From assembly GCF_036669915.1 (NCBI RefSeq), contig NC_089324.1, positions 919,344-983,343 on the forward strand: a stretch of 64,000 bases of DNA, given 5' to 3'. The position numbers were made by a program, and so were the translations under genes. The notes beneath the pieces are model-generated. The model saw only the letters and a program-made list of their open reading frames with translations. It made no database searches and had not been told where the DNA came from. Positions within the stretch are counted from its first letter, which is position 1. Each line of letters starts with the position of its first letter. The DNA is from Pocillopora verrucosa (Eukaryota; Cnidaria; Anthozoa; Scleractinia; Pocilloporidae). Shown in pieces: positions 1 to 64,000 of the stretch.

Positions 1-1190
1 AGGATCTTGTCCGTTGACATATAGATTTTAAGCTGGTCTAGTTTGTCAGTACTTCGTCTGTCGAGAAGCGGTTGAGGATATTTTGACCGCAGGAAAAGCA
101 GTAGTCTCACTGATTTTCCATTTTTCTGTCGTTATTTATTTTATTATTGTTTTTTTTTTTATCGATTTACTGTTAAAGGGAATAGAAATATTGCTGGTAA
201 TAAGGTAAACACCGAGAAAAAGTGAATAAATTTGTGCAGGAGAAATTTCCTACGTAGCTGCTGATTTTCAGGTTTCGACGTAAGATTGCGCTTGTTTTTA
301 CAAGTGTGAATAAATTTCTGCAAAAGGAATTGCCCAAGTAGATACTAACATTCAGGTTTTGACGTAGTTTTTAGTGTAGTTTATAATTATTCTAACTTGC
401 ATTGTCAGGCATATCGATTTTTTTTATTCTCAAAACTCATGCAGGCTTAATCTGGTCCTAAACATTTCTTGTTTAACTTACTAAATATGTAAACAGTATT
501 CTGACATTTTAAATTACGAAATGTTTCGGCCATTTTCCTTTTTGCTTTTTAAAAACGTGCTCGTTTATAATTTGACCAGTGTTTGACCATAGTTTGAAAG
601 TACAGAAGAGTAACCAGGCAACTGAAGCTATTCTGCGTTAGATAATTCAGTTTGATGAAATAAAAAAAGACACAAAACAATTTTGATTTGTAATAGCAAG
701 GACAAAGGAAGGAATTCACCCAATTTGCAACGTTCGCTTAATGTAAAATTCTCGAGATGAACAAAAGTGCACATTTCCATGCGTAGATGAGTTTGGTACC
801 TACGGAAATTCGCTTGTAGACATTTTGAGCAAACAGAATATTCCCGAACTAAATTTTTATGCCTTGGTTTAACCTCATCAACATGTTAATTCAGGTCTCT
901 TGGAAATGCCTTGGTAGTGCTTGTGCGTGACGGCGTCTACACGTATTTATCACAGTGGATTCAGTTTAACGCGTGAAAAAATTGGATCGGATGCTTGTGC
1001 GCAGGTGGCGTATCATCGAACGTTAAATTTGTGAGCGTCTAATGCTCAAAAGTTGATACCTTAACGGTATTCAATTTACCAAAAGACTACATCTCCTTTG
1101 AGCCACAAGAAGTAACGGATCTTATTGTTACGTCACTCAGATTAAGAGAAACCAATCTCTCATCAGCTTTTGTTTCCTATCGTTTTTTAG
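1..1190. other. 5' flank, probably intron of the gene at 1191-8030
   Basis: There is no convincing coding segment here. The stretch ends in a pyrimidine-rich tract followed by TAG at 1188-1190. That TAG is an in-frame stop immediately before the first long coding exon, so the region is best read as intron sequence upstream of that exon. The earlier exons and promoter are probably outside the window. Confidence 0.5.
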
Positions 1191-4100
1191 CAGTCCCAAG
1201 AGTCTTCGGTATGGTCGGACCCAGGCTCCAGAAGGATCCCCTCCAGGTTTATCACGTGTCACACGGAGCCAACAAACACGTTGTGCATGGGGCCCTTTAG
1301 CTCTGTGCCCCTTATCTCTGAGCCTGAAGAAACGTCTGAGGAGTCGTTTGATCTAATGAGGCACCTTAGACTCAACAAACCACAACACGTGACAAAGGGT
1401 ATGTACCTTGAACCAGTTACAGAAGAACTTGAAGTGTCTTCGGTTGGAAGTGGAACAATTAGGACGAGAATTTCTAGAAAACTCTCTAACGAAGAAGGCA
1501 CGATCATTGTACGAGAGGAGTCGTTAGAACAACCGAATCAGGATTCGGAACTAGTCTTGAATGTTCCTTCGGTTATTGTAAGCGAGAAAACAAGCTTTGA
1601 TTCGAACGAGCCCACCGATACCAATTATACTGAAAACAATCGAGAAGAGGCGGTTATCATTGCAAATTTAAACGTTGAAGAAAGCAAAAGCATTCCCGCT
1701 AGAGAGGGTACATTGTTCTATCATGCAACGAGTTCGTCAAGCAGTGTAGAGGCAGTGAATTCGAGCCATCACAACACAGACAGCGATAAACTCGCGTCAA
1801 TTACGAGTGATTACAGTGATATGGATGAATTACCAGGGAACGCAGTCGTGGATTTTGATCCAGGGGTAACAGATGTTTCTCCTCACGTAGCAGTCCCATG
1901 GCACTTGAAAGTTGCAAATATTGCTGTACAAGATTCTTTTGAACTCGAAGAAATCGGAAATGAGGATTTTAACGAAAAAGAATCGTCATCGTTTGTAGAT
2001 GAAGAAAGCGGGTATAATTCCAAGGCATCAGACAAACGCTTGACAAGAGAAAATAGCGGGGAAAGTAGTGGCTTTGAAGAAATGTTTCCCGACAAAGACG
2101 CAACAAGTTCAAATTCTTGTTCGCCTGTTTTGAATGCGAAGGAATTTTCCACTATCGAATGTACTTTTGTTAGCCAGGTAAGGCCACTGAAAGCTCTTTT
2201 GGATCCTGAAATGATTTGCAGAGCAGTGGAAGAAAAATCGCCCAGAGCGACATTTGTACAGAGGAGAACTAAATCTTTGACAAAACAGCGACCAGTTGAC
2301 GAGGATAGTTTTGGATCATGGGTCTCTAGTTCCAGTTCACCCCTGTTAAAATATGTCGCAGGGAGTTTAGGGAGCAGTGTGGGTCAAAATTACGCGAATA
2401 CATTGGTTCAGAAAGGGTCAGGTGTTCCTTCGCGAAGCACCGAAGAACTTGTGGATCCTGCTAGGAAATCTAAGGTAGAAGGGTGTGATGGTAAAGTGGA
2501 CGAAAACTGTAACAGAAAATCAAAATTTGATTTGGAACAACGGCCATTATCTGCGGTTTCATCCGCGTTCGATAAAGATGGTGATACTCTCGATAAGGAT
2601 AACAATGTGGCTGCTGAAAGCAAAGAAAACGAAAATACAAATCATGCAAAATCTAAATCAAGTTTTGAGAATGACCCTCACATTGGGATTGGACAATCTG
2701 AGGTGGGCCTTTTTGTGTTAGGAACGCCAGACGAGGGCAGTGGCAGTTTTGTAAAGGACAACAAAGTTTCTCCTGAAAGCTTTCAAAACCAAAAGCATTT
2801 TAATGGGGAATTGTGTGCGATTAGTAAGAATGAACCTGATATTGCTATGAGACAAACTACGATAAGTCCTGTTGTATCAGGTACATCAGAAGTAGACGAT
2901 ACTTGGGAAGAACAGGATGACAAAGTGCCAGCTAACAGCTTTGGCATGGGAGATCAAGTAAATGTAGAGTGTTTCTCCAATGTTCCGATTAAGACTGACA
3001 CTGCGATGAATAAATCTAAGGTTGGCCCGATTATTCGAAATAATGTAACAGGTGGATGCCAGAGAAACATATCTGACTCAAGCTTAATTACAGAAGAGTT
3101 AGTTTCGCCGCAAAGTTTACGTGAACTTGCAGATGATGGTTATTTTCATGCCAAGTTACTCCAGACTAACTCAGATATCGAAAACGAAGCAGAAACTTGT
3201 GTTAGTGTCGCTGCTTGTGGTAACCTTTCAACGTCTTCCCTTGTGGACAACGAAGACGTTAGTGCATGCGTAGAACAACAACAGAGGAAGGAATCTCGAA
3301 AGGCTTTGAAAAAGGTTGATTCTGAATGTCAAAAGGTTAGTCTAAGATGATTGTATGAATGTATTTAATGTTAAGCCACTTGGAAAGTCGAAGTGTAAAC
3401 CGGGTTGATAAGTTGTTCTAGAGCCATGAAGAGCAACATTTTGTGATCAGAAGATTCAAATGTAAACATGGAAACTGAATTATTAAGGAGGGGGGAAGTT
3501 TCTCATTTTTTTATGAGCGTTTTAGTACTTTGCATAGATCGGTATAATGTAGAACCCATGAAATCATTTTATAGATCAGTTTTAATAAGTTTCATGATTT
3601 AATATGTAAGTGGGACTTGATGGTAAATGGTTTTTAAAGGTGAAGACAGTCAGTGAAAGAAAAAGAGACATTTTTCTTTTAAGAAAATTAATGTAAACCT
3701 TGGCAGACGTTCGTTTAAGGATTACATCACATGTCGAAAAATCTGTATGAAGAGGAAATTGAGAAGTAAATTTAATTTTTTTTACAACAGAACATAGTCA
3801 TATCTATTTAAATGCAGTGCGATGTAAGTTTTATTTAATTTTTTAAGTTTAATATTGTTTGATTCCCTTTAATAAATATTTTTCGACACCTGCGCTTTGT
3901 TTTGTTTGAAAGCTTGTTACGTAGTTTAGAGAGGAGAGTCTGAAAAGTGGCTCCGAATTTTAGAGTATTTATCGGGGAGACAGTGGTATTCAGAGGTTTG
4001 TTTAGCAGTGATATAATTGGCGTCACTCGTGAGCACTGGTGGTGAGGGTTCTGAAGAAGGTTGCAATTGCAGTTGGAGTGATCACCACAAAGACCGGCGG

Positions 4101-7100
4101 TAGTGCTGTTGATGATGGGTTTCGTCGAAAAAATCGTGCAGTTAGTGGTGATGATGTTACGGCTGAGTGTGTTTTTTTTCCTTTTTTGATTATGATGGTG
4201 ACGATGAGGTTGTTATTGGCAACGGTGTAGATAATGGTAGTGATTTTAGCGACGGAAGTGACAACGAGGATAACAGTAATTGTGGTGGTGATGATGTGTT
4301 ATTGATGACGATGACGAAGACGATGACAACGACGAAGACGACGACGACGAAAACGAAGACGACGACGACGACGACGAAGATGACGACGATGAAGAAGACA
4401 TTAACGAGACAATAACAGTTGTGATAACGAAGAGGTTTACGTTGGAGATTTAAATGGCGAGGAAGACTGGTGCAACTCTAATGGATCGAGGACGACGATG
4501 AAACTGAGGTAAACCACGACGAGGTTGCCAACAGCGATGAGGACGACAACCATGTTGCGTTTCTGATTGATAAAGCATTTCTTGACAGTCCTAACATACT
4601 AATATGTTACTTGTTAATTAGCACACAAGCGGTGATTTTGACAATAACTTTATGTTGGACAAGAATGATTATAATCCTTCCAGGTGAGAACTAATACCAT
4701 TAACTAAGATATTTATAATCACGATAAAGATCTTAAAAGTAATGTTACTGATTTGGACTGTAGTGATGTTCGTGTGTGCGTTGCAAGGATCTTTCAGCTG
4801 CAAGGCAGTTGTGTTTTCTCCCGCGTTTGATTGCACCTTTACCTACTTTTGTCACAGGTAATTGTAGGTTTTCCCTCGTTTTACACCAAGTGCATACTTT
4901 TTCTAGTCTTTTCTGTTCCTTCCTTTATTCCCAGCGTTTAACGCTGCTTACCTATTCTTCCATACTCTGCTGATGTGCTCTGAGCTGGAACTGGATTTTT
5001 GCCTTTGTTCCAATTATAAATATGTTTTCACTCTTCTCTCAAGTTTCTTCCTTGGGTATCGATATTTTAGTTTGGAGCAATTTTAAAGCTTCTTTGAATT
5101 TATGTGTTTTGTTCGTCTGTTTTACATTGTAGCATTACCTTCATGAGATTAACATTCTAGAGCAGAGCATTAAAAGGTATGAGTCAAACTTATCTTCCGA
5201 GGGACCACTGGATAGAGCCAAAGCTGTTGGTGATACTGAGAGTGTACTAGTGAGGTAGGTTTGTCTGTTCATTACTCGTTGCCCTTCGCATAGGGTCTCG
5301 TCCAGAGTTTCTTTCAATTGGTCTCAGAGCAATTTCCTATTATTTCGAAAGTGATCCGGGATTGATTTGGTTTTGCTTTCTTTCGTTTTGTGTTTGGTCC
5401 AGAAAACTCGCACCACTTTCGTAACAAATCAGATTCAAAGCTAAAACAAATCGCGACTTGTTCACTAGCGTTTTCCCGCACTTCCGGTAGTGTGCTTGTT
5501 TGTTCTACGAGTTTTCATTGGCTCCTGGTGATATTATCCATTTCATGATTGGCTGTTGTGATTGCTATGATTTGGTTTCACGACACTCAGTTGAAAAGCG
5601 CTCGATGCATGTTTACGACGGAATACGCAATTTCACCCTAAGTCTTCTCCTCAAGGTGCAGATTGGTGAGTTCTTATTGGCTCCTGTTGATATTATCCTT
5701 GCTGTGATTGGCTGTTGGGTTTACTTTTATTTTGATTTTACGACACTCAATCGTTAAATGCTCTATGAATGTTTACGATGGAATACGTAATATTCTCAAA
5801 ACACTGAGATTAAAAGAATGTGTACTTGGAAACAAGCAGAAAGTGCCTAAGAATGACGAACATTTTAGTGCAAACGAGACGAGACGATTTTCAGTAAATA
5901 GGGTCATCATGCATAAGGGCTTTCTACATAACACGATTAGAGATAGACAAATATTTGTATAACCTCATTTTCAAGTATTTAAAGCATTTTCAAATGTGCT
6001 TTCATTTCTTTCTGATGTTGTAGGATCAAAGAAGAAACGAATGCTATTCAAGAATTGCGTGTGATGATTGGTTCAGAACTCGAAAGAATGAAGTTTCTTC
6101 TTTCGGAACGCAGAAGGCTGTTGCTTGCAGGAGTTGCGAAGAGCCCAGTTTGTTTCGGTGTTTCTCAAAGGGTAAGGTTGTGTATTGACAGCTATTTTAT
6201 TAACCTTTGAACCCTGAGAGTGGCCAGCATCTAATTTTTTCAGACAGTCATGCTGCTGAATCATTTATCACGGTCATGAGAAAAAGAGAAATGACCACCA
6301 ACCTAAGAAGCTCTGATTGATAAACGAATTCTCCTTGTCAGCACCAGAGAAAATGTTTAGAGAACATTATGGAGAATACGGATACTGATGTTAGGGTGTG
6401 AAGGATTAAGAAAATATACTCTCCTGAGGGAACCTGATTGAAATCGATAGGTGCAATCATAATCGGAGTGAGTGGATATTTGATCCCGAATTTAGCACCG
6501 AGCTATACAGGATTTATTTAGGGTTTTAACGGAGGAAGACTTCCTCTGAAATTCTTGACGAATTCTCCGTCACTTTGACACAGGAGTCCATTGCGAATTA
6601 AAAAAGGAGTGTTTTTTTACCTTCACGTCTGGTAATGAAACCCTGGTGTGTGGCAATTTGAATAAAAGGCCACCGGCCAGGTCTTACGTATGGTATTGTT
6701 TATTATGCGGTGGTTCTAACTTTTAAGTCTGTGGAGGAAACCCCTCAGAGCTTATGACCATTTTATTGAAAGCTTCTGAACAGTACTTTTACATGGTGCT
6801 TTTTAGGATATTGTACAAAACAATTGGTCTCGATTCTGCAAATCCTTGTGTGTAATGTCTAAAAGAAATTGATTGCACAGTATTGTCACGTGACACGTGG
6901 TATACCATCCTGGGGAGGACACTCAACTGTTCGGTCTATGAATAAAAACCTTATGATTATTGAAATAGAACTTAGGATCCTATCAGTGACAGCATTTTAT
7001 GCTTTTTCGTTTTTAAGATGGCAGACCTTCTTCGGGAACAGTCGTCGTTAAATATTGGACTTTCGAACATTAACGATGAATTATCGATTCGAGAGAAGGC

Positions 7101-8030
7101 TTCTCGACGGGCCAGGATATACACGCAGATTGAAAGCATTAAGAAAGAATTGAAAGAGGACAGGGAAAAGTGTATGAAGGAGTTTCGTGAAGAGGTAAGT
7201 GCTCTTGTGTTTTTACTCCCTGCGTGTTTAACTTTTATAGCCTGACACAGCAACGGGAATATATGTGATTTCTTTGTTGTTGAGACATCGAAGAAGAAGA
7301 AGATCGATTACCGTGTGTCTAGCTCAAGAATTTGCGCATTGTTACCTGAAAATATTCAGAGGATTCTGAACAAAATTTCAGACTCAATTTTCTGTACAGG
7401 ACGGTCTTCGATTGACTTTCGTAAGACCAAAACCAGAGTAATAACTACGGCCATTCAGAGCGAAGTAAATCATTACTTGGAGCCAATAAGAACTCAAATT
7501 GAAAACAAGCTTCGAACCAATGGTATCCGGTTTTACTTCCGACTCTCAGTTGGAAATTGCTCTCTTAAAAGCTACTTTCGTTTAAGCCATCGCCAAACTT
7601 CTCTATTTATTCTTATCACTGCATTACAATTCATACCACTGTATTCGGTTTTGTGAATATGATGTGCGTCAATACAAACAGTGTAAAAGCCCGCAAGGAA
7701 AGAAGAGATGAATCGATGAAAGCTGACCTTTGTATTTTTGATAGATAAAGGAAGGCCTCGTCCGCGAGTTGAGTGAAAAGTTTTCAACGGAGGTTGAGTT
7801 GCTTCGTCAAGAAGTTCGGGTAAGCATTGTTCCCAATGAGAATTCAATGACAAATTTAAGATAATGCTGTTTTCTTAAGGTGGCTGCAGCGATGTTTTAT
7901 CAACTCATTACAAATCGTTTTATCTGTTCTGCTTTGTTGTTAGTCCAAAGACGCTGTGATCAAGCAGTTGATGAAGAATCATGAACAAGCAGATCTAAAT
8001 CAAAATCTTGATCATCTGGAGCAGAGTTGA
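1191..8030 (+). CDS. 3' part of a large acidic Ser-rich protein gene with a coiled-coil C-terminus
   Basis: I do not recognise this gene. Phase-consistent exons are 1191-3335, 5133-5254, 6024-6171, 7018-7194, 7745-7819 and 7944-8030 (stop TGA at 8028-8030), giving 917 residues. The large first exon (715 residues) is low in hydrophobic residues and rich in Ser, Glu, Asp and Asn, so it is probably disordered; it includes a basic stretch around FVQRRTKSLTKQR. The later exons (about 200 residues) are charged and Leu/Glu/Lys/Arg-rich, with heptad-like segments such as EINILEQSIKRYE, IQELRVMIGSELERMKFLL and QIESIKKELKEDREK. This suggests a short dimerising coiled coil at the C-terminus. The first exon begins right after an acceptor AG, with a stop in frame upstream, so the true N-terminus lies in earlier exons not seen here. 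A cytoskeletal or scaffold role is possible but not shown. The exon chain is fairly sure; the function is unknown. Confidence 0.7.
3336..5132. other. intron with GAC/GAT-rich trinucleotide repeat
   Basis: First intron of the coiled-coil gene, from donor AAG|GTTAGT to acceptor TTGTAG. It contains a long imperfect (GAY)n tract (about 4185-4560) and a polypyrimidine-bounded 62-nt segment (4622-4683) that resembles an exon but cannot be spliced in frame to the next exon. Confidence 0.55.
4185..4560. repeat. GAY/GAA trinucleotide low-complexity tract
   Basis: Imperfect runs of GAC, GAT, GAA and AAC triplets are densest at 4300-4395. Read in different frames they give poly-Asp/Glu or poly-Thr, typical of an expanded triplet array rather than a selected protein. 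It lies inside an intron, and no splice signals frame it. Confidence 0.75.
5390..5800. repeat. dispersed repeat with internal duplication (ATTGGCTCCTGNTGATATTAT)
   Basis: Two related units of about 150 bp (near 5509-5662 and 5670-5795) share the blocks TTGGCTCCTG, GATATTATCC, GTGATTGGCTGTTG and ACGACACTCA. They lie in an intron of the coiled-coil gene. Related sequence recurs at about 60930-61200 (same strand) and about 63590-63690 (opposite strand), so this is a dispersed family. No coding capacity is visible. Confidence 0.6.
6197..6412. mobile_element. MITE family 1 copy (ends TTAACC...GGGTGT...TTAAG)
   Basis: About 215 bp that matches copies at 31262-31470 and 52434-52648, with shared blocks AGCATCTAATTT, TCTCCTTGTCAGCACC and ATTATGGAGAATA. 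Its ends are imperfect inverted repeats, starting TTAACCTTTGA and finishing near TTAGGGTGTGAAGGATTAAG. It carries no ORF, consistent with a non-autonomous DNA transposon. It sits in the intron between exons 6024-6171 and 7018-7194. Confidence 0.65.
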
Positions 8031-9450
8031 AGTCTAGAGGGAGGGTAGATTGAGGGAAGTTTTGTAAGCAGTTTCCTTTTTCAGACATCTTGTTTCATGT
8101 GCAGTATCGGCAGTATCGCTGACACCGGGAAACCGTGAAGTCGCTTATGGGAAAGATCTCGCGGCGATGTGTTTGGTAAATTCATTTTTTGATGGTTTCA
8201 CGATCTTGAGCATTGTTGAGTTCCGTGTTTCTTCCCATCAATACACTCAGATTTGTTGTTTTAGTGTTTTGTAATGGACAGTCCTTCGCGACAGTGCGTT
8301 TTCTTAGGAATTGTTTTCCGATTATATTTTGTGGTGGAATTTTACTTGTGGCAGGCCACAATAATCACGAATGAAATTATCCATCACATGCATTCATCCT
8401 AAGCTGTAAGTTTACATTCCAGTTAAGGATATGTGACATATATCAACAACTGGTTGTAAACTAATTGTAAATGTGAGTGTAATATTTTGAAAAGGCGCGT
8501 ATTGCCTAAATCAATTATAAATGCTTTAATACACATTCAAGAGGTCCATGGAGCTGCTTATCTGTTTGCGATAGTAGTCTTCTTTTTTTGGAGCTTTGTC
8601 TTCTTTTCCTTCTAAGTATGAGTTCATTAAGATCAGTTATTGCGAGTTTTATTGGATCCATCCTCAACCTTCTTTCATTTATAAAACAAAACAGCGGTAG
8701 TCTAATTCCCACGTCTTCCCAACTGAAAGTGGACGGGGAAAACAGGGAATGACTACAATACTGTCTCAGCAATTCCACACAACTTATTCCCATTCATGGT
8801 ATAATTTTAATAGTGCTCTTATCAAATAATCAGCTACAAGTGAGTGAGAGTCCTTTGGAAGAGGTAAACCTTGAAACAGAAGAGAGCCTCGTGAGAATAT
8901 AGCTCATTTTTCTTTAATTGTTTTTCGTTTATTGAGTTGAAATTTAAAACAATTTTCTTTTATAATTTAAGGTGCAAAAAGTTATACTTCTGTAGTGAAA
9001 ACAGAAGCATAGTCAATAACGTGAACGATTCGATCTTCCATGAATCATATAGCTGTATAGAAGAATTATATTCTTCCAGCGACGAAACAGGGTAATAAGA
9101 TGAAAAAGATTGCCTTTTTTCAGCCATGAAATCTTTATATTGAAAAAAAACTGTGAAAATACATTAGGTTGATTTCCACATAGTTTTCATAGTTATATGT
9201 ACTTGTAATGTTAAATGAAATCAACACCAATCGGTACCCAGCATAGTCAAATATTTAAAGAAGATTGCGTTTACTGGACTAGAACCATCTTCCTTGCATG
9301 ACCAATATGTCGTTAAAAACAAAAAAACAAAACAAAACAAAGAAAAAAACAAATGAATTTGCACAGTGAGACCAGCCTTGTCCTCAATAGTGCTGACATG
9401 TCAGACCCAACCTGAGGATTGTAAAACATGGAGATGTGAATAAAGGCTAT
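8031..9450. other. intergenic stretch without recognisable gene
   Basis: Downstream of the coiled-coil gene stop. A basic minus-strand ORF (8515-8793) is open but was set aside because a better terminal exon exists for the zinc-finger gene. Otherwise the sequence is AT-rich, with stops in all frames. Confidence 0.5.
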
Positions 9451-9738
9451 AAGTTTTAAAAGAAACTATGGTGTTGCGTGCCTGGGAGAGTATAACAAGG
9501 TAATTTGGTATTAAGGGGGTAAGTTACTAAAGAAACTGTGGTGTTGCGTGGCTGGCAGAGTATAACAAGGTAATTTGGTATTAAGGGGGCAAGTTACTAA
9601 AGAAACTGTGGTGTTGCGTCGGTGGGAGAGTATAGCAGGTAATTTAGTGTTAACAACTGAGTTGAAAACGTAAATTGGCCACCGCAAAGGGTAAAATAGC
9701 TGACGTTTCGAGCGTTAGTCCTTCGTCAGAGCGATTTG
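9451..9738 (-). mobile_element. Penelope-type repeat tail, minus orientation, with 70-bp tandem units and a hammerhead-like motif
   Basis: Three tandem units start at 9451, 9521 and 9591 (exact 70-bp period). Each carries AAAGAAACTNTGGTGTTGCG and AGTATAACAAGGTAATTTGG. The last unit runs into the family body and ends with the hammerhead-like core on the minus strand at 9699-9733. It abuts a plus-oriented copy of the same family at 9739-10190, so the two lie in inverted, head-to-head arrangement. Tandem and inverted partial copies are characteristic of Penelope-like elements. Confidence 0.65.
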
Positions 9739-10190
9739 GTATTACCTCATATAAGTGTCTTTCTACGTCGCGAAGGTGTTCTCGTAGAAAGAAATCACGT
9801 GGAAAGAAATAACAAGGACGCATCCCAACCAGTTGCTAAACACTTCAATCTCCCTAATCATTCTAATCAGCATATGGCAGTTTGCGGCTTTTCCCTACAT
9901 ATAGGCAGTTCGAAAAGCCGTTCTAAAACGTAAATTTTTCTGGCAAATCGGCACTCTTAATTCCCACGGAATCAACGAACACTTTTCATTCAGTTAATTT
10001 ATTCTTGTTTTTCTTGTTACCTTGTCCGCACCAGTAGCGAAGCTCCATTTTCTGCATATAAACACATGCTCAACCCACAATTCCTCCATTCGCTCTGACA
10101 AAGGGCTAAGCTGGAAAAGTTAGCTTTAAACCTCTTAACGGTGGCCAATTTACGTTATCAACTCAGTTAATAAAATACCAAATTACCTTT
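9739..10190 (+). mobile_element. Penelope-like element 3' end: decayed GIY-YIG endonuclease remnant plus tail
   Basis: The reading frame near 9812-9930 gives NNKDASQPVAKHFNLPNHS, which resembles the C-terminal part of the GIY-YIG endonuclease of Penelope-like retroelements (HFN-x-P-x-HS). It then breaks into stops near 9931. By alignment with the copy at 35814-35966, the following bases are a degraded version of the same C-terminus. About 100 bp further on come a mutated hammerhead-like segment (10094-10130) and the family tail (GGTGGCCAATTTACGTTATCAACTCAGTT). It is a non-functional fragment; the reverse transcriptase is absent. Confidence 0.6.
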
Positions 10191-10338
10191 TTAGAAGCAT
10201 TCTAAGTCAAGATTGATATTCGTTCTCACGTCTTTCTCCTCAACATCACTTTTTTTCCCCGTGGTTTACATTCTCACCCCGCTCGCTGAGAAGAAGAAAG
10301 TGACGAGTCATATGACTAGTCACGTGTCTCACAGCTGA

Positions 10339-11976
10339 TTAGTTACCTTGCTTTGAAATGGCCTTCAAATTACGTTTTCTGTTGTGAACACGAAAATGCT
10401 TTGAAAGGGTTGATCTGAAAAGTCAATATACATGACCATTATCATCACGTAACAAAAGCCAAGGACATCAAAGTGAATCTTCTGCATGATAGACTGTGCC
10501 AGTTTACCTTTCAGCAAATGCCATCCCACAGTCTGCACACCTGAAAGGTCGCTCCCCGGTGTGAGTGCGCATGTGCGTGGTGACAGAAGAGGACTGGGAG
10601 AAGCACTTTCCGCACACAGAGCATGCGTATGGTTTCTCTCCTGTGTGAGTTCGCACGTGTGTTATTAAGTTTGCTGATTGGGTGAAAGCTTTTGGACAGT
10701 GTGTACACTTGTACGGTTTTTCACCATTGTGTTTCCTCATGTGGACAATCAATGATGATTTGCGAGAGAAATCTCTTTTGCAGATATTGCATCGCGGCTT
10801 CTCTCGTCTCGTCTCGCGTTGTTCTTTGGAGTTGATAGTTACCTTTGAATTCCAAATTTTTTTAAAGGAAAACATGCATTATGTTTCGTAATTTTTTGTA
10901 CCAGTGCATCGTATTATTACTGCTCATTCACTTTCTTGTAATCTGGTAACAGTGGTTAATAATGTACATAAAAAAATTTGCGTTTCTGATTGGCTGAAAA
11001 CGAGTGCATTCTCATGTAACACGAGTGCAAATTACAAATAGGGCGCGCGCTTTCAAAATTCCGCCTCTTAACTATGTGTGATGTTTTTTCTTGTACATTA
11101 TTAATGATTAATAAAATGATATATTTTACAATTTGGTGTAATAAGCACTTGTAACTTTTCAAAGAGTAAAAATTGCACCTGCCCCACGGGCTCGTGAAAT
11201 TTTACTGACTCTGAAAAATTTATGCGTGCTTACTTAAACCAAATCTCACTCGAAATCATGTTATTACCTATACCGATTTTCTACAGTTCACCCGCTAAAC
11301 TCTGTTGACAACAACTGATTATCCCTTTGTGAAAACCATCTGATCTCCACAAAAATCCTTGCCCCCCACCCCATCCCCCAGCGTCAGATAAGGACTGGTC
11401 CCAAAACATTGTTTTATAGCAAGTGTCCCACAGTTTACAGGGCTCCTGAAAACGTACAATGTCTCACTCCCACCTTCCCCCCCCCCTTCCGTTCCCTTGG
11501 CACGTCCCTCTCAACCAATGTCCATTGCAATTATTTTGCAAGACTTTCAGGACCTATTTCTCCATCAGCAATCTAAGAAGCAGTTTTATTTTTCATATGT
11601 CCACTTTAAAAAATTCACTTTCATGAAAAGGCTAACGGCCCCGCTATGTGTTGTGCAATGTTACGTTTCCTAACACACTATGTTGAAGAAACACAAGAAT
11701 AACCATGAAGAGTAGCAAAGCACGCACTGGATATACGTTGAGAGGTGGTCTACTAATTTTATCACCTGAGAATTGATAAGCGATGCAGCTGCTGGACATG
11801 ACTCATGAGGATACTGTAGATACAGCGGGTATTGAAATACACCAGTTGCGCATGCACTTATCAGAGGAGGTGAAGTTTTTCCTGACACGTCCCCTTCGTC
11901 CATATAGCGTCTTGATTGATTGGGGAAGCCCAAGTATGATGGAAGAGCCTGAATGAATCGTATCTTTGGATGATGC
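10339..11976 (-). CDS. C2H2 zinc-finger protein gene 1 (four fingers; first exon not found)
   Basis: Minus-strand exons are 11766-11976, 10508-10842 and 10339-10414 (stop TAA at 10339-10341). The first encodes an N-terminal region rich in Tyr, Pro and Ser. The second carries three complete Kruppel-type fingers (CNIC..H, CTHC..H, CSVC..H) joined by TGEKP-type linkers, plus the Cys half of finger 4 (CADC). The third completes finger 4 with [11 protein letters not shown] and ends with a basic tail ([14 protein letters not shown]). Phases agree (0 after 11766, 2 after 10508). Exon 11766-11976 needs two bases from an upstream exon, so an initiator exon above 11976 is missing from the model. It is likely a nuclear DNA-binding transcription factor; the family assignment stops at C2H2. 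It is paralogous to the gene at 17415-19720, with the same intron position inside finger 4. Confidence 0.8.
10956..11104. mobile_element. 149-bp MITE with 13-bp terminal inverted repeats
   Basis: The ends are TTAATAATGTACA (10956-10968) and its exact complement TGTACATTATTAA (11092-11104). The interior block GATTGGCTGAAAACGAGTG recurs at about 51925-52060. It has no ORF and is inserted in the intron between zinc-finger gene 1 exons 10508-10842 and 11766-11976. Confidence 0.75.
11105..11765. other. remainder of zinc-finger gene 1 intron
   Basis: Non-coding. It contains C-rich low-complexity segments (about 11350-11400 and 11470-11500) resembling the complement of the dispersed G-rich repeats seen elsewhere in the window. 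No exon was detected. Confidence 0.5.
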
Positions 11977-12040
11977 CTGGTGGTTTGGGAGGTAAAATGT
12001 ACATACTTGAAACTCGAACAATGACATAATCTGAGAAAAT

Positions 12041-12152
12041 GCTCACCTACCCCTCCCCCAACCCAAAATTAATCTTACGTTGTTATCAGTCGACTATCGT
12101 TGGGTTAGGGGAGGGGTAGTTGCGCAGTTGTTCAGATACTGACATTGATCCG
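12041..12152. repeat. foldback repeat (family 2), left-truncated copy
   Basis: The left arm CTCACCTACCCCTCCCCCA and right arm TGGGTTAGGGGAGGGGTAG are complementary. The right flank TCAGATACTGACATTGATCC matches the end of the longer copy at 62853-62988. No coding content. Confidence 0.7.
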
Positions 12153-15100
12153 AGAACCTCCACTGTTGGAATGGATTGTAATCTTTTTATCTTAAAGTTG
12201 ACGGAAAGTTTATCGTTAATGTGCACTTTATTAGTTCAGCCATTTTGAATTTTCGGCTTTTCCTGGTTGCCTTTCAGAAATTTTTGAGATGCAAAGGATT
12301 AATGTTTGATTAAAAAAAATTGCTGCAACCGCTTTTCGGTTGTCACATACAAGTAAACTTAAGCATTATTAGCTGGTATTCTTGTTTAATTCTTTATGAA
12401 GTGTGTTTTTTTCCTTCAATTAATCTAAGCGACCATTGCATCAGTTAAGCAGTCTCTTATTCCAGCAGTTACCGGTCCCTTGAAAGAGTTCCCACCGTGC
12501 TTCGGATTCGCGTAATCATTATTAGGTTGCAAGCCTTGATTTCCGTCTCCTTTCAGCCCCCTCTCCTCACCCAAGAGGAAACTTTCCAACTTCCTCTGTT
12601 ACCTTTGTGCTCGACACAGGATCCCCCAAAAGAGTTAATAAACACGCATACATACCTATTGCTTGATAGAACTCTATTCGCTGGTATCTTGAACACTCCG
12701 GGTAACACTGCAGTGTTTGACTTGAAAGTGGAACAATTCTTCAGGGGAAATCTTATCATTTTCTTTCGACGAAACTGTAACTGAAAATGTTAGCATTAGG
12801 GGTGATTAAGAGACTGTTGCAATCTAATAGCACCTGAGTTTTTAAGAATATTGATTCAAAAAAGAACCTGTGCCGAGATTTCTGTCAAACTTTGCGTATG
12901 ATTTGTTTATTTGATAAAATCGTAGCTATTTGAAAAACCCCAGAGTATACTTCCTTGAGATATCAGAACAGCCTTACGTAAGAGTGGAGGGTGTGTATAG
13001 CACAGGGTCACCAAGGATGGAGGATTCGAAGTTTTCTCGTCCGAGAAGCTAGCCCCTGTAAACTATCATTACCATGCCAATGTTATCATTGTAAATACAA
13101 TTATTTATTACCATTTATTTATTATTGGTTGAGTGTCAATGATTCACTATATTCTTGAACCACTTCTCTCTTGTGGAACAGGGTTCTCAAAAATTTGTGG
13201 GATGCGACAGGTTTTCTCTTTTACATGTGAGACATTTACAGCAACGCTTCCTTCTAGCGTTATTACAAAACCTCTAGTTCTTTTCAATACTGTAAAAATT
13301 GTGCAATATCAGTAGACACATGTAGTTTTAAACCGCCTATTTATACTTTTTGCAGAAAATGAGGTTGTTGAGCAATTACACGCACACAAACCTTTGAAAA
13401 ATATATCTTCGCCAGTATTGCGAGAACTTCTGACGAATTTCATGGGAAGTTGAGCACAGAAAGTCTCTGGTGGAAAGTTGTTTCTTTTTCAAACCCAATG
13501 GAGTACATTTTGAGCGCAAAAAGGATGTATGCGTTAAAAAAACTTTACTCCTTTTTCGTGATGGTCTCTTTCCAGAAACACTTTCACTTACCTTGAGTAA
13601 CTGAGTGCGTGCCGAAGGCCAAGAAATTTCTTTGGAAAATCAGTTCCTCACGTCCTGGATAAAGGGGAGTTAATCCTTACACTCCCAAGTTTTATCATAA
13701 AGGAATTTCTCCTTACAGAATTTGTACTTCTACGCGACTTAATAGTCGTCCTACAGAATTTGTACTTTTACGAGCGTGCAAGTAACGAGGAGAAAGAACA
13801 TACGATGGAAGGGATATTGCTTGATTAGAGACCAAATTACAGGCTTGAAATTCCTAGAAATTTATAGCAGATGGTGCAGTGAATTGATAAGAAGGTCTTT
13901 GGAGTGCGGCGCCTTTTAATCACTCTTCACAGGTTTCATTTCTTTTCTGTTTTGGGTGTTTCCTTGGAGTTTTCCTCAAAACAACTTTTTTTATTCGTGT
14001 CAAGCAAAGTAATAACTAATGATTACTTAGGTGATCATTCCAAATGTGAATTAACGTGTTTATTTGACATATCTTAGTGCTATCAAAAACGTTCCTGAAC
14101 TTTATGCTAGTCGAAACTTTTTTCCGTTGTCTCGGTAACTGGATAGGTTGTTGCAAATATTTTGTCAACATCCTTTGTCTCCTTGGTAACAATTCAATAA
14201 CTACTTTAACTATTTTCCTCAAAAGTCGTCAAACGATTAGTGAAAACTCTGTGGTTCATATGTATTCCTAGCTAATTACGCTCAAGATTGAACGCGGCAA
14301 CGAAAATGACAAATTTTGCCTTTTCGCTCAGAATTACGAAACGATCACTCGACAGCAAAAATGTAACACAAAGTAGTAAGATCTTCAAAGGGAATCTCTA
14401 AATCGATTTGAAAGGGTTGGGTAATGCTACATAGAAAACAAGAATATGAAAGAAAGTTTCGAAAATCTCCAGATGGCGAAAATATCTTTCGAACATGGCT
14501 AACATAAGAGGCGAAAATGACAAAATGTCACCAAAAGGATCAATAAAGCCCCTTAAAAAACAGAAAAACTACGAAAATCACTAAAAAACCACGAGACCCT
14601 CAAGGAAAAATCACTTAACCAACACGCGACTTTTGCCATTGCTGAGACCAGAATGAACGCTGGGATTGGTCAGCCCTGTATCAGGTCACTCGAGGGGCAT
14701 GTTGTTCCGCGCGGCCTCGATCTTTGTTGTTGTTGTGTGAAATGCAGAGTCAAAAAGCTTCGCAAATTCTTTTAAAGGTGAATTTTAGCAATCATCTTTT
14801 TTTCGATGATGGGCGGTGTAGATCATTGATCCGTGTGAAAATGTAAAAATGACCGTAAACATCAGTACAAGGTACAGAATTTTAATAAAACCTATCATTC
14901 AGCAAGGTGAATCTATCGCCGGGTGTCGTAAATGCAAGCAATTCGTTGGTTTTTTGCTTCTGAACGGTCATTTATAGCACTCTTTTCAATAAAGAGATAT
15001 ATCTAGGTCATTTTTCTTTGCATGTTATTATTAGCTTCTGGTAACCGTTTATCTGGTAACCCCGACAAATTTGCATTTTGACTTTGAGCATGTTTTGCGA

Positions 15101-17414
15101 TTTGTGTCTTGAATGTTTATTTCTGAGGAAAACCAAAGGAGTAAAGCAGTCATTAAAAATCAGGAAAAGTAAGGAAAAGCAGGCGGGATTTTGCATTAAC
15201 CAAACGCTGATACAGCTATGATTGAAGCTTAAATTATGTCATGAACAAAACGTTTTGCCGTGAAATGTAAATGAACATTTTCTTTAAATTTACGTAACTT
15301 TCAAGATATCTTTTTTGTTACATGTTCTCCTCGGCCCATCATGGAGTGAAAAAAGGTCTTCAAATATACACCTCTCAAAAAATTTTAGATGCTTTCGAGA
15401 CCCTACAACAAAAAATATAAGGCCGTGCGAAACGGGATGGAACGGAAAGTGTAATAACTTCTTACAGACTTCTGCACGAATCTTCTAAACCCACGAATTG
15501 AAAATAAAAGGTTTTCGTTAAAATTTTGTACCTTTCGAGATGTCTACGGTCATTTTCACATTCCCACACGGATCAATGATCTCCGCGGCCCTACTAGGGA
15601 AAGAAAAAAGGTTTGCTGACGTACAATATTCAGGGAATTTGCGAGGCTTTTTCGGCTCTGCATCTCACACGACAACGACAAAGATCTAAGCCGCGCGAAA
15701 CAACAAGCTCCCTGCCCTAGTGCAGGGTTGGCCAATCCCAGCATTCATTTGGACGTAGTATTAGCAAAGTCGCGTATTAAAGAGGATGAAACAAGGTTCC
15801 ATCGAGAACAGCCACATCTACCGACCAATGTATTTGTTTTCCAGCAATTGTATGGAACTCGGTTGTGTAGAATGGGACTTAACGAGCGCGGTTGCGTAGC
15901 GATGCTTATTGGGCACGGTTGCGTAGCTAAGTGAAATTTCTTCACATACGATACCATGAAGGTATACTATGAAGGTATCATGCCATAATTGATCACTCAA
16001 TGTACAAAAACTCGGTCAGAAATGCTACCAACATTGATTTTGGGAGAGAAATATGGATTAAAAGTTTTTGAAAGATTTTTCCTGGTTTTGTTTGAGTAGT
16101 TCCAATTTCAATGACCGTTATACAGGTGGAACGATACAAACAGGCCGTTAGGACTTGGTAAAGGGTGATCACGAGCGCTTAATGAAAGTGAAAATTACAA
16201 CTACTATGGGGAAAAAATTTCGGGACTTTGACAAAAGACTGTTTAATACTGGGTTACCGCTGCCGCTCAATACAGATTCGATTGTATTTTTTAAGGTCTG
16301 TTGAATAGAAAAATAGAATACAAAAACACAAGTTTCCTTTTCTTTTAATGGTTCGGTGTCACAGATTCTTAAATTCCTTATTTTTTTCCTAACTTCTTGA
16401 AAAATAAGTCGACACATTTGTAGTAATTGCTTTTCTATATCAGTAAAATCTATTGCCTAAAAATTGAAAAACCTAACGAAACAAATTTCTTTATTAACTT
16501 AGACTTTTAGAATTTGAAGGGACAAGAGATACGATATTTACAAAGAAGTTTATTGTAATATATTGAATTTCATAGTTTCTTTTTAAGGAGAGAGTTCTCT
16601 CGCAAACTAGTCAATAAAATTTGTTAATTGATTTTATAATCTTTATGTCTGCTTAATATGAAGAATAACCCATTAGATTACAAAAGTGTTAGTAAGAAAA
16701 GGAGGCTTGATTTAACATTTCGCAAGGGATAATTCATTATCTATCGGCTGCAGAGCTCGGAGGATTTGGTGAGGGTCTCAATGGGGTGACGGCTTTTACG
16801 GGTAACGGTTAAAATTTTGGCCAGTTTAAGGCTAACGCTTGATAACTGTCCATTGTGGTCACCAGAATTTTTTTGACGGATAACTTTTTTTAACGACAAA
16901 CGATTAAAATTTGTTCATTTTAATTTTATGGCTATCAGTTAGTCCCATTTAGACCTTCTGTGGGGGGATCACATGGTTTTCAGAGGGGAGGGGAAGGGGA
17001 AAGGGGTCAGTTATCGTTAACATACAGAATAAAGGGAAGGGGGGGGGACATAGAAAAGTGACTGTCGGGTCAATTTAATTTTGTGACACAACCAGAAACC
17101 CACCCCCACCCCGCGATGGATAATGACCAGTCCTCTAAATTTCCCTCCACCCCTGCCACCACCCTCCGACTATCCTCAAATAAAAATTTGTCGCCTTATT
17201 CTCAAAATCGTCAAAACAAATTATCACATTTGTTGTACAGAGGATGACAATTCGGTCAAAGTAGTATTCACTGAAACGCAGTTAAGAATATAACTTTCAA
17301 TTAAAAAGCGGGTAACTGGTGTGGTACAGAGCGAGCTAAAAGCTACGTTAGAGCTTGCCAATCCCATTCATATGTTATCAAAAACAGTAAAGCTAAAATT
17401 CCGGTGGATTCTCC
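12153..17414. other. intergenic region between the two zinc-finger genes
   Basis: No supported coding exon was found. The missing first exon of zinc-finger gene 1 is expected somewhere here on the minus strand. A G-rich dispersed repeat occupies roughly 16736-17165. Confidence 0.45.
16736..17165. repeat. G-rich dispersed repeat (family 3) copy
   Basis: A diverged copy of a family also seen at about 24417-24660, 25540-25740, 28540-28625 and 35370-35640. The left part is G-rich (GGGGGGATCACATGGTTTTC, AGGGGAGGGG) and the right part is C-rich, followed by a TATC-type end. This layout would fold back on itself. No ORF. Confidence 0.55.
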
Positions 17415-19720
17415 CTAAACAAGCGCATGAGTGGTTTTGGATTTTCCTTCTGTGTGGACACGGTGGTGTTTTGCAAGTGTTGACCTGTATGAGAGATAAA
17501 GATTGAAACGATGAAGATGTTTACTGAGTTCTCTGTCGAAGGCTTCACGTTCACTCATATCACATTCGATCACACATCACTCTCTCACAATTGGGCTCCA
17601 TGTCACAAGCTTCACGCTGGGGGCATCGCGTTTCGCGCATCCTGTCTCGTGTTTCACGCACCATGCACTGTTTAAGGTTTCACGTTTACCTATCACGCAT
17701 ATCACTCACATTTCGATCACACATTACTCTTTTCACGATTGTGTCACACGCTTCACACCGTGCCAATCGCGTCTCCCCATCCATATGTGTGTTTCACGCA
17801 CCACGAATTCTATATCACACACACCAAATAATTTTAAAACCGCTTCCCACTATTTTAACCGTATTGCAAAACATTTCCAATGAAACAAGTTCCTCCCTCA
17901 GAAAAATTATTCTAACTATTGATCAAATGAAACCGCAAGAAAAAGCAGCCGATCTAATTAGAAAGAAAACCAGAAAATGTGTCTCATTATTTAATAACTA
18001 GGAAATAGCAGTCATTACATACCTGTCTGTAAAGCGTTTGCTGCATCTTTCGCATTTAAACGGTCTTTCACCAGTGTGTGTCCTCATATGGGTCTGCAGG
18101 GAATTGGACTGAGAAAAACCCTTCTTACATACGGTGCATTTGAAAGGTCGTTCCCCCGTGTGCGTGCGCAAATGGACAGTCAGATTACCAGATTGATTGA
18201 AGGCTCGCGGGCAGAAGAGACACTTGTATGGTTTTTCTCCACTGTGAATACGCATGTGGACTTTCAGTGCGGACGGACGCAGAAACATTCTTTGGCATTC
18301 TCGGCACGTTAGTCTCTTATCTCTTTTGGTATTTTCACCCTTAGCCTTCTTAGCCAGCGGTTGTTTTTTTACCACGGAAGATACTCCAGGGATATATGGA
18401 GAGAACCCAGGTTCGTAACTGTAGTGGAACGGGTTTACGCAAGGGGAATACGCTGGATGGTGATCATAGTGCTGATGATGCATCCCAAAAATGGGAATCT
18501 CTCTCTGACTTACGTTGGGAATTTCTGAGAATACTGGCCATTGATCGAGTACCGGTGTGCTATTGACAAAAAGTATGTTTCAAGTTTTAACCCTGTAACT
18601 TCTAAGAGTGATTAGCATCTAATCTTTCACCCCAAAATCAAACATTCATTCAGGGGCTTATCTACCTTTTGGACTTGTTGGCCTTCTTGAGAGATCTGGA
18701 AGCTTGGTAGCCTAATGTTTTAACATTGCGAGATTTATTCTTACTGCTTCTTTGTTATTTAGTAACTCGAAGAAATATCGGAAAGAAAGTCCAATTTTTG
18801 TTTCAACCTTTGCAAGAGTTGATAACTCAAAAGTCAAGCGGGCGGCAAAAATTGAAGGCCCAGACCGGCGCGGCTATGGCTGGCGATGTCTAGGTGATTA
18901 GTCAAAATCGTGGGACTCCGCACGTTAGCCTTGGTTTATCGCTATTTCTGTGTTTTTATTGGTTCACAGGCAATATTATCGGAGCTCATATCCCTTTGTT
19001 GTGTTAACTTTCTCACAGCAGTACAAACAAAACATTTTTTCTGTTTAAAGCAGAAATTGTGATCTTGGTTGTTTTCATTGAATCAATCATCATTGCATTT
19101 CTCTCGCGGTTGGCTATAAGCACGTAAACGTTTTGAAATACCTGTGGCCAACAAAAAAATGGGATTTAATTTTTCTGTTACCCACCTCATTTTCTTCACG
19201 AGTTTATCGAATATTTGTTGAATATACGTTGCTTTATGTTAGAATGAAAAGTGGTCTGTAATTTGTATATATTTCAACTTTTCACTAAGGAATTTACTTA
19301 GCAATGCTCAAGGTCAGCGCAGACCTCACAAGGTTAATTTCATAAAAAGTGTTTTTATTCTAAAAACGCATGAAAATTTTTACTGTCCATATGACGCTCG
19401 ACTGCCAACATCTGACATTGATATGCAGTCATGTCAACAGTGACGTCAGCGTTTTCGAAAAGCTCCGGTTCTGAAGCGGATTTTTGTGATCGGTTGACCT
19501 AAACACAGAAATACAGTAGCCTTGTTGTCAAAATCGGAGGAAAACTCCTCCGTATTTGAGTTTTCACACGTCTCTAGTGTAATGTAAGCAGTGGCTCACT
19601 GAAAACAATTAAACACCAGTATTCGGCTTACCTTTCTCGTCTGTTCCTGTTAGAACCACTGAATCCACTCTTATAATAAAACGTCGATGTGTCCATTGAT
19701 CTCTCATCGAAAGTTTCCAT
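17415..19720 (-). CDS. C2H2 zinc-finger protein gene 2, complete, 231 residues
   Basis: Minus-strand exons are 19632-19720 (start [13 protein letters not shown]), 18023-18559 and 17415-17484 (stop TAG at 17415-17417); phases 2 and 2 agree and total 696 nt. Residues 1-110 form a non-finger N-terminus with a His/Tyr/Pro-rich stretch (about 56-88) and a basic run ([11 protein letters not shown]) that may act as a nuclear localisation signal. Four Kruppel-type fingers follow: C115-H135, C143-H163, C171-H191 and C199-H219, with SGEKP/TGERP linkers. The last finger is split by the 538-bp intron after FTDR and completed by [11 protein letters not shown] sequence-specific transcription factor is the natural reading, but the target and orthology are unknown. 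It is paralogous to the gene at 10339-11976 and probably arose by tandem duplication. In this copy the N-terminus and fingers 1-3 share one exon. Confidence 0.88.
17541..17815. repeat. two-unit degenerate tandem repeat rich in TCAC/TCACGC
   Basis: Two units with a period near 150 bp share the order CACTCA..ATC, CGATCACACAT, CTCTTTTCAC/CTCTCTCAC and GTGTTTCACGCACCA. The tract is intronic, between the last two coding exons of zinc-finger gene 2. A similar short TCACGC-rich patch occurs at about 22385-22445. Confidence 0.6.
18583..18660. mobile_element. fragment of MITE family 1
   Basis: A short piece (TAACCCTGTAACTTCTAAGA, AGCATCTAATC, AATCAAACATT) matches the left portion of the family at 6197, 31262 and 52434. 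The rest of the element is missing. It is intronic, upstream of zinc-finger gene 2 exon 18023-18559. Confidence 0.5.
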
Positions 19721-20500
19721 TATTCTCTAAGAGGAGTGCACTAATAAAGATAACAAAAATATAAACAATATAATGGAATAGGACGTGACAGTATTTTTCA
19801 AACCGTTCTTTTTAATTTGCCTTCATTTCAAGTTGACTGTTGTCTGATCTAAATCGATTTACGTTGTTTAAAGTTGTGATAGATAGTTATCTGTTCCTTT
19901 TGAATTTTAAAACTTTCCGTACCAATTGCGATCATTGTTATTTCAATCAATGTTTGTTTGTTTGCTTGTTCGGTTGGTTTAGCTAAAACAGACTTCGTTG
20001 TTTTTCACTGTTAAGTTAGCGTTTGCAGCTATTATTTTACAAAGTTTTGTCATATTTCTCTTCCACTAGCCATCAATTTTGTTTGCTGCATATATCTCGT
20101 GAAACTGTTAATCTTTACTGTTTTAATGTATCGATCATCATTGTTGAATATTCCTTTAACTTGCTTTAAGGTAAAGAATAACGGGGAGGTAAGTAATCTC
20201 TTCAGATAGAATAGTTTTGAACGTCTATCATGATCGTTTTAGCTAAAAACTGTCAATAAAAGTTACTCACATTTCGTCGACTTCAGAGGGAATGATATTC
20301 CCATGGAGAAAGTTGCGGTTTCTTTATAAACGTTAAACAAGAATTGGAAGCCTTTAATGGGTGACGATTCCAGTACACGCCCTACCACGCCCAGTACAAA
20401 TTGGAACTTTCTGTTACTAAATTGTGCAATAAGTTTCCAAATCACGAACCAATCACCAATTCTCAGCTATATTAAACCAATGGGGTTTATGTGACAGTAG
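19721..20500. other. probable 5' flank of zinc-finger gene 2
   Basis: AT-rich sequence upstream of the METFDERS start codon (19718-19720, minus). No coding exon and no unambiguous promoter element was seen. Confidence 0.4.
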
Positions 20501-20624
20501 AGGGATTGAGAGGTAATTTAGTGTTAACAACTGGGTTGAAAACGTAAATTAGCCACCGTAAAGGGTAAAAAAGCTGACGTTTCGAGCGTTAGCCCTTCGT
20601 CAGAGCGATTGAAGGGATCGAGAG
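20501..20624 (-). mobile_element. 100-bp hammerhead-repeat insertion with 12-bp target-site duplication
   Basis: A unit (20513-20612) of the Penelope-type repeat family in minus orientation. Its end is GGTAATTTAGTGTTAACAAC and its hammerhead-like core is at 20573-20607. It is flanked by AGGGATTGAGAG (20501-20512) and AGGGATCGAGAG (20613-20624), a 12-bp duplication with one mismatch. It has no coding sequence. Confidence 0.75.
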
Positions 20625-21995
20625 ATCAGTACAATGTCGAGTTATAGGCGGGGTGACTTCAAAGAATGCCGCTGGAATATTAATTTCCAGGCATCGACGT
20701 TTTGTCATGTATCTCACTCAAAAAGCGATTTTAATTATTTTCTAAACGTTTTGAAACGAAATGAAAACTACCTCTCGCTTCCAAACGCTCGTTCTTACGA
20801 ACGTGAATATTTCACTATAACCAAGAGGATATAAACTGCAGTTGATATTCTCATTCTCGTAACCAAAACGACAAACTGCGAAACCATGATAACAAGGGAT
20901 TGAAGGAGAAAATCTACTTTTTTCCCCAATCTCGAAATTTCTACCCAACTTTCGTTCAAAAACCACCTTTTTCCCTCAACGTACTTCTCAAATAAAGTGA
21001 TTTTTGACCCTTGAACCCAGAAAGGCATCGTAAATTGAGTGTGGAACTCATACCAAAGTTATTTTTGCATCTGAAATATAAAATCTTCAACTTTTTGTAC
21101 TGTTTCTCTGACGAAAAGTCCCTGCAGAGCACATACTTGCGGTAAGTATATATGACAGGTTTGAGGGATGCAAAAGATCCTCCTACTCAAGTATTGGACT
21201 TTCGATATTTAAGGTTGTACTCGAGCTTACCCATATGATTTAGGTAAGGTCATATTTCACTTCATTTCTGAACTAAACGGCGAGACGGATAATTTTTTTA
21301 AAAAATATTTTTCGTTACCGCGATGTCATATTCTCAGTGGGAAAAGAGCAAATATGGGTTATTTCGTTGAAATTCACAGGATAAAAGTTAACGGCGAAAG
21401 AAAAGGCTAGTATTTATCAGGTCATATGCGTAACCATAGGAACAGTATTTTATCATAATGTTCAATAATTTAACGTACATGATGGTATATTGCTACTGTT
21501 ATTTCAATGAAGTGTCGAAGCAAAACAAGATTGTATAAGGTTTACCTAGCTTCGCTCCTCTTTGATTGGTCTAAAAAGCTATCACTCAACTAAACACCAG
21601 TTGGATATAAAGCAAAGCGAGGTATCCTATATAAGCCATGTCGCCGGCAAGTAACACGAAAAGAAGATAATTAGTAATCTCGTGAACGAAAGTCAGTCTT
21701 CGAAACGCGCACATAAATGTTACCCTCGCTCTGATATTCTGAGCAGAAGTAACGTAATAGCAGACAATGAGAAGAATCAAGAATTTTTGATGACAAAGAC
21801 TTCAGAAAAAGGGGAAGCATGATTCCTTGAGCGTTGATTCACAGTGCCGACTTCCGAGGAAACAGACTTCCGTTTCCCTCTAAGAAAAACATTAATTACT
21901 ATAGAATCTGCATATCGCAGCTAACATACTAATTGTTCGTCTCTGCGCCCTTATTTTCTCTTCGATAACGATGGCAAAGGAGTCACTTCGTGCTT
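20625..21995. other. intergenic, downstream of ephrin-FReD gene A
   Basis: No supported gene. A hydrophobic minus-strand ORF (21586-21780) is vaguely reminiscent of a seven-transmembrane fragment, but it lacks any diagnostic motif. Confidence 0.4.
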
Positions 21996-24900
21996 TCAGG
22001 GACGGATCTTCATCTCCGATTTTGTTAAGAAATAGTCGTAGCCTTTCCAAGTATGCCAGGTTATTCCAGCTGCAAAATGTTCTGAGTTCTTATCACTTCC
22101 GTTGAGATAGAGTCCATTAAGACTTGCCTTATGACACACTCCGTGCCACCAACCGCTCTTGAAAAGTTTGGCGCAGTGGCCAGCACCATATTTATCGTTG
22201 TCTTGATCTTGTGTTGAGAATTTGTTGCCACTTTCAAAAGAGAACGAATCACCAGCATCGCCGTCTGTGAGAGGAAAACAATTTAAAGCAAGGAAGGACT
22301 TAGAATATTTAATAAATACAGATTGATCATTTTGTCAAGCTTACGCATGCGTTCTTCGTGCCCATGGCGACAAGTATTGAGTAATTTTTAAAACACTCAT
22401 ATCACGCAAAAGCCTTCATAACATATCACTCTAAACTCACGCAAAACTTTTACGAAATGGTTGTGGGAATGCGTTACGCATATGTCACGTACGTACGCTC
22501 TGTTCTAACACACAAACGCTTTTTCACCTGTGTATGTTCCACTGGTCATCAAAAACTTCTGGTCAGCGCCTGCCACCGTAAATCCTTTATAAACAGCAAA
22601 TCTGTTCGTTCCATCCGGGGCTCCCAAGTCGAATCTTAACGTGACGAGATTTTTCGCCAGTCGGTGAATTCTGTCCAATCCCAGCCAGAACTCTCCCGAT
22701 ACGTTACCGAATCCATTCTTGTATTCCACCCACGTCCGGTTGCTAAACCAAACCGAGCCGTCAAAACGCTTTTGGAGCACGGTCCAGCCCCCTTCCGCTG
22801 TTGTTTGGTCGCAGTAGACCGGAAACGAGCCCATGCCGTCTTCAGGGTTTATGGTATAAATACCACTGACCTTAAAACCTGCATTGTACAGCGCCGTGCA
22901 ATTGGAGTATGTTACTGAAATGAGAATGAGTAATTATGTTATTTTCAGAAGAGAGGATGATTAAGCTCAGAAATGGACCCAACCAAAGTAAGCTTTGCTC
23001 AAAATACGATCAAGCTGATTGGGGATTAAAATTTTTATCCACTTTCGCGATCCTGCGATTGTAAATCTTTTTGTGCCTGACAAAAAGTGAAAAAAGAATC
23101 CCACAGGTCTGATGCGTGTTTCAATTGCACACGCAATGCGTGGTATTGCACGTGCATCACGCGCGTGTTAATGCTGGTATGACCTGAAATTTGTTATTGG
23201 CGTCATTTGATTGCCTTTTTTAGCGGGAAGTACAGGGTGTATATTTCGATATTTCTTTTGCTAACCTGGTTGCGTTGGAGTTGGAGACGAAGTTTGAATC
23301 GGAGCCGAGGTCGAGGATGCACTTGGGATGATCACGTGGCCGTATCCTCCTCCGAAGCTACAGTTTTCAAGTCTGTTCTGCACAGCGGTTAGTTGTTCAC
23401 TCATGTTCATAACTTGAGCCCACAGTTTGGCGAGGTGATTGGTTTGGTCGAAAATGGCTGGGACAAAGCGCGTGTTATTGAGTATCTTGTTCAGTTGGTT
23501 GTTATCTGGTGAAAAAAAGCATCGGAAGTAAATCATGAGCTACCGTCAGTCTAACTGCAATTACAGAGTAGTCTATAATTATCTATAACGTAGTCTGTTG
23601 CATTTTACCCTCTTCACCTCCCCCCGAGCTTTTTATCTGGTTTCATTGGACAGCTCACTGATACCCATGACACTTTTGAAAATCCTGGAAGGTGAGAGGC
23701 ACTGTGAGAGGGAGGAACTTAACTAAAGAGTGGCTGTGCATTAACCCTAATCAGTGCTCGAATCCAGATCACTCAAAGCAGAGTTCAGCGCGCCAGGCTA
23801 CCCGCCGTCGTATCGCTTCTCCCACATCTGACCAGTAATAGTGAGGGTCAGTTAGTCGTCTCGAATATAATTTTATGCCTCTAATGCTGATAGGAATTTA
23901 ATTTGGTCTTTAAAAACACTCATTACGTCCGCGATTTACCAGTGCATTGATGAGGTGGCAGATGTGAAATTGTAGATGACACCTGGACAAATTGAGTCGG
24001 CGATGGACACACAGTAATGGTCTTTGTTGGTTGAGCTGTTGAAACAGGACTTGTCTGACACTTGGGATCTAGCAAATAAAATCAAAGGAAAGAAACACAC
24101 TAAGTGAAAGAAACTTCGGCGCTGCATAGATTCAGGTATTCCGTGTATAAAGCTGAGACCGTAATTACACTCGATGGACACTATCGTAGGTATGTTTTTT
24201 CGGTTTCTCATCTTTGTTTAGTCGTTCTGATATTCAGGCTAACAAACGTCAGACTACGTTTATTAAGTAGTATGATTCTGCACGCGGGGAAACTTTCTCT
24301 CAAATTTTCAAATGGAAGTTGCAAAAAAAATTAAAAAGCAAAACAAAAACCGAAACACAAGAGCATTAAGTTGTCTATCCAGGAATGGAACTTATCTTCT
24401 ATTCAACCAAAGGACGTATTATTATTTATCGCCTGGGGGTGAGGGTCGGTGTATTTTGAGGGGATATCATGGTTTCCAGGGGAAATGGAGATCAGTCTTC
24501 GCTAACAAAGTATACAGCGAGGGACATAGAAAATTGACTACTTATAAGATCAATAAGGGAGGATCATTTGAATACTACGGGGGGGGGGGGGAAATTAGGT
24601 AAATTTCATCGTGACAATACCAAAATCCTCTGAGTCCCCCCTTCCTTCCCCTAACGAAAGACTCCTAAAGGGAGAAGAGAGAACTGTTATTCACCGTTTT
24701 CATCAGTACAAACATAGACTTTCATTCTCATGTTATGCGTCGCACACCTCCCCCCTGAGGTCTGCTCCAGAGACCATCCACGGCCATTAGAGGTGGCTGA
24801 AAATATAAACAAAAACCGTTCAGTCACTTGAAGCAACACTTTGCTTCAACCAAAAGCAGTAGTTTAATGGTGAAATGATATTAAGAGTAAATATTGTGCA

Positions 24901-26409
24901 TATGTGCAGTTCTCCTGAACCATGGCAAATCGTTGGAAATGCATCATGCAAATTATTTGCCCTTTATTGACTCTTCCCATCATTAATTCGTTCCACTCTG
25001 TCTACTTCAAACCCCTGTGGGGTTGGAATCAAATGAGTTGCGCGGAATGGAGCGTTATTTATTTTTTTTTTGAAAAAAAGAAGAGCAAAATAGCTTTGCT
25101 TACCGATGAAATAGTACTCCTTCCCAGGCTCAAACTCCAACCCATCTGCGCCTACTGCGCTATACCGCTGAAATACTACCGTGAAGTAACGCAGTTGCAG
25201 CGGAGAGTCACACTTCATTAAAATTCTGTTTTGAGGTTTAGTAGTTTCTATTACGCATGTCTCGTATGCCTGTTCATCAACTATCCATAGATTTTCATAC
25301 ATTTTTTCCAGAGGAATGCTTCCCTCGACCGCTATCGGGATCATTGCGGGATTCGGGCACACAATCTTCACTTTACTCATTGGTAGAACTGCGAAAGAAA
25401 AGTTGTTTTGAAATCTGTGGAAAAACAAACAGCAGAAATTAATGAAAATAAGAATAAAACAGAACAATCCAGAAAATCAATTCTATCTTTAAAGTTTGGT
25501 TTCCTGTCAATTGCTTCCACCGATCAAGGTAGAAGAGACTAGCCATTATCGATCTCCTAGGGGGAGGGGAGAGGGGGGAGGGGGAAGGGGGGAGCGGGAA
25601 GCGGAGGGGGAATCGGGGGATTTCGGAGGGGGCAACTGCCAATAAGGGGGATAATTTGAATTCAGCAGAGCTTAATGGACGATCAGGTAAATTACATTGT
25701 GGCATAACCAATATCCTCTTATCCCCTCCGCAAGGCGATTGATCGTGATTCCTGAAGAAAGTGTTCTTCGTTAATTGCGGGCTGAAAAAAAATACACTGA
25801 AGAAATTGATAAATTGCGTTATTCAAGCTCTTCTTCTTGAAAGGAGCTGTATTTGCGCGGTATTGAATTTCCTTCGGCTTATTGCACCAACGTGGTAAGA
25901 GAAAACTCTGTTTGAATTGCCAGCCATCATGTGCATTCACTTTGAGTTAGAACAAACGTAACAGCTGTAGGAGGTAGTAACTTGAATACGAGATAAGAAC
26001 AGTAAAAACTTATCTTTTCAGTTTATAAATGTGTTTTGAATAATTCTGCTTCAGGGGATGAACTGTTCTGTTAAAGGTTACAATAGGTACGAATCAGATT
26101 ATAGTTTCTTGGAGCGAGTGTAACATTCATGCTCATTTTCAAGTTAATTTTTTTTTTGCGGTGTAAGATAAAATACTCATAGAAGTCCTATTGTAAAACG
26201 GCAATATGGACTTTTTATAGCGACCCTGCAGGCAATAACCCTTTAAGCAAAAGGGTAAGCATAAAACTTTTATTTTGTCAGATTTGTCTAATAACCACTT
26301 ACATTGGGTTAAGATCCGTCCATTCTACCGATGGATAAATTTTGTGCAGCTGCGATTCAGCAAACAGTAAATGTAAATGCAAAATTAAAACACGGCGAAG
26401 AATACTCAT
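21996..26409 (-). CDS. ephrin-domain + fibrinogen-related-domain secreted protein A, 514 residues
   Basis: Minus-strand exons: 26303-26409, 25104-25414, 24695-24796, 23940-24068, 23266-23505, 22528-22914 and 21996-22264. Intron phases are 2,1,1,1,1,1; total 1545 nt with stop TGA. Exon 1 gives a signal peptide (MSILRRVLILHLHLLFAESQ) and EWTDLNP. Exons 2-3 form an ephrin receptor-binding domain with IVCPNP, MYENLWIVDEQAYETC, MKCDSPLQL, LEFEPGKEYYFI and GGRCATHNMRMKVYVC. This order and all four canonical ephrin cysteines match the family. Exons 4-5 are a Ser/Thr/Pro linker starting DPKC, with an amphipathic segment near LWAQVMNMSEQLTAVQNRL. Exons 6-7 form a FReD: NCTALYNAG, SGIYTINPEDG, YCDQTTAEGGWTVLQKRFDG, GEFWLGLDRIHRL, Ca-site-like QDQDND, HCAKL, GWWHGVCHKASLNGLY. 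No transmembrane or GPI-type tail follows, so the product is predicted to be secreted. It is a paralogue of 58304-63408. Confidence 0.92.
24417..24660. repeat. G-rich dispersed repeat (family 3) in intron of ephrin-FReD gene A
   Basis: Begins TTATCGCCTGGGGGTGAGGG and contains GATATCATGGTTTCCAGGGG, a 14-G run near 24581-24594 and a C-rich right end. It lies between the exon encoding the ephrin G strand (24695-24796) and the linker exon (23940-24068). No coding content. Confidence 0.6.
25540..25740. repeat. G-rich dispersed repeat (family 3), second intronic copy
   Basis: TATCGATCTCCTAGGGGGAG is followed by a 100-bp G-rich run and a right end CCCCTCCGCAAGGCGATTGA, complementary in style to the GCC-type start of other copies. 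It is located in intron 1 of ephrin-FReD gene A. Confidence 0.6.
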
Positions 26410-26894
26410 GATACTCCGATAAAAAGAACTAAATGATTATTAAGCAGACGTTTTGTTCGGGTTAATTTGTGTGACGTGTTTTACACGGAGGTGCGACCTA
26501 CGAAGCCGCGTTCTTATCGAAGTGGTTTTAAGTGGCTGGTAACAACAAGTATCGATTCGGAAATTTTCAAAGTTAATTCTCTAGTGTTTTATGGTTTCCT
26601 TTGGAAAAATCGTGCATCTCATGCGCAGGATACTCTTTCATATATATTTGTGTTGTGAATCAGCAATTAGAGCAATTGTGTTCAAGATGAAAATGAATAT
26701 TACCGTTTATTTTCATTTCGGTATAAATTATTGGAATTGAAATATCTTTTCCCTCTCTTTATGGACAAGGAAAATCTTCAAAGAAATTTTGCGCGAGAGG
26801 TTATACAAAGCAATAGAAGAAACTGCGATAAAATAAATTTGTCTAATATATTCGTTTCAATATGAATCATCACAGATCATCTTTTTTACATAGA

Positions 26895-26903
26895 GAGGGG
26901 GGA

Positions 26904-26938
<35 letters not shown>

Positions 26939-27055
26939 GGTGTTAAGAGATTTTTTTGGTTCTATCAAATGAGTTGATAATATTATTTGGCCTCCGTAGA
27001 GAGCTGCTAAGGCTGACGTTTTGAGACACCGTTAGCCCGTCGAAAAAGCGACCAG
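26895..27055 (-). mobile_element. degenerate Penelope-type hammerhead repeat
   Basis: Starts AGTTTCTAAAGAAACTGTGG, TGCTGCGTCGGTGGG and continues through GAGTTGATAATATTATTTGG to a decayed hammerhead segment (GGCTGACGTTTTGAGACACC, GTTAGCCCGTCGAAAAAGCG). It has many substitutions relative to the young copies, so it is an old insertion. Confidence 0.55.
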
Positions 27056-27412
27056 TTGATAAAAACAAATCATCTTTTTTGAAGCTAATTTTAAATCAAG
27101 AAAGTAACATGCAGTGATAATCACATCATTTGATACGAGTCATGAAAAACCATGCTGCAGAAATCCTTAGGTTTGACTGAGCATAGCTTAATTTTTTCTT
27201 TTCCTCTATGCTTTACGACTGATTGTGAAAACGTACCACAAGTTTAAGGCTCGTATGGTGGTTAAAGGCGGGCAAATATTACCTCCGATGGTTTATAACT
27301 TAGACCATTTTTAAGGCGTACTGATTCGGTTCGTTTGCAGAGTTTATTGTGTTAATTTCTGCTTAGATCAAATTCAAATGGCGTCAACCAAATATCTGTT
27401 CATCGTTTACAC

Positions 27413-27585
27413 CAAGGCGTGAGGTAACTTTTTAAAGGAACTGCGGTATATTGCGACGGTGGGGGTAACGCTTGATAGTTTGGTTCTATCAACTGAGTTG
27501 ATAATGTAATTTGGCCACCACAGGATAGTTTCCATGGCTGACCTTCCGATCGTTGGTCCTCCGTCAGAACTCTGACAATGGGCTA
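27413..27585 (-). mobile_element. degenerate Penelope-type hammerhead repeat, second old copy
   Basis: GAGGTAACTTTTTAAAGGAA, GACGGTGGGGG, AACTGAGTTGATAATGTAAT and GGCTGACCTTCCGATCGTTG follow the family order, but the catalytic-like positions are mutated. It lies about 360 bp from the copy at 26895-27055, in the same orientation. Confidence 0.5.
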
Positions 27586-30500
27586 ACGTTCGAATGGTTA
27601 TAATAATTATCATGATATCCGCTTTGCTATTGTCTTTGGCATTTTGTCAGCTATCGCCCAGAACTATAAATTCGTTTAAATCTCGACTCAAATCTGCGTG
27701 TAACGGCTTTTTTAATTCTGAATGGATGCACCTCGTTGTGGCAGTGCTACCTTCAAAGTGTTCTCAATTGGGTTGGTGTCCTTTAGAGCAAGATTAAATT
27801 ATTTCAGATAACCTACTAAATCTTCCTTATGTGAAAAAATGCACAAGAACTGAAAGGGTAACCAAAAAATCAGAAATCGTGACAACCGCACGTTTTTTTA
27901 TATAAACTTTGTTATGAACAAACATACCTCCAGCAAATTATTGAGTACCACAAAATCCGTTATGAATTCTAGTGAATCTTTGCAAATGTTTCCACACTTT
28001 GACAAGCACTACTCAGTTCTAAAGTTAGAAGACATTTCTTCATCGAAAAGTTCTTTAGATTATTGCCAACAAGTTGAAGTTCCTGAGAACATTTAAGTCG
28101 AATATATGGCCTACCCTAACAAAGCTTAAACCACGTAATTAAGATCAAATAAACTGCATGATGCAACTTACGCTGGGCTGTGTGAGTCCCACAAGATCGA
28201 AGGATTGTTCCAAAAGGCTTGGACAAGAATCAGGCCACATCCAAATAAAATGCATATGATCTGAAAGAGTTTTAGTTTGGGGAAATTTTCCATTTCCACT
28301 TGCCTATTAAGATGCCGTGTTCCTCTCTGATCAGTGTGCTCAGAAAACGTCTTTCAATTTCACGAGATTTAATTTTAATAACAAAGAAATTAACGACGGT
28401 CTTATATCAATATGTTATGCGCAATGTAAACACTGATCATCGGATTAGTGCAAACAAGTTACTTTGATGAATTCATTATTTTCTTGTGCGCTATACATAA
28501 ACAGACAGATTTGCAAACAGACAACCTTTCTGTTGTTATTTAAGAGGGCAGTCATTGCTTATCGCCTGTGAGATCGGAGGATTTTGGGGGGATCATATGG
28601 TTTTCAGGGGTGTGTCAACTAGACACACATACTATCAGTCTAACTTGTGCATTCTGGGAAAAATTCGTTTTGTGAGGGTGGCAAATAGAAAAGAAAACAC
28701 CGAAGATCGCGTTAGGATAGTCGGGTCTCTTTCTTCCCCTTATAAAATCTCTTCGCAAATTGAGAAACCTTTTAATCAAAATCTTTGGACGTTGAGGAAC
28801 AAAAGAGAAAGAAAGGAGAAATTCTAACTTGCGGCCGATGGATTCCCGCGGGTATCGGGATAGGTCCTTCTCGAGTACCAGTCTCTCGCGTTTATTCGCG
28901 AGAAGCCTGGTTGATTCAGGCGGAAATTCTTTGTATTTGGGGTTTTAATCTGGTCCTGTTTCCGCAAAAGATCTCAGAAAAGATCTCCTAAGTTCCACTA
29001 CTAAAGCTACCATGCCAAGGCGATCTTCAAGCATCAGGAATTACAGACAGAGTTGACAACAACGAGCGAATTACTCTGGAGGACCTCTGCCACACCTGCT
29101 GGCTGCGATAACATTCTTATTTCATGACCGTCAACACCTGTGCAGCAAGCACTGATAGCAGAATCTTACTTTTGGGCGAGGACGATAACCTTTGAGAGGC
29201 AAAACAGGTGAGCGTAAGGAAAACTCTTAACTTGTATTCCGCTTCGTAGATGAACTTTTTTTTTAATGTTTGAGCAGAGAAGTTCTGATGTAAACATGTG
29301 ATTGCATACACCATTGTTAAAAAGATTTTGTTTACATCACGATCTTACTGTTACTGTATGCGTGCTGTACCTCTCCAAGGTCAAAGAATGTGAAGCCTTT
29401 TTTCTCACTTTTTTATCAAGCCGGGCTTGCCTTCTTGTTGCCCACATTCAAGAAGAAATTGCGGTTTATCCTCAGTGTATTTTTGGAGAACGAATAATGT
29501 TATTTTTTTTATTTAAAAGTCTTTAATTTTAATGATAAGACTTGATCGAAGAGACTCTTATTTGATATTATAAGTATAATGCTAGGTAATTCTTGAAGCT
29601 AGCTCTGGTCCTTGCCAGCTAAAAACAAAATAAGTTGTTCTGTTATTTTCTCAAGGGGATTAAATGTCCTATAGTAAAGATCTTTTAGGATTGATCAGCT
29701 AGCTTGGAACCATTCTTTGTGAAATTGTTGACGTGTCCCAGGTGAAATTATTAGGGAAAGCTTACAAGGCTCCAAACCATGTGCCTTTTAAAGTAGTATC
29801 TTGGCAATGTAGAGTTATAAAATGGAAGCAATTAGAAAAAGAGGGAGTGAAAAGAAAACAGTAATCACCAAAGAAAAAAGGTGCTATGTTGCATGACATG
29901 TCTGGAAATTGTTTATTGAAATTCCAGCAATAGCTAATACAACTGAAGACAAATTGTGGCAAATTCTTTATAAAGAAAATTTAAGGGTATCTGCAGTAAT
30001 GTTGTAGGTAAATGTTCATGTATTTAAAATTTGACCACAAACACTATGTTCAATTTAGATTGCTAAATTGACAACTTTCTCGGTAAATTTACTGCCCAAA
30101 AATATGTCCTACCAAAACTGTAGCAGCTGGGAGCACTGGTTTAAGATCTCATGTTTGAAAATGACATGCTAATTATTATTTTGCACTCATTGAGTAGAAC
30201 TGTGTGTTAAGTTCCTACTACATAGTTGGCAGGTTCATCAAAAGGTGCATTTTTGATCATAGCTGGAGCTCACTAGACAGGCTAACAATTATATTTTTAT
30301 AAACAAATTTGATGAAATATCCTTTTTCTCTTTTTTTGAATCGAGCAGTGACTTTCTTCACATATATAAACTGTTTCCATTCTTGTCCATGGAAAATAGC
30401 AGATTGCCTCAAGATGTTACAGAACAGTTCCTAAAAATAATTCTGAAAATTTTTCATTGAGCTGTGAGTTCCCCATTTTATATAAACTGTTTCCTAGAGT

Positions 30501-31261
30501 TAGAAAAATTGAGTGAAATGTGAATTTAATTGTAGCAGTTCTCAGGAAAATGAACTAGAATTTATCTTAGTTTCAAAGCATTTAATTTTTTTCTTTTCAT
30601 TGGCATTAGAATCTATCACATGACCTGCCAATAGCTGCTTACAAATAATGATCTGTTCCTGCAAAATGTCATTTAACTGAATTTTGTTTCTGATTTCTGC
30701 TCATGGGTAGCTGTGTCCATGCTTGTTTGTGGAAAATAGCAGGTTGCCTGAAAATGTTAATGAGCAGTTCCTTAAAAAATAATTCTAAAAAGTAAATTCA
30801 ATGATCAAAATGTCAAAACAATTATTATAATTGAACTTGGCTGTGGCAAAATATTATAATTTGTCAGTGTCTCCATGAATATGACTATTTCCCACAGCCT
30901 TTGGAATCTGCAACTAATTGAACTGCATGAGATTTTTTAAAACCTTGTTATTATAAATGATTGCTAACCCTTCAACTCCCAAGATCTTACTGTTAATTCT
31001 CCACTATAGCTGTGACACATTTCCATGGTGTTAGATCAAGATAACAACTTCTGCCTGATAAGTTTGAATTTTCTTATTACCTCAATGTTTGGATATTATG
31101 GGGAGAAGTTACATTTTAATAACTTCTGAAAGTTAAAGGCTAATAAAACTTGATGTGCAATATTAAAGCATTCATCTCCAGAAATGAACACCAAAAAAAA
31201 AGGGAAATTCTACCATTGCTTAGATTTGTTTCAGATAATTATTTCATTATTATGGCTTAAT

Positions 31262-31470
31262 TCAGCTGATTGACCCTTACACCCCTAGAGTGACTAGCAT
31301 CTAATTTCTCCTTACAATATCACCTCTGAATCACACATTAAGGTCATGAGAATAAAAGAAATGATCTCCAACTGAAGAACCTCTTGATTGTGAAACAAAT
31401 TCTCCTAATGTCAGCACCTTATGGATGAATGTGCAGAGATCATTATGGAGAATATGCAATCCATACTGAT
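31262..31470. mobile_element. MITE family 1 copy
   Basis: Shares AGTGACTAGCATCTAATTTC, TCCTTACAATATCACCTCTG, AAGGTCATGAGAATAAAAG and GATCATTATGGAGAATATGC with the copies at 6197 and 52434. The left end is near TTGACCCTTACACCC; the right end is eroded. It carries no ORF. Confidence 0.65.
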
Positions 31471-31493
31471 GAAAGTTTCTTATTTTATTTTAG

Positions 31494-31550
31494 ATCAAGT
31501 TTACAAACATACCTGGCAACTTTCAGTTTATTGTGGCATCAGTTTACTGG
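31494..31550 (+). CDS. candidate upstream coding exon of the trichohyalin-like gene
   Basis: A 57-nt segment framed by a good acceptor (TTATTTTATTTTAG) and a strong donor (GG|GTAAGTG). In phase 1 it is open (QVYKHTWQLSVYCGISLL) and leaves one base, which is what the coding exon starting at 32630 needs. It has no homology support, so it may equally be a 5' untranslated exon or a chance fit. Confidence 0.3.
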
Positions 31551-32506
31551 GTAAGTGATTTCAATGTTGGCTTTTGTATACTGATTGCTTAATGTTTATA
31601 GATTTGAGGAAAATATAGCCATATACAATAGTAAAATGAATGAGGAATACTTTTTGCTTGGGTCATGTTACATATGGCTTTTGTTCTTATTTATTACTTT
31701 AGACATGCAGAAAGTAACTATCAGTTGAGTGTCAGTTGCCATGCTATCTGATGTTCATGGCACTAGTGCTCAGTCTTTTGATTGGTGTTTTAAGAAATTG
31801 GTTTGTCTTTAATATTTAATTGATTTGTGTTTTCAATTGGTAAATTCACTTGTGTCTTGGGAAAACTTCTTTGTGTTTTGGTACATGAAACTGGTTTTGT
31901 GTTTGGTCCTTTTGGGCTACCATAGAAAAATTTTCAAATCAGGAGAAGCGATCAAAGCTATAACAGCATTTTATCTACAAGTGAAGCCTCAGGGTCAATC
32001 ATCACTCTTCATCTGTAGTGCAATCACCCATGATGTAATTGATATTCAGTTTGTGACCTGATTCCTTTATGGTCAACAAAGAACTCAATCGCAATGAAAT
32101 TTGCCTCTCCCTCATCAAAGATTTTCAAAGGAAGGTTACCTGTGAAGATCATTCTTTGCATGTTTTTTTGGTGGTTGGCTTTTTCTGAATTTTTTTAAAA
32201 TAATCATTAGTCTAATGATCATAATCTGAAATTAAATCGTGTGCTCTTCCAATCATTCTTGTTTTTGACTAATTCCTTCCCCCTCCCTATTGGCGGAGAA
32301 CAGCATTTTGGTTGGGGAGAAATTCAGCCAAGACCCTCAAACTCTGACCCTATAAAGACCTTGAAAACCACACTTTGTTTGGCAGTACAAATAACCCCCC
32401 ACCTCCCCTCCCTTCCCACCTCTTTGGTCAAGGAGAGGAATATAGTTCTGGTAACGCAACGGACTCGGGCACTATCATGTCACGTTACTTGACGTAATGT
32501 GCATGT

Positions 32507-32592
32507 AACTTAACGCTACCTCATGCAACGTGGTGTAACGCAATGTGGTGTAACGCAACGTGGTGTAACGCAACGTGGTGTAATGCAACGTG
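32507..32592. repeat. 15-bp minisatellite (GTAACGCAACGTGGT)n
   Basis: About four to five imperfect copies of a 15-bp unit, most regular at 32530-32592. It ends only about 40 bp before the splice acceptor of the trichohyalin-like exon. Confidence 0.8.
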
Positions 32593-32629
32593 AATTCATG
32601 AGTTCATTAGACATTTTTGGCTTTTTTAG

Positions 32630-34518
32630 CTTCATTTACGGAAGACTTCGATAAAGAAATGACTGAACACACGGATTCAACTGAGCACGATGCTTTAGCT
32701 TCGGTAAATGCAGATTTTGTGAACAGTTTATTGAATGTAAAGCGGGAGAGAGATAAAGCGATATCCAATGAGGTGAGATCGCAGGTGCAAAACGAGTGCA
32801 AAGCTTTTGGCGGCGAGGAGTTGGCGAAACAGAAATGGGACGATGCGGCAAAAATGATCGCTTTTCAGAGAGCCAAGGAGAAAGAAGGAACAGAGAACAG
32901 TGAAAGTAAAAGGAACAAGTTACAACAGGAACAGAAGAGATTGAAGGACGATTGGATGCGAGAAGAAACAGAAAAGAAACGGCAGCTGGAAGAACTTCGC
33001 CAGGTTGAGAAAAACAAGGCGAAAGAAGAAGCAGATAAACTGATTTCTCTGGAAATGCAAAAACGGATAGAGACCGAAATGGCTAAGCAACAAGAAACAA
33101 AAGATGTTTTTGCTAAAGAACAAGAACGTAGATTACAGGAGGAAGCGAAGCAGGCAGCTGAAGAACAGAAACGGCTGGAAAAGCAAAAAGAGGTGGAGAG
33201 GGAAAAATTGAAACATTTGGAACAGGAAATGGAACGCGCGGAACACGAGCAGAAGCGTAAACTGGAAGAGCAGAAGAAACAGGAAGAAGATTGGGTTCAG
33301 TTTGCACAAGAGATGAAACAGAAACAAGATGAAAAGACCAGAGAAGAAGCTGAGAAACAGCGACAATGGCAGAGGGATAAACATAAAGAAAATGAAGAGA
33401 TTAGTCAGTTTGTGGAAAGACGGAAAGCTTTGGAATCACAGAGAAGGAAAATGTTTGATGAGGAAAGGGGCAAGACATCCGAGGAGGCCCGCTTGTTGGA
33501 GTCGGGTGTACGACAACAGTTTTTGGCGAAGCAGGAAAAGGTCATCACGGAATTGTTACAAAATGATCCTGTGAAGGATGAGGTCAGAAAGCGAGAGGAA
33601 GCGGAGATAAAGAGAAAAGAGTGCGAAGAGAGAAGGCAAGAAGATGATAGGAGAAAGCTAGAGCTTGAAAAGCAGCTAATGGCTGTGGAGAAGGAAAAGA
33701 GGGAAAAGGAGCAAAGGACGAAAGAGGAGGAATGGAAAAAATATCTTGATCAATTGAAACAGAAAGAAGATGAAAAAGTTCAGAGGGATACTGAACAACA
33801 AAAGCGTATGGCAGAACAGAGAAAAGAGGACGAGCAGAAAGCTGCTGAGATGGCCGAAACACAACGACGTGCCAGGGAACAACGTCGTAAAGAAGAGCAC
33901 GAAGCTATGAAGACTGCGGAAAGACGACGGCTCGAACAAGAGCAGAAACGCAAAGAACTCGAACAAGAACGCGAAGAATCAAAGAAAAGAGTGTTACTTC
34001 AAGATCAGGAGAAAAGAGAACAAGAAAGAGCCAAGCAAGAATTAGCGATGCGTAAACAAGAGCAGGAGGAACGGTTGAAAGAAGCTAACAAAGAAAAGCA
34101 AGAACAAGAAGCACGAAAGCTTTTAGAAGTTCAGCGAAAGAGGCTTGAACAAAGCGAGACACAAGCTGCTGTGAACGAGGCGGAGCTTCTTGAGCAGAAG
34201 AGCAGGAAGGATGAAAGGTCCAAAGGGGCAATTGACAGTGGGAAGATGCTGTTGGAGGAGACTCGCAGGTTAGAAGAGAAGTTTCGGGAAGAGGCGGAGA
34301 GGAAGAAACGAGAACACGTGGAAATGCAGAAGAAGGAGTTACTGGCCATGAAAGAGGCTGAAAATGAGCTGATGAGACGAGCGCAAGCTCTGAAAAAGCA
34401 AAGTTCGTTCCGCAATGATCAGCAAGCTTCTTCTTCAGCTGGTACAGACAACGGAGGAGATAGATCACGAGGAGAACGTAAGAAAGGATTTTTTGCGTCA
34501 CTTTTTGGGTGTAAATAA
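32630..34518 (+). CDS. trichohyalin-like, highly charged alpha-helical protein (last exon)
   Basis: The frame is open from acceptor CTTTTTTAG (AG at 32628-32629) to TAA at 34516-34518, about 629 residues. The first in-frame ATG is at 32660 (MTEHTDSTEHD), and one or more upstream exons may add to the N-terminus. From about residue 50 to 590 the chain is almost entirely Glu, Lys, Arg, Gln, Ala and Leu, with repeated short motifs (REEAEKQRQW, KRKELEQEREE, EEARKLLEVQRKRLEQ) and almost no Pro or Gly. This predicts a long single alpha helix or coiled coil of the trichohyalin/caldesmon style. The tail changes character: SSFRNDQQASSSAGTDNGGD, then a basic-hydrophobic end GERKKGFFASLFGCK, which could be a membrane or protein-docking motif. 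A structural or cytoskeletal role is inference; low complexity prevents a family name. Confidence 0.8.
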
Positions 34519-35369
34519 TAGTTAATCGTTTTGCGTGACAAGATCGTGGGTCAAACACGACAGACAAGTTCCAAATTTGAATGCGCTAAACCTTTTATAC
34601 CTTAATATCAGTACCGATATTCTCCATAATCCTCTTCATACATTTTCTTTGGTACTGACAAGGAGAATTTGTTTATCAATCAAAGCTTGGCTTAGGTTGG
34701 TGTTCATTTCCTTCATTTTTTGTGGCGCAGTAAAAAGCGCCAAGCATTTAATTAAGTGGCTAAATCAAACGAGTTTACGCAATGTTCTGGCAAAAAATTT
34801 TACATATAAGAATTTTCAACCTAGAATCGTCATGGTCAATTTTGTAAAACTGTTTTATCAATGTCAGCGTCGAATAGGAAAAACGTTTTGTTATGAGATT
34901 TTCTCAAAGAAGAAGTTGCTCGAGGTATAGTAAATAACACACTGTATGTCATTGAGCGAAACTTAAAAATATTTGAATTATACGCCCTATAAAATTTCCG
35001 GAGTTTATATCACTAAGTGAAAATTTTTTCTTGATGAATTTTCATTAAAATTTAGGAAGACGATTTCTACTATCGAATAAAATATTGCTGAGGTGTTCAA
35101 GAATACTCAGAGAACGTCGCGTGAACAGCTTGTGATGAGGACAACTTGTTTCTTTGAGAGAAACTGTTACAGACTGTTTCCTCCAAGCGAACTTTGCATA
35201 AGTCGCAGCGCTATTCCTAAGATAACGCGGAATGTCTTGGGATCTTCTTCTAATGGTTTTCTTGCACGTAAATTATCTATGCCTCATGATGAGGAAAAAT
35301 CAAATTAATTTGTCTGCTTTGAATACTGCTGACATGTTAAAATATATAAAGGTTATATTTCAGGGACCA
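34519..35369. other. downstream of the trichohyalin-like gene
   Basis: Presumed 3' untranslated and intergenic DNA. Open frames here (for example 34535-34930) lack codon bias and domain signals. Nothing else was identified. Confidence 0.4.
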
Positions 35370-35640
35370 GTCGTTTTTTTATCGCGGGGGAGGGGGGGGG
35401 TGGAGGTTGGAAGATTTTGGTTATGTCGCGAAAATGTGCTGTAATATTCTTGTTCCCCTCCCCCCCCTTATTTCCAGTTAATTGGCAGTCATTTTTCTAC
35501 CATCCCTCTTTTTACTTTGTTGGCAGTGAGATATTTCCCCTCCATTCCCTGAGAAAACCATGAGATACCCAAAATCCTCCTTCGCCCCCCCTTCCCCCCC
35601 CCGCTAAGGCGAGAAATAATGACTGTTCTCTTAGTAATAT
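35370..35640. repeat. G-rich dispersed repeat (family 3) with complementary ends
   Basis: Left end TTTTTTTATCGCGGGGGAGG; right end CCCCCCCCGCTAAGGCGAGA then AATAATGACTGTTCTC. It is G-rich then C-rich and could form a hairpin. Internal block CCCTGAGAAAACCATGAGAT is the complement of the CATGGTTTTCAGGG block in other copies. Confidence 0.65.
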
Positions 35641-35813
35641 AAACACAACTTATATTATGAGCATAATGTATTTGTCTGTGTCTTCCTTATGGTAAGTTTT
35701 GTAATAGTATATACCAAAAAAAAATCAATTAGTTTAAAGAGTTACGAACTGAATATAAAACCACTGGTGTCAGTGTTCAAAATTACATTTTGTTATGGAG
35801 TTATAATGAAAAT

Positions 35814-36205
35814 GAGACCAATCATTTTAAGCAGTATATGGCAGTTTCAGACCTTTCCCTACATCTAGGCAGTTCGGAAAGCCGCCAAACTCTAGATCAA
35901 AGATTCATTTTTCAAATCGGCGCTCTTAATCCCCACGATATCAACGAACGCTTTTTATTTCACTAATTTGTTCTTGTTTTCTCGTCACCATATTCCCACC
36001 TATAGCGTGGCTCCATTTTCTGAATATAAACACACACATAACCCACTATTCCTCCGTTTGCTCTGACGAAGGGCTAACGCCTGAAACGTCAGCTCTGAAA
36101 CTCTTAACGGTGGCCAATTTACGTTATCAACTCAGTTGATAATACTAAATTACCTTGTTATACTCTCCCACCGACGTAGCACTACAGTTTATTAAGAAAC
36201 TTACC
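35814..36205 (+). mobile_element. Penelope-like element 3' end: endonuclease C-terminus, hammerhead-like motif, tail
   Basis: An open frame 35814-35966 ends in TAA and encodes about 50 residues with the layout of a Penelope GIY-YIG endonuclease C-terminus (ETNHFKQ, then RQTLDQRFIFQIGALNPHD and NERF). About 93 nt after the stop comes the hammerhead-like core (36059-36093: CTGACGA, stem GGGC/GCCT, GAAAC, GTC). The family tail follows (GGTGGCCAATTTACGTTATC, ACTAAATTACCTTGTTATAC, CAGTTTATTAAGAAACTTAC). The upstream reverse-transcriptase part is missing, so this is a 5'-truncated, dead copy. It shows that the dispersed hammerhead repeats are the 3' parts of a Penelope-like family. Confidence 0.7.
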
Positions 36206-37695
36206 CTCTTTATTCAGTTGCAAAAGTAGTTGAGACATGTCACACGACAAGCAACTGGTTCTCCATGAGAAATAGTTTATTTGTGGCAAGGATTCTTAAG
36301 CCGCTTGGTCATTTACACTCGATTTCTGGTTGGAAATACTAATTTTATCGGCGACATGTGCGGGAACAAAAATGATAACAGGCCCCGGAGCTGCATATCA
36401 TATTTGATGTAATTCAATGACAACTGGGTGCTTTGTAAATGTGACAAATGTAAACAGATGTGGAAGGCAGAAAGCCTACCAAATTTGGTCTGGTTAAATT
36501 GCTTCTGTATCCAAGGCTCTCAACATAATGATTTGACATTTGACAATTTCGTTTTATTTGCCTTGGTGCTGAGTTGTTGTAAAATTTATAAACGATCCTT
36601 ACTGTTTACTTTGTTTTCAATAATATTGGAGTTTTTCTTTTGGGGACTGAATGCGTGAGCTAATGTACGTAAATGTAAAACTGGAAACGCGGTCATTCAC
36701 GCGTAGAAGTTTGCGTTTTTCTTCTTTTTTGTATGCGCTCCGAATCTGTTTGGCCAAAGAATGTACTCTGCATTTTACGTAAAATCTTTCAAGATGTGAA
36801 AACATTTAGAGACATCCTTAAAAATTCATTTTTCTTTTCACTTCAGACATGCCAAAAAAGGGAGAGAAAATAGAACCAAAATTTATAAAATGGAGAAAGG
36901 TTGTGTAGCTTTGTGATGAATGTTATACTCAGCCGGAATGGTTAATTCCCCGAAGCTACCAGCAAACCTAATTTTTTTCCCAGCGATTGATTAAAGTTGC
37001 AGATTAGCTCTCAAACAATGGTTTACTAGTTCATGTCAGTTTTAGCAGGATATCCTGTCGAGTGCGATGGATATTCGAGCTTCATTATTGACAAAAAGCT
37101 CCTCAAATTATTTTGTTTAGATTAAATATTTATACAGTTGAAAAAGCCGTTCATGAGAAATTGAGAGATATTTCGAATCACTCTTCGGGAATCTGTGAGA
37201 TAAGTTTAGGTAAATAAGTTGATTATAAGTTAAAAATTAAAATCAGGGTAAAAGATTTTTGCCAGCGCTTCAGTTTCTTCTTTAGTGGACATGTTGATGG
37301 TAAACCAACTCTCTTTCTGACCTCTCATTTTGCAAAATACACAAGTTAATTAAGCCAGCTGGATTTTTCTTTTTTGAGCCGATAAGTACCGTTTTTAGCA
37401 ATAGACTGACAAATGAGACTATCACTACATCAGCGCAAAGACTTTTCGGCCAATTTTATTTTTCTGGATCAAAAATCTTAAAGTCGGTATCTTTGACTAG
37501 ATTGTTACTTCAGTCAACTATCGCCGCATTCACTTGCTGGCCAGCTGCCAGCGTGCGAGGGAGGAAACACCGCTTGTAAACATCGTATTTGGCGGGTTTT
37601 GCTCTGTCGAGTTCCGCACTTTCTTAGGTTTGGTGCGCCTTTGGTTTTGGTTAGCTTTCGCGTTTTTTGTTGAGGTTTTATACAATACCTGTACT
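36206..37695. other. upstream region of GPCR 1
   Basis: No coding exon was recognised. It is AT-rich and should contain the 5' untranslated region and promoter of the intronless GPCR starting at 37696. No core promoter motif can be assigned with confidence. Confidence 0.4.
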
Positions 37696-38712
37696 ATGGA
37701 ACTCCCTTTTCGCAACTCTGGCCTAACTGCCTTCCAATCCACCTCACTTTTGTTAATCGATATCATTGCCGTCGGAGGAAACGCTTTTATTTGCATGGCA
37801 ACTGCACGAAATCCCAGCCTTCGCACGAGCACAAACTTGTGGGTGACCGCATTGGCTATTGCGGACTTGATCCGTTCTTGTGTCGCTGCACCTCTGACAG
37901 TGGCAACTTTAATTTGTGGTCGCTGGAATTATGGATCCGGTGGTTGTATCATTCAAGGATTTTTCACGTACTATCTAACCCTAGTCTCCCTCCTTACAAT
38001 GGCGTTCATGGCCGTCAACAGGTACTGCAGAGTGGTTAAACCGTCTCTCTATTTGAAGATTTTCACTAGAAAGCGATGCGTCACAGCTCTGATATTCCTG
38101 TGGACACTAATGGCTTTGACAGTGTCATTTCCTGTGCTGGTTGGATGGGCAGAATTTGCTTTTCACGGTGGTTACGCAGCTTGCGTTTTGCATTTCCATA
38201 AACCAAGTCTCACTGTGATATTTTTAACTTTGGACGCCGGCCTTATTTTACTTCCATGCACTCTTACAATCGCCGGTTGCTACTTCAAAGTATCACGAGC
38301 AGTACGTGAACATAACGATCAGGTCGTATCATCTCTCCAGGGAACCTTAAAGTCGAACTCCCAACTTATAAACCGAGCGGGCGTCGAGGAAATTCGCGTC
38401 ACGAAAACACTTTTCTTACTAGTTTCAACGTTTACTCTTTGCTGGATTCCAGCCTATGTAATCGGGTTTTTAAGCCGTGGCAATTTGGTTTACATCTCGC
38501 CTCAAGGTGCCCTTGCTGTTACATTTCTTGTGGGTCTGAACTCCGCTTGTAACCCCTTTATATACGGCTACATGAATCGTTCGTTTCGAGTCGAGCTTTG
38601 GAAGCTTATCCCTTGTAAAAGGAACGAAAACCAAGTTGTTCCGCACGTTCATTCGAAGGACACTTCACCGCAGTCTTACACAAAGAGCCTTGCTGTCGTT
38701 GTATCTACTTAG
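37696..38712 (+). CDS. intronless class A (rhodopsin-like) GPCR 1, 338 residues
   Basis: A single open frame from ATG (MELPFRNSGL) to TAG with seven hydrophobic segments. Class A landmarks are present: N29 in TM1, D57 (AIADL) in TM2, C84 for the ECL2 disulfide with C163, and N108-R109-Y110 at the end of TM3 in place of DRY. CWIP (249-252) is in TM6 and NPFIY (286-290) in TM7, followed by a helix-8-like MNRSFRVELWKL. The NRYC variant and overall length recall the melatonin-receptor-like part of class A, but the ligand cannot be read from sequence; melatonin/opsin-like orphan is the cautious label. The reading frame stays open upstream of this ATG, but that part is not receptor-like, so the ATG at 37696 is preferred. 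The protein acts in the plasma membrane with heterotrimeric G proteins. Confidence 0.9.
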   Translation: MELPFRNSGLTAFQSTSLLLIDIIAVGGNAFICMATARNPSLRTSTNLWVTALAIADLIRSCVAAPLTVATLICGRWNYGSGGCIIQGFFTYYLTLVSLLTMAFMAVNRYCRVVKPSLYLKIFTRKRCVTALIFLWTLMALTVSFPVLVGWAEFAFHGGYAACVLHFHKPSLTVIFLTLDAGLILLPCTLTIAGCYFKVSRAVREHNDQVVSSLQGTLKSNSQLINRAGVEEIRVTKTLFLLVSTFTLCWIPAYVIGFLSRGNLVYISPQGALAVTFLVGLNSACNPFIYGYMNRSFRVELWKLIPCKRNENQVVPHVHSKDTSPQSYTKSLAVVVST

Positions 38713-41700
38713 AGCTTAAAAATGATATTCCCAGAAACACATTCAAACGATGAAAACTAGAGATGAAATCTGCTGATCATGATATTGCTGTCATATGGCT
38801 CAACATTCAATGTAGTGTAGAGAAAACTAGTTAACACAACCAAACAAGGCGTCTAACAGACGATTCTCAAGAGGAAATGCCACACAGAGAAACAAAACTT
38901 TACAGATGTTCGCAGCTGTAAAATGTGTCCTTTGCTATCGTTACTAGTTGCATTTGCCGCACTCGTTGCCTTAGAGTAACCACTGTTAACAGTAAACGGT
39001 AACCACTGTTTTCTACTTATCTTTATCAATAAGTTTCAAATCAAACCTGTTTTTCTCGATTCAGAAAATTTCGACGCAGAACAAACCCCACGTCAATGAA
39101 ATATTCAAATAAATTCAGAACAAACCCCACGTCAATGAAATATTCAAATAAATTCATCAAAACGTATTTTGTTTGACAAAAAGAGTCTTTGCGGCTATTG
39201 CCTTCTATACAAGCCGAAGCCACATATGCTATCGGAATGAGTGAGTGATAGTAACATTTGAATACCCAACTTCACCAAATTTCGACCTGATGTCACTTAT
39301 TGTTTATTTTGGAGTATCTTCGTAGTTCGGCATTCGCACTAGAGATTATTGGGCACAGCATACGCTGAAGAAAGAGGAATCTCTTTGAAACAAATTATTT
39401 TGTGCCTAAACTACCCAAACTGTCATTTTTTCAGTATCTGGAGGTCAAAAGCATGGGTATGGGAAGAGGGCTCGATAGACAATTGATGGAAAAACTGACT
39501 TCGAATTTTTCGCTTGAAGGCGGGCATCACCTGCCTTCAAGCCATCCTGGCCAATGAATATGCAGAGGGTTAACGTTAAGACTAACAACTTCATACGGCC
39601 TAGCCACTTGCCTCTTCAAGGGAGGGCTGCAAGTGGCTCTGTGTCAAAAGCTCAAGGGAGAGAAAGTTGGATTTTGACTTATCGGAATAGGGGGGTCTAC
39701 TTTTTGTCGGCAACTTAGGAGAGATCTTTTTAGCCTGATGTTATCTTGGACTGTCCCTTATGATTCACAGTCAGGCTCACGCCTTGTGGCAGCTCCACCG
39801 GTGAGGTAGACCACTGTGGCTGGGGTAGGGGGGGGAGGGGAATGTGTAGTTTCCAAAGGTGGATGCATGGTAGGGACTATTAGTTTGCTGTAATCTTGAG
39901 TGTATTTTGGTGAATCCACTCTGATATATTTGTATATCATTTTTTTCATCTACATTTCAGACAAAGTATGAGTAGTGCTTGAAGACAGCTTTTGATTTGT
40001 GAGGAATAATTAACATAAATATTGCCATTTCCCTCAACTAAATCATTGTGAGTTTTAATGAGTCAGAATGCAGCAATTAACACATTCCTTCAACAAAATT
40101 TCTCAGCATTGTTCCAACATAATCGGATGAACACAAGAAAGAATGAACAAAAAAATAGAGAAATACTGGAACCTAATTTGATGACTTGTTTCACCTTCGA
40201 CTATTACTGTCCTCGTCGAGATGAAAATATTTTTATTTATTAGTCATCTATATTTTCTGCCGTCCTTGTTGCTTAGTGATTTTTGCCTCCTTTCTGTATT
40301 TCTATGATGCAGAAGATATATTTTTTCGTCTCTTTCGAGGTAGAAATGGTTTTTACCCAGTGAAAAATTTGACTCAAAATGTATAGCTAATGATGTTTTA
40401 AGGAGAGAAAAAAAATAAGGCGATTGATTTTATTCTTAGCCTGGATGAATATTCACAATTTTAGGCACCAAATCTGATATTAGGGTTGACAGACTGTCTG
40501 TCAAAATCTGACCAAACGTCTCTCAAAGCGCGTTCAAGATAACGTCAAATTTCACACCTGCTTCGATCGGTCTGTTGTTTAGTCGTCTCCAAGGTAAGAA
40601 AAATGACGTTTTTCCATAATTATTTTCGGTATTTCTGCTTTTAAAGTGAGAGTTACTTGACCTATACAGCACTAATGTATGCGATACAATGTGATCTTTA
40701 GCTCATGCGAGCATAGCGATTTCATTTGCACCTCTGTATTGTATTTATGAGGATTTTAAATGATTTTGATCGGAAAACACAATGATTTAAGCAAATTCAG
40801 TTACATCTCGGTTTGCGAACTATTGTTAACCCTTAGAAAGCCTTACTAAAATTTTCTCTTTCGTGAATGAATGAAAAAAATTTTATCTCGCGTAGATATA
40901 TATGATATATCCATTTTGTAATCAATCAACCGCCCCACCTGTTCATATAGCCTTGCTTCCTGTGAGCACATTTCACTTTTCACCATCACATTGTCTTGTG
41001 TCACACATTTTTTAGCGTCTTCCTCGAGCTTTTAGAATTTGGGCTAAGCTCATTTGTTGGGTAAGTGTGTTATAAAACGGCTTAATTGATGCACGCGCTT
41101 TTCTTTCTGCGTTGATTTTGTTCACGCGATCTTAGAGCAGATTTAAAAGGTTTACGCTCACTGAAATGTGGGTTTTTGAGCAAGTATTCGGAGCAAGGTT
41201 TTTGTTTAACGTTTTTCCAGTTTGCAGCTTGGTGTTTGTTCTAAAGGTAAACGTTGACAATCGCAGACGCTTACTGAAACCAAAACCCAGTAGACTTCGT
41301 TATGGTATCAGGCAAATTCGCGTCTCAGTTAGAAGCGTGAAATTCAGCTTTTTGGATGTTATTTTTTTCATTTGTTAGCTGGAAAAAATAGCAAGAACAA
41401 CATCTCATCCTTGAAATGGTCGTTAGCTAGTTTTTCGCCCGTTAATCCACAGGAATAGGAAATTAGAAAATTAACTTGACTTTTGAAGTTAATTTAGCGG
41501 CTTTAGTCTTTAAATTAAAAGCATATAACTCATAACTCCTTGGGATTGAAATATATCTTCCATATCACTCTATTCACGAACACCGGGTCAGTTTGGAATT
41601 TTACACGGACGTTAAAAGAAGTTAAACCCTCTATGGGTATAAAAAACAATGATTTGACCTTGCCAGTTAAAATAAGACATGAGATAATGGTTTTTGCTTT

Positions 41701-43121
41701 TTTTCTGTTTGCAAGTCAATTAAGTAAATGACACGATTTGCAAAATCTTCTGAGCAAATTTTTAAATTGCAATTCTAAAAAGCCTATTAACAGACTGTAT
41801 GAAACGAAACTGAGACAGACAAATCGTCTTAGGTCTAAACAGAAACTGAACTTGTAACTGTACATGTCTGTTGAAAAAAAAATAGAAAACTTTCGGTCAT
41901 TTTAGGGCGACCTTTCTATCCTGTCTAACATTTGGTTTGCTTTGATATTGTTAAAAGTGGCAATATACTTTTTTTTTTTCGTGGACACGTCATTAAGGTT
42001 CATATCTCTCTTTTTTTTTTTCCGCCGGTACGAAAACAAGAGCAAAAGAGGATTACTATTGGCGCTGAAAAAGGGCTTCATTGGGAATTTAATTAAAAAA
42101 GGACACAATTTTTTTCGTATTATTTATTTTTTCTTTGCATCAGCGAACAAATGAATTAATTACATGTAGGTGGAAATCCAGGAAATATCACAATTTAGTA
42201 AACGAAGAATATGATTGGCTTATAATTCACCTGTGTCAACTGCGATTTCCGCCGGCTGGAGTTTTTTGCAAAATACATGATTGTTTTTAAAGATTGATAG
42301 CTATCTTTCATTTTATGCCCTGAAGCCATCAAAGAATGTTTTAATTTACAACGCAATGTGGATCAAAACTTTGATTATATATTATCTACAAGGAAAACCG
42401 CTTCGTTTGTTAAACTTAGCTTCGTTGTTCACAGATGTTATGTCTGTAGCTTTCAATCCCTCAAATTTATGTAAATACGAAATGGCTGCGCGTCGCTTAA
42501 TCTGAACCTCAAAGAGCTTCAGCTAAAGGTAAACATCAACATTCATTATATTTAAAAATTTTCCAGGTATCAGTGACCTAGATCAGTTTGTTTGTTAACA
42601 GTTATAACCGCTCTTTGTGCCTTAAGTCAAAGGTACTGTGCCTTTCGATAGCATGCGAACCAATCTTGAGGCTGAATGCCAAACTTCGAGAGAGTTTCGA
42701 TTCATGTCGCATTAATCATTTTTGCTGGGGATGTTTAGTTGTGGATTATTATGCTTTGGGACATTTCCAACAGATTATAAGAGTGTCTAAGGTCGTTCTA
42801 AAGAGCCTTCGGGTCGATTGTAAGTGCTTCTCGGGCACTCTTAAATTTCAGATCAATAATCAGTGTACCACTAAAAGCGTGTATTGAATTTGTCTTACTA
42901 CAGCTGAATATATATCGATCTTATTTCGCTCCTTTTCGTAAGACTGCTCTTATCGGGTTTTTTTGGTTTTTTTTTCGGTTTCATTGCAATTGCTTGCTTT
43001 GTTTCAATTGCAACTGTTTATCTCGTTTCTGCAATTTTTACTCGTGGATAGGCCAAGATGCGTAGAACGAGTACCGTGCAGAAAATGGGATATGCAAATT
43101 TATTTACTCACTAAAACGAAC
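38713..43121. other. gene-poor stretch between the two GPCRs
   Basis: No supported coding exons. It contains a perfect-looking 39-bp tandem duplication (39078-39155) and G-rich low-complexity DNA (39820-39842). All ORFs are short and lack domain signals. Confidence 0.45.
39078..39155. repeat. 39-bp tandem duplication
   Basis: Two adjacent identical copies of a 39-bp unit that begins CAGAACAAACCCCACGTCAA. It is intergenic, and perfect identity suggests a recent event. Confidence 0.8.
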
Positions 43122-43408
43122 ACAAGTTGATATGTAATAGTGTAGTTTGATCGTTCGGGTGAGTGTAGTCCTGAGAAGGACTGTTGTCGGTAGTGGTGAC
43201 TGACGTTTCGACAACCTGAGCGGAAGTCATCATCAGAGGCAAGTGAAAGGTTGTTGTCAGTCGAATGTACTTAGTCCGGTCAGGTTGTCGAAACGTCAGT
43301 CACCACTACCGACAACAGTCCTTCTCAGGACTACACTCACCCAGACGATCAAACTACACTATTACATGTTACCCCCGGGTTCAAACCATTTACTGTACAA
43401 GTTGATAT
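43122..43408. mobile_element. palindromic insertion with second hammerhead-like family and 12-bp TSD
   Basis: Two 88-nt arms (43132-43219 and 43280-43367) are near-perfect reverse complements. The whole is flanked by ACAAGTTGATAT at 43122-43133 and again at 43397-43408. On the minus strand, 43193-43240 reads CTGATGA, then a stem GAC/GTC region, then GAAAC and GTC, the layout of a hammerhead core. The sequence differs from the other hammerhead family in this window. There is no protein-coding content. Tail-inverted copies with short variable duplications fit a Penelope-type insertion mechanism. Confidence 0.7.
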
Positions 43409-43789
43409 CTTTTATGCTCGGGGCAGGGTGTACTTTCTAATGGGGATGTGCCATTGATAGGGTCGTATTTTCAAAACTGGATTGACTATTGTTGGGTTGC
43501 ATTTCAATTGAGCTACTAGAATCGGGTGGCACCTAACGGGATTTTGGGGGTGAGGAAATTCTGGTTTGTAGTCTCAATGGGACCTATCGTAGGCTGCCTG
43601 ATACCAAACTTGACCTCCTAGGTCTTACCCTAACGACATGTCTCTTTTCTAATGGTAAGAAAAGATAATGACCTCGTTGTGCAACTTAACGATACAGAAC
43701 ACAGACTAATACGAGTGTGCGTCTTAATTTAATTTTCCCTTTATCCTAGAGCTAAGGCTTCGGAGATCATTGGCTCTGTTTGAGACAGT
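43409..43789. other. upstream region of GPCR 2
   Basis: No exon visible; presumed promoter and 5' untranslated region. Nothing specific was recognised. Confidence 0.4.
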
Positions 43790-44791
43790 ATGAGCGACGG
43801 TATTGACTTGTTACTCCTGTGCTTATTCACAATCCTGATTCCAGTATGTCTCGTATTTAATGCTTTGGTTTTCGCTGTTATTTATCGGAGCAAATCATTG
43901 CGAATTCCCATGAACAACTTGATCTTCAACTTAGCGATAACAGATTTTGTGATTGGTTTATTCATCTTCCCTCGTCACGTGCTTTTCAGTGTCATTGCAT
44001 TACGTCATCCAGTAGACACCACAGGTAACTACTTTTGCAAGTTCGTAACAGGGAGTGGTACCCTATGGACTAGTTCCACGGCGTCTGGGTTTTTACTCAT
44101 TGCCATCGCCGTCGAACGCTATACGTCCATAATGGTTCGTAGCCGAAGGGCGCCGCTTACAACCTCGCGCATCAATGCCGTTGTGGCGTTTTGTTGGCTC
44201 TCAGCTTTCGCGGCGAACTTGCCAACGCTTATCGTTTTTGCCTACGACGAAACGATTGATTTCTGCGTGGAAAACTGGCCAAACTGGGTTTCGCCCAAGG
44301 CTTATGTGATATGTATCTTCTTCCTGGGCATAAGCTCAGTTCTTGTGATGTTCCCTTTGTATTTTCGAATCATTTACACGCTATGGTGCAGACAACGCAG
44401 GGCAACGGAAATCTCACAGGCGGCCAGATTACGCGCACGCAAAAACATCACCAAATTGCTAGTTTTGGTGACTTTTATTCACACAATTTGTCGTTTGCCT
44501 AACTATATGACTTATCTATTAACCTACTACGCTCCCTCAGTCAACTATGGTTCCAACACATACAACTTTACAGTTCTGTTGATTCTGCTGAACTCCGCTG
44601 TGCACCCGTTCTTATTGTGTTGGAACATGCAGGGCTTTAGAAGACCCCTGTTTGTGTTGTTTTGTTGTTGCCAAGCCAATAGGATATTTACTGAGCCTGA
44701 GCTTGAGCCCTCCCACGTGAGTACTCCGCCCGTCAGAGGATCTGCCTTCCTTCTAAGAACCCCAGAACAAGCGCGCCCACGAACCACATGA
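43790..44791 (+). CDS. intronless class A (rhodopsin-like) GPCR 2, 333 residues
   Basis: A single exon from ATG (MSDGIDLLLL) to TGA. Seven hydrophobic segments carry N24 (TM1), D52 (LAITDF, TM2), C83 paired with C159, and E109-R110-Y111 in place of DRY. CRLP (234-237) stands in place of CWxP, and HPFLL (272-276) replaces the TM7 NPxxY. A Cys cluster C292-C294 after TM7 is a plausible palmitoylation site. The third intracellular loop and TM6 entry (RARKNITKLLVLVTF) resemble peptide or amine receptors of cnidarians. The family within class A is uncertain. It is not closely related to GPCR 1. The altered TM6 and TM7 motifs could change constitutive activity. AATAAA at 45112-45117 is a possible polyadenylation signal. 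Confidence 0.9.
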   Translation: MSDGIDLLLLCLFTILIPVCLVFNALVFAVIYRSKSLRIPMNNLIFNLAITDFVIGLFIFPRHVLFSVIALRHPVDTTGNYFCKFVTGSGTLWTSSTASGFLLIAIAVERYTSIMVRSRRAPLTTSRINAVVAFCWLSAFAANLPTLIVFAYDETIDFCVENWPNWVSPKAYVICIFFLGISSVLVMFPLYFRIIYTLWCRQRRATEISQAARLRARKNITKLLVLVTFIHTICRLPNYMTYLLTYYAPSVNYGSNTYNFTVLLILLNSAVHPFLLCWNMQGFRRPLFVLFCCCQANRIFTEPELEPSHVSTPPVRGSAFLLRTPEQARPRTT

Positions 44792-45296
44792 ATGTGTGGA
44801 CAACAGAACGTCGGATCAAGGCAGCACTATTATATGGTTTACTGAGCAATCAGTTATGAACGAAAACCTTTTAAAATAACGTACAGTTATTATCACCGTC
44901 ATTATTATAAAAATTATCATCAATATTATCTTTATCATTATCACTATTAAATCTATTGTTATTTATATTACCCAGTGAAGTATCAGCGCGTACCTGAAAA
45001 AAGTAAATCATTTAACAACCGTAAAGAACTTCTTTCCAAGCGTGTTTACGCTCCGTTTAAAGTTGTGGCATTCCCCTTCCACCGTCATTGCTTTGGTTCG
45101 ATTTCCGAACTAATAAATGTAAAATAAGAATTCATTTTGTCTTAGATGTCGTCTTTCCTGCCAGGAATTTTGTTTCCGGTTTGGTCGGTTTCTCTTTCTT
45201 CACGAGCCAAATTTTTATTCGACCTGGATCAGGGAACGAAGTACCATTCTGTGGATGTATCAGGGCTAAAATAAAATGTAATTCCGTGCAATTCAT
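44792..45296. other. convergent 3' ends of GPCR 2 and the BTB-kelch gene
   Basis: Short intergenic DNA between a plus-strand and a minus-strand gene end. It has a candidate plus-strand AATAAA (45112-45117) and a minus-strand AATAAA (45214-45219), the latter about 78 nt after the kelch stop codon. Confidence 0.55.
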
Positions 45297-48200
45297 TTAG
45301 TTCAGTGGAGGATACACTAAACAATTCACTGAATAAGTGTTGTCGCTTACTCGTCCCACGATGCGCCATTGTTCATTCAAATAATCATAATATTCGATTG
45401 AAGTTACTCCACGCCCACCAAAACAATATATCTTATTTTCATAGACCACGTGACCGAACTCACTTCTGTTGTCGTTTAACTGCGCAGGAGCAAATACCCA
45501 TTTGTCTTCCTTAGGGTGATAAACCTCCATGCTCCCTAAACTTTGTCGATCACTGCGTCCACCGAAGACAAAGATACTACCTGCCCAGGTTACCACGCCC
45601 ATACTGAAACGAGGTTCTAGAAGGCCTGGCAGCAATTTCCATTTTTGAGATCGTATGTGAAAGCTTTCCATCGAGTTCAGCGGTCCATCGTCATTAAGTC
45701 CCCCAATGACGTAAATCTTTCGACCCAAAATAGCCACACCTATGAGAGAAAATTTAAAACTTCAAAGGCCTACCATATCTTTTTAAATGAGGGGCTCCAC
45801 TATGGTGAAGGAAAATCGGTTAAGCGTGTAGGTACACTTATACCTAAGAAAAAACCTCCAGACTGGGAAATTTTTCTCACTCTTTGCTTACACCAATAAA
45901 AATTGTCAAAAACAACTTATTCGATCGGCATTTGTCGTTTTAGAAAAGAAAGGACGAGTGAACAGCGTTTGAGAAAGAGGGATCCAGAGTAAAATACGAA
46001 GTGACAATTAGTACTTAATGGGCGCCTAGTTTTAAACCGGAAAAACAACAACAACACCAACAACTCAAAAAGGAATCACCAGAACGTAATGCAGGACAAG
46101 AAGACGACAGAAAGAAAAAATACAACGAAAAACAGAGAAACCAGGAAGAGAAGATTACCAGTGCATCTCCTACGTCGATTCATTTCAGGTAGTGAGCTCC
46201 ATACTCCATGACAAACATCAAATTTGTGGGCAGACATGTCGTCTGGCTTCCCACCAAACACGTAGATGTTGTTTCTATCAGAACACACTCCTGACTCCCG
46301 TACGGCACGCCCTTAAATGACAAACATACTGTCACGTGATAGTTCACATCCATTTTAAAATAGAAATCTTAGGCTGACATAATTAGTCCTGGGGAGGGGG
46401 GAGGGCGGGAAAGCTTAAAGGGTCAATTCATAATTTATTTCATAGACTTTTCTCAGAAAACTAATTTTATCATTGTCAAAATTTTCCTTTTAGTAACACT
46501 TTGATCCTTCCCCCAACCAAAATGTCCCAAAGTGCTAAAGTCCGTCTCTAGACATCTTTAGCTTAAAAACATGATCCAACAGACACGGCTAATCGTTGAA
46601 CGTTCGCGGTACCGATAGAAAAAACCAAGAGAAGAGAAAAACTTACCATCGCCAACCCAAGTCCATTTCTTTGTCACAGGGTTGAATCTGTTCACTGCCC
46701 TCCTGGACACGATATAAAGCTCACCCTGCACAAGAAATGCACAGTGGTAATTATCTTCTTTACTTGCATCGCTAAATGACGTCAGCTTGGGGCAGGGAAC
46801 GCATGCACGTTGCTCCTCATCAAAGGTGTCAACCCGGTTTGTCTTCATACTGAACAGGTAAACGATCTTCCGAGAGTTTCGAGGTTTTCCTGAATCGTTA
46901 TTTTCTTGTGACAACTTCCTAGCAGCCAGAGCATCTTCCACGTCCTTGCGGCATTTCCCTTCGCCTTTCACGAGTTCGGGAAGTATCCGTGTTTGAAGGA
47001 ATTTTGTAGTGATTTGACGGAAGCGGATGGTTTTCAAAACTGTGTCCAGCTCTTTGTTCCTAAAGGATGATATGGAGACAGGCCTGACCAGTTTATTATT
47101 AGCTCTAGGTATTGTCACCAATTGAGATCGATTTGATGATTTCGCTGCCCTTTGTCTAAAAAAAAAAAATCCATTTACGAAAAAAAGAGGCTAGAGTCCA
47201 AACTCCCTAAAAATCTGGAGATTTATTTAAACAAACGAAGACGTGGATAGTCTAAACGTGGTCGTCGATGAAAATTGTTACGGCCACGAAAGACGAAACA
47301 TTTTAAGAGAGAAGCTCCGTAAAACGTTTTAACTAGCTGCCAAACCTGTGAGTGTACACTAACAAAACTGTGTTGTGCGTAGAGAACAAATTGTTAAAAA
47401 AAATTGTCGCCTGAATGTCATGTTTTGTAAGAAAGTAGCATCGAAAAAACTTGAAACTGCACAAGGGCGCTGAAAAAGGCGTGAGAAAAATTAAGGGAAC
47501 TAAAGAAACCGAAAAAGGCGCTAATGAAGAACAAATTACAAACAAACGCTAACGAGGTAGTGAAAAATAATACTTAAAATCAAACACTGACAAAAAGAAA
47601 CCAAATGAATTTTGCCACTAAAATAACTTAATGAAAGATAACCAAAAATCTACATCTTACACTATGTACCGCTTGACTGATTGGGAAGACAGCGCAGGAA
47701 ATATTAAAGCCTTTTTCCCGTTTCTGCTTCTAACTGTATAGATCATTCATTAAAATTAATTATCAGCTCCTCTTCTAACCTTTTTTCAGGATCGTGTTTG
47801 TACCATTTCCACACCGCTTCATACACTTTTTCCTCTTTTCTGACCTTTAGACTGTTACTTCCGAGTAAGGAAGTTATCTGATGCGCTGACAGCTTGACAA
47901 AATCATCTTCGTTCACGATTTGTAAGAAGTTCCATTCCATGTATTCCATTGTTTTGAGTTTTAATTGCTCGAGGCCAAGAGTCTCCGCTAGTTTGTGATA
48001 CCCCACACAATTTTGGTTTCTCAAATGATCGATAGCAAATCGTTCGCAAGCAATGACAGCCTCTTCGATCTGAAGGAGTCCATGAATAGGTAAAGGAATA
48101 TGTGAGTGAACAAATAACTACATGAATTTAAAAAGGGAACAAGTTTCAATTCCAAACGCAACAATTTCCTGAACACTGTGTGATACATAATTTTACGCTT

Positions 48201-51200
48201 TTGTTACGAAACAGTTACAGATTGTTATCATAACTGATCATAACAGATCATAACTGATCTGTGTTAGTCGAAGGTCAAAAAATCTGCCAGTATTTGTTTG
48301 TTTGTTTTTTTTTGTTTCTACCTGGTTAAGAATATAATCACCGTAAGCGGCTGGTTACCAAACTCATATGGACTGAAAACAAATAACAGTAAGGTAAAAC
48401 AAATATCGTTCAAATAACCTTTAAGTAGTGCAACAGCTGTAATAAGTCCTTAATATGATCCAGTTGCAAAATCAGTTTTCCTTCATACAAAAAATCCAAA
48501 GCATTTAGCATTAGCAAGTTGTCAAAATTCCATGGTATTTCTAGTTCCACGAATGACTCTTCGCATTCACTTTCGTCATGTTCAGCCGCTAGCTTTTCAC
48601 GGAAGAAAGGACAAGTTGCCGCCAAAACTACACGATGCGCAGGAAAACGCCGTCTGTCGCAGCAAATATATACGTCGCATAATTCTTCCTTCGCACGCAT
48701 CTCTTGAAAAATACGGAAGGCTTTGTGGCTGTGAGTTTCCCACTGGAAAACAATTTCATTCGCCACAACTGCTTGTGAGGGAGGAGAATTAATTTGTCTT
48801 AAGGACATCTCGTTGTTCAGTGTGAGCGAATGTTCAAAACGACTCTTCGACACAGCGATCTGTTTGTTTTTAACTTCACAACTACGCTGGACTTGTAACA
48901 CACTGGATTCATCTACATAATTAGTTTATTAAATATTTAAAGGATGATCACTATCAATTTTCTTACTACAACATTAAATACAAAAACCGGTCAGATAACC
49001 AGCTCCTGGTGGGAGAGATGTAAAGAACGTCCATTTATATGTTGATGTAAGTGATGTTTTATTTATTTATCTTTTTTAATTCCGATAAAAAAATAACATA
49101 AAATTGATTAAGACCTAGCCTGACCATTACACGATGCAACTAGAAAGTCTTTAACAAGAAAAATCTCTCAAAGGAAAACTTTTAAGAATTATTTTTAGTT
49201 TGGACTTGTAACAATCGTATCTGGTATCAAAACTGGTATCTGTCTGTCACACATAAATTGAACTCATTACACTACTTGCTCGTGCAGGTAACATTTGAAA
49301 TTTGGCAGAACTTTCAATTCAAGGCGCAGGTTTAATTTTAATCAATCGTTCTGTTAAAAAGAGAAATTTATCCCCTGCTGAGAAATTTAAATGTTTCAGC
49401 TCGTAGATACGGCTCGTCTGACGCGCATGCAAATTTTAATCTGCAAAAAGGGTTTGCAACGGATTCATTGCATTTGTGTTAGTTAGACGAGGTAGTTCTC
49501 TTCTGTGAAAGATGGATATTCAGTTAATAATCATTTGCGTGTCACAGTGAAACCGTTTGCTAAACAGGAATACACGGCATGGTGATCGGCAAGGAGAATT
49601 TCAACTTTTATCTATTGATCCTAATCAACGCCTTCGAACATAATTTAACGCCCCACGCAGGTGCACTTGGACAATGCATCTAATAAAAACACTGCAAATG
49701 TTTATTAATTATCGCCTTTGTTGATGTACTGCGAAGTGCTATTAACTGAGAGTAAAAAAACGTGTTAACTGTAGAAGTGCTGACACTTTTATATTATCCA
49801 TTATGATACTCGGCCACTTCTCACTGTGCGAAGAAAAGAAAAAAATTTTCAGTGGTAATAATTGGCTTAAGAGAAAAACGATTTAGGACTCAATAGAAGC
49901 GAGTTAACGGCCGAGTGCAAAGCTGATTTTAAAATATTAACAGTATAGGGCACAGATAGGAATTATCCATTGAAGTTCAAAGAAATGACAGATGAATAGC
50001 CTACTAACTCACGGCCATTATATTAACAGCTATCTAATTGCAAAACATCGTGGACATCTGCATTCTAGAATGTATCGAGAAAAGATGGTGACACCTTCAT
50101 AAAAGGTTTATGTGCTTCACATAAATGCAGTTTTTTTCAGTGAAGTGCTTGGAATCAGTATGCAAACGTAAGTGATAACAGCTCTGTGCTAATACTGATC
50201 AATCATGGAACGAGGCTATCGCAGACCGTAGACGTTGTTAAAACTTGCCTTTAGGCCTGTCGACTTTTAGAGCGGGGGGTAGTTGGCGTATGACTCATTG
50301 GGAGCCAAAATGCGAGTCCTTATCTTTCTCTAACCCTGTCATTAAGCCTTAATGAACACGGCATACAATGTCGTCATTGGTACTCTATGTGATTCAGATC
50401 ACATTTCAACCTGTAGGTAAAATTACAAGTTACGAATTGATCTTAGCTGAAATTTCCTCTATCGCTAACCTTCCCCTCCCCTCTCTTTTGACCTTGTAGC
50501 TCGATGGGTAGCGGCGTTCAACTTGTAGCTTGGGGCACAATTTAGTCCTCATCAGAGCCTGAATTATTGAACAGGTGTAATGGATCCAGATGGGAACATT
50601 ATCAGACAGGATGCTTTGCTTTTTATTTCTCTTTTATTAGTTTGCGTTAAAATCATCCCTCCGGTCGTGTTCAAAGATCAATCCACAGCCTTTTCACGAA
50701 AAAAATATTTTCATAGAGTGAAATTTAGAAAATCATAACCTCTAGAACGACTATCAGCTTCTCAGCCTATAGCAATCTAGAAAGATGTCACAATTTCTCT
50801 TTTTATTACCCGCGGTGTTATTTGCATACTGATTGTGAGTCCTAAGGGTGTTTGCGAAAATTTTTTGCATTGCAAATATATTTTCACCAATTAGTATTCA
50901 TGTCAGTTGCGCTAGAAGCTTCACAGGCGGAGTTCAGAGCTAATCCAGGCTATTTGATATGAAGCTTTTTGTTTTTGGCCGTGCGAATTGCTGCTCAGCA
51001 TGTTCCAGCGAGTTCTAACGTCTGAGCATCGAAGCTGAAATGATAAGTAGCCTCGCAGATCAGTTTTTGGTGCGTAAGGATCTTCCCACGTGGCCCTCAC
51101 CGTCGACAACAACGAGCTTCTTTGTCAATTTGTGAGATGACCGAAGTCGGAGTTCATGTTAGTTATCTCGTTTTTTTCTCGTCATGCTGCAATCCACTTT

Positions 51201-52646
51201 AGCTTACGGATATTTTTTTAGCCTTGGGAGAACTGAGTCAGCAAATCTTGTGTTTCAAGCGGCTAGTCCCACACCGTTCCCTTAAACACCACGTGACCCC
51301 CCAAATCCCCCCTACCCCTACCCCCTTCCCCTACCCCTCTTCATACCCCACCCCCTACCCCTTACCTCCCTCGTAAGGAGATGACGATGACTGGTTCCTA
51401 AAGAAGATTTTGAATGTTTTATTCCCACCATCCTGAACTCTGAATTTATTTTTGTTGCCATTTTTGTACATCTTTTACTAGGTGATAATGAAACAGAAAG
51501 CTGGGGATAGTAATGGATCGATCGCTATCAAGAACAACATTCTATAAACAGTTGCCATTACCACAGGTCAGTTGATAACCTTTTCTAGTCTAATTTTTCT
51601 TTAACCTAAGATCTCCCCAATAACTCTGCTTACTGTCTGCCATACAATTCTTACGATGTTAATTTGGAGTTGGATCAACTAATAATTCCCTTCTGATATT
51701 TTTCTTTATTTTCATCACTTGTCTGCTTGATATTGCATTGATATTGGAAGGAGAAATTCTAAGTTTATCCGTTTGACTCTAACGCAAGAGTGGCTCTAAT
51801 TTTTCCTGTGCACGAGATCTCCACACTTAAGTTTTAAATCATTTCTGAGTTGAAAGATTGTTTCAGTAGAATGGTTTTCATGTATACATTTATACTCTGT
51901 GAAAGATAATTTGGTTTTGCTAACTAATAATATACATGAAAAAATTCCGCACGTCTGATTGGCTGAAAACGAGTGAATTTTAATGTAACTCGAGTGCAAA
52001 ATTGTAACACGAGTGCAAAGTTTTAACACGAGTGTAAATTACGAATTTCGGCCGTCTTGACTTTCTGTGATACTAAAATATATAAGGAAATACAAAAGTG
52101 TATACCATTGTGCTATACCGTTACATGCTAAGACAATCTGTGAGGTATAATCTTTTACAAACCACTTTGATATTATGCCAGTGTACAAAGAATGAATAAA
52201 AAAAGGAATTTTCGGTTTTATTTTAACATAACAAGGAAACGTGAGCTAAAAAAAAAACGAAAAAAAAAAAAAAACGCATCCCTTCCAAGCAACGGAGGAA
52301 AAAATCAGAACGATTCAATATCTGAATTTAAAACTATTTAATCTAAATTTTACAAAAACGATATAAGGAGGTGTAATGAGTATGCCATGAGAAGCAGATT
52401 CTGGCCGAGAATTAAGCGGTTTAAATCGTGACTTTTAACCCTTTGACACCTAAGAGAGACTAACATCTAATTTCTCCTTACAATATCAGCCCTGAATCAA
52501 ACAAAAAGGTCAGGAGAATAAAGGAAATGATCATCAACTAAAAAAGCTTTTGATTGCTAAACACATTCTCCTTGTCAGCACCTAAGGAAATGTATAGAGA
52601 ACGGAATGGAGAATAGGAACACTGATCGTAGGGTGTTAAGAGTTAA

Positions 52647-52678
<32 letters not shown>

Positions 52679-52922
52679 ATCGCTAATCGCTCTGACGAAG
52701 GGCTAACGCTCGAAACGTCAGCTTTTTTACCCTTTACGGTGGCTAATTTACGTTTTCAACCCAGTTGTTAACACTAAATTACCTGTTAAGAGTTAACCCA
52801 GCCTGATGCATCGAAAAGGGTACTAGACATATAGTGATGTCTTAGACATAGATATACCGATTTATGCATTCAAAAAAAAAAAGATGGGAAATAAATTAAA
52901 AAGTAGATTGATCAAAAATAAA

Positions 52923-52967
<45 letters not shown>

Positions 52968-55900
52968 TATAGCAGGTAATTTAGTGTTAACAACTGAGTT
53001 GAAAACGTAAATTAGCCACCGTAAAGGGTAAAAAAGCTGACGTTTCGAGCGTTAGCCCTTCGTCAGAGCGATTGGAGGAATTGTGGGTTGTGTTGATCAG
53101 AAATAAATGTATTTATCGCAAATTGGGATAATATCTGGCGTTGCAATAAATTTGTCTTTACATGTCCAATGTTTAATCTAAGGACTATGGTAGAGGATGT
53201 ATGAAAAAAAATTATCTTGAGTATTTTCATCTCTTTATGATTATTTTGCCTTAATATCAAACCAATCTTGGAAAGCGTAACATTTTCTTCTTTTCGACTG
53301 GAAACTTTGAAGTTAATTCAGAGGAAGGTTTCGACGAATCCAATGTACAATTCAAGTAGCATTACCTTCACCATTACTCAATTCAAAATATCCTCAAAAA
53401 CTTTACGATGAATTTTTTTCCTATAGGTTTGAAAGACGATGGCACTAGACAAGAGGAATTTATGGGCTTGAATAAAGTTTTTCTCCCTTTGACACATGCG
53501 TAGTTAAAGGAGTGTATGCACACCGGAGCGCTTTTCAAAGGGCCAACGTTATTCCGTATTTTTACGCGAAAATATCACTGGCAACAAAATGACCTAAAAT
53601 CTATTTTTCCGAAAAAAAACTGAGTCTTTTGGCGGGAAATTATAACCAGGACTATTAATAACCTTAAATAAAATACATTTGTGAAAATAAACACTGACCA
53701 GGAAAAGTTTTTATCAAAAAACTTTTTTTTTTAATCTAAGTCTTTTGGCTGGAAATTTTACGGTGGAAAAAAAGGTTTGCTATTTTGAATTGTGTCTTGT
53801 GTTAATCAAAAAATATTCTAAGTCTTTTGGCGGGAAAAATCTTGCTTCGTCAACAAGATTTTTTTTCTCATCGAAAGCCATGGATATATTTTGTTTTAAT
53901 ACTAGACTCTGTTCAAATTCGCAAAAATTTTTTTCCTTTCGGCAACCCTCCATACGCGAAAAAAAGGAAAAGAGATAGCCTATATTTTGACTTGTTACCA
54001 GGCCCTTTAAATAGCGCGGATTTTTTTTATTTGCTTGTACTGTTAATAAGAGGCAGAGGAGGGATAAACATACAATACAAGTTTTTCTAAGTCTACTTTT
54101 TTTTTTATTAAGGTTTGAAAAGGTTTAATAATTAATATGAATAAGCACTCTACAAACATTGTTAATAATCAAGTCTAAAGACAAGATAATCTTTTGAATA
54201 AAACAGCTCTAAGGAAATTTGTGGATTTACATTTGTTCTACCGCAAAGTGCTATTGCCTTGTTTTTGATAAATTTGAAGCGAAAACATTTCAACAAATAA
54301 ACTAAGACAGAAACAGATTCACGAAATAAACTGGGAAAGATTTGACAAGTCTGAAAATTGTGCTAAAACTAGTAATTGGTAGAATTAAGTGCTGACTAAA
54401 TATAAAACTTCTGAGCGAAACGACAAGCTCTCAGTTCTAATGACTATGTTTAGAAAAAAACCGAAATAAACTCGCCGTATTTATGATTGTTACGGAGAGA
54501 ATCACTGCTATTACAAAGCATCTCGTACCAGTGGCGTTCACTTCAGTACCAACTGTGTCCTACAATCTAAGTCGATCAATTTTAAACTATTTTGAACTGC
54601 GGATGTGAAAAATTCACCTTGCTTAGATTCTTAAATTTGGATAATTCGAACTTTTCCTCTTGCCTTGCCTAAATATTTTCTCGATATCAAACCTAGGATT
54701 GAAAGTGTCCATTTTTGATAATGAGAAGTCTGAATTTGTTAATTCTTGCAGTTATTGGTAACATTTAATACCTTTTAAGTGATAAGTTTCTAACTGTATT
54801 TCTTGACCAACTAAGTTTTCACTAGTCTTTGATTTCAGCCTCTCTTTGCCTTTCTCGTGCTTTGGATCTTCCAACAGCAAGATGGTGTCAAAGGAACTGC
54901 AAGACAATACGACAGATGTGTCAGAATAAAGGATGACGCTAACCTTGCTTATAAAATACAAATGGAAACACTCATAAATCCATGACTAGACGTAATACGA
55001 TTGCAAAGAGAATGATTGATGCTTGGTAAAACTTTGTCAATATGTTAAAAAAACGTTGAGGCGATGCGTTTTATAATTGCACAGAAAAACTACTTATTCA
55101 TTTCATTACTTTGGTAAAGTTTATAGAGAACACTTTGAAATAAATTTGGAACTGAAAAAGCCCTGCTATTATGGACCATTTCTTGCCAATTCATAATTAT
55201 TTCGAGCAAGGGCTGCAATTTGTTTTTTAGCAAACATGACAGCTAAAAACTTGAAAGGCGGTTAATAACGTCACCCATATATAACGCGACTAGGCCGCAG
55301 CACCTAACTATTTTGCCAATGTCGAAAGCGTGCACGTTTAATGCAAATACGCGGGGTTTGAAAACAAATACAAATGGGTTAGAGGCATCTCTTTGGATAC
55401 TAGGTTTTCAAATGGTTTCCGAATTTTTCCTAAAAATATTCTACGTTTTCCAAAACACGGTGAAGATGTAATCCCATTTTTTGCCCTTTATCGGTGAGAA
55501 AACTTGACGTTTTTAAAAATTAAAACTTTTTCTCAAAGCCCGGCGGAGAGTTCCTAAACATTCCGATCATTCTTTGTTGGTGACGTAACTAGACATAACG
55601 CGTCACTTCCAGCGAAAAATCATTTGCACGATGTTTAATTCCAAAGAGAATTATTTACCCCCATTATTAGTTTGAAAAGTGCCAAAACATATGTTTATTT
55701 AAAGCCCATTGCCATAGACAGAATTGGCCGAGACATTTTTTCAGATCATATGCCGTATTCTTTTTTTTTGTTAACGGCAGGTATTAGCTTACACAATGTT
55801 AATTTTTAAAATAAATTTCATAAATCTCGTTAATGATCGGGTATATGTTCATATCCAAATTTCTTTTTATCAAGTGGCTTGAACAAGAGCCTCGATAACA

Positions 55901-56251
55901 CAAATACTCTTTGTAAAAGCGATGAGGCTTGAGCTTGAAGATTTGAAATTGATCTTGCCTCACATTTCTCATAAATTTCGAATTGTTCGTTAAAAATTTT
56001 GCTGGTCTTTTCTTTTCAAGTGAAATTGTGTTTGAGACTTAAAAATAATCTCCTAAAGCCAAAACGTTTCAAGGTTAGATATTTTAGCCGAAGTTATCAA
56101 CAAGGACCATGTGTTTATATCAATTAGATCCCATGTGAAAAGCAGCACATATGCACATTTGATACCTATTTCGCAAATTAGAAACTGTGGCTTACCTGTA
56201 ATTATTTGCCTCTGATTCCTCTTTATCAACTCGTGTGGTTTTGTCAAGCAT
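45297..56251 (-). CDS. BTB-BACK-kelch protein (KLHL-like), 682 residues
   Basis: Minus-strand exons: 56196-56251 (start MLDKTTRVDKEE), 54772-54896, 48419-48912, 47780-48069, 46647-47155, 46159-46290 and 45297-45739 (stop TAA). All junction phases agree (2,1,0,2,1,1); total 2049 nt. The BTB fold (about 122-225) has ELCDVYICCDRRRFPAHR and FLYEGKLILQ. The BACK domain (about 226-345) has IEEAVIACERFAIDHLRNQN, AETLGLEQL and VYEAVWKWYKHD. Kelch blades follow, with IYVFGG, IYVIGG, IFVFGG and IYCFGG motifs. KLHL proteins usually act as substrate adaptors for CUL3 ubiquitin ligases, BTB binding CUL3 and the propeller binding substrate; the substrate here is unknown. The two N-terminal exons encode about 60 extra, hydrophilic residues and lie beyond a 5.9-kb intron. 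They rest on phase and splice signals only, and an alternative start is ATG at 48806-48808. Confidence 0.85.
51925..52060. repeat. relative of the 149-bp MITE
   Basis: Shares TAATATACATGAAAAAATT and GATTGGCTGAAAACGAGTGA with the element at 10956-11104. An internal block (AACACGAGTGCAAA) is repeated two to three times. The right terminal repeat is not recognisable. Confidence 0.6.
52434..52648. mobile_element. MITE family 1 copy with inverted-repeat ends
   Basis: Left end TTTTAACCCTTTGACACC and right end TAGGGTGTTAAGAGTTAAG are imperfect inverted repeats. The interior matches the copies at 6197 and 31262. It is non-coding. Its right end served as the target for the hammerhead-repeat insertion at 52647-52783. 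Confidence 0.75.
52634..52796 (+). mobile_element. hammerhead-repeat insertion nested in a MITE, 13-bp TSD
   Basis: TGTTAAGAGTTAA occurs at 52634-52646 and 52784-52796. Between them is a short minus-oriented tail piece (GGGGTAAGTTTCTAAAGAAA) fused to a plus-oriented unit. That unit has the hammerhead-like core at 52688-52722: CTGACGA 52692-52698, stem GGGC 52700-52703 with GCTC 52708-52711, GAAA 52712-52715, GTC 52717-52719. Stem I is GCT 52689-52691 with AGC 52720-52722. The duplicated bases are the terminal repeat of MITE family 1, so this insertion is younger than the MITE. Confidence 0.75.
52908..53107 (-). mobile_element. 170-bp hammerhead-repeat insertion with 15-bp TSD
   Basis: The element 52923-53092 is flanked by TTGATCAAAAATAAA (52908-52922) and TTGATCAGAAATAAA (53093-53107), one mismatch. 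It holds the complete short form of the family: tail GGGGTAAGTTTCTAAAGAAA, body AACTGAGTTGAAAACGTAAA, hammerhead-like core at 53036-53070 (minus) and a leader GGAGGAATTGTGGGTTGTG. It is non-autonomous. Confidence 0.78.
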
Positions 56252-58303
56252 TTCTATCACTTCATTTCATATACAAGTACAGAAAATATAATCAGAATTA
56301 CTTCCTGTGTTTCCATAGACTGTCTTGAAATTGTTAAATTATTTTTCCTAATGAATCACTGTTAAATCAGAAGAGACTCCACACAAAAATAGTCCTAATG
56401 TTTTCTATGTTTTCTCTTTCGAAAATTTCCTTTCGGTCCAGTCAGATATCTTAAACGTATATCAATAAAGCAGAAGGTAAATTTACTTTAGTAAAGGTAA
56501 ATTTAGTATATTTTTCCTTAGTGTGGTATTTAAACACCAAGAGAACAAACTCTGACTGAATATATTCACTACTGGGCTTGGATGGACTGACTCAACAAAT
56601 TTTTGAGTTCTCCCTCGAAATAGCTCTATTTTTTTCATCGTTTTTTTGAACGTAGATATGAATTGAGCATTAGTTAGCGAGAACCACGTCGAAAAACTAA
56701 AAATTTAAATTGGAAATCTATAAAGTTCATTCAACGCGGTGTATACAACAACTTATGAATTGAACTAACTCGCCCTTACCGTGTGTTCGGTTGTGGAAGA
56801 CCTTGTCGTAAACAGGCACATCACGTCAAATAGGTCTTCAAGAGCAAGCAATTTCCCGATGCTTCTGGCCACGTTTGAAAGTTAGACATGACTATGAAGA
56901 CGGGTTTCTCCGGTTTGTTTCCGTGAAGTGAAACAGTTCAGACCACGAGGAACACTGAAATGTAAATGAGTTGAAAGATTTGCACATGCGAATTCGGCTT
57001 CACTATAAAGACCTGCGAGCGAGGCTGGTGTTCATTTGCAAAGCTAGGCTTCTTTCAGGCTTTTAATTTCTTATAACTCTTTGTTGTATTTTTATTAGAA
57101 AGAGTGGAAGAAAAGAAACGCATTCAAAAAACGATATTTTTCGTTGAAACAGAGAAAACCTTTGTAGGAAAAGGTGTTTTATATCGCTGAACTGTTTTAT
57201 TTGCAGGCTAGGAGTTGGGCAAATTGTTTGTTTCTCTGAAAGCTGAGTCAAGTACATGAAATAGATGCTTACAGATACACCTTTGAAAAAGGTCACCTTC
57301 ATAGAGAAAAAGATCTCTCCTCGTTTATTTAGTAAACCCAGTTTCCCTGACTAGTATCAAGAAACAAAATTCGTTCAGCACGTTGCTATGGAAACTAATA
57401 ATTGGTAGCTCGATTCCAGAGTCTCTTGCTAATGATGATCCCAAATCTTCCCTTTAAATCTCGCATATTGTGTACCTCTGCAGTCATAAACAGATTGTCG
57501 TGGCGACAGTTATCTTTAGTTTAGTCTTTCAGTAAAATTTCGTGCAAAGCATCGCTCGCTTAATCGACTTATGGCTTAACCTGTGATCCCAAGAGAGGGA
57601 TTCATCAGCTATTGGAGCATTATCCTGCCGTATAATTAAAATGGTCTTATTAGCCAGAAAGAATGTTTTCCACGCAATGTGAAGTAAGTCAGATTAAACG
57701 AATACGTAGCACTTTTAAAGCCAGAGTCTTCTGAAAAGAAGACGGCTCTGATTTCGCGTTTTTCTCTTCCGCAAAAAGTTAGTGAATGAAGTTGGTACGA
57801 ATGCAATTTAGCGTGGAATGAATAAATGGGATTGTCTTTGTTAAATGTGATTGCCTGTTCGGGAAACTCTTTGTACTGACTCTACGAAATCAATGCAAAA
57901 CAAATGTCTTTGAAAGACATATTAAATACGCTTCAAACTTCATTAGCTAGGTATTATAGTAATGCTTCACGAAGTATAAAGTTACATATCTTACATGAAA
58001 TATTGAGCCTTCTAGCTGATGAACTGTTGCGCTCATTTACTATATTGCACGGTTAGTTTCGTGAATCTAGGTCTTAAACACGTGGTTGTTTTTGCTCAGA
58101 AGAGAAAATGACGTTTGTAGGCAATTGTCATTTCAAAAGAGAAACAATAGCACCCGTTTTACGTAGAGCAATTACCGCGGGTTTTAATTACGTCAGCTAA
58201 ACGTTTAATTTTATGGCAATTGTATATAGACACTGATACTACACCATAGTTCAACCGTTGGAGACTGAAAAACAGACGTCGCCTAGTTGATGGGTGAATA
58301 AGT
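56252..58303. other. divergent intergenic region between the BTB-kelch gene and ephrin-FReD gene B
   Basis: About 2 kb separates two gene starts that point away from each other, so it should hold both promoters. No TATA-like element could be assigned with confidence and no exon was seen. Confidence 0.45.
58290..58301 (+). promoter_or_regulatory. minimal upstream ORF (Met-Gly-Glu-stop)
   Basis: ATGGGTGAATAA ends two bases before the main ATG (58304-58306) of ephrin-FReD gene B, in another frame. If it lies in the mRNA leader it could dampen initiation. The transcription start is unknown, so this is tentative. Confidence 0.3.
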
Positions 58304-61300
58304 ATGTTAAAACCACAGCAATTCGTGAAATTCCTGTTCTTGGTATCTGTCTCCTTTGCTTCTGCTGGTTATCATCCATCTTTACATTGGGACCCGCGGA
58401 ATCCACTGTGAGTATTGATTACAAAAAAGATCTATTGTTATCTCCACGCGTACATGTTACTGAGGAAGCCAACTCTTATTACGTAACTGAAAGTTCGTTC
58501 GAAGAATCTTTCAGAAATATTAAATTTCTTCTTTATGGTATATCGAGGCAAGCTGTTGAAAGCCATTAGTTATGGTAACTAAACATATTGGAAGGAAAGT
58601 GCCAGTTTTTTTTTCCACTTAACTAACTGTAATGCATTGTTCCAACTTCTCTCTTTCCACCATAAATTGTGCTTTTGTTCACTGTTATAGTTTGGCACTA
58701 TAATTTGTTTTAAATTGACTTGTTTGATTGAAAATATGATCGCCTTGAGAGCTTTCCCGAACATCCACTACCTGTTTTGGTTGCATGCATGCTAACAGCT
58801 TTTTTACATTATGCACTTACGCTGGTTCGATTACTTTTCTAGCTAATAGTTGCACTACGATTGTTGCTTATTTATTGACACTTATTTTGCAAGGTACATG
58901 TATGCTTGTAAATCGATCTTACTTATCAACCTGTCTTTTGACTGATTATTTGCCTTCTTTTTATTTATTTGTATACGTACTTGATTACTTTACAGATTTA
59001 AACAAAACGTGGAGATTAATGTTCTTCAAAATTCTAAACTCAACGTGTTGTGTCCAAACCCGGGAAGCGTCCTGCAGGATCAAGAATCCGGTATCCCACA
59101 AGAACTCATGTACGAAAACATGTGGATTGTCACTAAAGAAGAATATGATATGTGCAAAGTAAACATATCAGCTGGCAGAAGGATCTTAAGTTGTGATAGT
59201 CCTTTGAAGTTGAAATATTACCAAATGGTCTTTAGAGCATACAGTCCTCCACGCCTAGATGAGTCAGTGGATATCCGTTTAGAGTTTGCACCGGGAACAA
59301 AATATTACTTTATAGGTAGGGCCTTGAGTAGATTATTCATAGACTTTGTCTAGCCTACTTATCGTCCCTCTTACAACAATACCATCCGCAACGAAGCCTA
59401 CGCTCATCCTCTAAACTACTTTATACTGTCCCTACTGTGAACTCTGTGACATACGGTGAACGTGCCTTTTCTTTCTCCGCACCTATATTATGGTCTACCG
59501 GATTCTTTTAAAAATACAACATCTCTTTTATCTTTTAAATCTGCCGTCAAAACATTCTTGTTTCGGAAATTTTATTTTTGATTTATTTTGCGAGGAACTG
59601 TACCTAGCTTTCATGTCACCTGGTTCTTAATTAGTTATTTGATTTATTTTATTTATTACTGCTATAAGAAACATTTTGTAAGTTTTTGACGAATTTGTTT
59701 TTTCTATACAGTAATGTAAACACATTGAGTTTTCTAAATGCACCCAAAAATCATACTGTATTGAAAGTCATACTGTATTGAAATTATCTAATATTCATCT
59801 AATACTGATCTAATATTTATCCTTTTAATTCCTCAGCAACTTCAAACGGAATGAAAAATTCACTGTCAAATTACGATGGAGGACATTGTTTGACGTCTAA
59901 TATGAAGATGGTGATTCATGTCTGTAATGGAAGCTCTGGTGAGAGACGTATTAAATTGTTATACTCGTTTTTCTCCTTAGGAGGGGTAGGTTATGGTGCC
60001 TTCCTTCCCCTCCTTCGTTATGATAGTCGTAATTGTAAAAACACTTGTTTTTGTTTTGTTTCTCATAGATCCCAAGTGCATCGACGCTCCTAAAATTTCT
60101 CCTTCTAGTTCAGTCTCTTCGTGTGCTCCTGTCACAGAGAGAGTGCATCACTCTTCAACACCAAGTCTGAGCAGTAGAGGATCTTCTTCTGTTCTGGTTC
60201 ATCAGTCTAGTCCAACTCAATATTTCTCAACAACGACTTTCGCTGGTCTGACAAATACTACGCTTGCTCTAAAATCGTCAGCCACTGTCCAGTGTCAGGG
60301 TAGGACTTTATGAGTCTGTTGTATGATCGCATTCATTTACCGTACGAATCGCTCCACGTTTCGCGAACTTTTGCGGCTGACAAAACTAAAGCAAAACGCA
60401 AAAGGGCCTGAAAAGTGAATAAATAGCGACATTTTTCGCTCTGGTGAAGACGCAAATAAACGATATGCTTAGAAGTTTCGTTCCAGGCCTTCTTGTGACT
60501 AGGGTTCAAAACATTGCACGTTAGCCACTCAACTACCCTTTCTCTTCTCTATAAAATAAATTTGAAAAAGGCGGATACTTTACCAATCATTCTTTTTCTT
60601 TTATTCAACAGAATTTAAAGCTTCCAGCTCAGAAGGATTCCTCTCATTATTCGCAAACCAATCTCGTCAGTTAGCAGAAATCTGTAACTACACTTCCATC
60701 ATACCAGATCTGGAGCTTATACTGCAAGGGATTAATTCTTCACAAACGGTGACACAGGAAGCCCAGACTGGACATGAAACAAATGTAACACAGAACTGTA
60801 CCAAGGAACAAAATAGCGCTGTCGTAGCTCAAAATGCACTCATCGCACCAGCTTGTTCCCTTGGACATCGTGCTCCAGGTAAGGTGTTAAAATTTCAATG
60901 TTAGGGCAGTTTTCAATTGAGGTTCGAAAGTTATCCGTGATTGCATTGGTTTTGCCTTAATTCGCTCTCTAATTGGTTAAGAAAACTCGCGCCACTCTCT
61001 CAACCAATTAAAAGCAAAACTAACGCCAATCATGACTCGGTCGCCAGCGTTTTCCCGCACTTTAGGCAGTTTGGCTGTTTTTTCCTTTGAGTTCTCTCTG
61101 GCTCTTACAGATGTGTTTCTTTCTTCTGATTGGCCACTGCGATTAATTTGGTTTTCGTCATACGACACTCAATCGAAAAGCGCTCCAAATGTGAATTCTA
61201 CACTCTAACCTGACCCACAAGGAGCGGGTTTCTATCGAGTGCCGTGAAACCAAGATCATACAAATCACAAACAGCTAATCAGATAATAGGATTATGTCAC

Positions 61301-61309
61301 AAGGATAAA

Positions 61310-61342
<33 letters not shown>

Positions 61343-63408
61343 TCGATGGGAGAGTATAGCAGGTAATTTAGTGTTAACAACTGGGTTGAAAACGTAAATT
61401 AGCCACCGTAAAGGCTTTTTAGCTTTTTTACCCTTTACGGTGGCTAATTTACGTTTTCAACCCAGTTGTTAACACTAAATTACCTGCTATGTCACAAGGA
61501 GCCAAGGAAAATGAAATGTAAAAAGAAGAAAACTGCCGGAAGCGTAGGAAAACGCGTCTTAAGTTTTCTCTCGCGACTACAGGAAACAAAACATGTATAG
61601 GATAGAATACCAAAAGCATAGTACTTATGCAAGGCTCTGCAAGTTCTAAAGACACTTGTTTTTTTCTTAAAGTCTATCTGAATAGTCAATGTCAGTTTTC
61701 GTCGACAAGTCATTGGCAAACTTTTCCTTCCGTGCGTTGCAAAAACTATTTTAGTAATACAGTAGCCTCCGTTTGGGTTGAAAATATGCTAATAGATTCA
61801 TCTTGTGAAGTTGTTTATTTCTCGAAGCCCACATGCAGCTCTTCTCGAGCTATAATCTCGACAAACTATATTGTGCTAACAGATAATATGAGCTGATAGA
61901 TATCTGAGCGCATTACCACAACTTCGGCGCGGAATTACGCAGCGTTAAACATAACCTTGCAGCCTTATTGACTACTTTAACTGCATGCTTTTCTTCTGAA
62001 GTTCTTCCCAGCTGTGATGCACTTTTGTTATCTGGCTACACACTTAGTGGTATTTACCGTATCGATCCCTTGGATGGAAATGGAGGATTTGGAGTGAACT
62101 GCGACAACGAGAACGGCGGAGGAGGTTGGTCGATAATTCTAAGACGATATGATGGTTCCTTAGATTTCGATCGCGGGTGGTCTGCCTACGTGGAAGGCTT
62201 AGGAGATCTAACAGGAGAGTTTTGGTTAGGCTTGGAGAAAATGTATAGACTCACTGGTGGCTCGTACTTCAACTTGAGATTCGATCTCGAATCCTCGAAT
62301 GGAATCAAGAAGTACGCAGAGTACGAAGGATGTCTACTGGACAAGGACCGAAAATATAAGATAACTGTTGGAAGTTATTCAGGTGAGAAATGACACAAGG
62401 GATGAAATTTATGGCGGCTGCCAAAACGCGAGAAATACGAGATATTTAAACTGAGGCTAAGCTTTTAACTTTTTTGACACCATCATTGTTGTGTTCAGCA
62501 TACATCTAGCAGATTTTTTTCTTTATAGTAGAGAGTTTCTGGCATCAATTTAGTCATAGTTTTCTAACATTTGACTGTAAAGAATCTCGTTTGAAAATAT
62601 TCATTTCTCATTGCCCGACCGAACCTTTTTTTTTTTTTTTTCCTTTTTTGTTTATAAAAATTTAAAAAAAGGGAAGACAAGTGTGATTCACTACCTAGAG
62701 TATAATTAAACCTGGATGTTTACAGAAAAAACCTTAATGTAGACCTGGGATATAAGAAGACTCCTGCAGGAGGTCAAAAGTGACATGCAAATAACTAAGG
62801 AAAAATTGATCAAAGCAGTCGGCTTAGAAAAATTTTTTACCCAAACAAAATAGATCAATATCAGTATCTGGGCAACTGCCCACCTACCCCTCTCCTAACC
62901 CAACATTAACCTTAACTTGTTGTCACTTGACTGTTATTGAGTCAGGGGAGGGGTAGGTGGGCAGTTGCTCAGACACTGATATTGATCCAACCAAATTACC
63001 CCATCCCCACCCCCACCTCCTTGGTTGATTTTGGTCTTTTTTTCCACCTTTTGAACGACTGACCCAGCCACATCCACGAAAGGGAAAGCGACGGAGTCGT
63101 AACAATTTATGGGAATGGCCATAATAGATTTGCTTTTTCCTTTTGCAGGCAATGCGGGAGACTCGTTTTCGTATCACAGTGGGATGAAATTCTCCACTAA
63201 AAATAAAGACTATGATCAATCCAGCTTGAAGTGCGCTCAAGTTGCCGGTGGCGGATGGTGGTTTAATAACTGTCAACGCGCATGCCTCACAGGAAGTTAC
63301 GAGAATGGCACGCACAGTTCTCAAGGAATTGTGGGCATTCAATGGCAGGCGTGGACTGGGGCTAACTACTCTTTGTCCAAAGTTGAGATGAAAATAAAAC
63401 CAGCTTAA
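58304..63408 (+). CDS. ephrin-domain + fibrinogen-related-domain secreted protein B, 554 residues
   Basis: Exons: 58304-58407, 58996-59315, 59837-59938, 60069-60299, 60612-60878, 62002-62382 and 63149-63408. Phases are 2,1,1,1,1,1; total 1665 nt with stop TAA. Exon 1 gives a signal peptide (MLKPQQFVKFLFLVSVSFAS) and LHWDPRNP. Exons 2-3 form the ephrin receptor-binding domain: FKQNVEINVL, NVLCPNPG, MYENMWIVTKEEYDMC, RILSCDSPLKL, LEFAPGTKYYFI and GGHCLTSNMKMVIHVC, with all four family cysteines. Exon 4 is a Ser/Thr-rich linker beginning DPKC. Exon 5 holds several N-x-S/T sites and a helical segment. Exons 6-7 form the FReD: SCDALLL, SGIYRIDPLDG, NCDNENGGGGWSI, RRYDGSLDF, GEFWLGLEKMYRL, KCAQVAGGGWWFNNCQRA. 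No anchor sequence follows, so it is predicted to be secreted. Expected partners are Eph-type receptors (ephrin part) and glycans or protein ligands (FReD part), by family knowledge only. AATAAA at 63438-63443 is a likely poly(A) signal. Confidence 0.93.
60930..61200. repeat. dispersed repeat related to 5390-5800
   Basis: Shares AAAACTCGCGCCACT, AGCGTTTTCCCGCACTT and TACGACACTCAATCGAAAAG with the pair at 5390-5800. It sits in the intron between the fifth and sixth coding exons of ephrin-FReD gene B. Confidence 0.6.
61293..61500. mobile_element. palindromic hammerhead-family insertion with exact 13-bp TSD
   Basis: TATGTCACAAGGA at 61293-61305 and 61488-61500 is an exact duplication. The insert starts with the family tail (GGGGTAAGTTTCTAAAGAAA). 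It then carries a minus-oriented body followed by the plus-oriented body, making a hairpin with arms of about 65 bp around 61418. The hammerhead core itself is missing at the junction. It lies in intron 5 of ephrin-FReD gene B, and the exact duplication suggests a recent insertion. Confidence 0.82.
62853..62988. mobile_element. foldback element (family 2), 136 bp
   Basis: Left arm GATCAATATCAGTATCTGGG continues to CCACCTACCCCTCTCCTAAC. The right arm is its near-perfect complement, ending CAGACACTGATATTGATCC. The loop is about 35 nt. It is located in the last intron of ephrin-FReD gene B, about 160 bp before the final exon. No ORF. Confidence 0.78.
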
Positions 63409-64000
63409 CTTGTGACTACAGTCGACTTGAAGACCAAAATAAAAGGAGCAATTTTCTGTCCCAGAGAGGAGTTGCGGCTCGCACGCTTCCCGCTGACTTT
63501 TAGACTCAGTATGGAAAGATGACCATGAGAGCGCTCTTCGCTTCAGCGTCGGAAATTGAAAACCAAAGTTGTCGTAATAGTCAATCAGAAGATTGGCCAA
63601 TGAGAGCCAATGAGAACTCAACAACCAACCAAACTGCCTAAAACGCGGGAAAACGTTTAAATTTTGCCTCTGATTGGTTAAGAATATGTCGTGAGTTTCC
63701 TGAGATTACTTTGGATACTCAACCAAAATTGCTCCCACTCCATCAAGGAATAAGAGATTGACTATTCAGAGAAGGAGAATTTACTTTAATTTTAGGAAAC
63801 CTATTGTTGGAAAAGCAGTGTAAAGAACTCGAGGAATCAATTTCCCTCCCATCAGCTTTTCAAAGAGAAATATTTGAATGTATTGATTAGAATGGAGAAC
63901 TTTTCAGAAAGCTCATTAATGAACTCAAAAATGAATGAAACCCTTTTGACATTCCACGTGTGGTTATCGCGAATTGTAGCACACTTCTACCAAAATAGGG
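63409..64000. other. 3' flank of ephrin-FReD gene B
   Basis: Contains the presumed poly(A) signal at 63438-63443 and, at about 63590-63690, a minus-oriented relative of the 5390-5800 repeat (GATTGGTTAAGAA, AACGCGGGAAAACG). No coding exon; the long minus-strand ORF over 62923-63624 is antisense to the FReD exon. Confidence 0.5.

Follow-up and report, generated by a model that had tools for sequence, protein, structure and literature searches.

Ephrins are normally cell-anchored signalling proteins. Among proteins with a fibrinogen-related domain (FReD), ficolins carry a collagen-like stalk as their N-terminal part, techylectin-5A (TL5A) has a short N-terminus, and angiopoietins are secreted ligands of Tie receptors built from a coil and a FReD. 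One survey, in its available text, describes all cnidarian ephrin paralogues as transmembrane. Endozoicomonas ephrin-like proteins contain an ephrin domain, and in the available part of the report the authors detected neither a transmembrane segment nor GPI attachment (PMC6993872); coral Endozoicomonas carry ephrin-like genes that the accessible text of another report proposes as an aid to host entry (PMC9743535). Our own scan of genome contigs for bacterial ephrin relatives, using an alignment of three ephrins, gave 44 pattern matches, none of which was confirmed; since the method needs short conserved stretches, this null result is compatible with the published Endozoicomonas ephrins. No ephrin-FReD protein is described in the titles and abstract openings of the open literature that was searched (subscription papers and protein databases lay outside this search), in line with an earlier note on this DNA, which knew of no such combination.

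The window is a stretch of 64,000 nucleotides from the coral Pocillopora verrucosa. Rebuilt base by base, its minus strand between 21996 and 26409 holds gene A, which comprises seven exons with a single open frame of 514 aa, no internal stops and GT-AG boundaries at all six introns (Table 1). The single spliced minus-strand chain running from ephrin through linker to FReD, as the earlier note had proposed, was thus recovered, and the WxxxNP start, four cysteines and G-strand NMRMKVYVC on which the ephrin call had been based are all present (WTDLNP; C20, C54, C69 and C122). Profile searches agree: Pfam Ephrin (PF00812) matches residues 27-168 with 81.3 bits (E 8.7e-23) and Fibrinogen_C (PF00147) residues 299-514 with 198.1 bits (E 2.3e-58), both far over the cut-offs of 25 and 22 bits, respectively. 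The top PDB matches of the ephrin part are human ephrin-B1 and ephrin-B2 (E 4e-13 to 2e-12), and those of the FReD are ficolin-1 and TL5A (E 2e-51 to 4e-50). The four cysteines are invariant in all nine aligned ephrins of the ten found in the genome, C3a being left out of the alignment as nearly identical to C3b. The linker is Ser/Thr-rich, as had been noted, but not that alone, as exon 5 of gene A contains perfect heptads that end in a Cys.

Table 1. Exons of genes A and B, and the position of gene C.
Feature	Position	Strand	Content
Gene A exon 1	26303..26409	-	start codon, signal-peptide-like stretch and WTDLNP; donor GTAAGT
Gene A exon 2	25104..25414	-	main part of ephrin domain; Pfam and PDB matches
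Gene A exon 3	24695..24796	-	end of ephrin domain, NMRMKVYVC; Pfam match
Gene A exon 4	23940..24068	-	Ser/Thr/Pro-rich stalk, begins DPKC
Gene A exon 5	23266..23505	-	heptad (coiled-coil-like) segment with terminal Cys, then Ser/Thr linker
Gene A exon 6	22528..22914	-	N-terminal part of FReD; Pfam and PDB matches
Gene A exon 7	21996..22264	-	C-terminal part of FReD: DQDND calcium-type motif, CH..NGLY; stop
Gene B exon 1	58304..58407	+	signal-peptide-like, HWDPRNP
Gene B exon 2	58996..59315	+	ephrin
Gene B exon 3	59837..59938	+	end of ephrin
Gene B exon 4	60069..60299	+	DPKC Ser/Thr stalk; GTAGGA donor keeps frame
Gene B exon 5	60612..60878	+	linker
Gene B exon 6	62002..62382	+	FReD
Gene B exon 7	63149..63408	+	end of FReD, stop
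Gene C	G000:C13:989215-994620 (window-equivalent 69872-75277)	+	beyond the window, 6.5 kb past gene B

The architecture is repeated. Gene B, at 58304-63408 on the plus strand and inside the window, joins an ephrin domain to a FReD in seven exons, and gene C does the same beyond it; their PF00812 scores are 74.3 and 79.6 bits and their PF00147 scores 194.5 and 163.8 bits. With 41-57% identity in the domains, A, B and C fit a common seven-exon plan with phases 2,1,1,1,1,1, and each has linker exons as well as both domains. We placed the exon boundaries of B and C manually with A as a guide, GT/AG sites being present at each place, so the agreement in phase is partly by choice. The gene A junctions 25104|24796 and 23266|22914 have comparative support. 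A chance neighbourhood of ephrin and FReD was ruled out, since only about 0.004 exon-6-like FReDs per ephrin are expected on the same strand within 5 kb downstream (from 559 first-look exon-6-like candidates in 353 Mb, 150 of them scored) and one is found at 3 of 10 loci, B and C being neighbours and hence not independent, and since the exon plans agree. The recurrence of the seven-exon plan in B and C indicates that gene A is no chance join of neighbours, and by sequence at least three related genes join ephrin to FReD in this genome. Beyond Ephrin and Fibrinogen_C no Pfam domain was found (to E 1 in A and E 0.1 in B and C), and inspection by eye revealed no collagen-like Gly-X-Y run in any of the three. 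The pN/pS ratios across A, B and C, with pS saturated, are 0.35-0.51 in the ephrin part and 0.45-0.49 in the FReD part; as pN is below pS in each, both halves look constrained.

None of the three genes has a recognisable membrane anchor. Their proteins stop 0-1 residues after the FReD, which in gene A stands where an anchor would be expected, as the earlier note had read it. A transmembrane scan without splice-site filters gave no hit in A or C and one in B, a read-in through the intron preceding exon 4, whereas a transmembrane-like frame lay downstream in five of the six ephrin-only loci scanned (C4 was left out). Splice-site-filtered scans found no alternative anchor exon in or behind A, B or C, and recovered the control helix in just three of six loci. 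A GPI tether on these proteins is unlikely. Of the seven ephrin loci besides A, B and C, six have a transmembrane-like stretch. In four of these six (C1a, C1b, C3c and C3d) the same phase-1 intron is followed by a stalk exon of the form D-P/T-x-C, starting DPRC, DPRC, DPEC and DTNC, comparable with the start of exon 4 in A. In C3a and C3b, DPxC directly follows exon 3 with no intron, and an exon that we name only TSP1-like, because the Pfam score in C3b (14.3 bits, E 0.048) is under the cut-off of 21.6 bits, lies ahead of the helix.

Four transmembrane ephrins have in common the DPxC/DTNC stalk exon and the phase-1 intron before it, which suggests how the fusion may have arisen. A transmembrane ephrin would have lost its membrane-anchor exons downstream of the stalk and gained in their place a linker/coil exon together with two FReD exons, the latter of a kind that is abundant in this genome, where we found 187 FReD-family matches. 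By eye, an ordinary FReD gene (L032) reads as a signal peptide, a coil and two FReD exons. The direction of the exchange, from anchor to linker and FReD, is likewise inferred; with its common stalk exon and phase-1 introns, the family is a fitting example of exon shuffling. That the fusion took place only once is not established, as neither half of A has its closest match in B or C: its FReD exon reaches 57% identity with ordinary FReD exons versus 42% with B, and its ephrin part 51-52% with the transmembrane ephrin C1a versus 45-49% with B and C. In the ephrin-part tree (10 rows) A, B and C form no clade in the best tree, and their grouping is not rejected (p-AU 0.42); in the FReD exon-6 tree (23 rows, with 20 comparison FReDs chosen by hand from the FReD matches listed) B and C group with support 98/90, and the grouping of all three is again not rejected (p-AU 0.41). 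Compared with 20 FReD loci, mostly exon-sized pieces, the linker of A had no convincing match (best E 0.20).

We propose, with a probability of about 0.55, that A, B and C are secreted two-headed ligands in which the coil and FReD cluster the ephrin heads and fix them for Eph engagement. From N- to C-terminus, each chain would consist of the receptor-binding domain of an ephrin, a stalk rich in Ser and Thr, which in A would include a short coiled-coil segment, and a FReD. Together, coil and FReD would oligomerise the chain and hold it on a surface such as acetylated glycans, microbes or matrix, and the clustered heads would then engage Eph receptors without the need for a ligand-bearing neighbour cell. 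We infer that each gene yields one transcript and that its product is secreted, oligomerises, binds Eph receptors and has a FReD ligand. The 27 Eph ligand-binding-domain matches in the genome are candidate receptors. In exon 5 of A the a/d positions are hydrophobic at 8 of 8, which was matched by 8 of 1000 shuffles; the coil scores of B and C are no better than shuffles. At the positions that we take to form the calcium site and acetyl pocket, the FReD of A agrees with ficolin-1 and TL5A, whereas in B and C a Q replaces the pocket histidine, the aromatic positions are missing and the calcium motifs are altered. Loss of these residues leaves acetyl-lectin activity plausible in A only, and makes one lectin function common to all three genes unlikely. 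A wider proposal, which we hold to be rather doubtful, is a diffusible anthozoan Eph branch in which lectin-anchored, self-clustering ephrins would sense glycans, microbes or symbionts and report to an enlarged Eph set, the anchor exons having been swapped for FReD or TSP1-like modules.

It is highly improbable that the model has merged two adjacent genes, one for an ephrin (exons 1-3, or exons 1-4) and one for a secreted FReD that has its own start. Gene A does have a stop just beyond the exon 3 donor (TDENGE, then the stop), C has an ATG 5' of exon 5 that runs in frame through the pyrimidine tract of the intron and is signal-like (MCESQGCKFILFFSFSPFASA), and a weak signal-like stretch (MIYFRCFF) lies upstream of exon 5 in A. 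However, three loci this divergent fit one plan, no alternative first exon is conserved, and the exon 5 frame of B lacks an upstream ATG. The other signal-like frame, across exon 4 of A, stops at once when spliced to exon 5, and exon 4 is homologous to the ephrin side, with a donor that reads into exon 5 in the models of all three genes.

The remaining alternatives accept the fusion and differ on what it does. The proteins could be soluble antagonists, monomers or low oligomers that block Eph signalling or Eph-directed attachment by others, with the FReD just placing them. An ephrin that is soluble and unclustered is usually a poor agonist, which speaks for this view, as does the abundance of Eph-type domains in the genome. 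The Endozoicomonas ephrin-like genes, proposed for host entry in the available text (PMC9743535), would give a reason for a host decoy; the heptads and Cys of A, however, suggest oligomers, and we consider an antagonist unlikely. The same hypothesis would suit an opsonin-like bridge, in which microbes or algal cells bound by the FReD would be attached through the ephrin head to host cells that carry Eph receptors, and so be taken up. The ficolin/TL5A-like FReD of A, with its pocket residues, is consistent with such a role, but B and C lack these residues, and the bridge seems to us decidedly unlikely. We would say much the same of an ephrin domain that has lost Eph binding and acts only as a cupredoxin-fold adhesion module. 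Conservation of the loop with which human ephrins fill the Eph pocket is indeed not clear (A reads SAVGADG), yet the corresponding loops of transmembrane ephrins in the same genome are equally short or shorter, and the ephrin part is constrained about as much as the FReD.

If A, B and C are secreted two-headed ligands, a signal that depends on cell contact would have become secreted and multi-headed, and the genes would allow one to ask directly whether a naturally secreted ephrin is able to signal. They would also tie the Eph pathway to a large lectin-type family and, as a maintained family of three FReD-ephrins with no recognisable anchor, would form an exception. Gene A resembles class-B-type ephrins in its complete receptor-binding domain, signal-like start, WxxxNP motif, canonical cysteines and Ser/Thr stalk, but differs in its C-terminal FReD and in that no transmembrane helix was found. 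Within the genome it shares exons 2-3, the phase-1 intron and the stalk exon with C1a, C1b, C3c and C3d, which have a membrane helix in place of the FReD, and exons 2-3 with C3a and C3b, which have a TSP1-like exon and a helix instead. The Endozoicomonas ephrins differ in being bacterial, and the available text of the two reports mentions no FReD (PMC6993872; PMC9743535). Gene A is like ficolin-1 and TL5A in its complete FReD with the DxDxD and CH..NGLY..FA..GY pattern, but its N-terminal part is an ephrin domain. Finally, its putative coil followed by a FReD would recall the layout of angiopoietins, and a role as a receptor-tyrosine-kinase ligand may be suggested by analogy; in contrast to angiopoietins, the proposed receptor-binding head is the ephrin domain, and the FReD is nearer in sequence to ficolin and TL5A.

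The window (C13:919344-983343) belongs to an animal genome, very probably that of an anthozoan: one exon among 74 GFP-family matches has amFP486 as its closest PDB structure, ahead of other GFP-like proteins, a group known from sea anemones and corals. Gene A, the ephrin-FReD gene (FReD, fibrinogen-related domain), was rebuilt on the minus strand as seven exons separated by six introns, all GT-AG, with 514 codons and no stop, and the earlier spliced model, which joins an ephrin domain and a FReD in one predicted chain, stands. A Pfam search up to E 1 returned two families only, Ephrin and Fibrinogen_C, bearing out both domain calls. Among solved structures, the ephrin part is closest to ephrin-B1/B2, its match to ephrin-A5 being much poorer (E about 0.002), and the FReD is closest to ficolin-1, with techylectin-5A (TL5A) fifth in the list. 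Retention of intron 3 would yield a short, ephrin-only secreted form; the corresponding read-through past exon 3 of gene B continues much further.

Features of the ephrin-FReD genes, their surroundings and a related ephrin pair
Feature	Location	Strand	Details
Gene A, Ephrin domain	residues 27-168		Pfam, E 8.7e-23
Gene A, Fibrinogen_C domain	residues 299-514		Pfam, E 2.3e-58
Gene A, stop if intron 3 is retained	window 24687-24695	-	after 2 codons (Gly-Glu) beyond last full exon 3 codon
Gene B	window 58304-63408	+	inside window; 554 aa
Gene C	C13:989215-994620	+	outside window; 520 aa
Tandem duplication	C13:981214-990844		window 61871 to past window end; head-to-tail
Two long single-exon ORFs	window 37501-38709 and 43784-44788	+	GPCR-like by eye; between A and B
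Zinc-finger ORFs	window 10507-10878 and 18001-18579	-	by eye
BTB/kelch-like ORFs	window 45300-48925	-	by eye
C3a, C3b	C3:6019703-6022620 and 6030902-6032320		near-identical ephrin genes

When gene A was compared with its flanking DNA and with the remaining ephrin regions of the genome (353 Mb, 52 contigs), two additional ephrin-FReD genes, B and C, were found on the same contig. Since both repeat the ephrin-FReD plan, we reject the explanation that gene A is a chance join of neighbours. Their models, hand-built with gene A as guide and with every exon limit at GT or AG, have seven exons and intron phases 2,1,1,1,1,1, as in gene A. Both domains scored over the Pfam cut-offs in gene B (Ephrin E 1.3e-20, Fibrinogen_C E 2.9e-57) and gene C (E 2.8e-22 and 6.9e-48). 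Exon 4, the stalk, starts with DPKC in A and B and DPTC in C; exon 5, the linker, is similar between B and C, and that of A resembles theirs weakly. Between pairs, the ephrin exons share 45-57% of their amino acids, the linkers 23-36% and the FReDs 41-51%. In all pairs and regions pN is below pS, most clearly in the two domains, with pS near saturation (0.68-0.87). Both the FReD exons of gene B and exon 1 of gene C are copied within a 4,818-bp tandem duplication (99.96% identity), which is either a recent event or an assembly artefact.

At least ten ephrin loci are known in the genome, the profile search having listed nine and missed gene B. No FReD was found in the flanking DNA examined around the seven other ephrin loci. 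In four of these (C1b, C1a, C3c and C3d), as in genes A to C, exon 3 is followed by a phase-1 intron and then a stalk exon, here starting with DPRC, DPRC, DPEC and DTNC, respectively; the C1a donor would be GC instead of GT. Downstream of the stalk exon, all four have hydrophobic, transmembrane (TM)-like stretches, that of C3d being noticed on reading and missed by the TM scan. In C3a and C3b, DPKC and DPRC follow exon 3 directly, with no intron, and a TSP1-like exon (WSDWSECSNGLQRRKC) lies between the ephrin exons and a strong TM-like helix; in C3b, the copy tested, the TSP1 match fell under the Pfam cut-off. In C1b, C3a and C3b, the ORF that holds the helix, taken by itself, would fit a phase-1 acceptor. 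C4 is a divergent ephrin with its match confined to one exon.

The simplest history, as we infer it, is that the exons downstream of the stalk were exchanged. This genome is rich in FReD genes, with at least 187 matches (150 of 976 first-look candidates scored); large clusters lie on C12, C1, C3, C8 and C6, some members having internal stops. One ordinary FReD locus, L032, has by eye a signal peptide, a coiled-coil-like exon and a FReD divided over two exons, and a gene of this kind would be a fitting donor of the FReD exons. The fusion may have occurred once, with uneven rates, or there may have been a separate acquisition or replacement in gene A. In the FReD tree B and C group together (support 98/90) and A stands apart in the best tree, and its FReD exon identity reaches 57% to ordinary FReD exons versus 42% to gene B; likewise, its ephrin part is 51-52% identical to the TM ephrin C1a versus 45-49% to B and C. 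Grouping A, B and C was not rejected for the FReD (p-AU 0.41) and, for the ephrin part, lacked support yet was not rejected either (p-AU 0.42).

No membrane anchor was found in A, B or C, in keeping with the earlier suggestion that in gene A the FReD takes the place of the ephrin anchor. As exon 1 begins with a hydrophobic stretch in all three genes, the predicted proteins are most naturally read as secreted by way of a signal peptide. A 28-residue stretch within exon 5 of gene A has hydrophobic residues at eight of eight heptad a/d places, the last being Cys (equalled in 8 of 1000 shuffles), whereas the heptads of B and C are unremarkable (775 and 963 of 1000); this points to a disulphide-linked oligomer for gene A only. 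In alignment with ficolin-1 and TL5A, the gene A FReD retains the DQDND and CH...NGLY...FA...GY positions, which make up the calcium and acetyl sites of those proteins. In B and C, Q replaces H, the aromatic positions are missing and the calcium motifs are altered.

The genome has 27 Eph ligand-binding-domain matches, two with an internal stop, so ephrin receptors (Eph) are probably present; 23 of the 27 lie in two clusters (C9:12.27-12.58 Mb and C6:9.8-11.3 Mb), which by sequence hold a large set of Eph-type genes. Human ephrins insert a loop into the Eph pocket, and its counterpart here is too little conserved for a prediction of binding. The genes A to C are comparatively well supported; what their products do, we infer. 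We favour a putative secreted Eph ligand, localised at a surface; a decoy role and an opsonin-like role are live rivals.

The ephrin-FReD domain architecture was not found in print: as the earlier note had it, no described protein with both domains was met in the literature searched, though automated database entries may well exist. In the accessible text, FREPs are expanded in a sea anemone with no mention of an ephrin fusion (PMC12549020), and ephrin genes are reported from coral Endozoicomonas alongside expanded host ephrin-like receptor genes (PMC9743535). A TM region was reported for 55 cnidarian ephrins, the cnidarian total not being stated there, and for 64 of 114 non-bilaterian ephrins (PMC6485061). 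The word 'fibrinogen' is absent from the text of that source, as from one other cited source. As the nature of the TM-less ephrins is not stated in the accessible part, ephrin-FReD proteins may sit unrecognised among them. By sequence, genes A to C are a variant of the ephrin family, falling outside it where a membrane tether is taken as the criterion.
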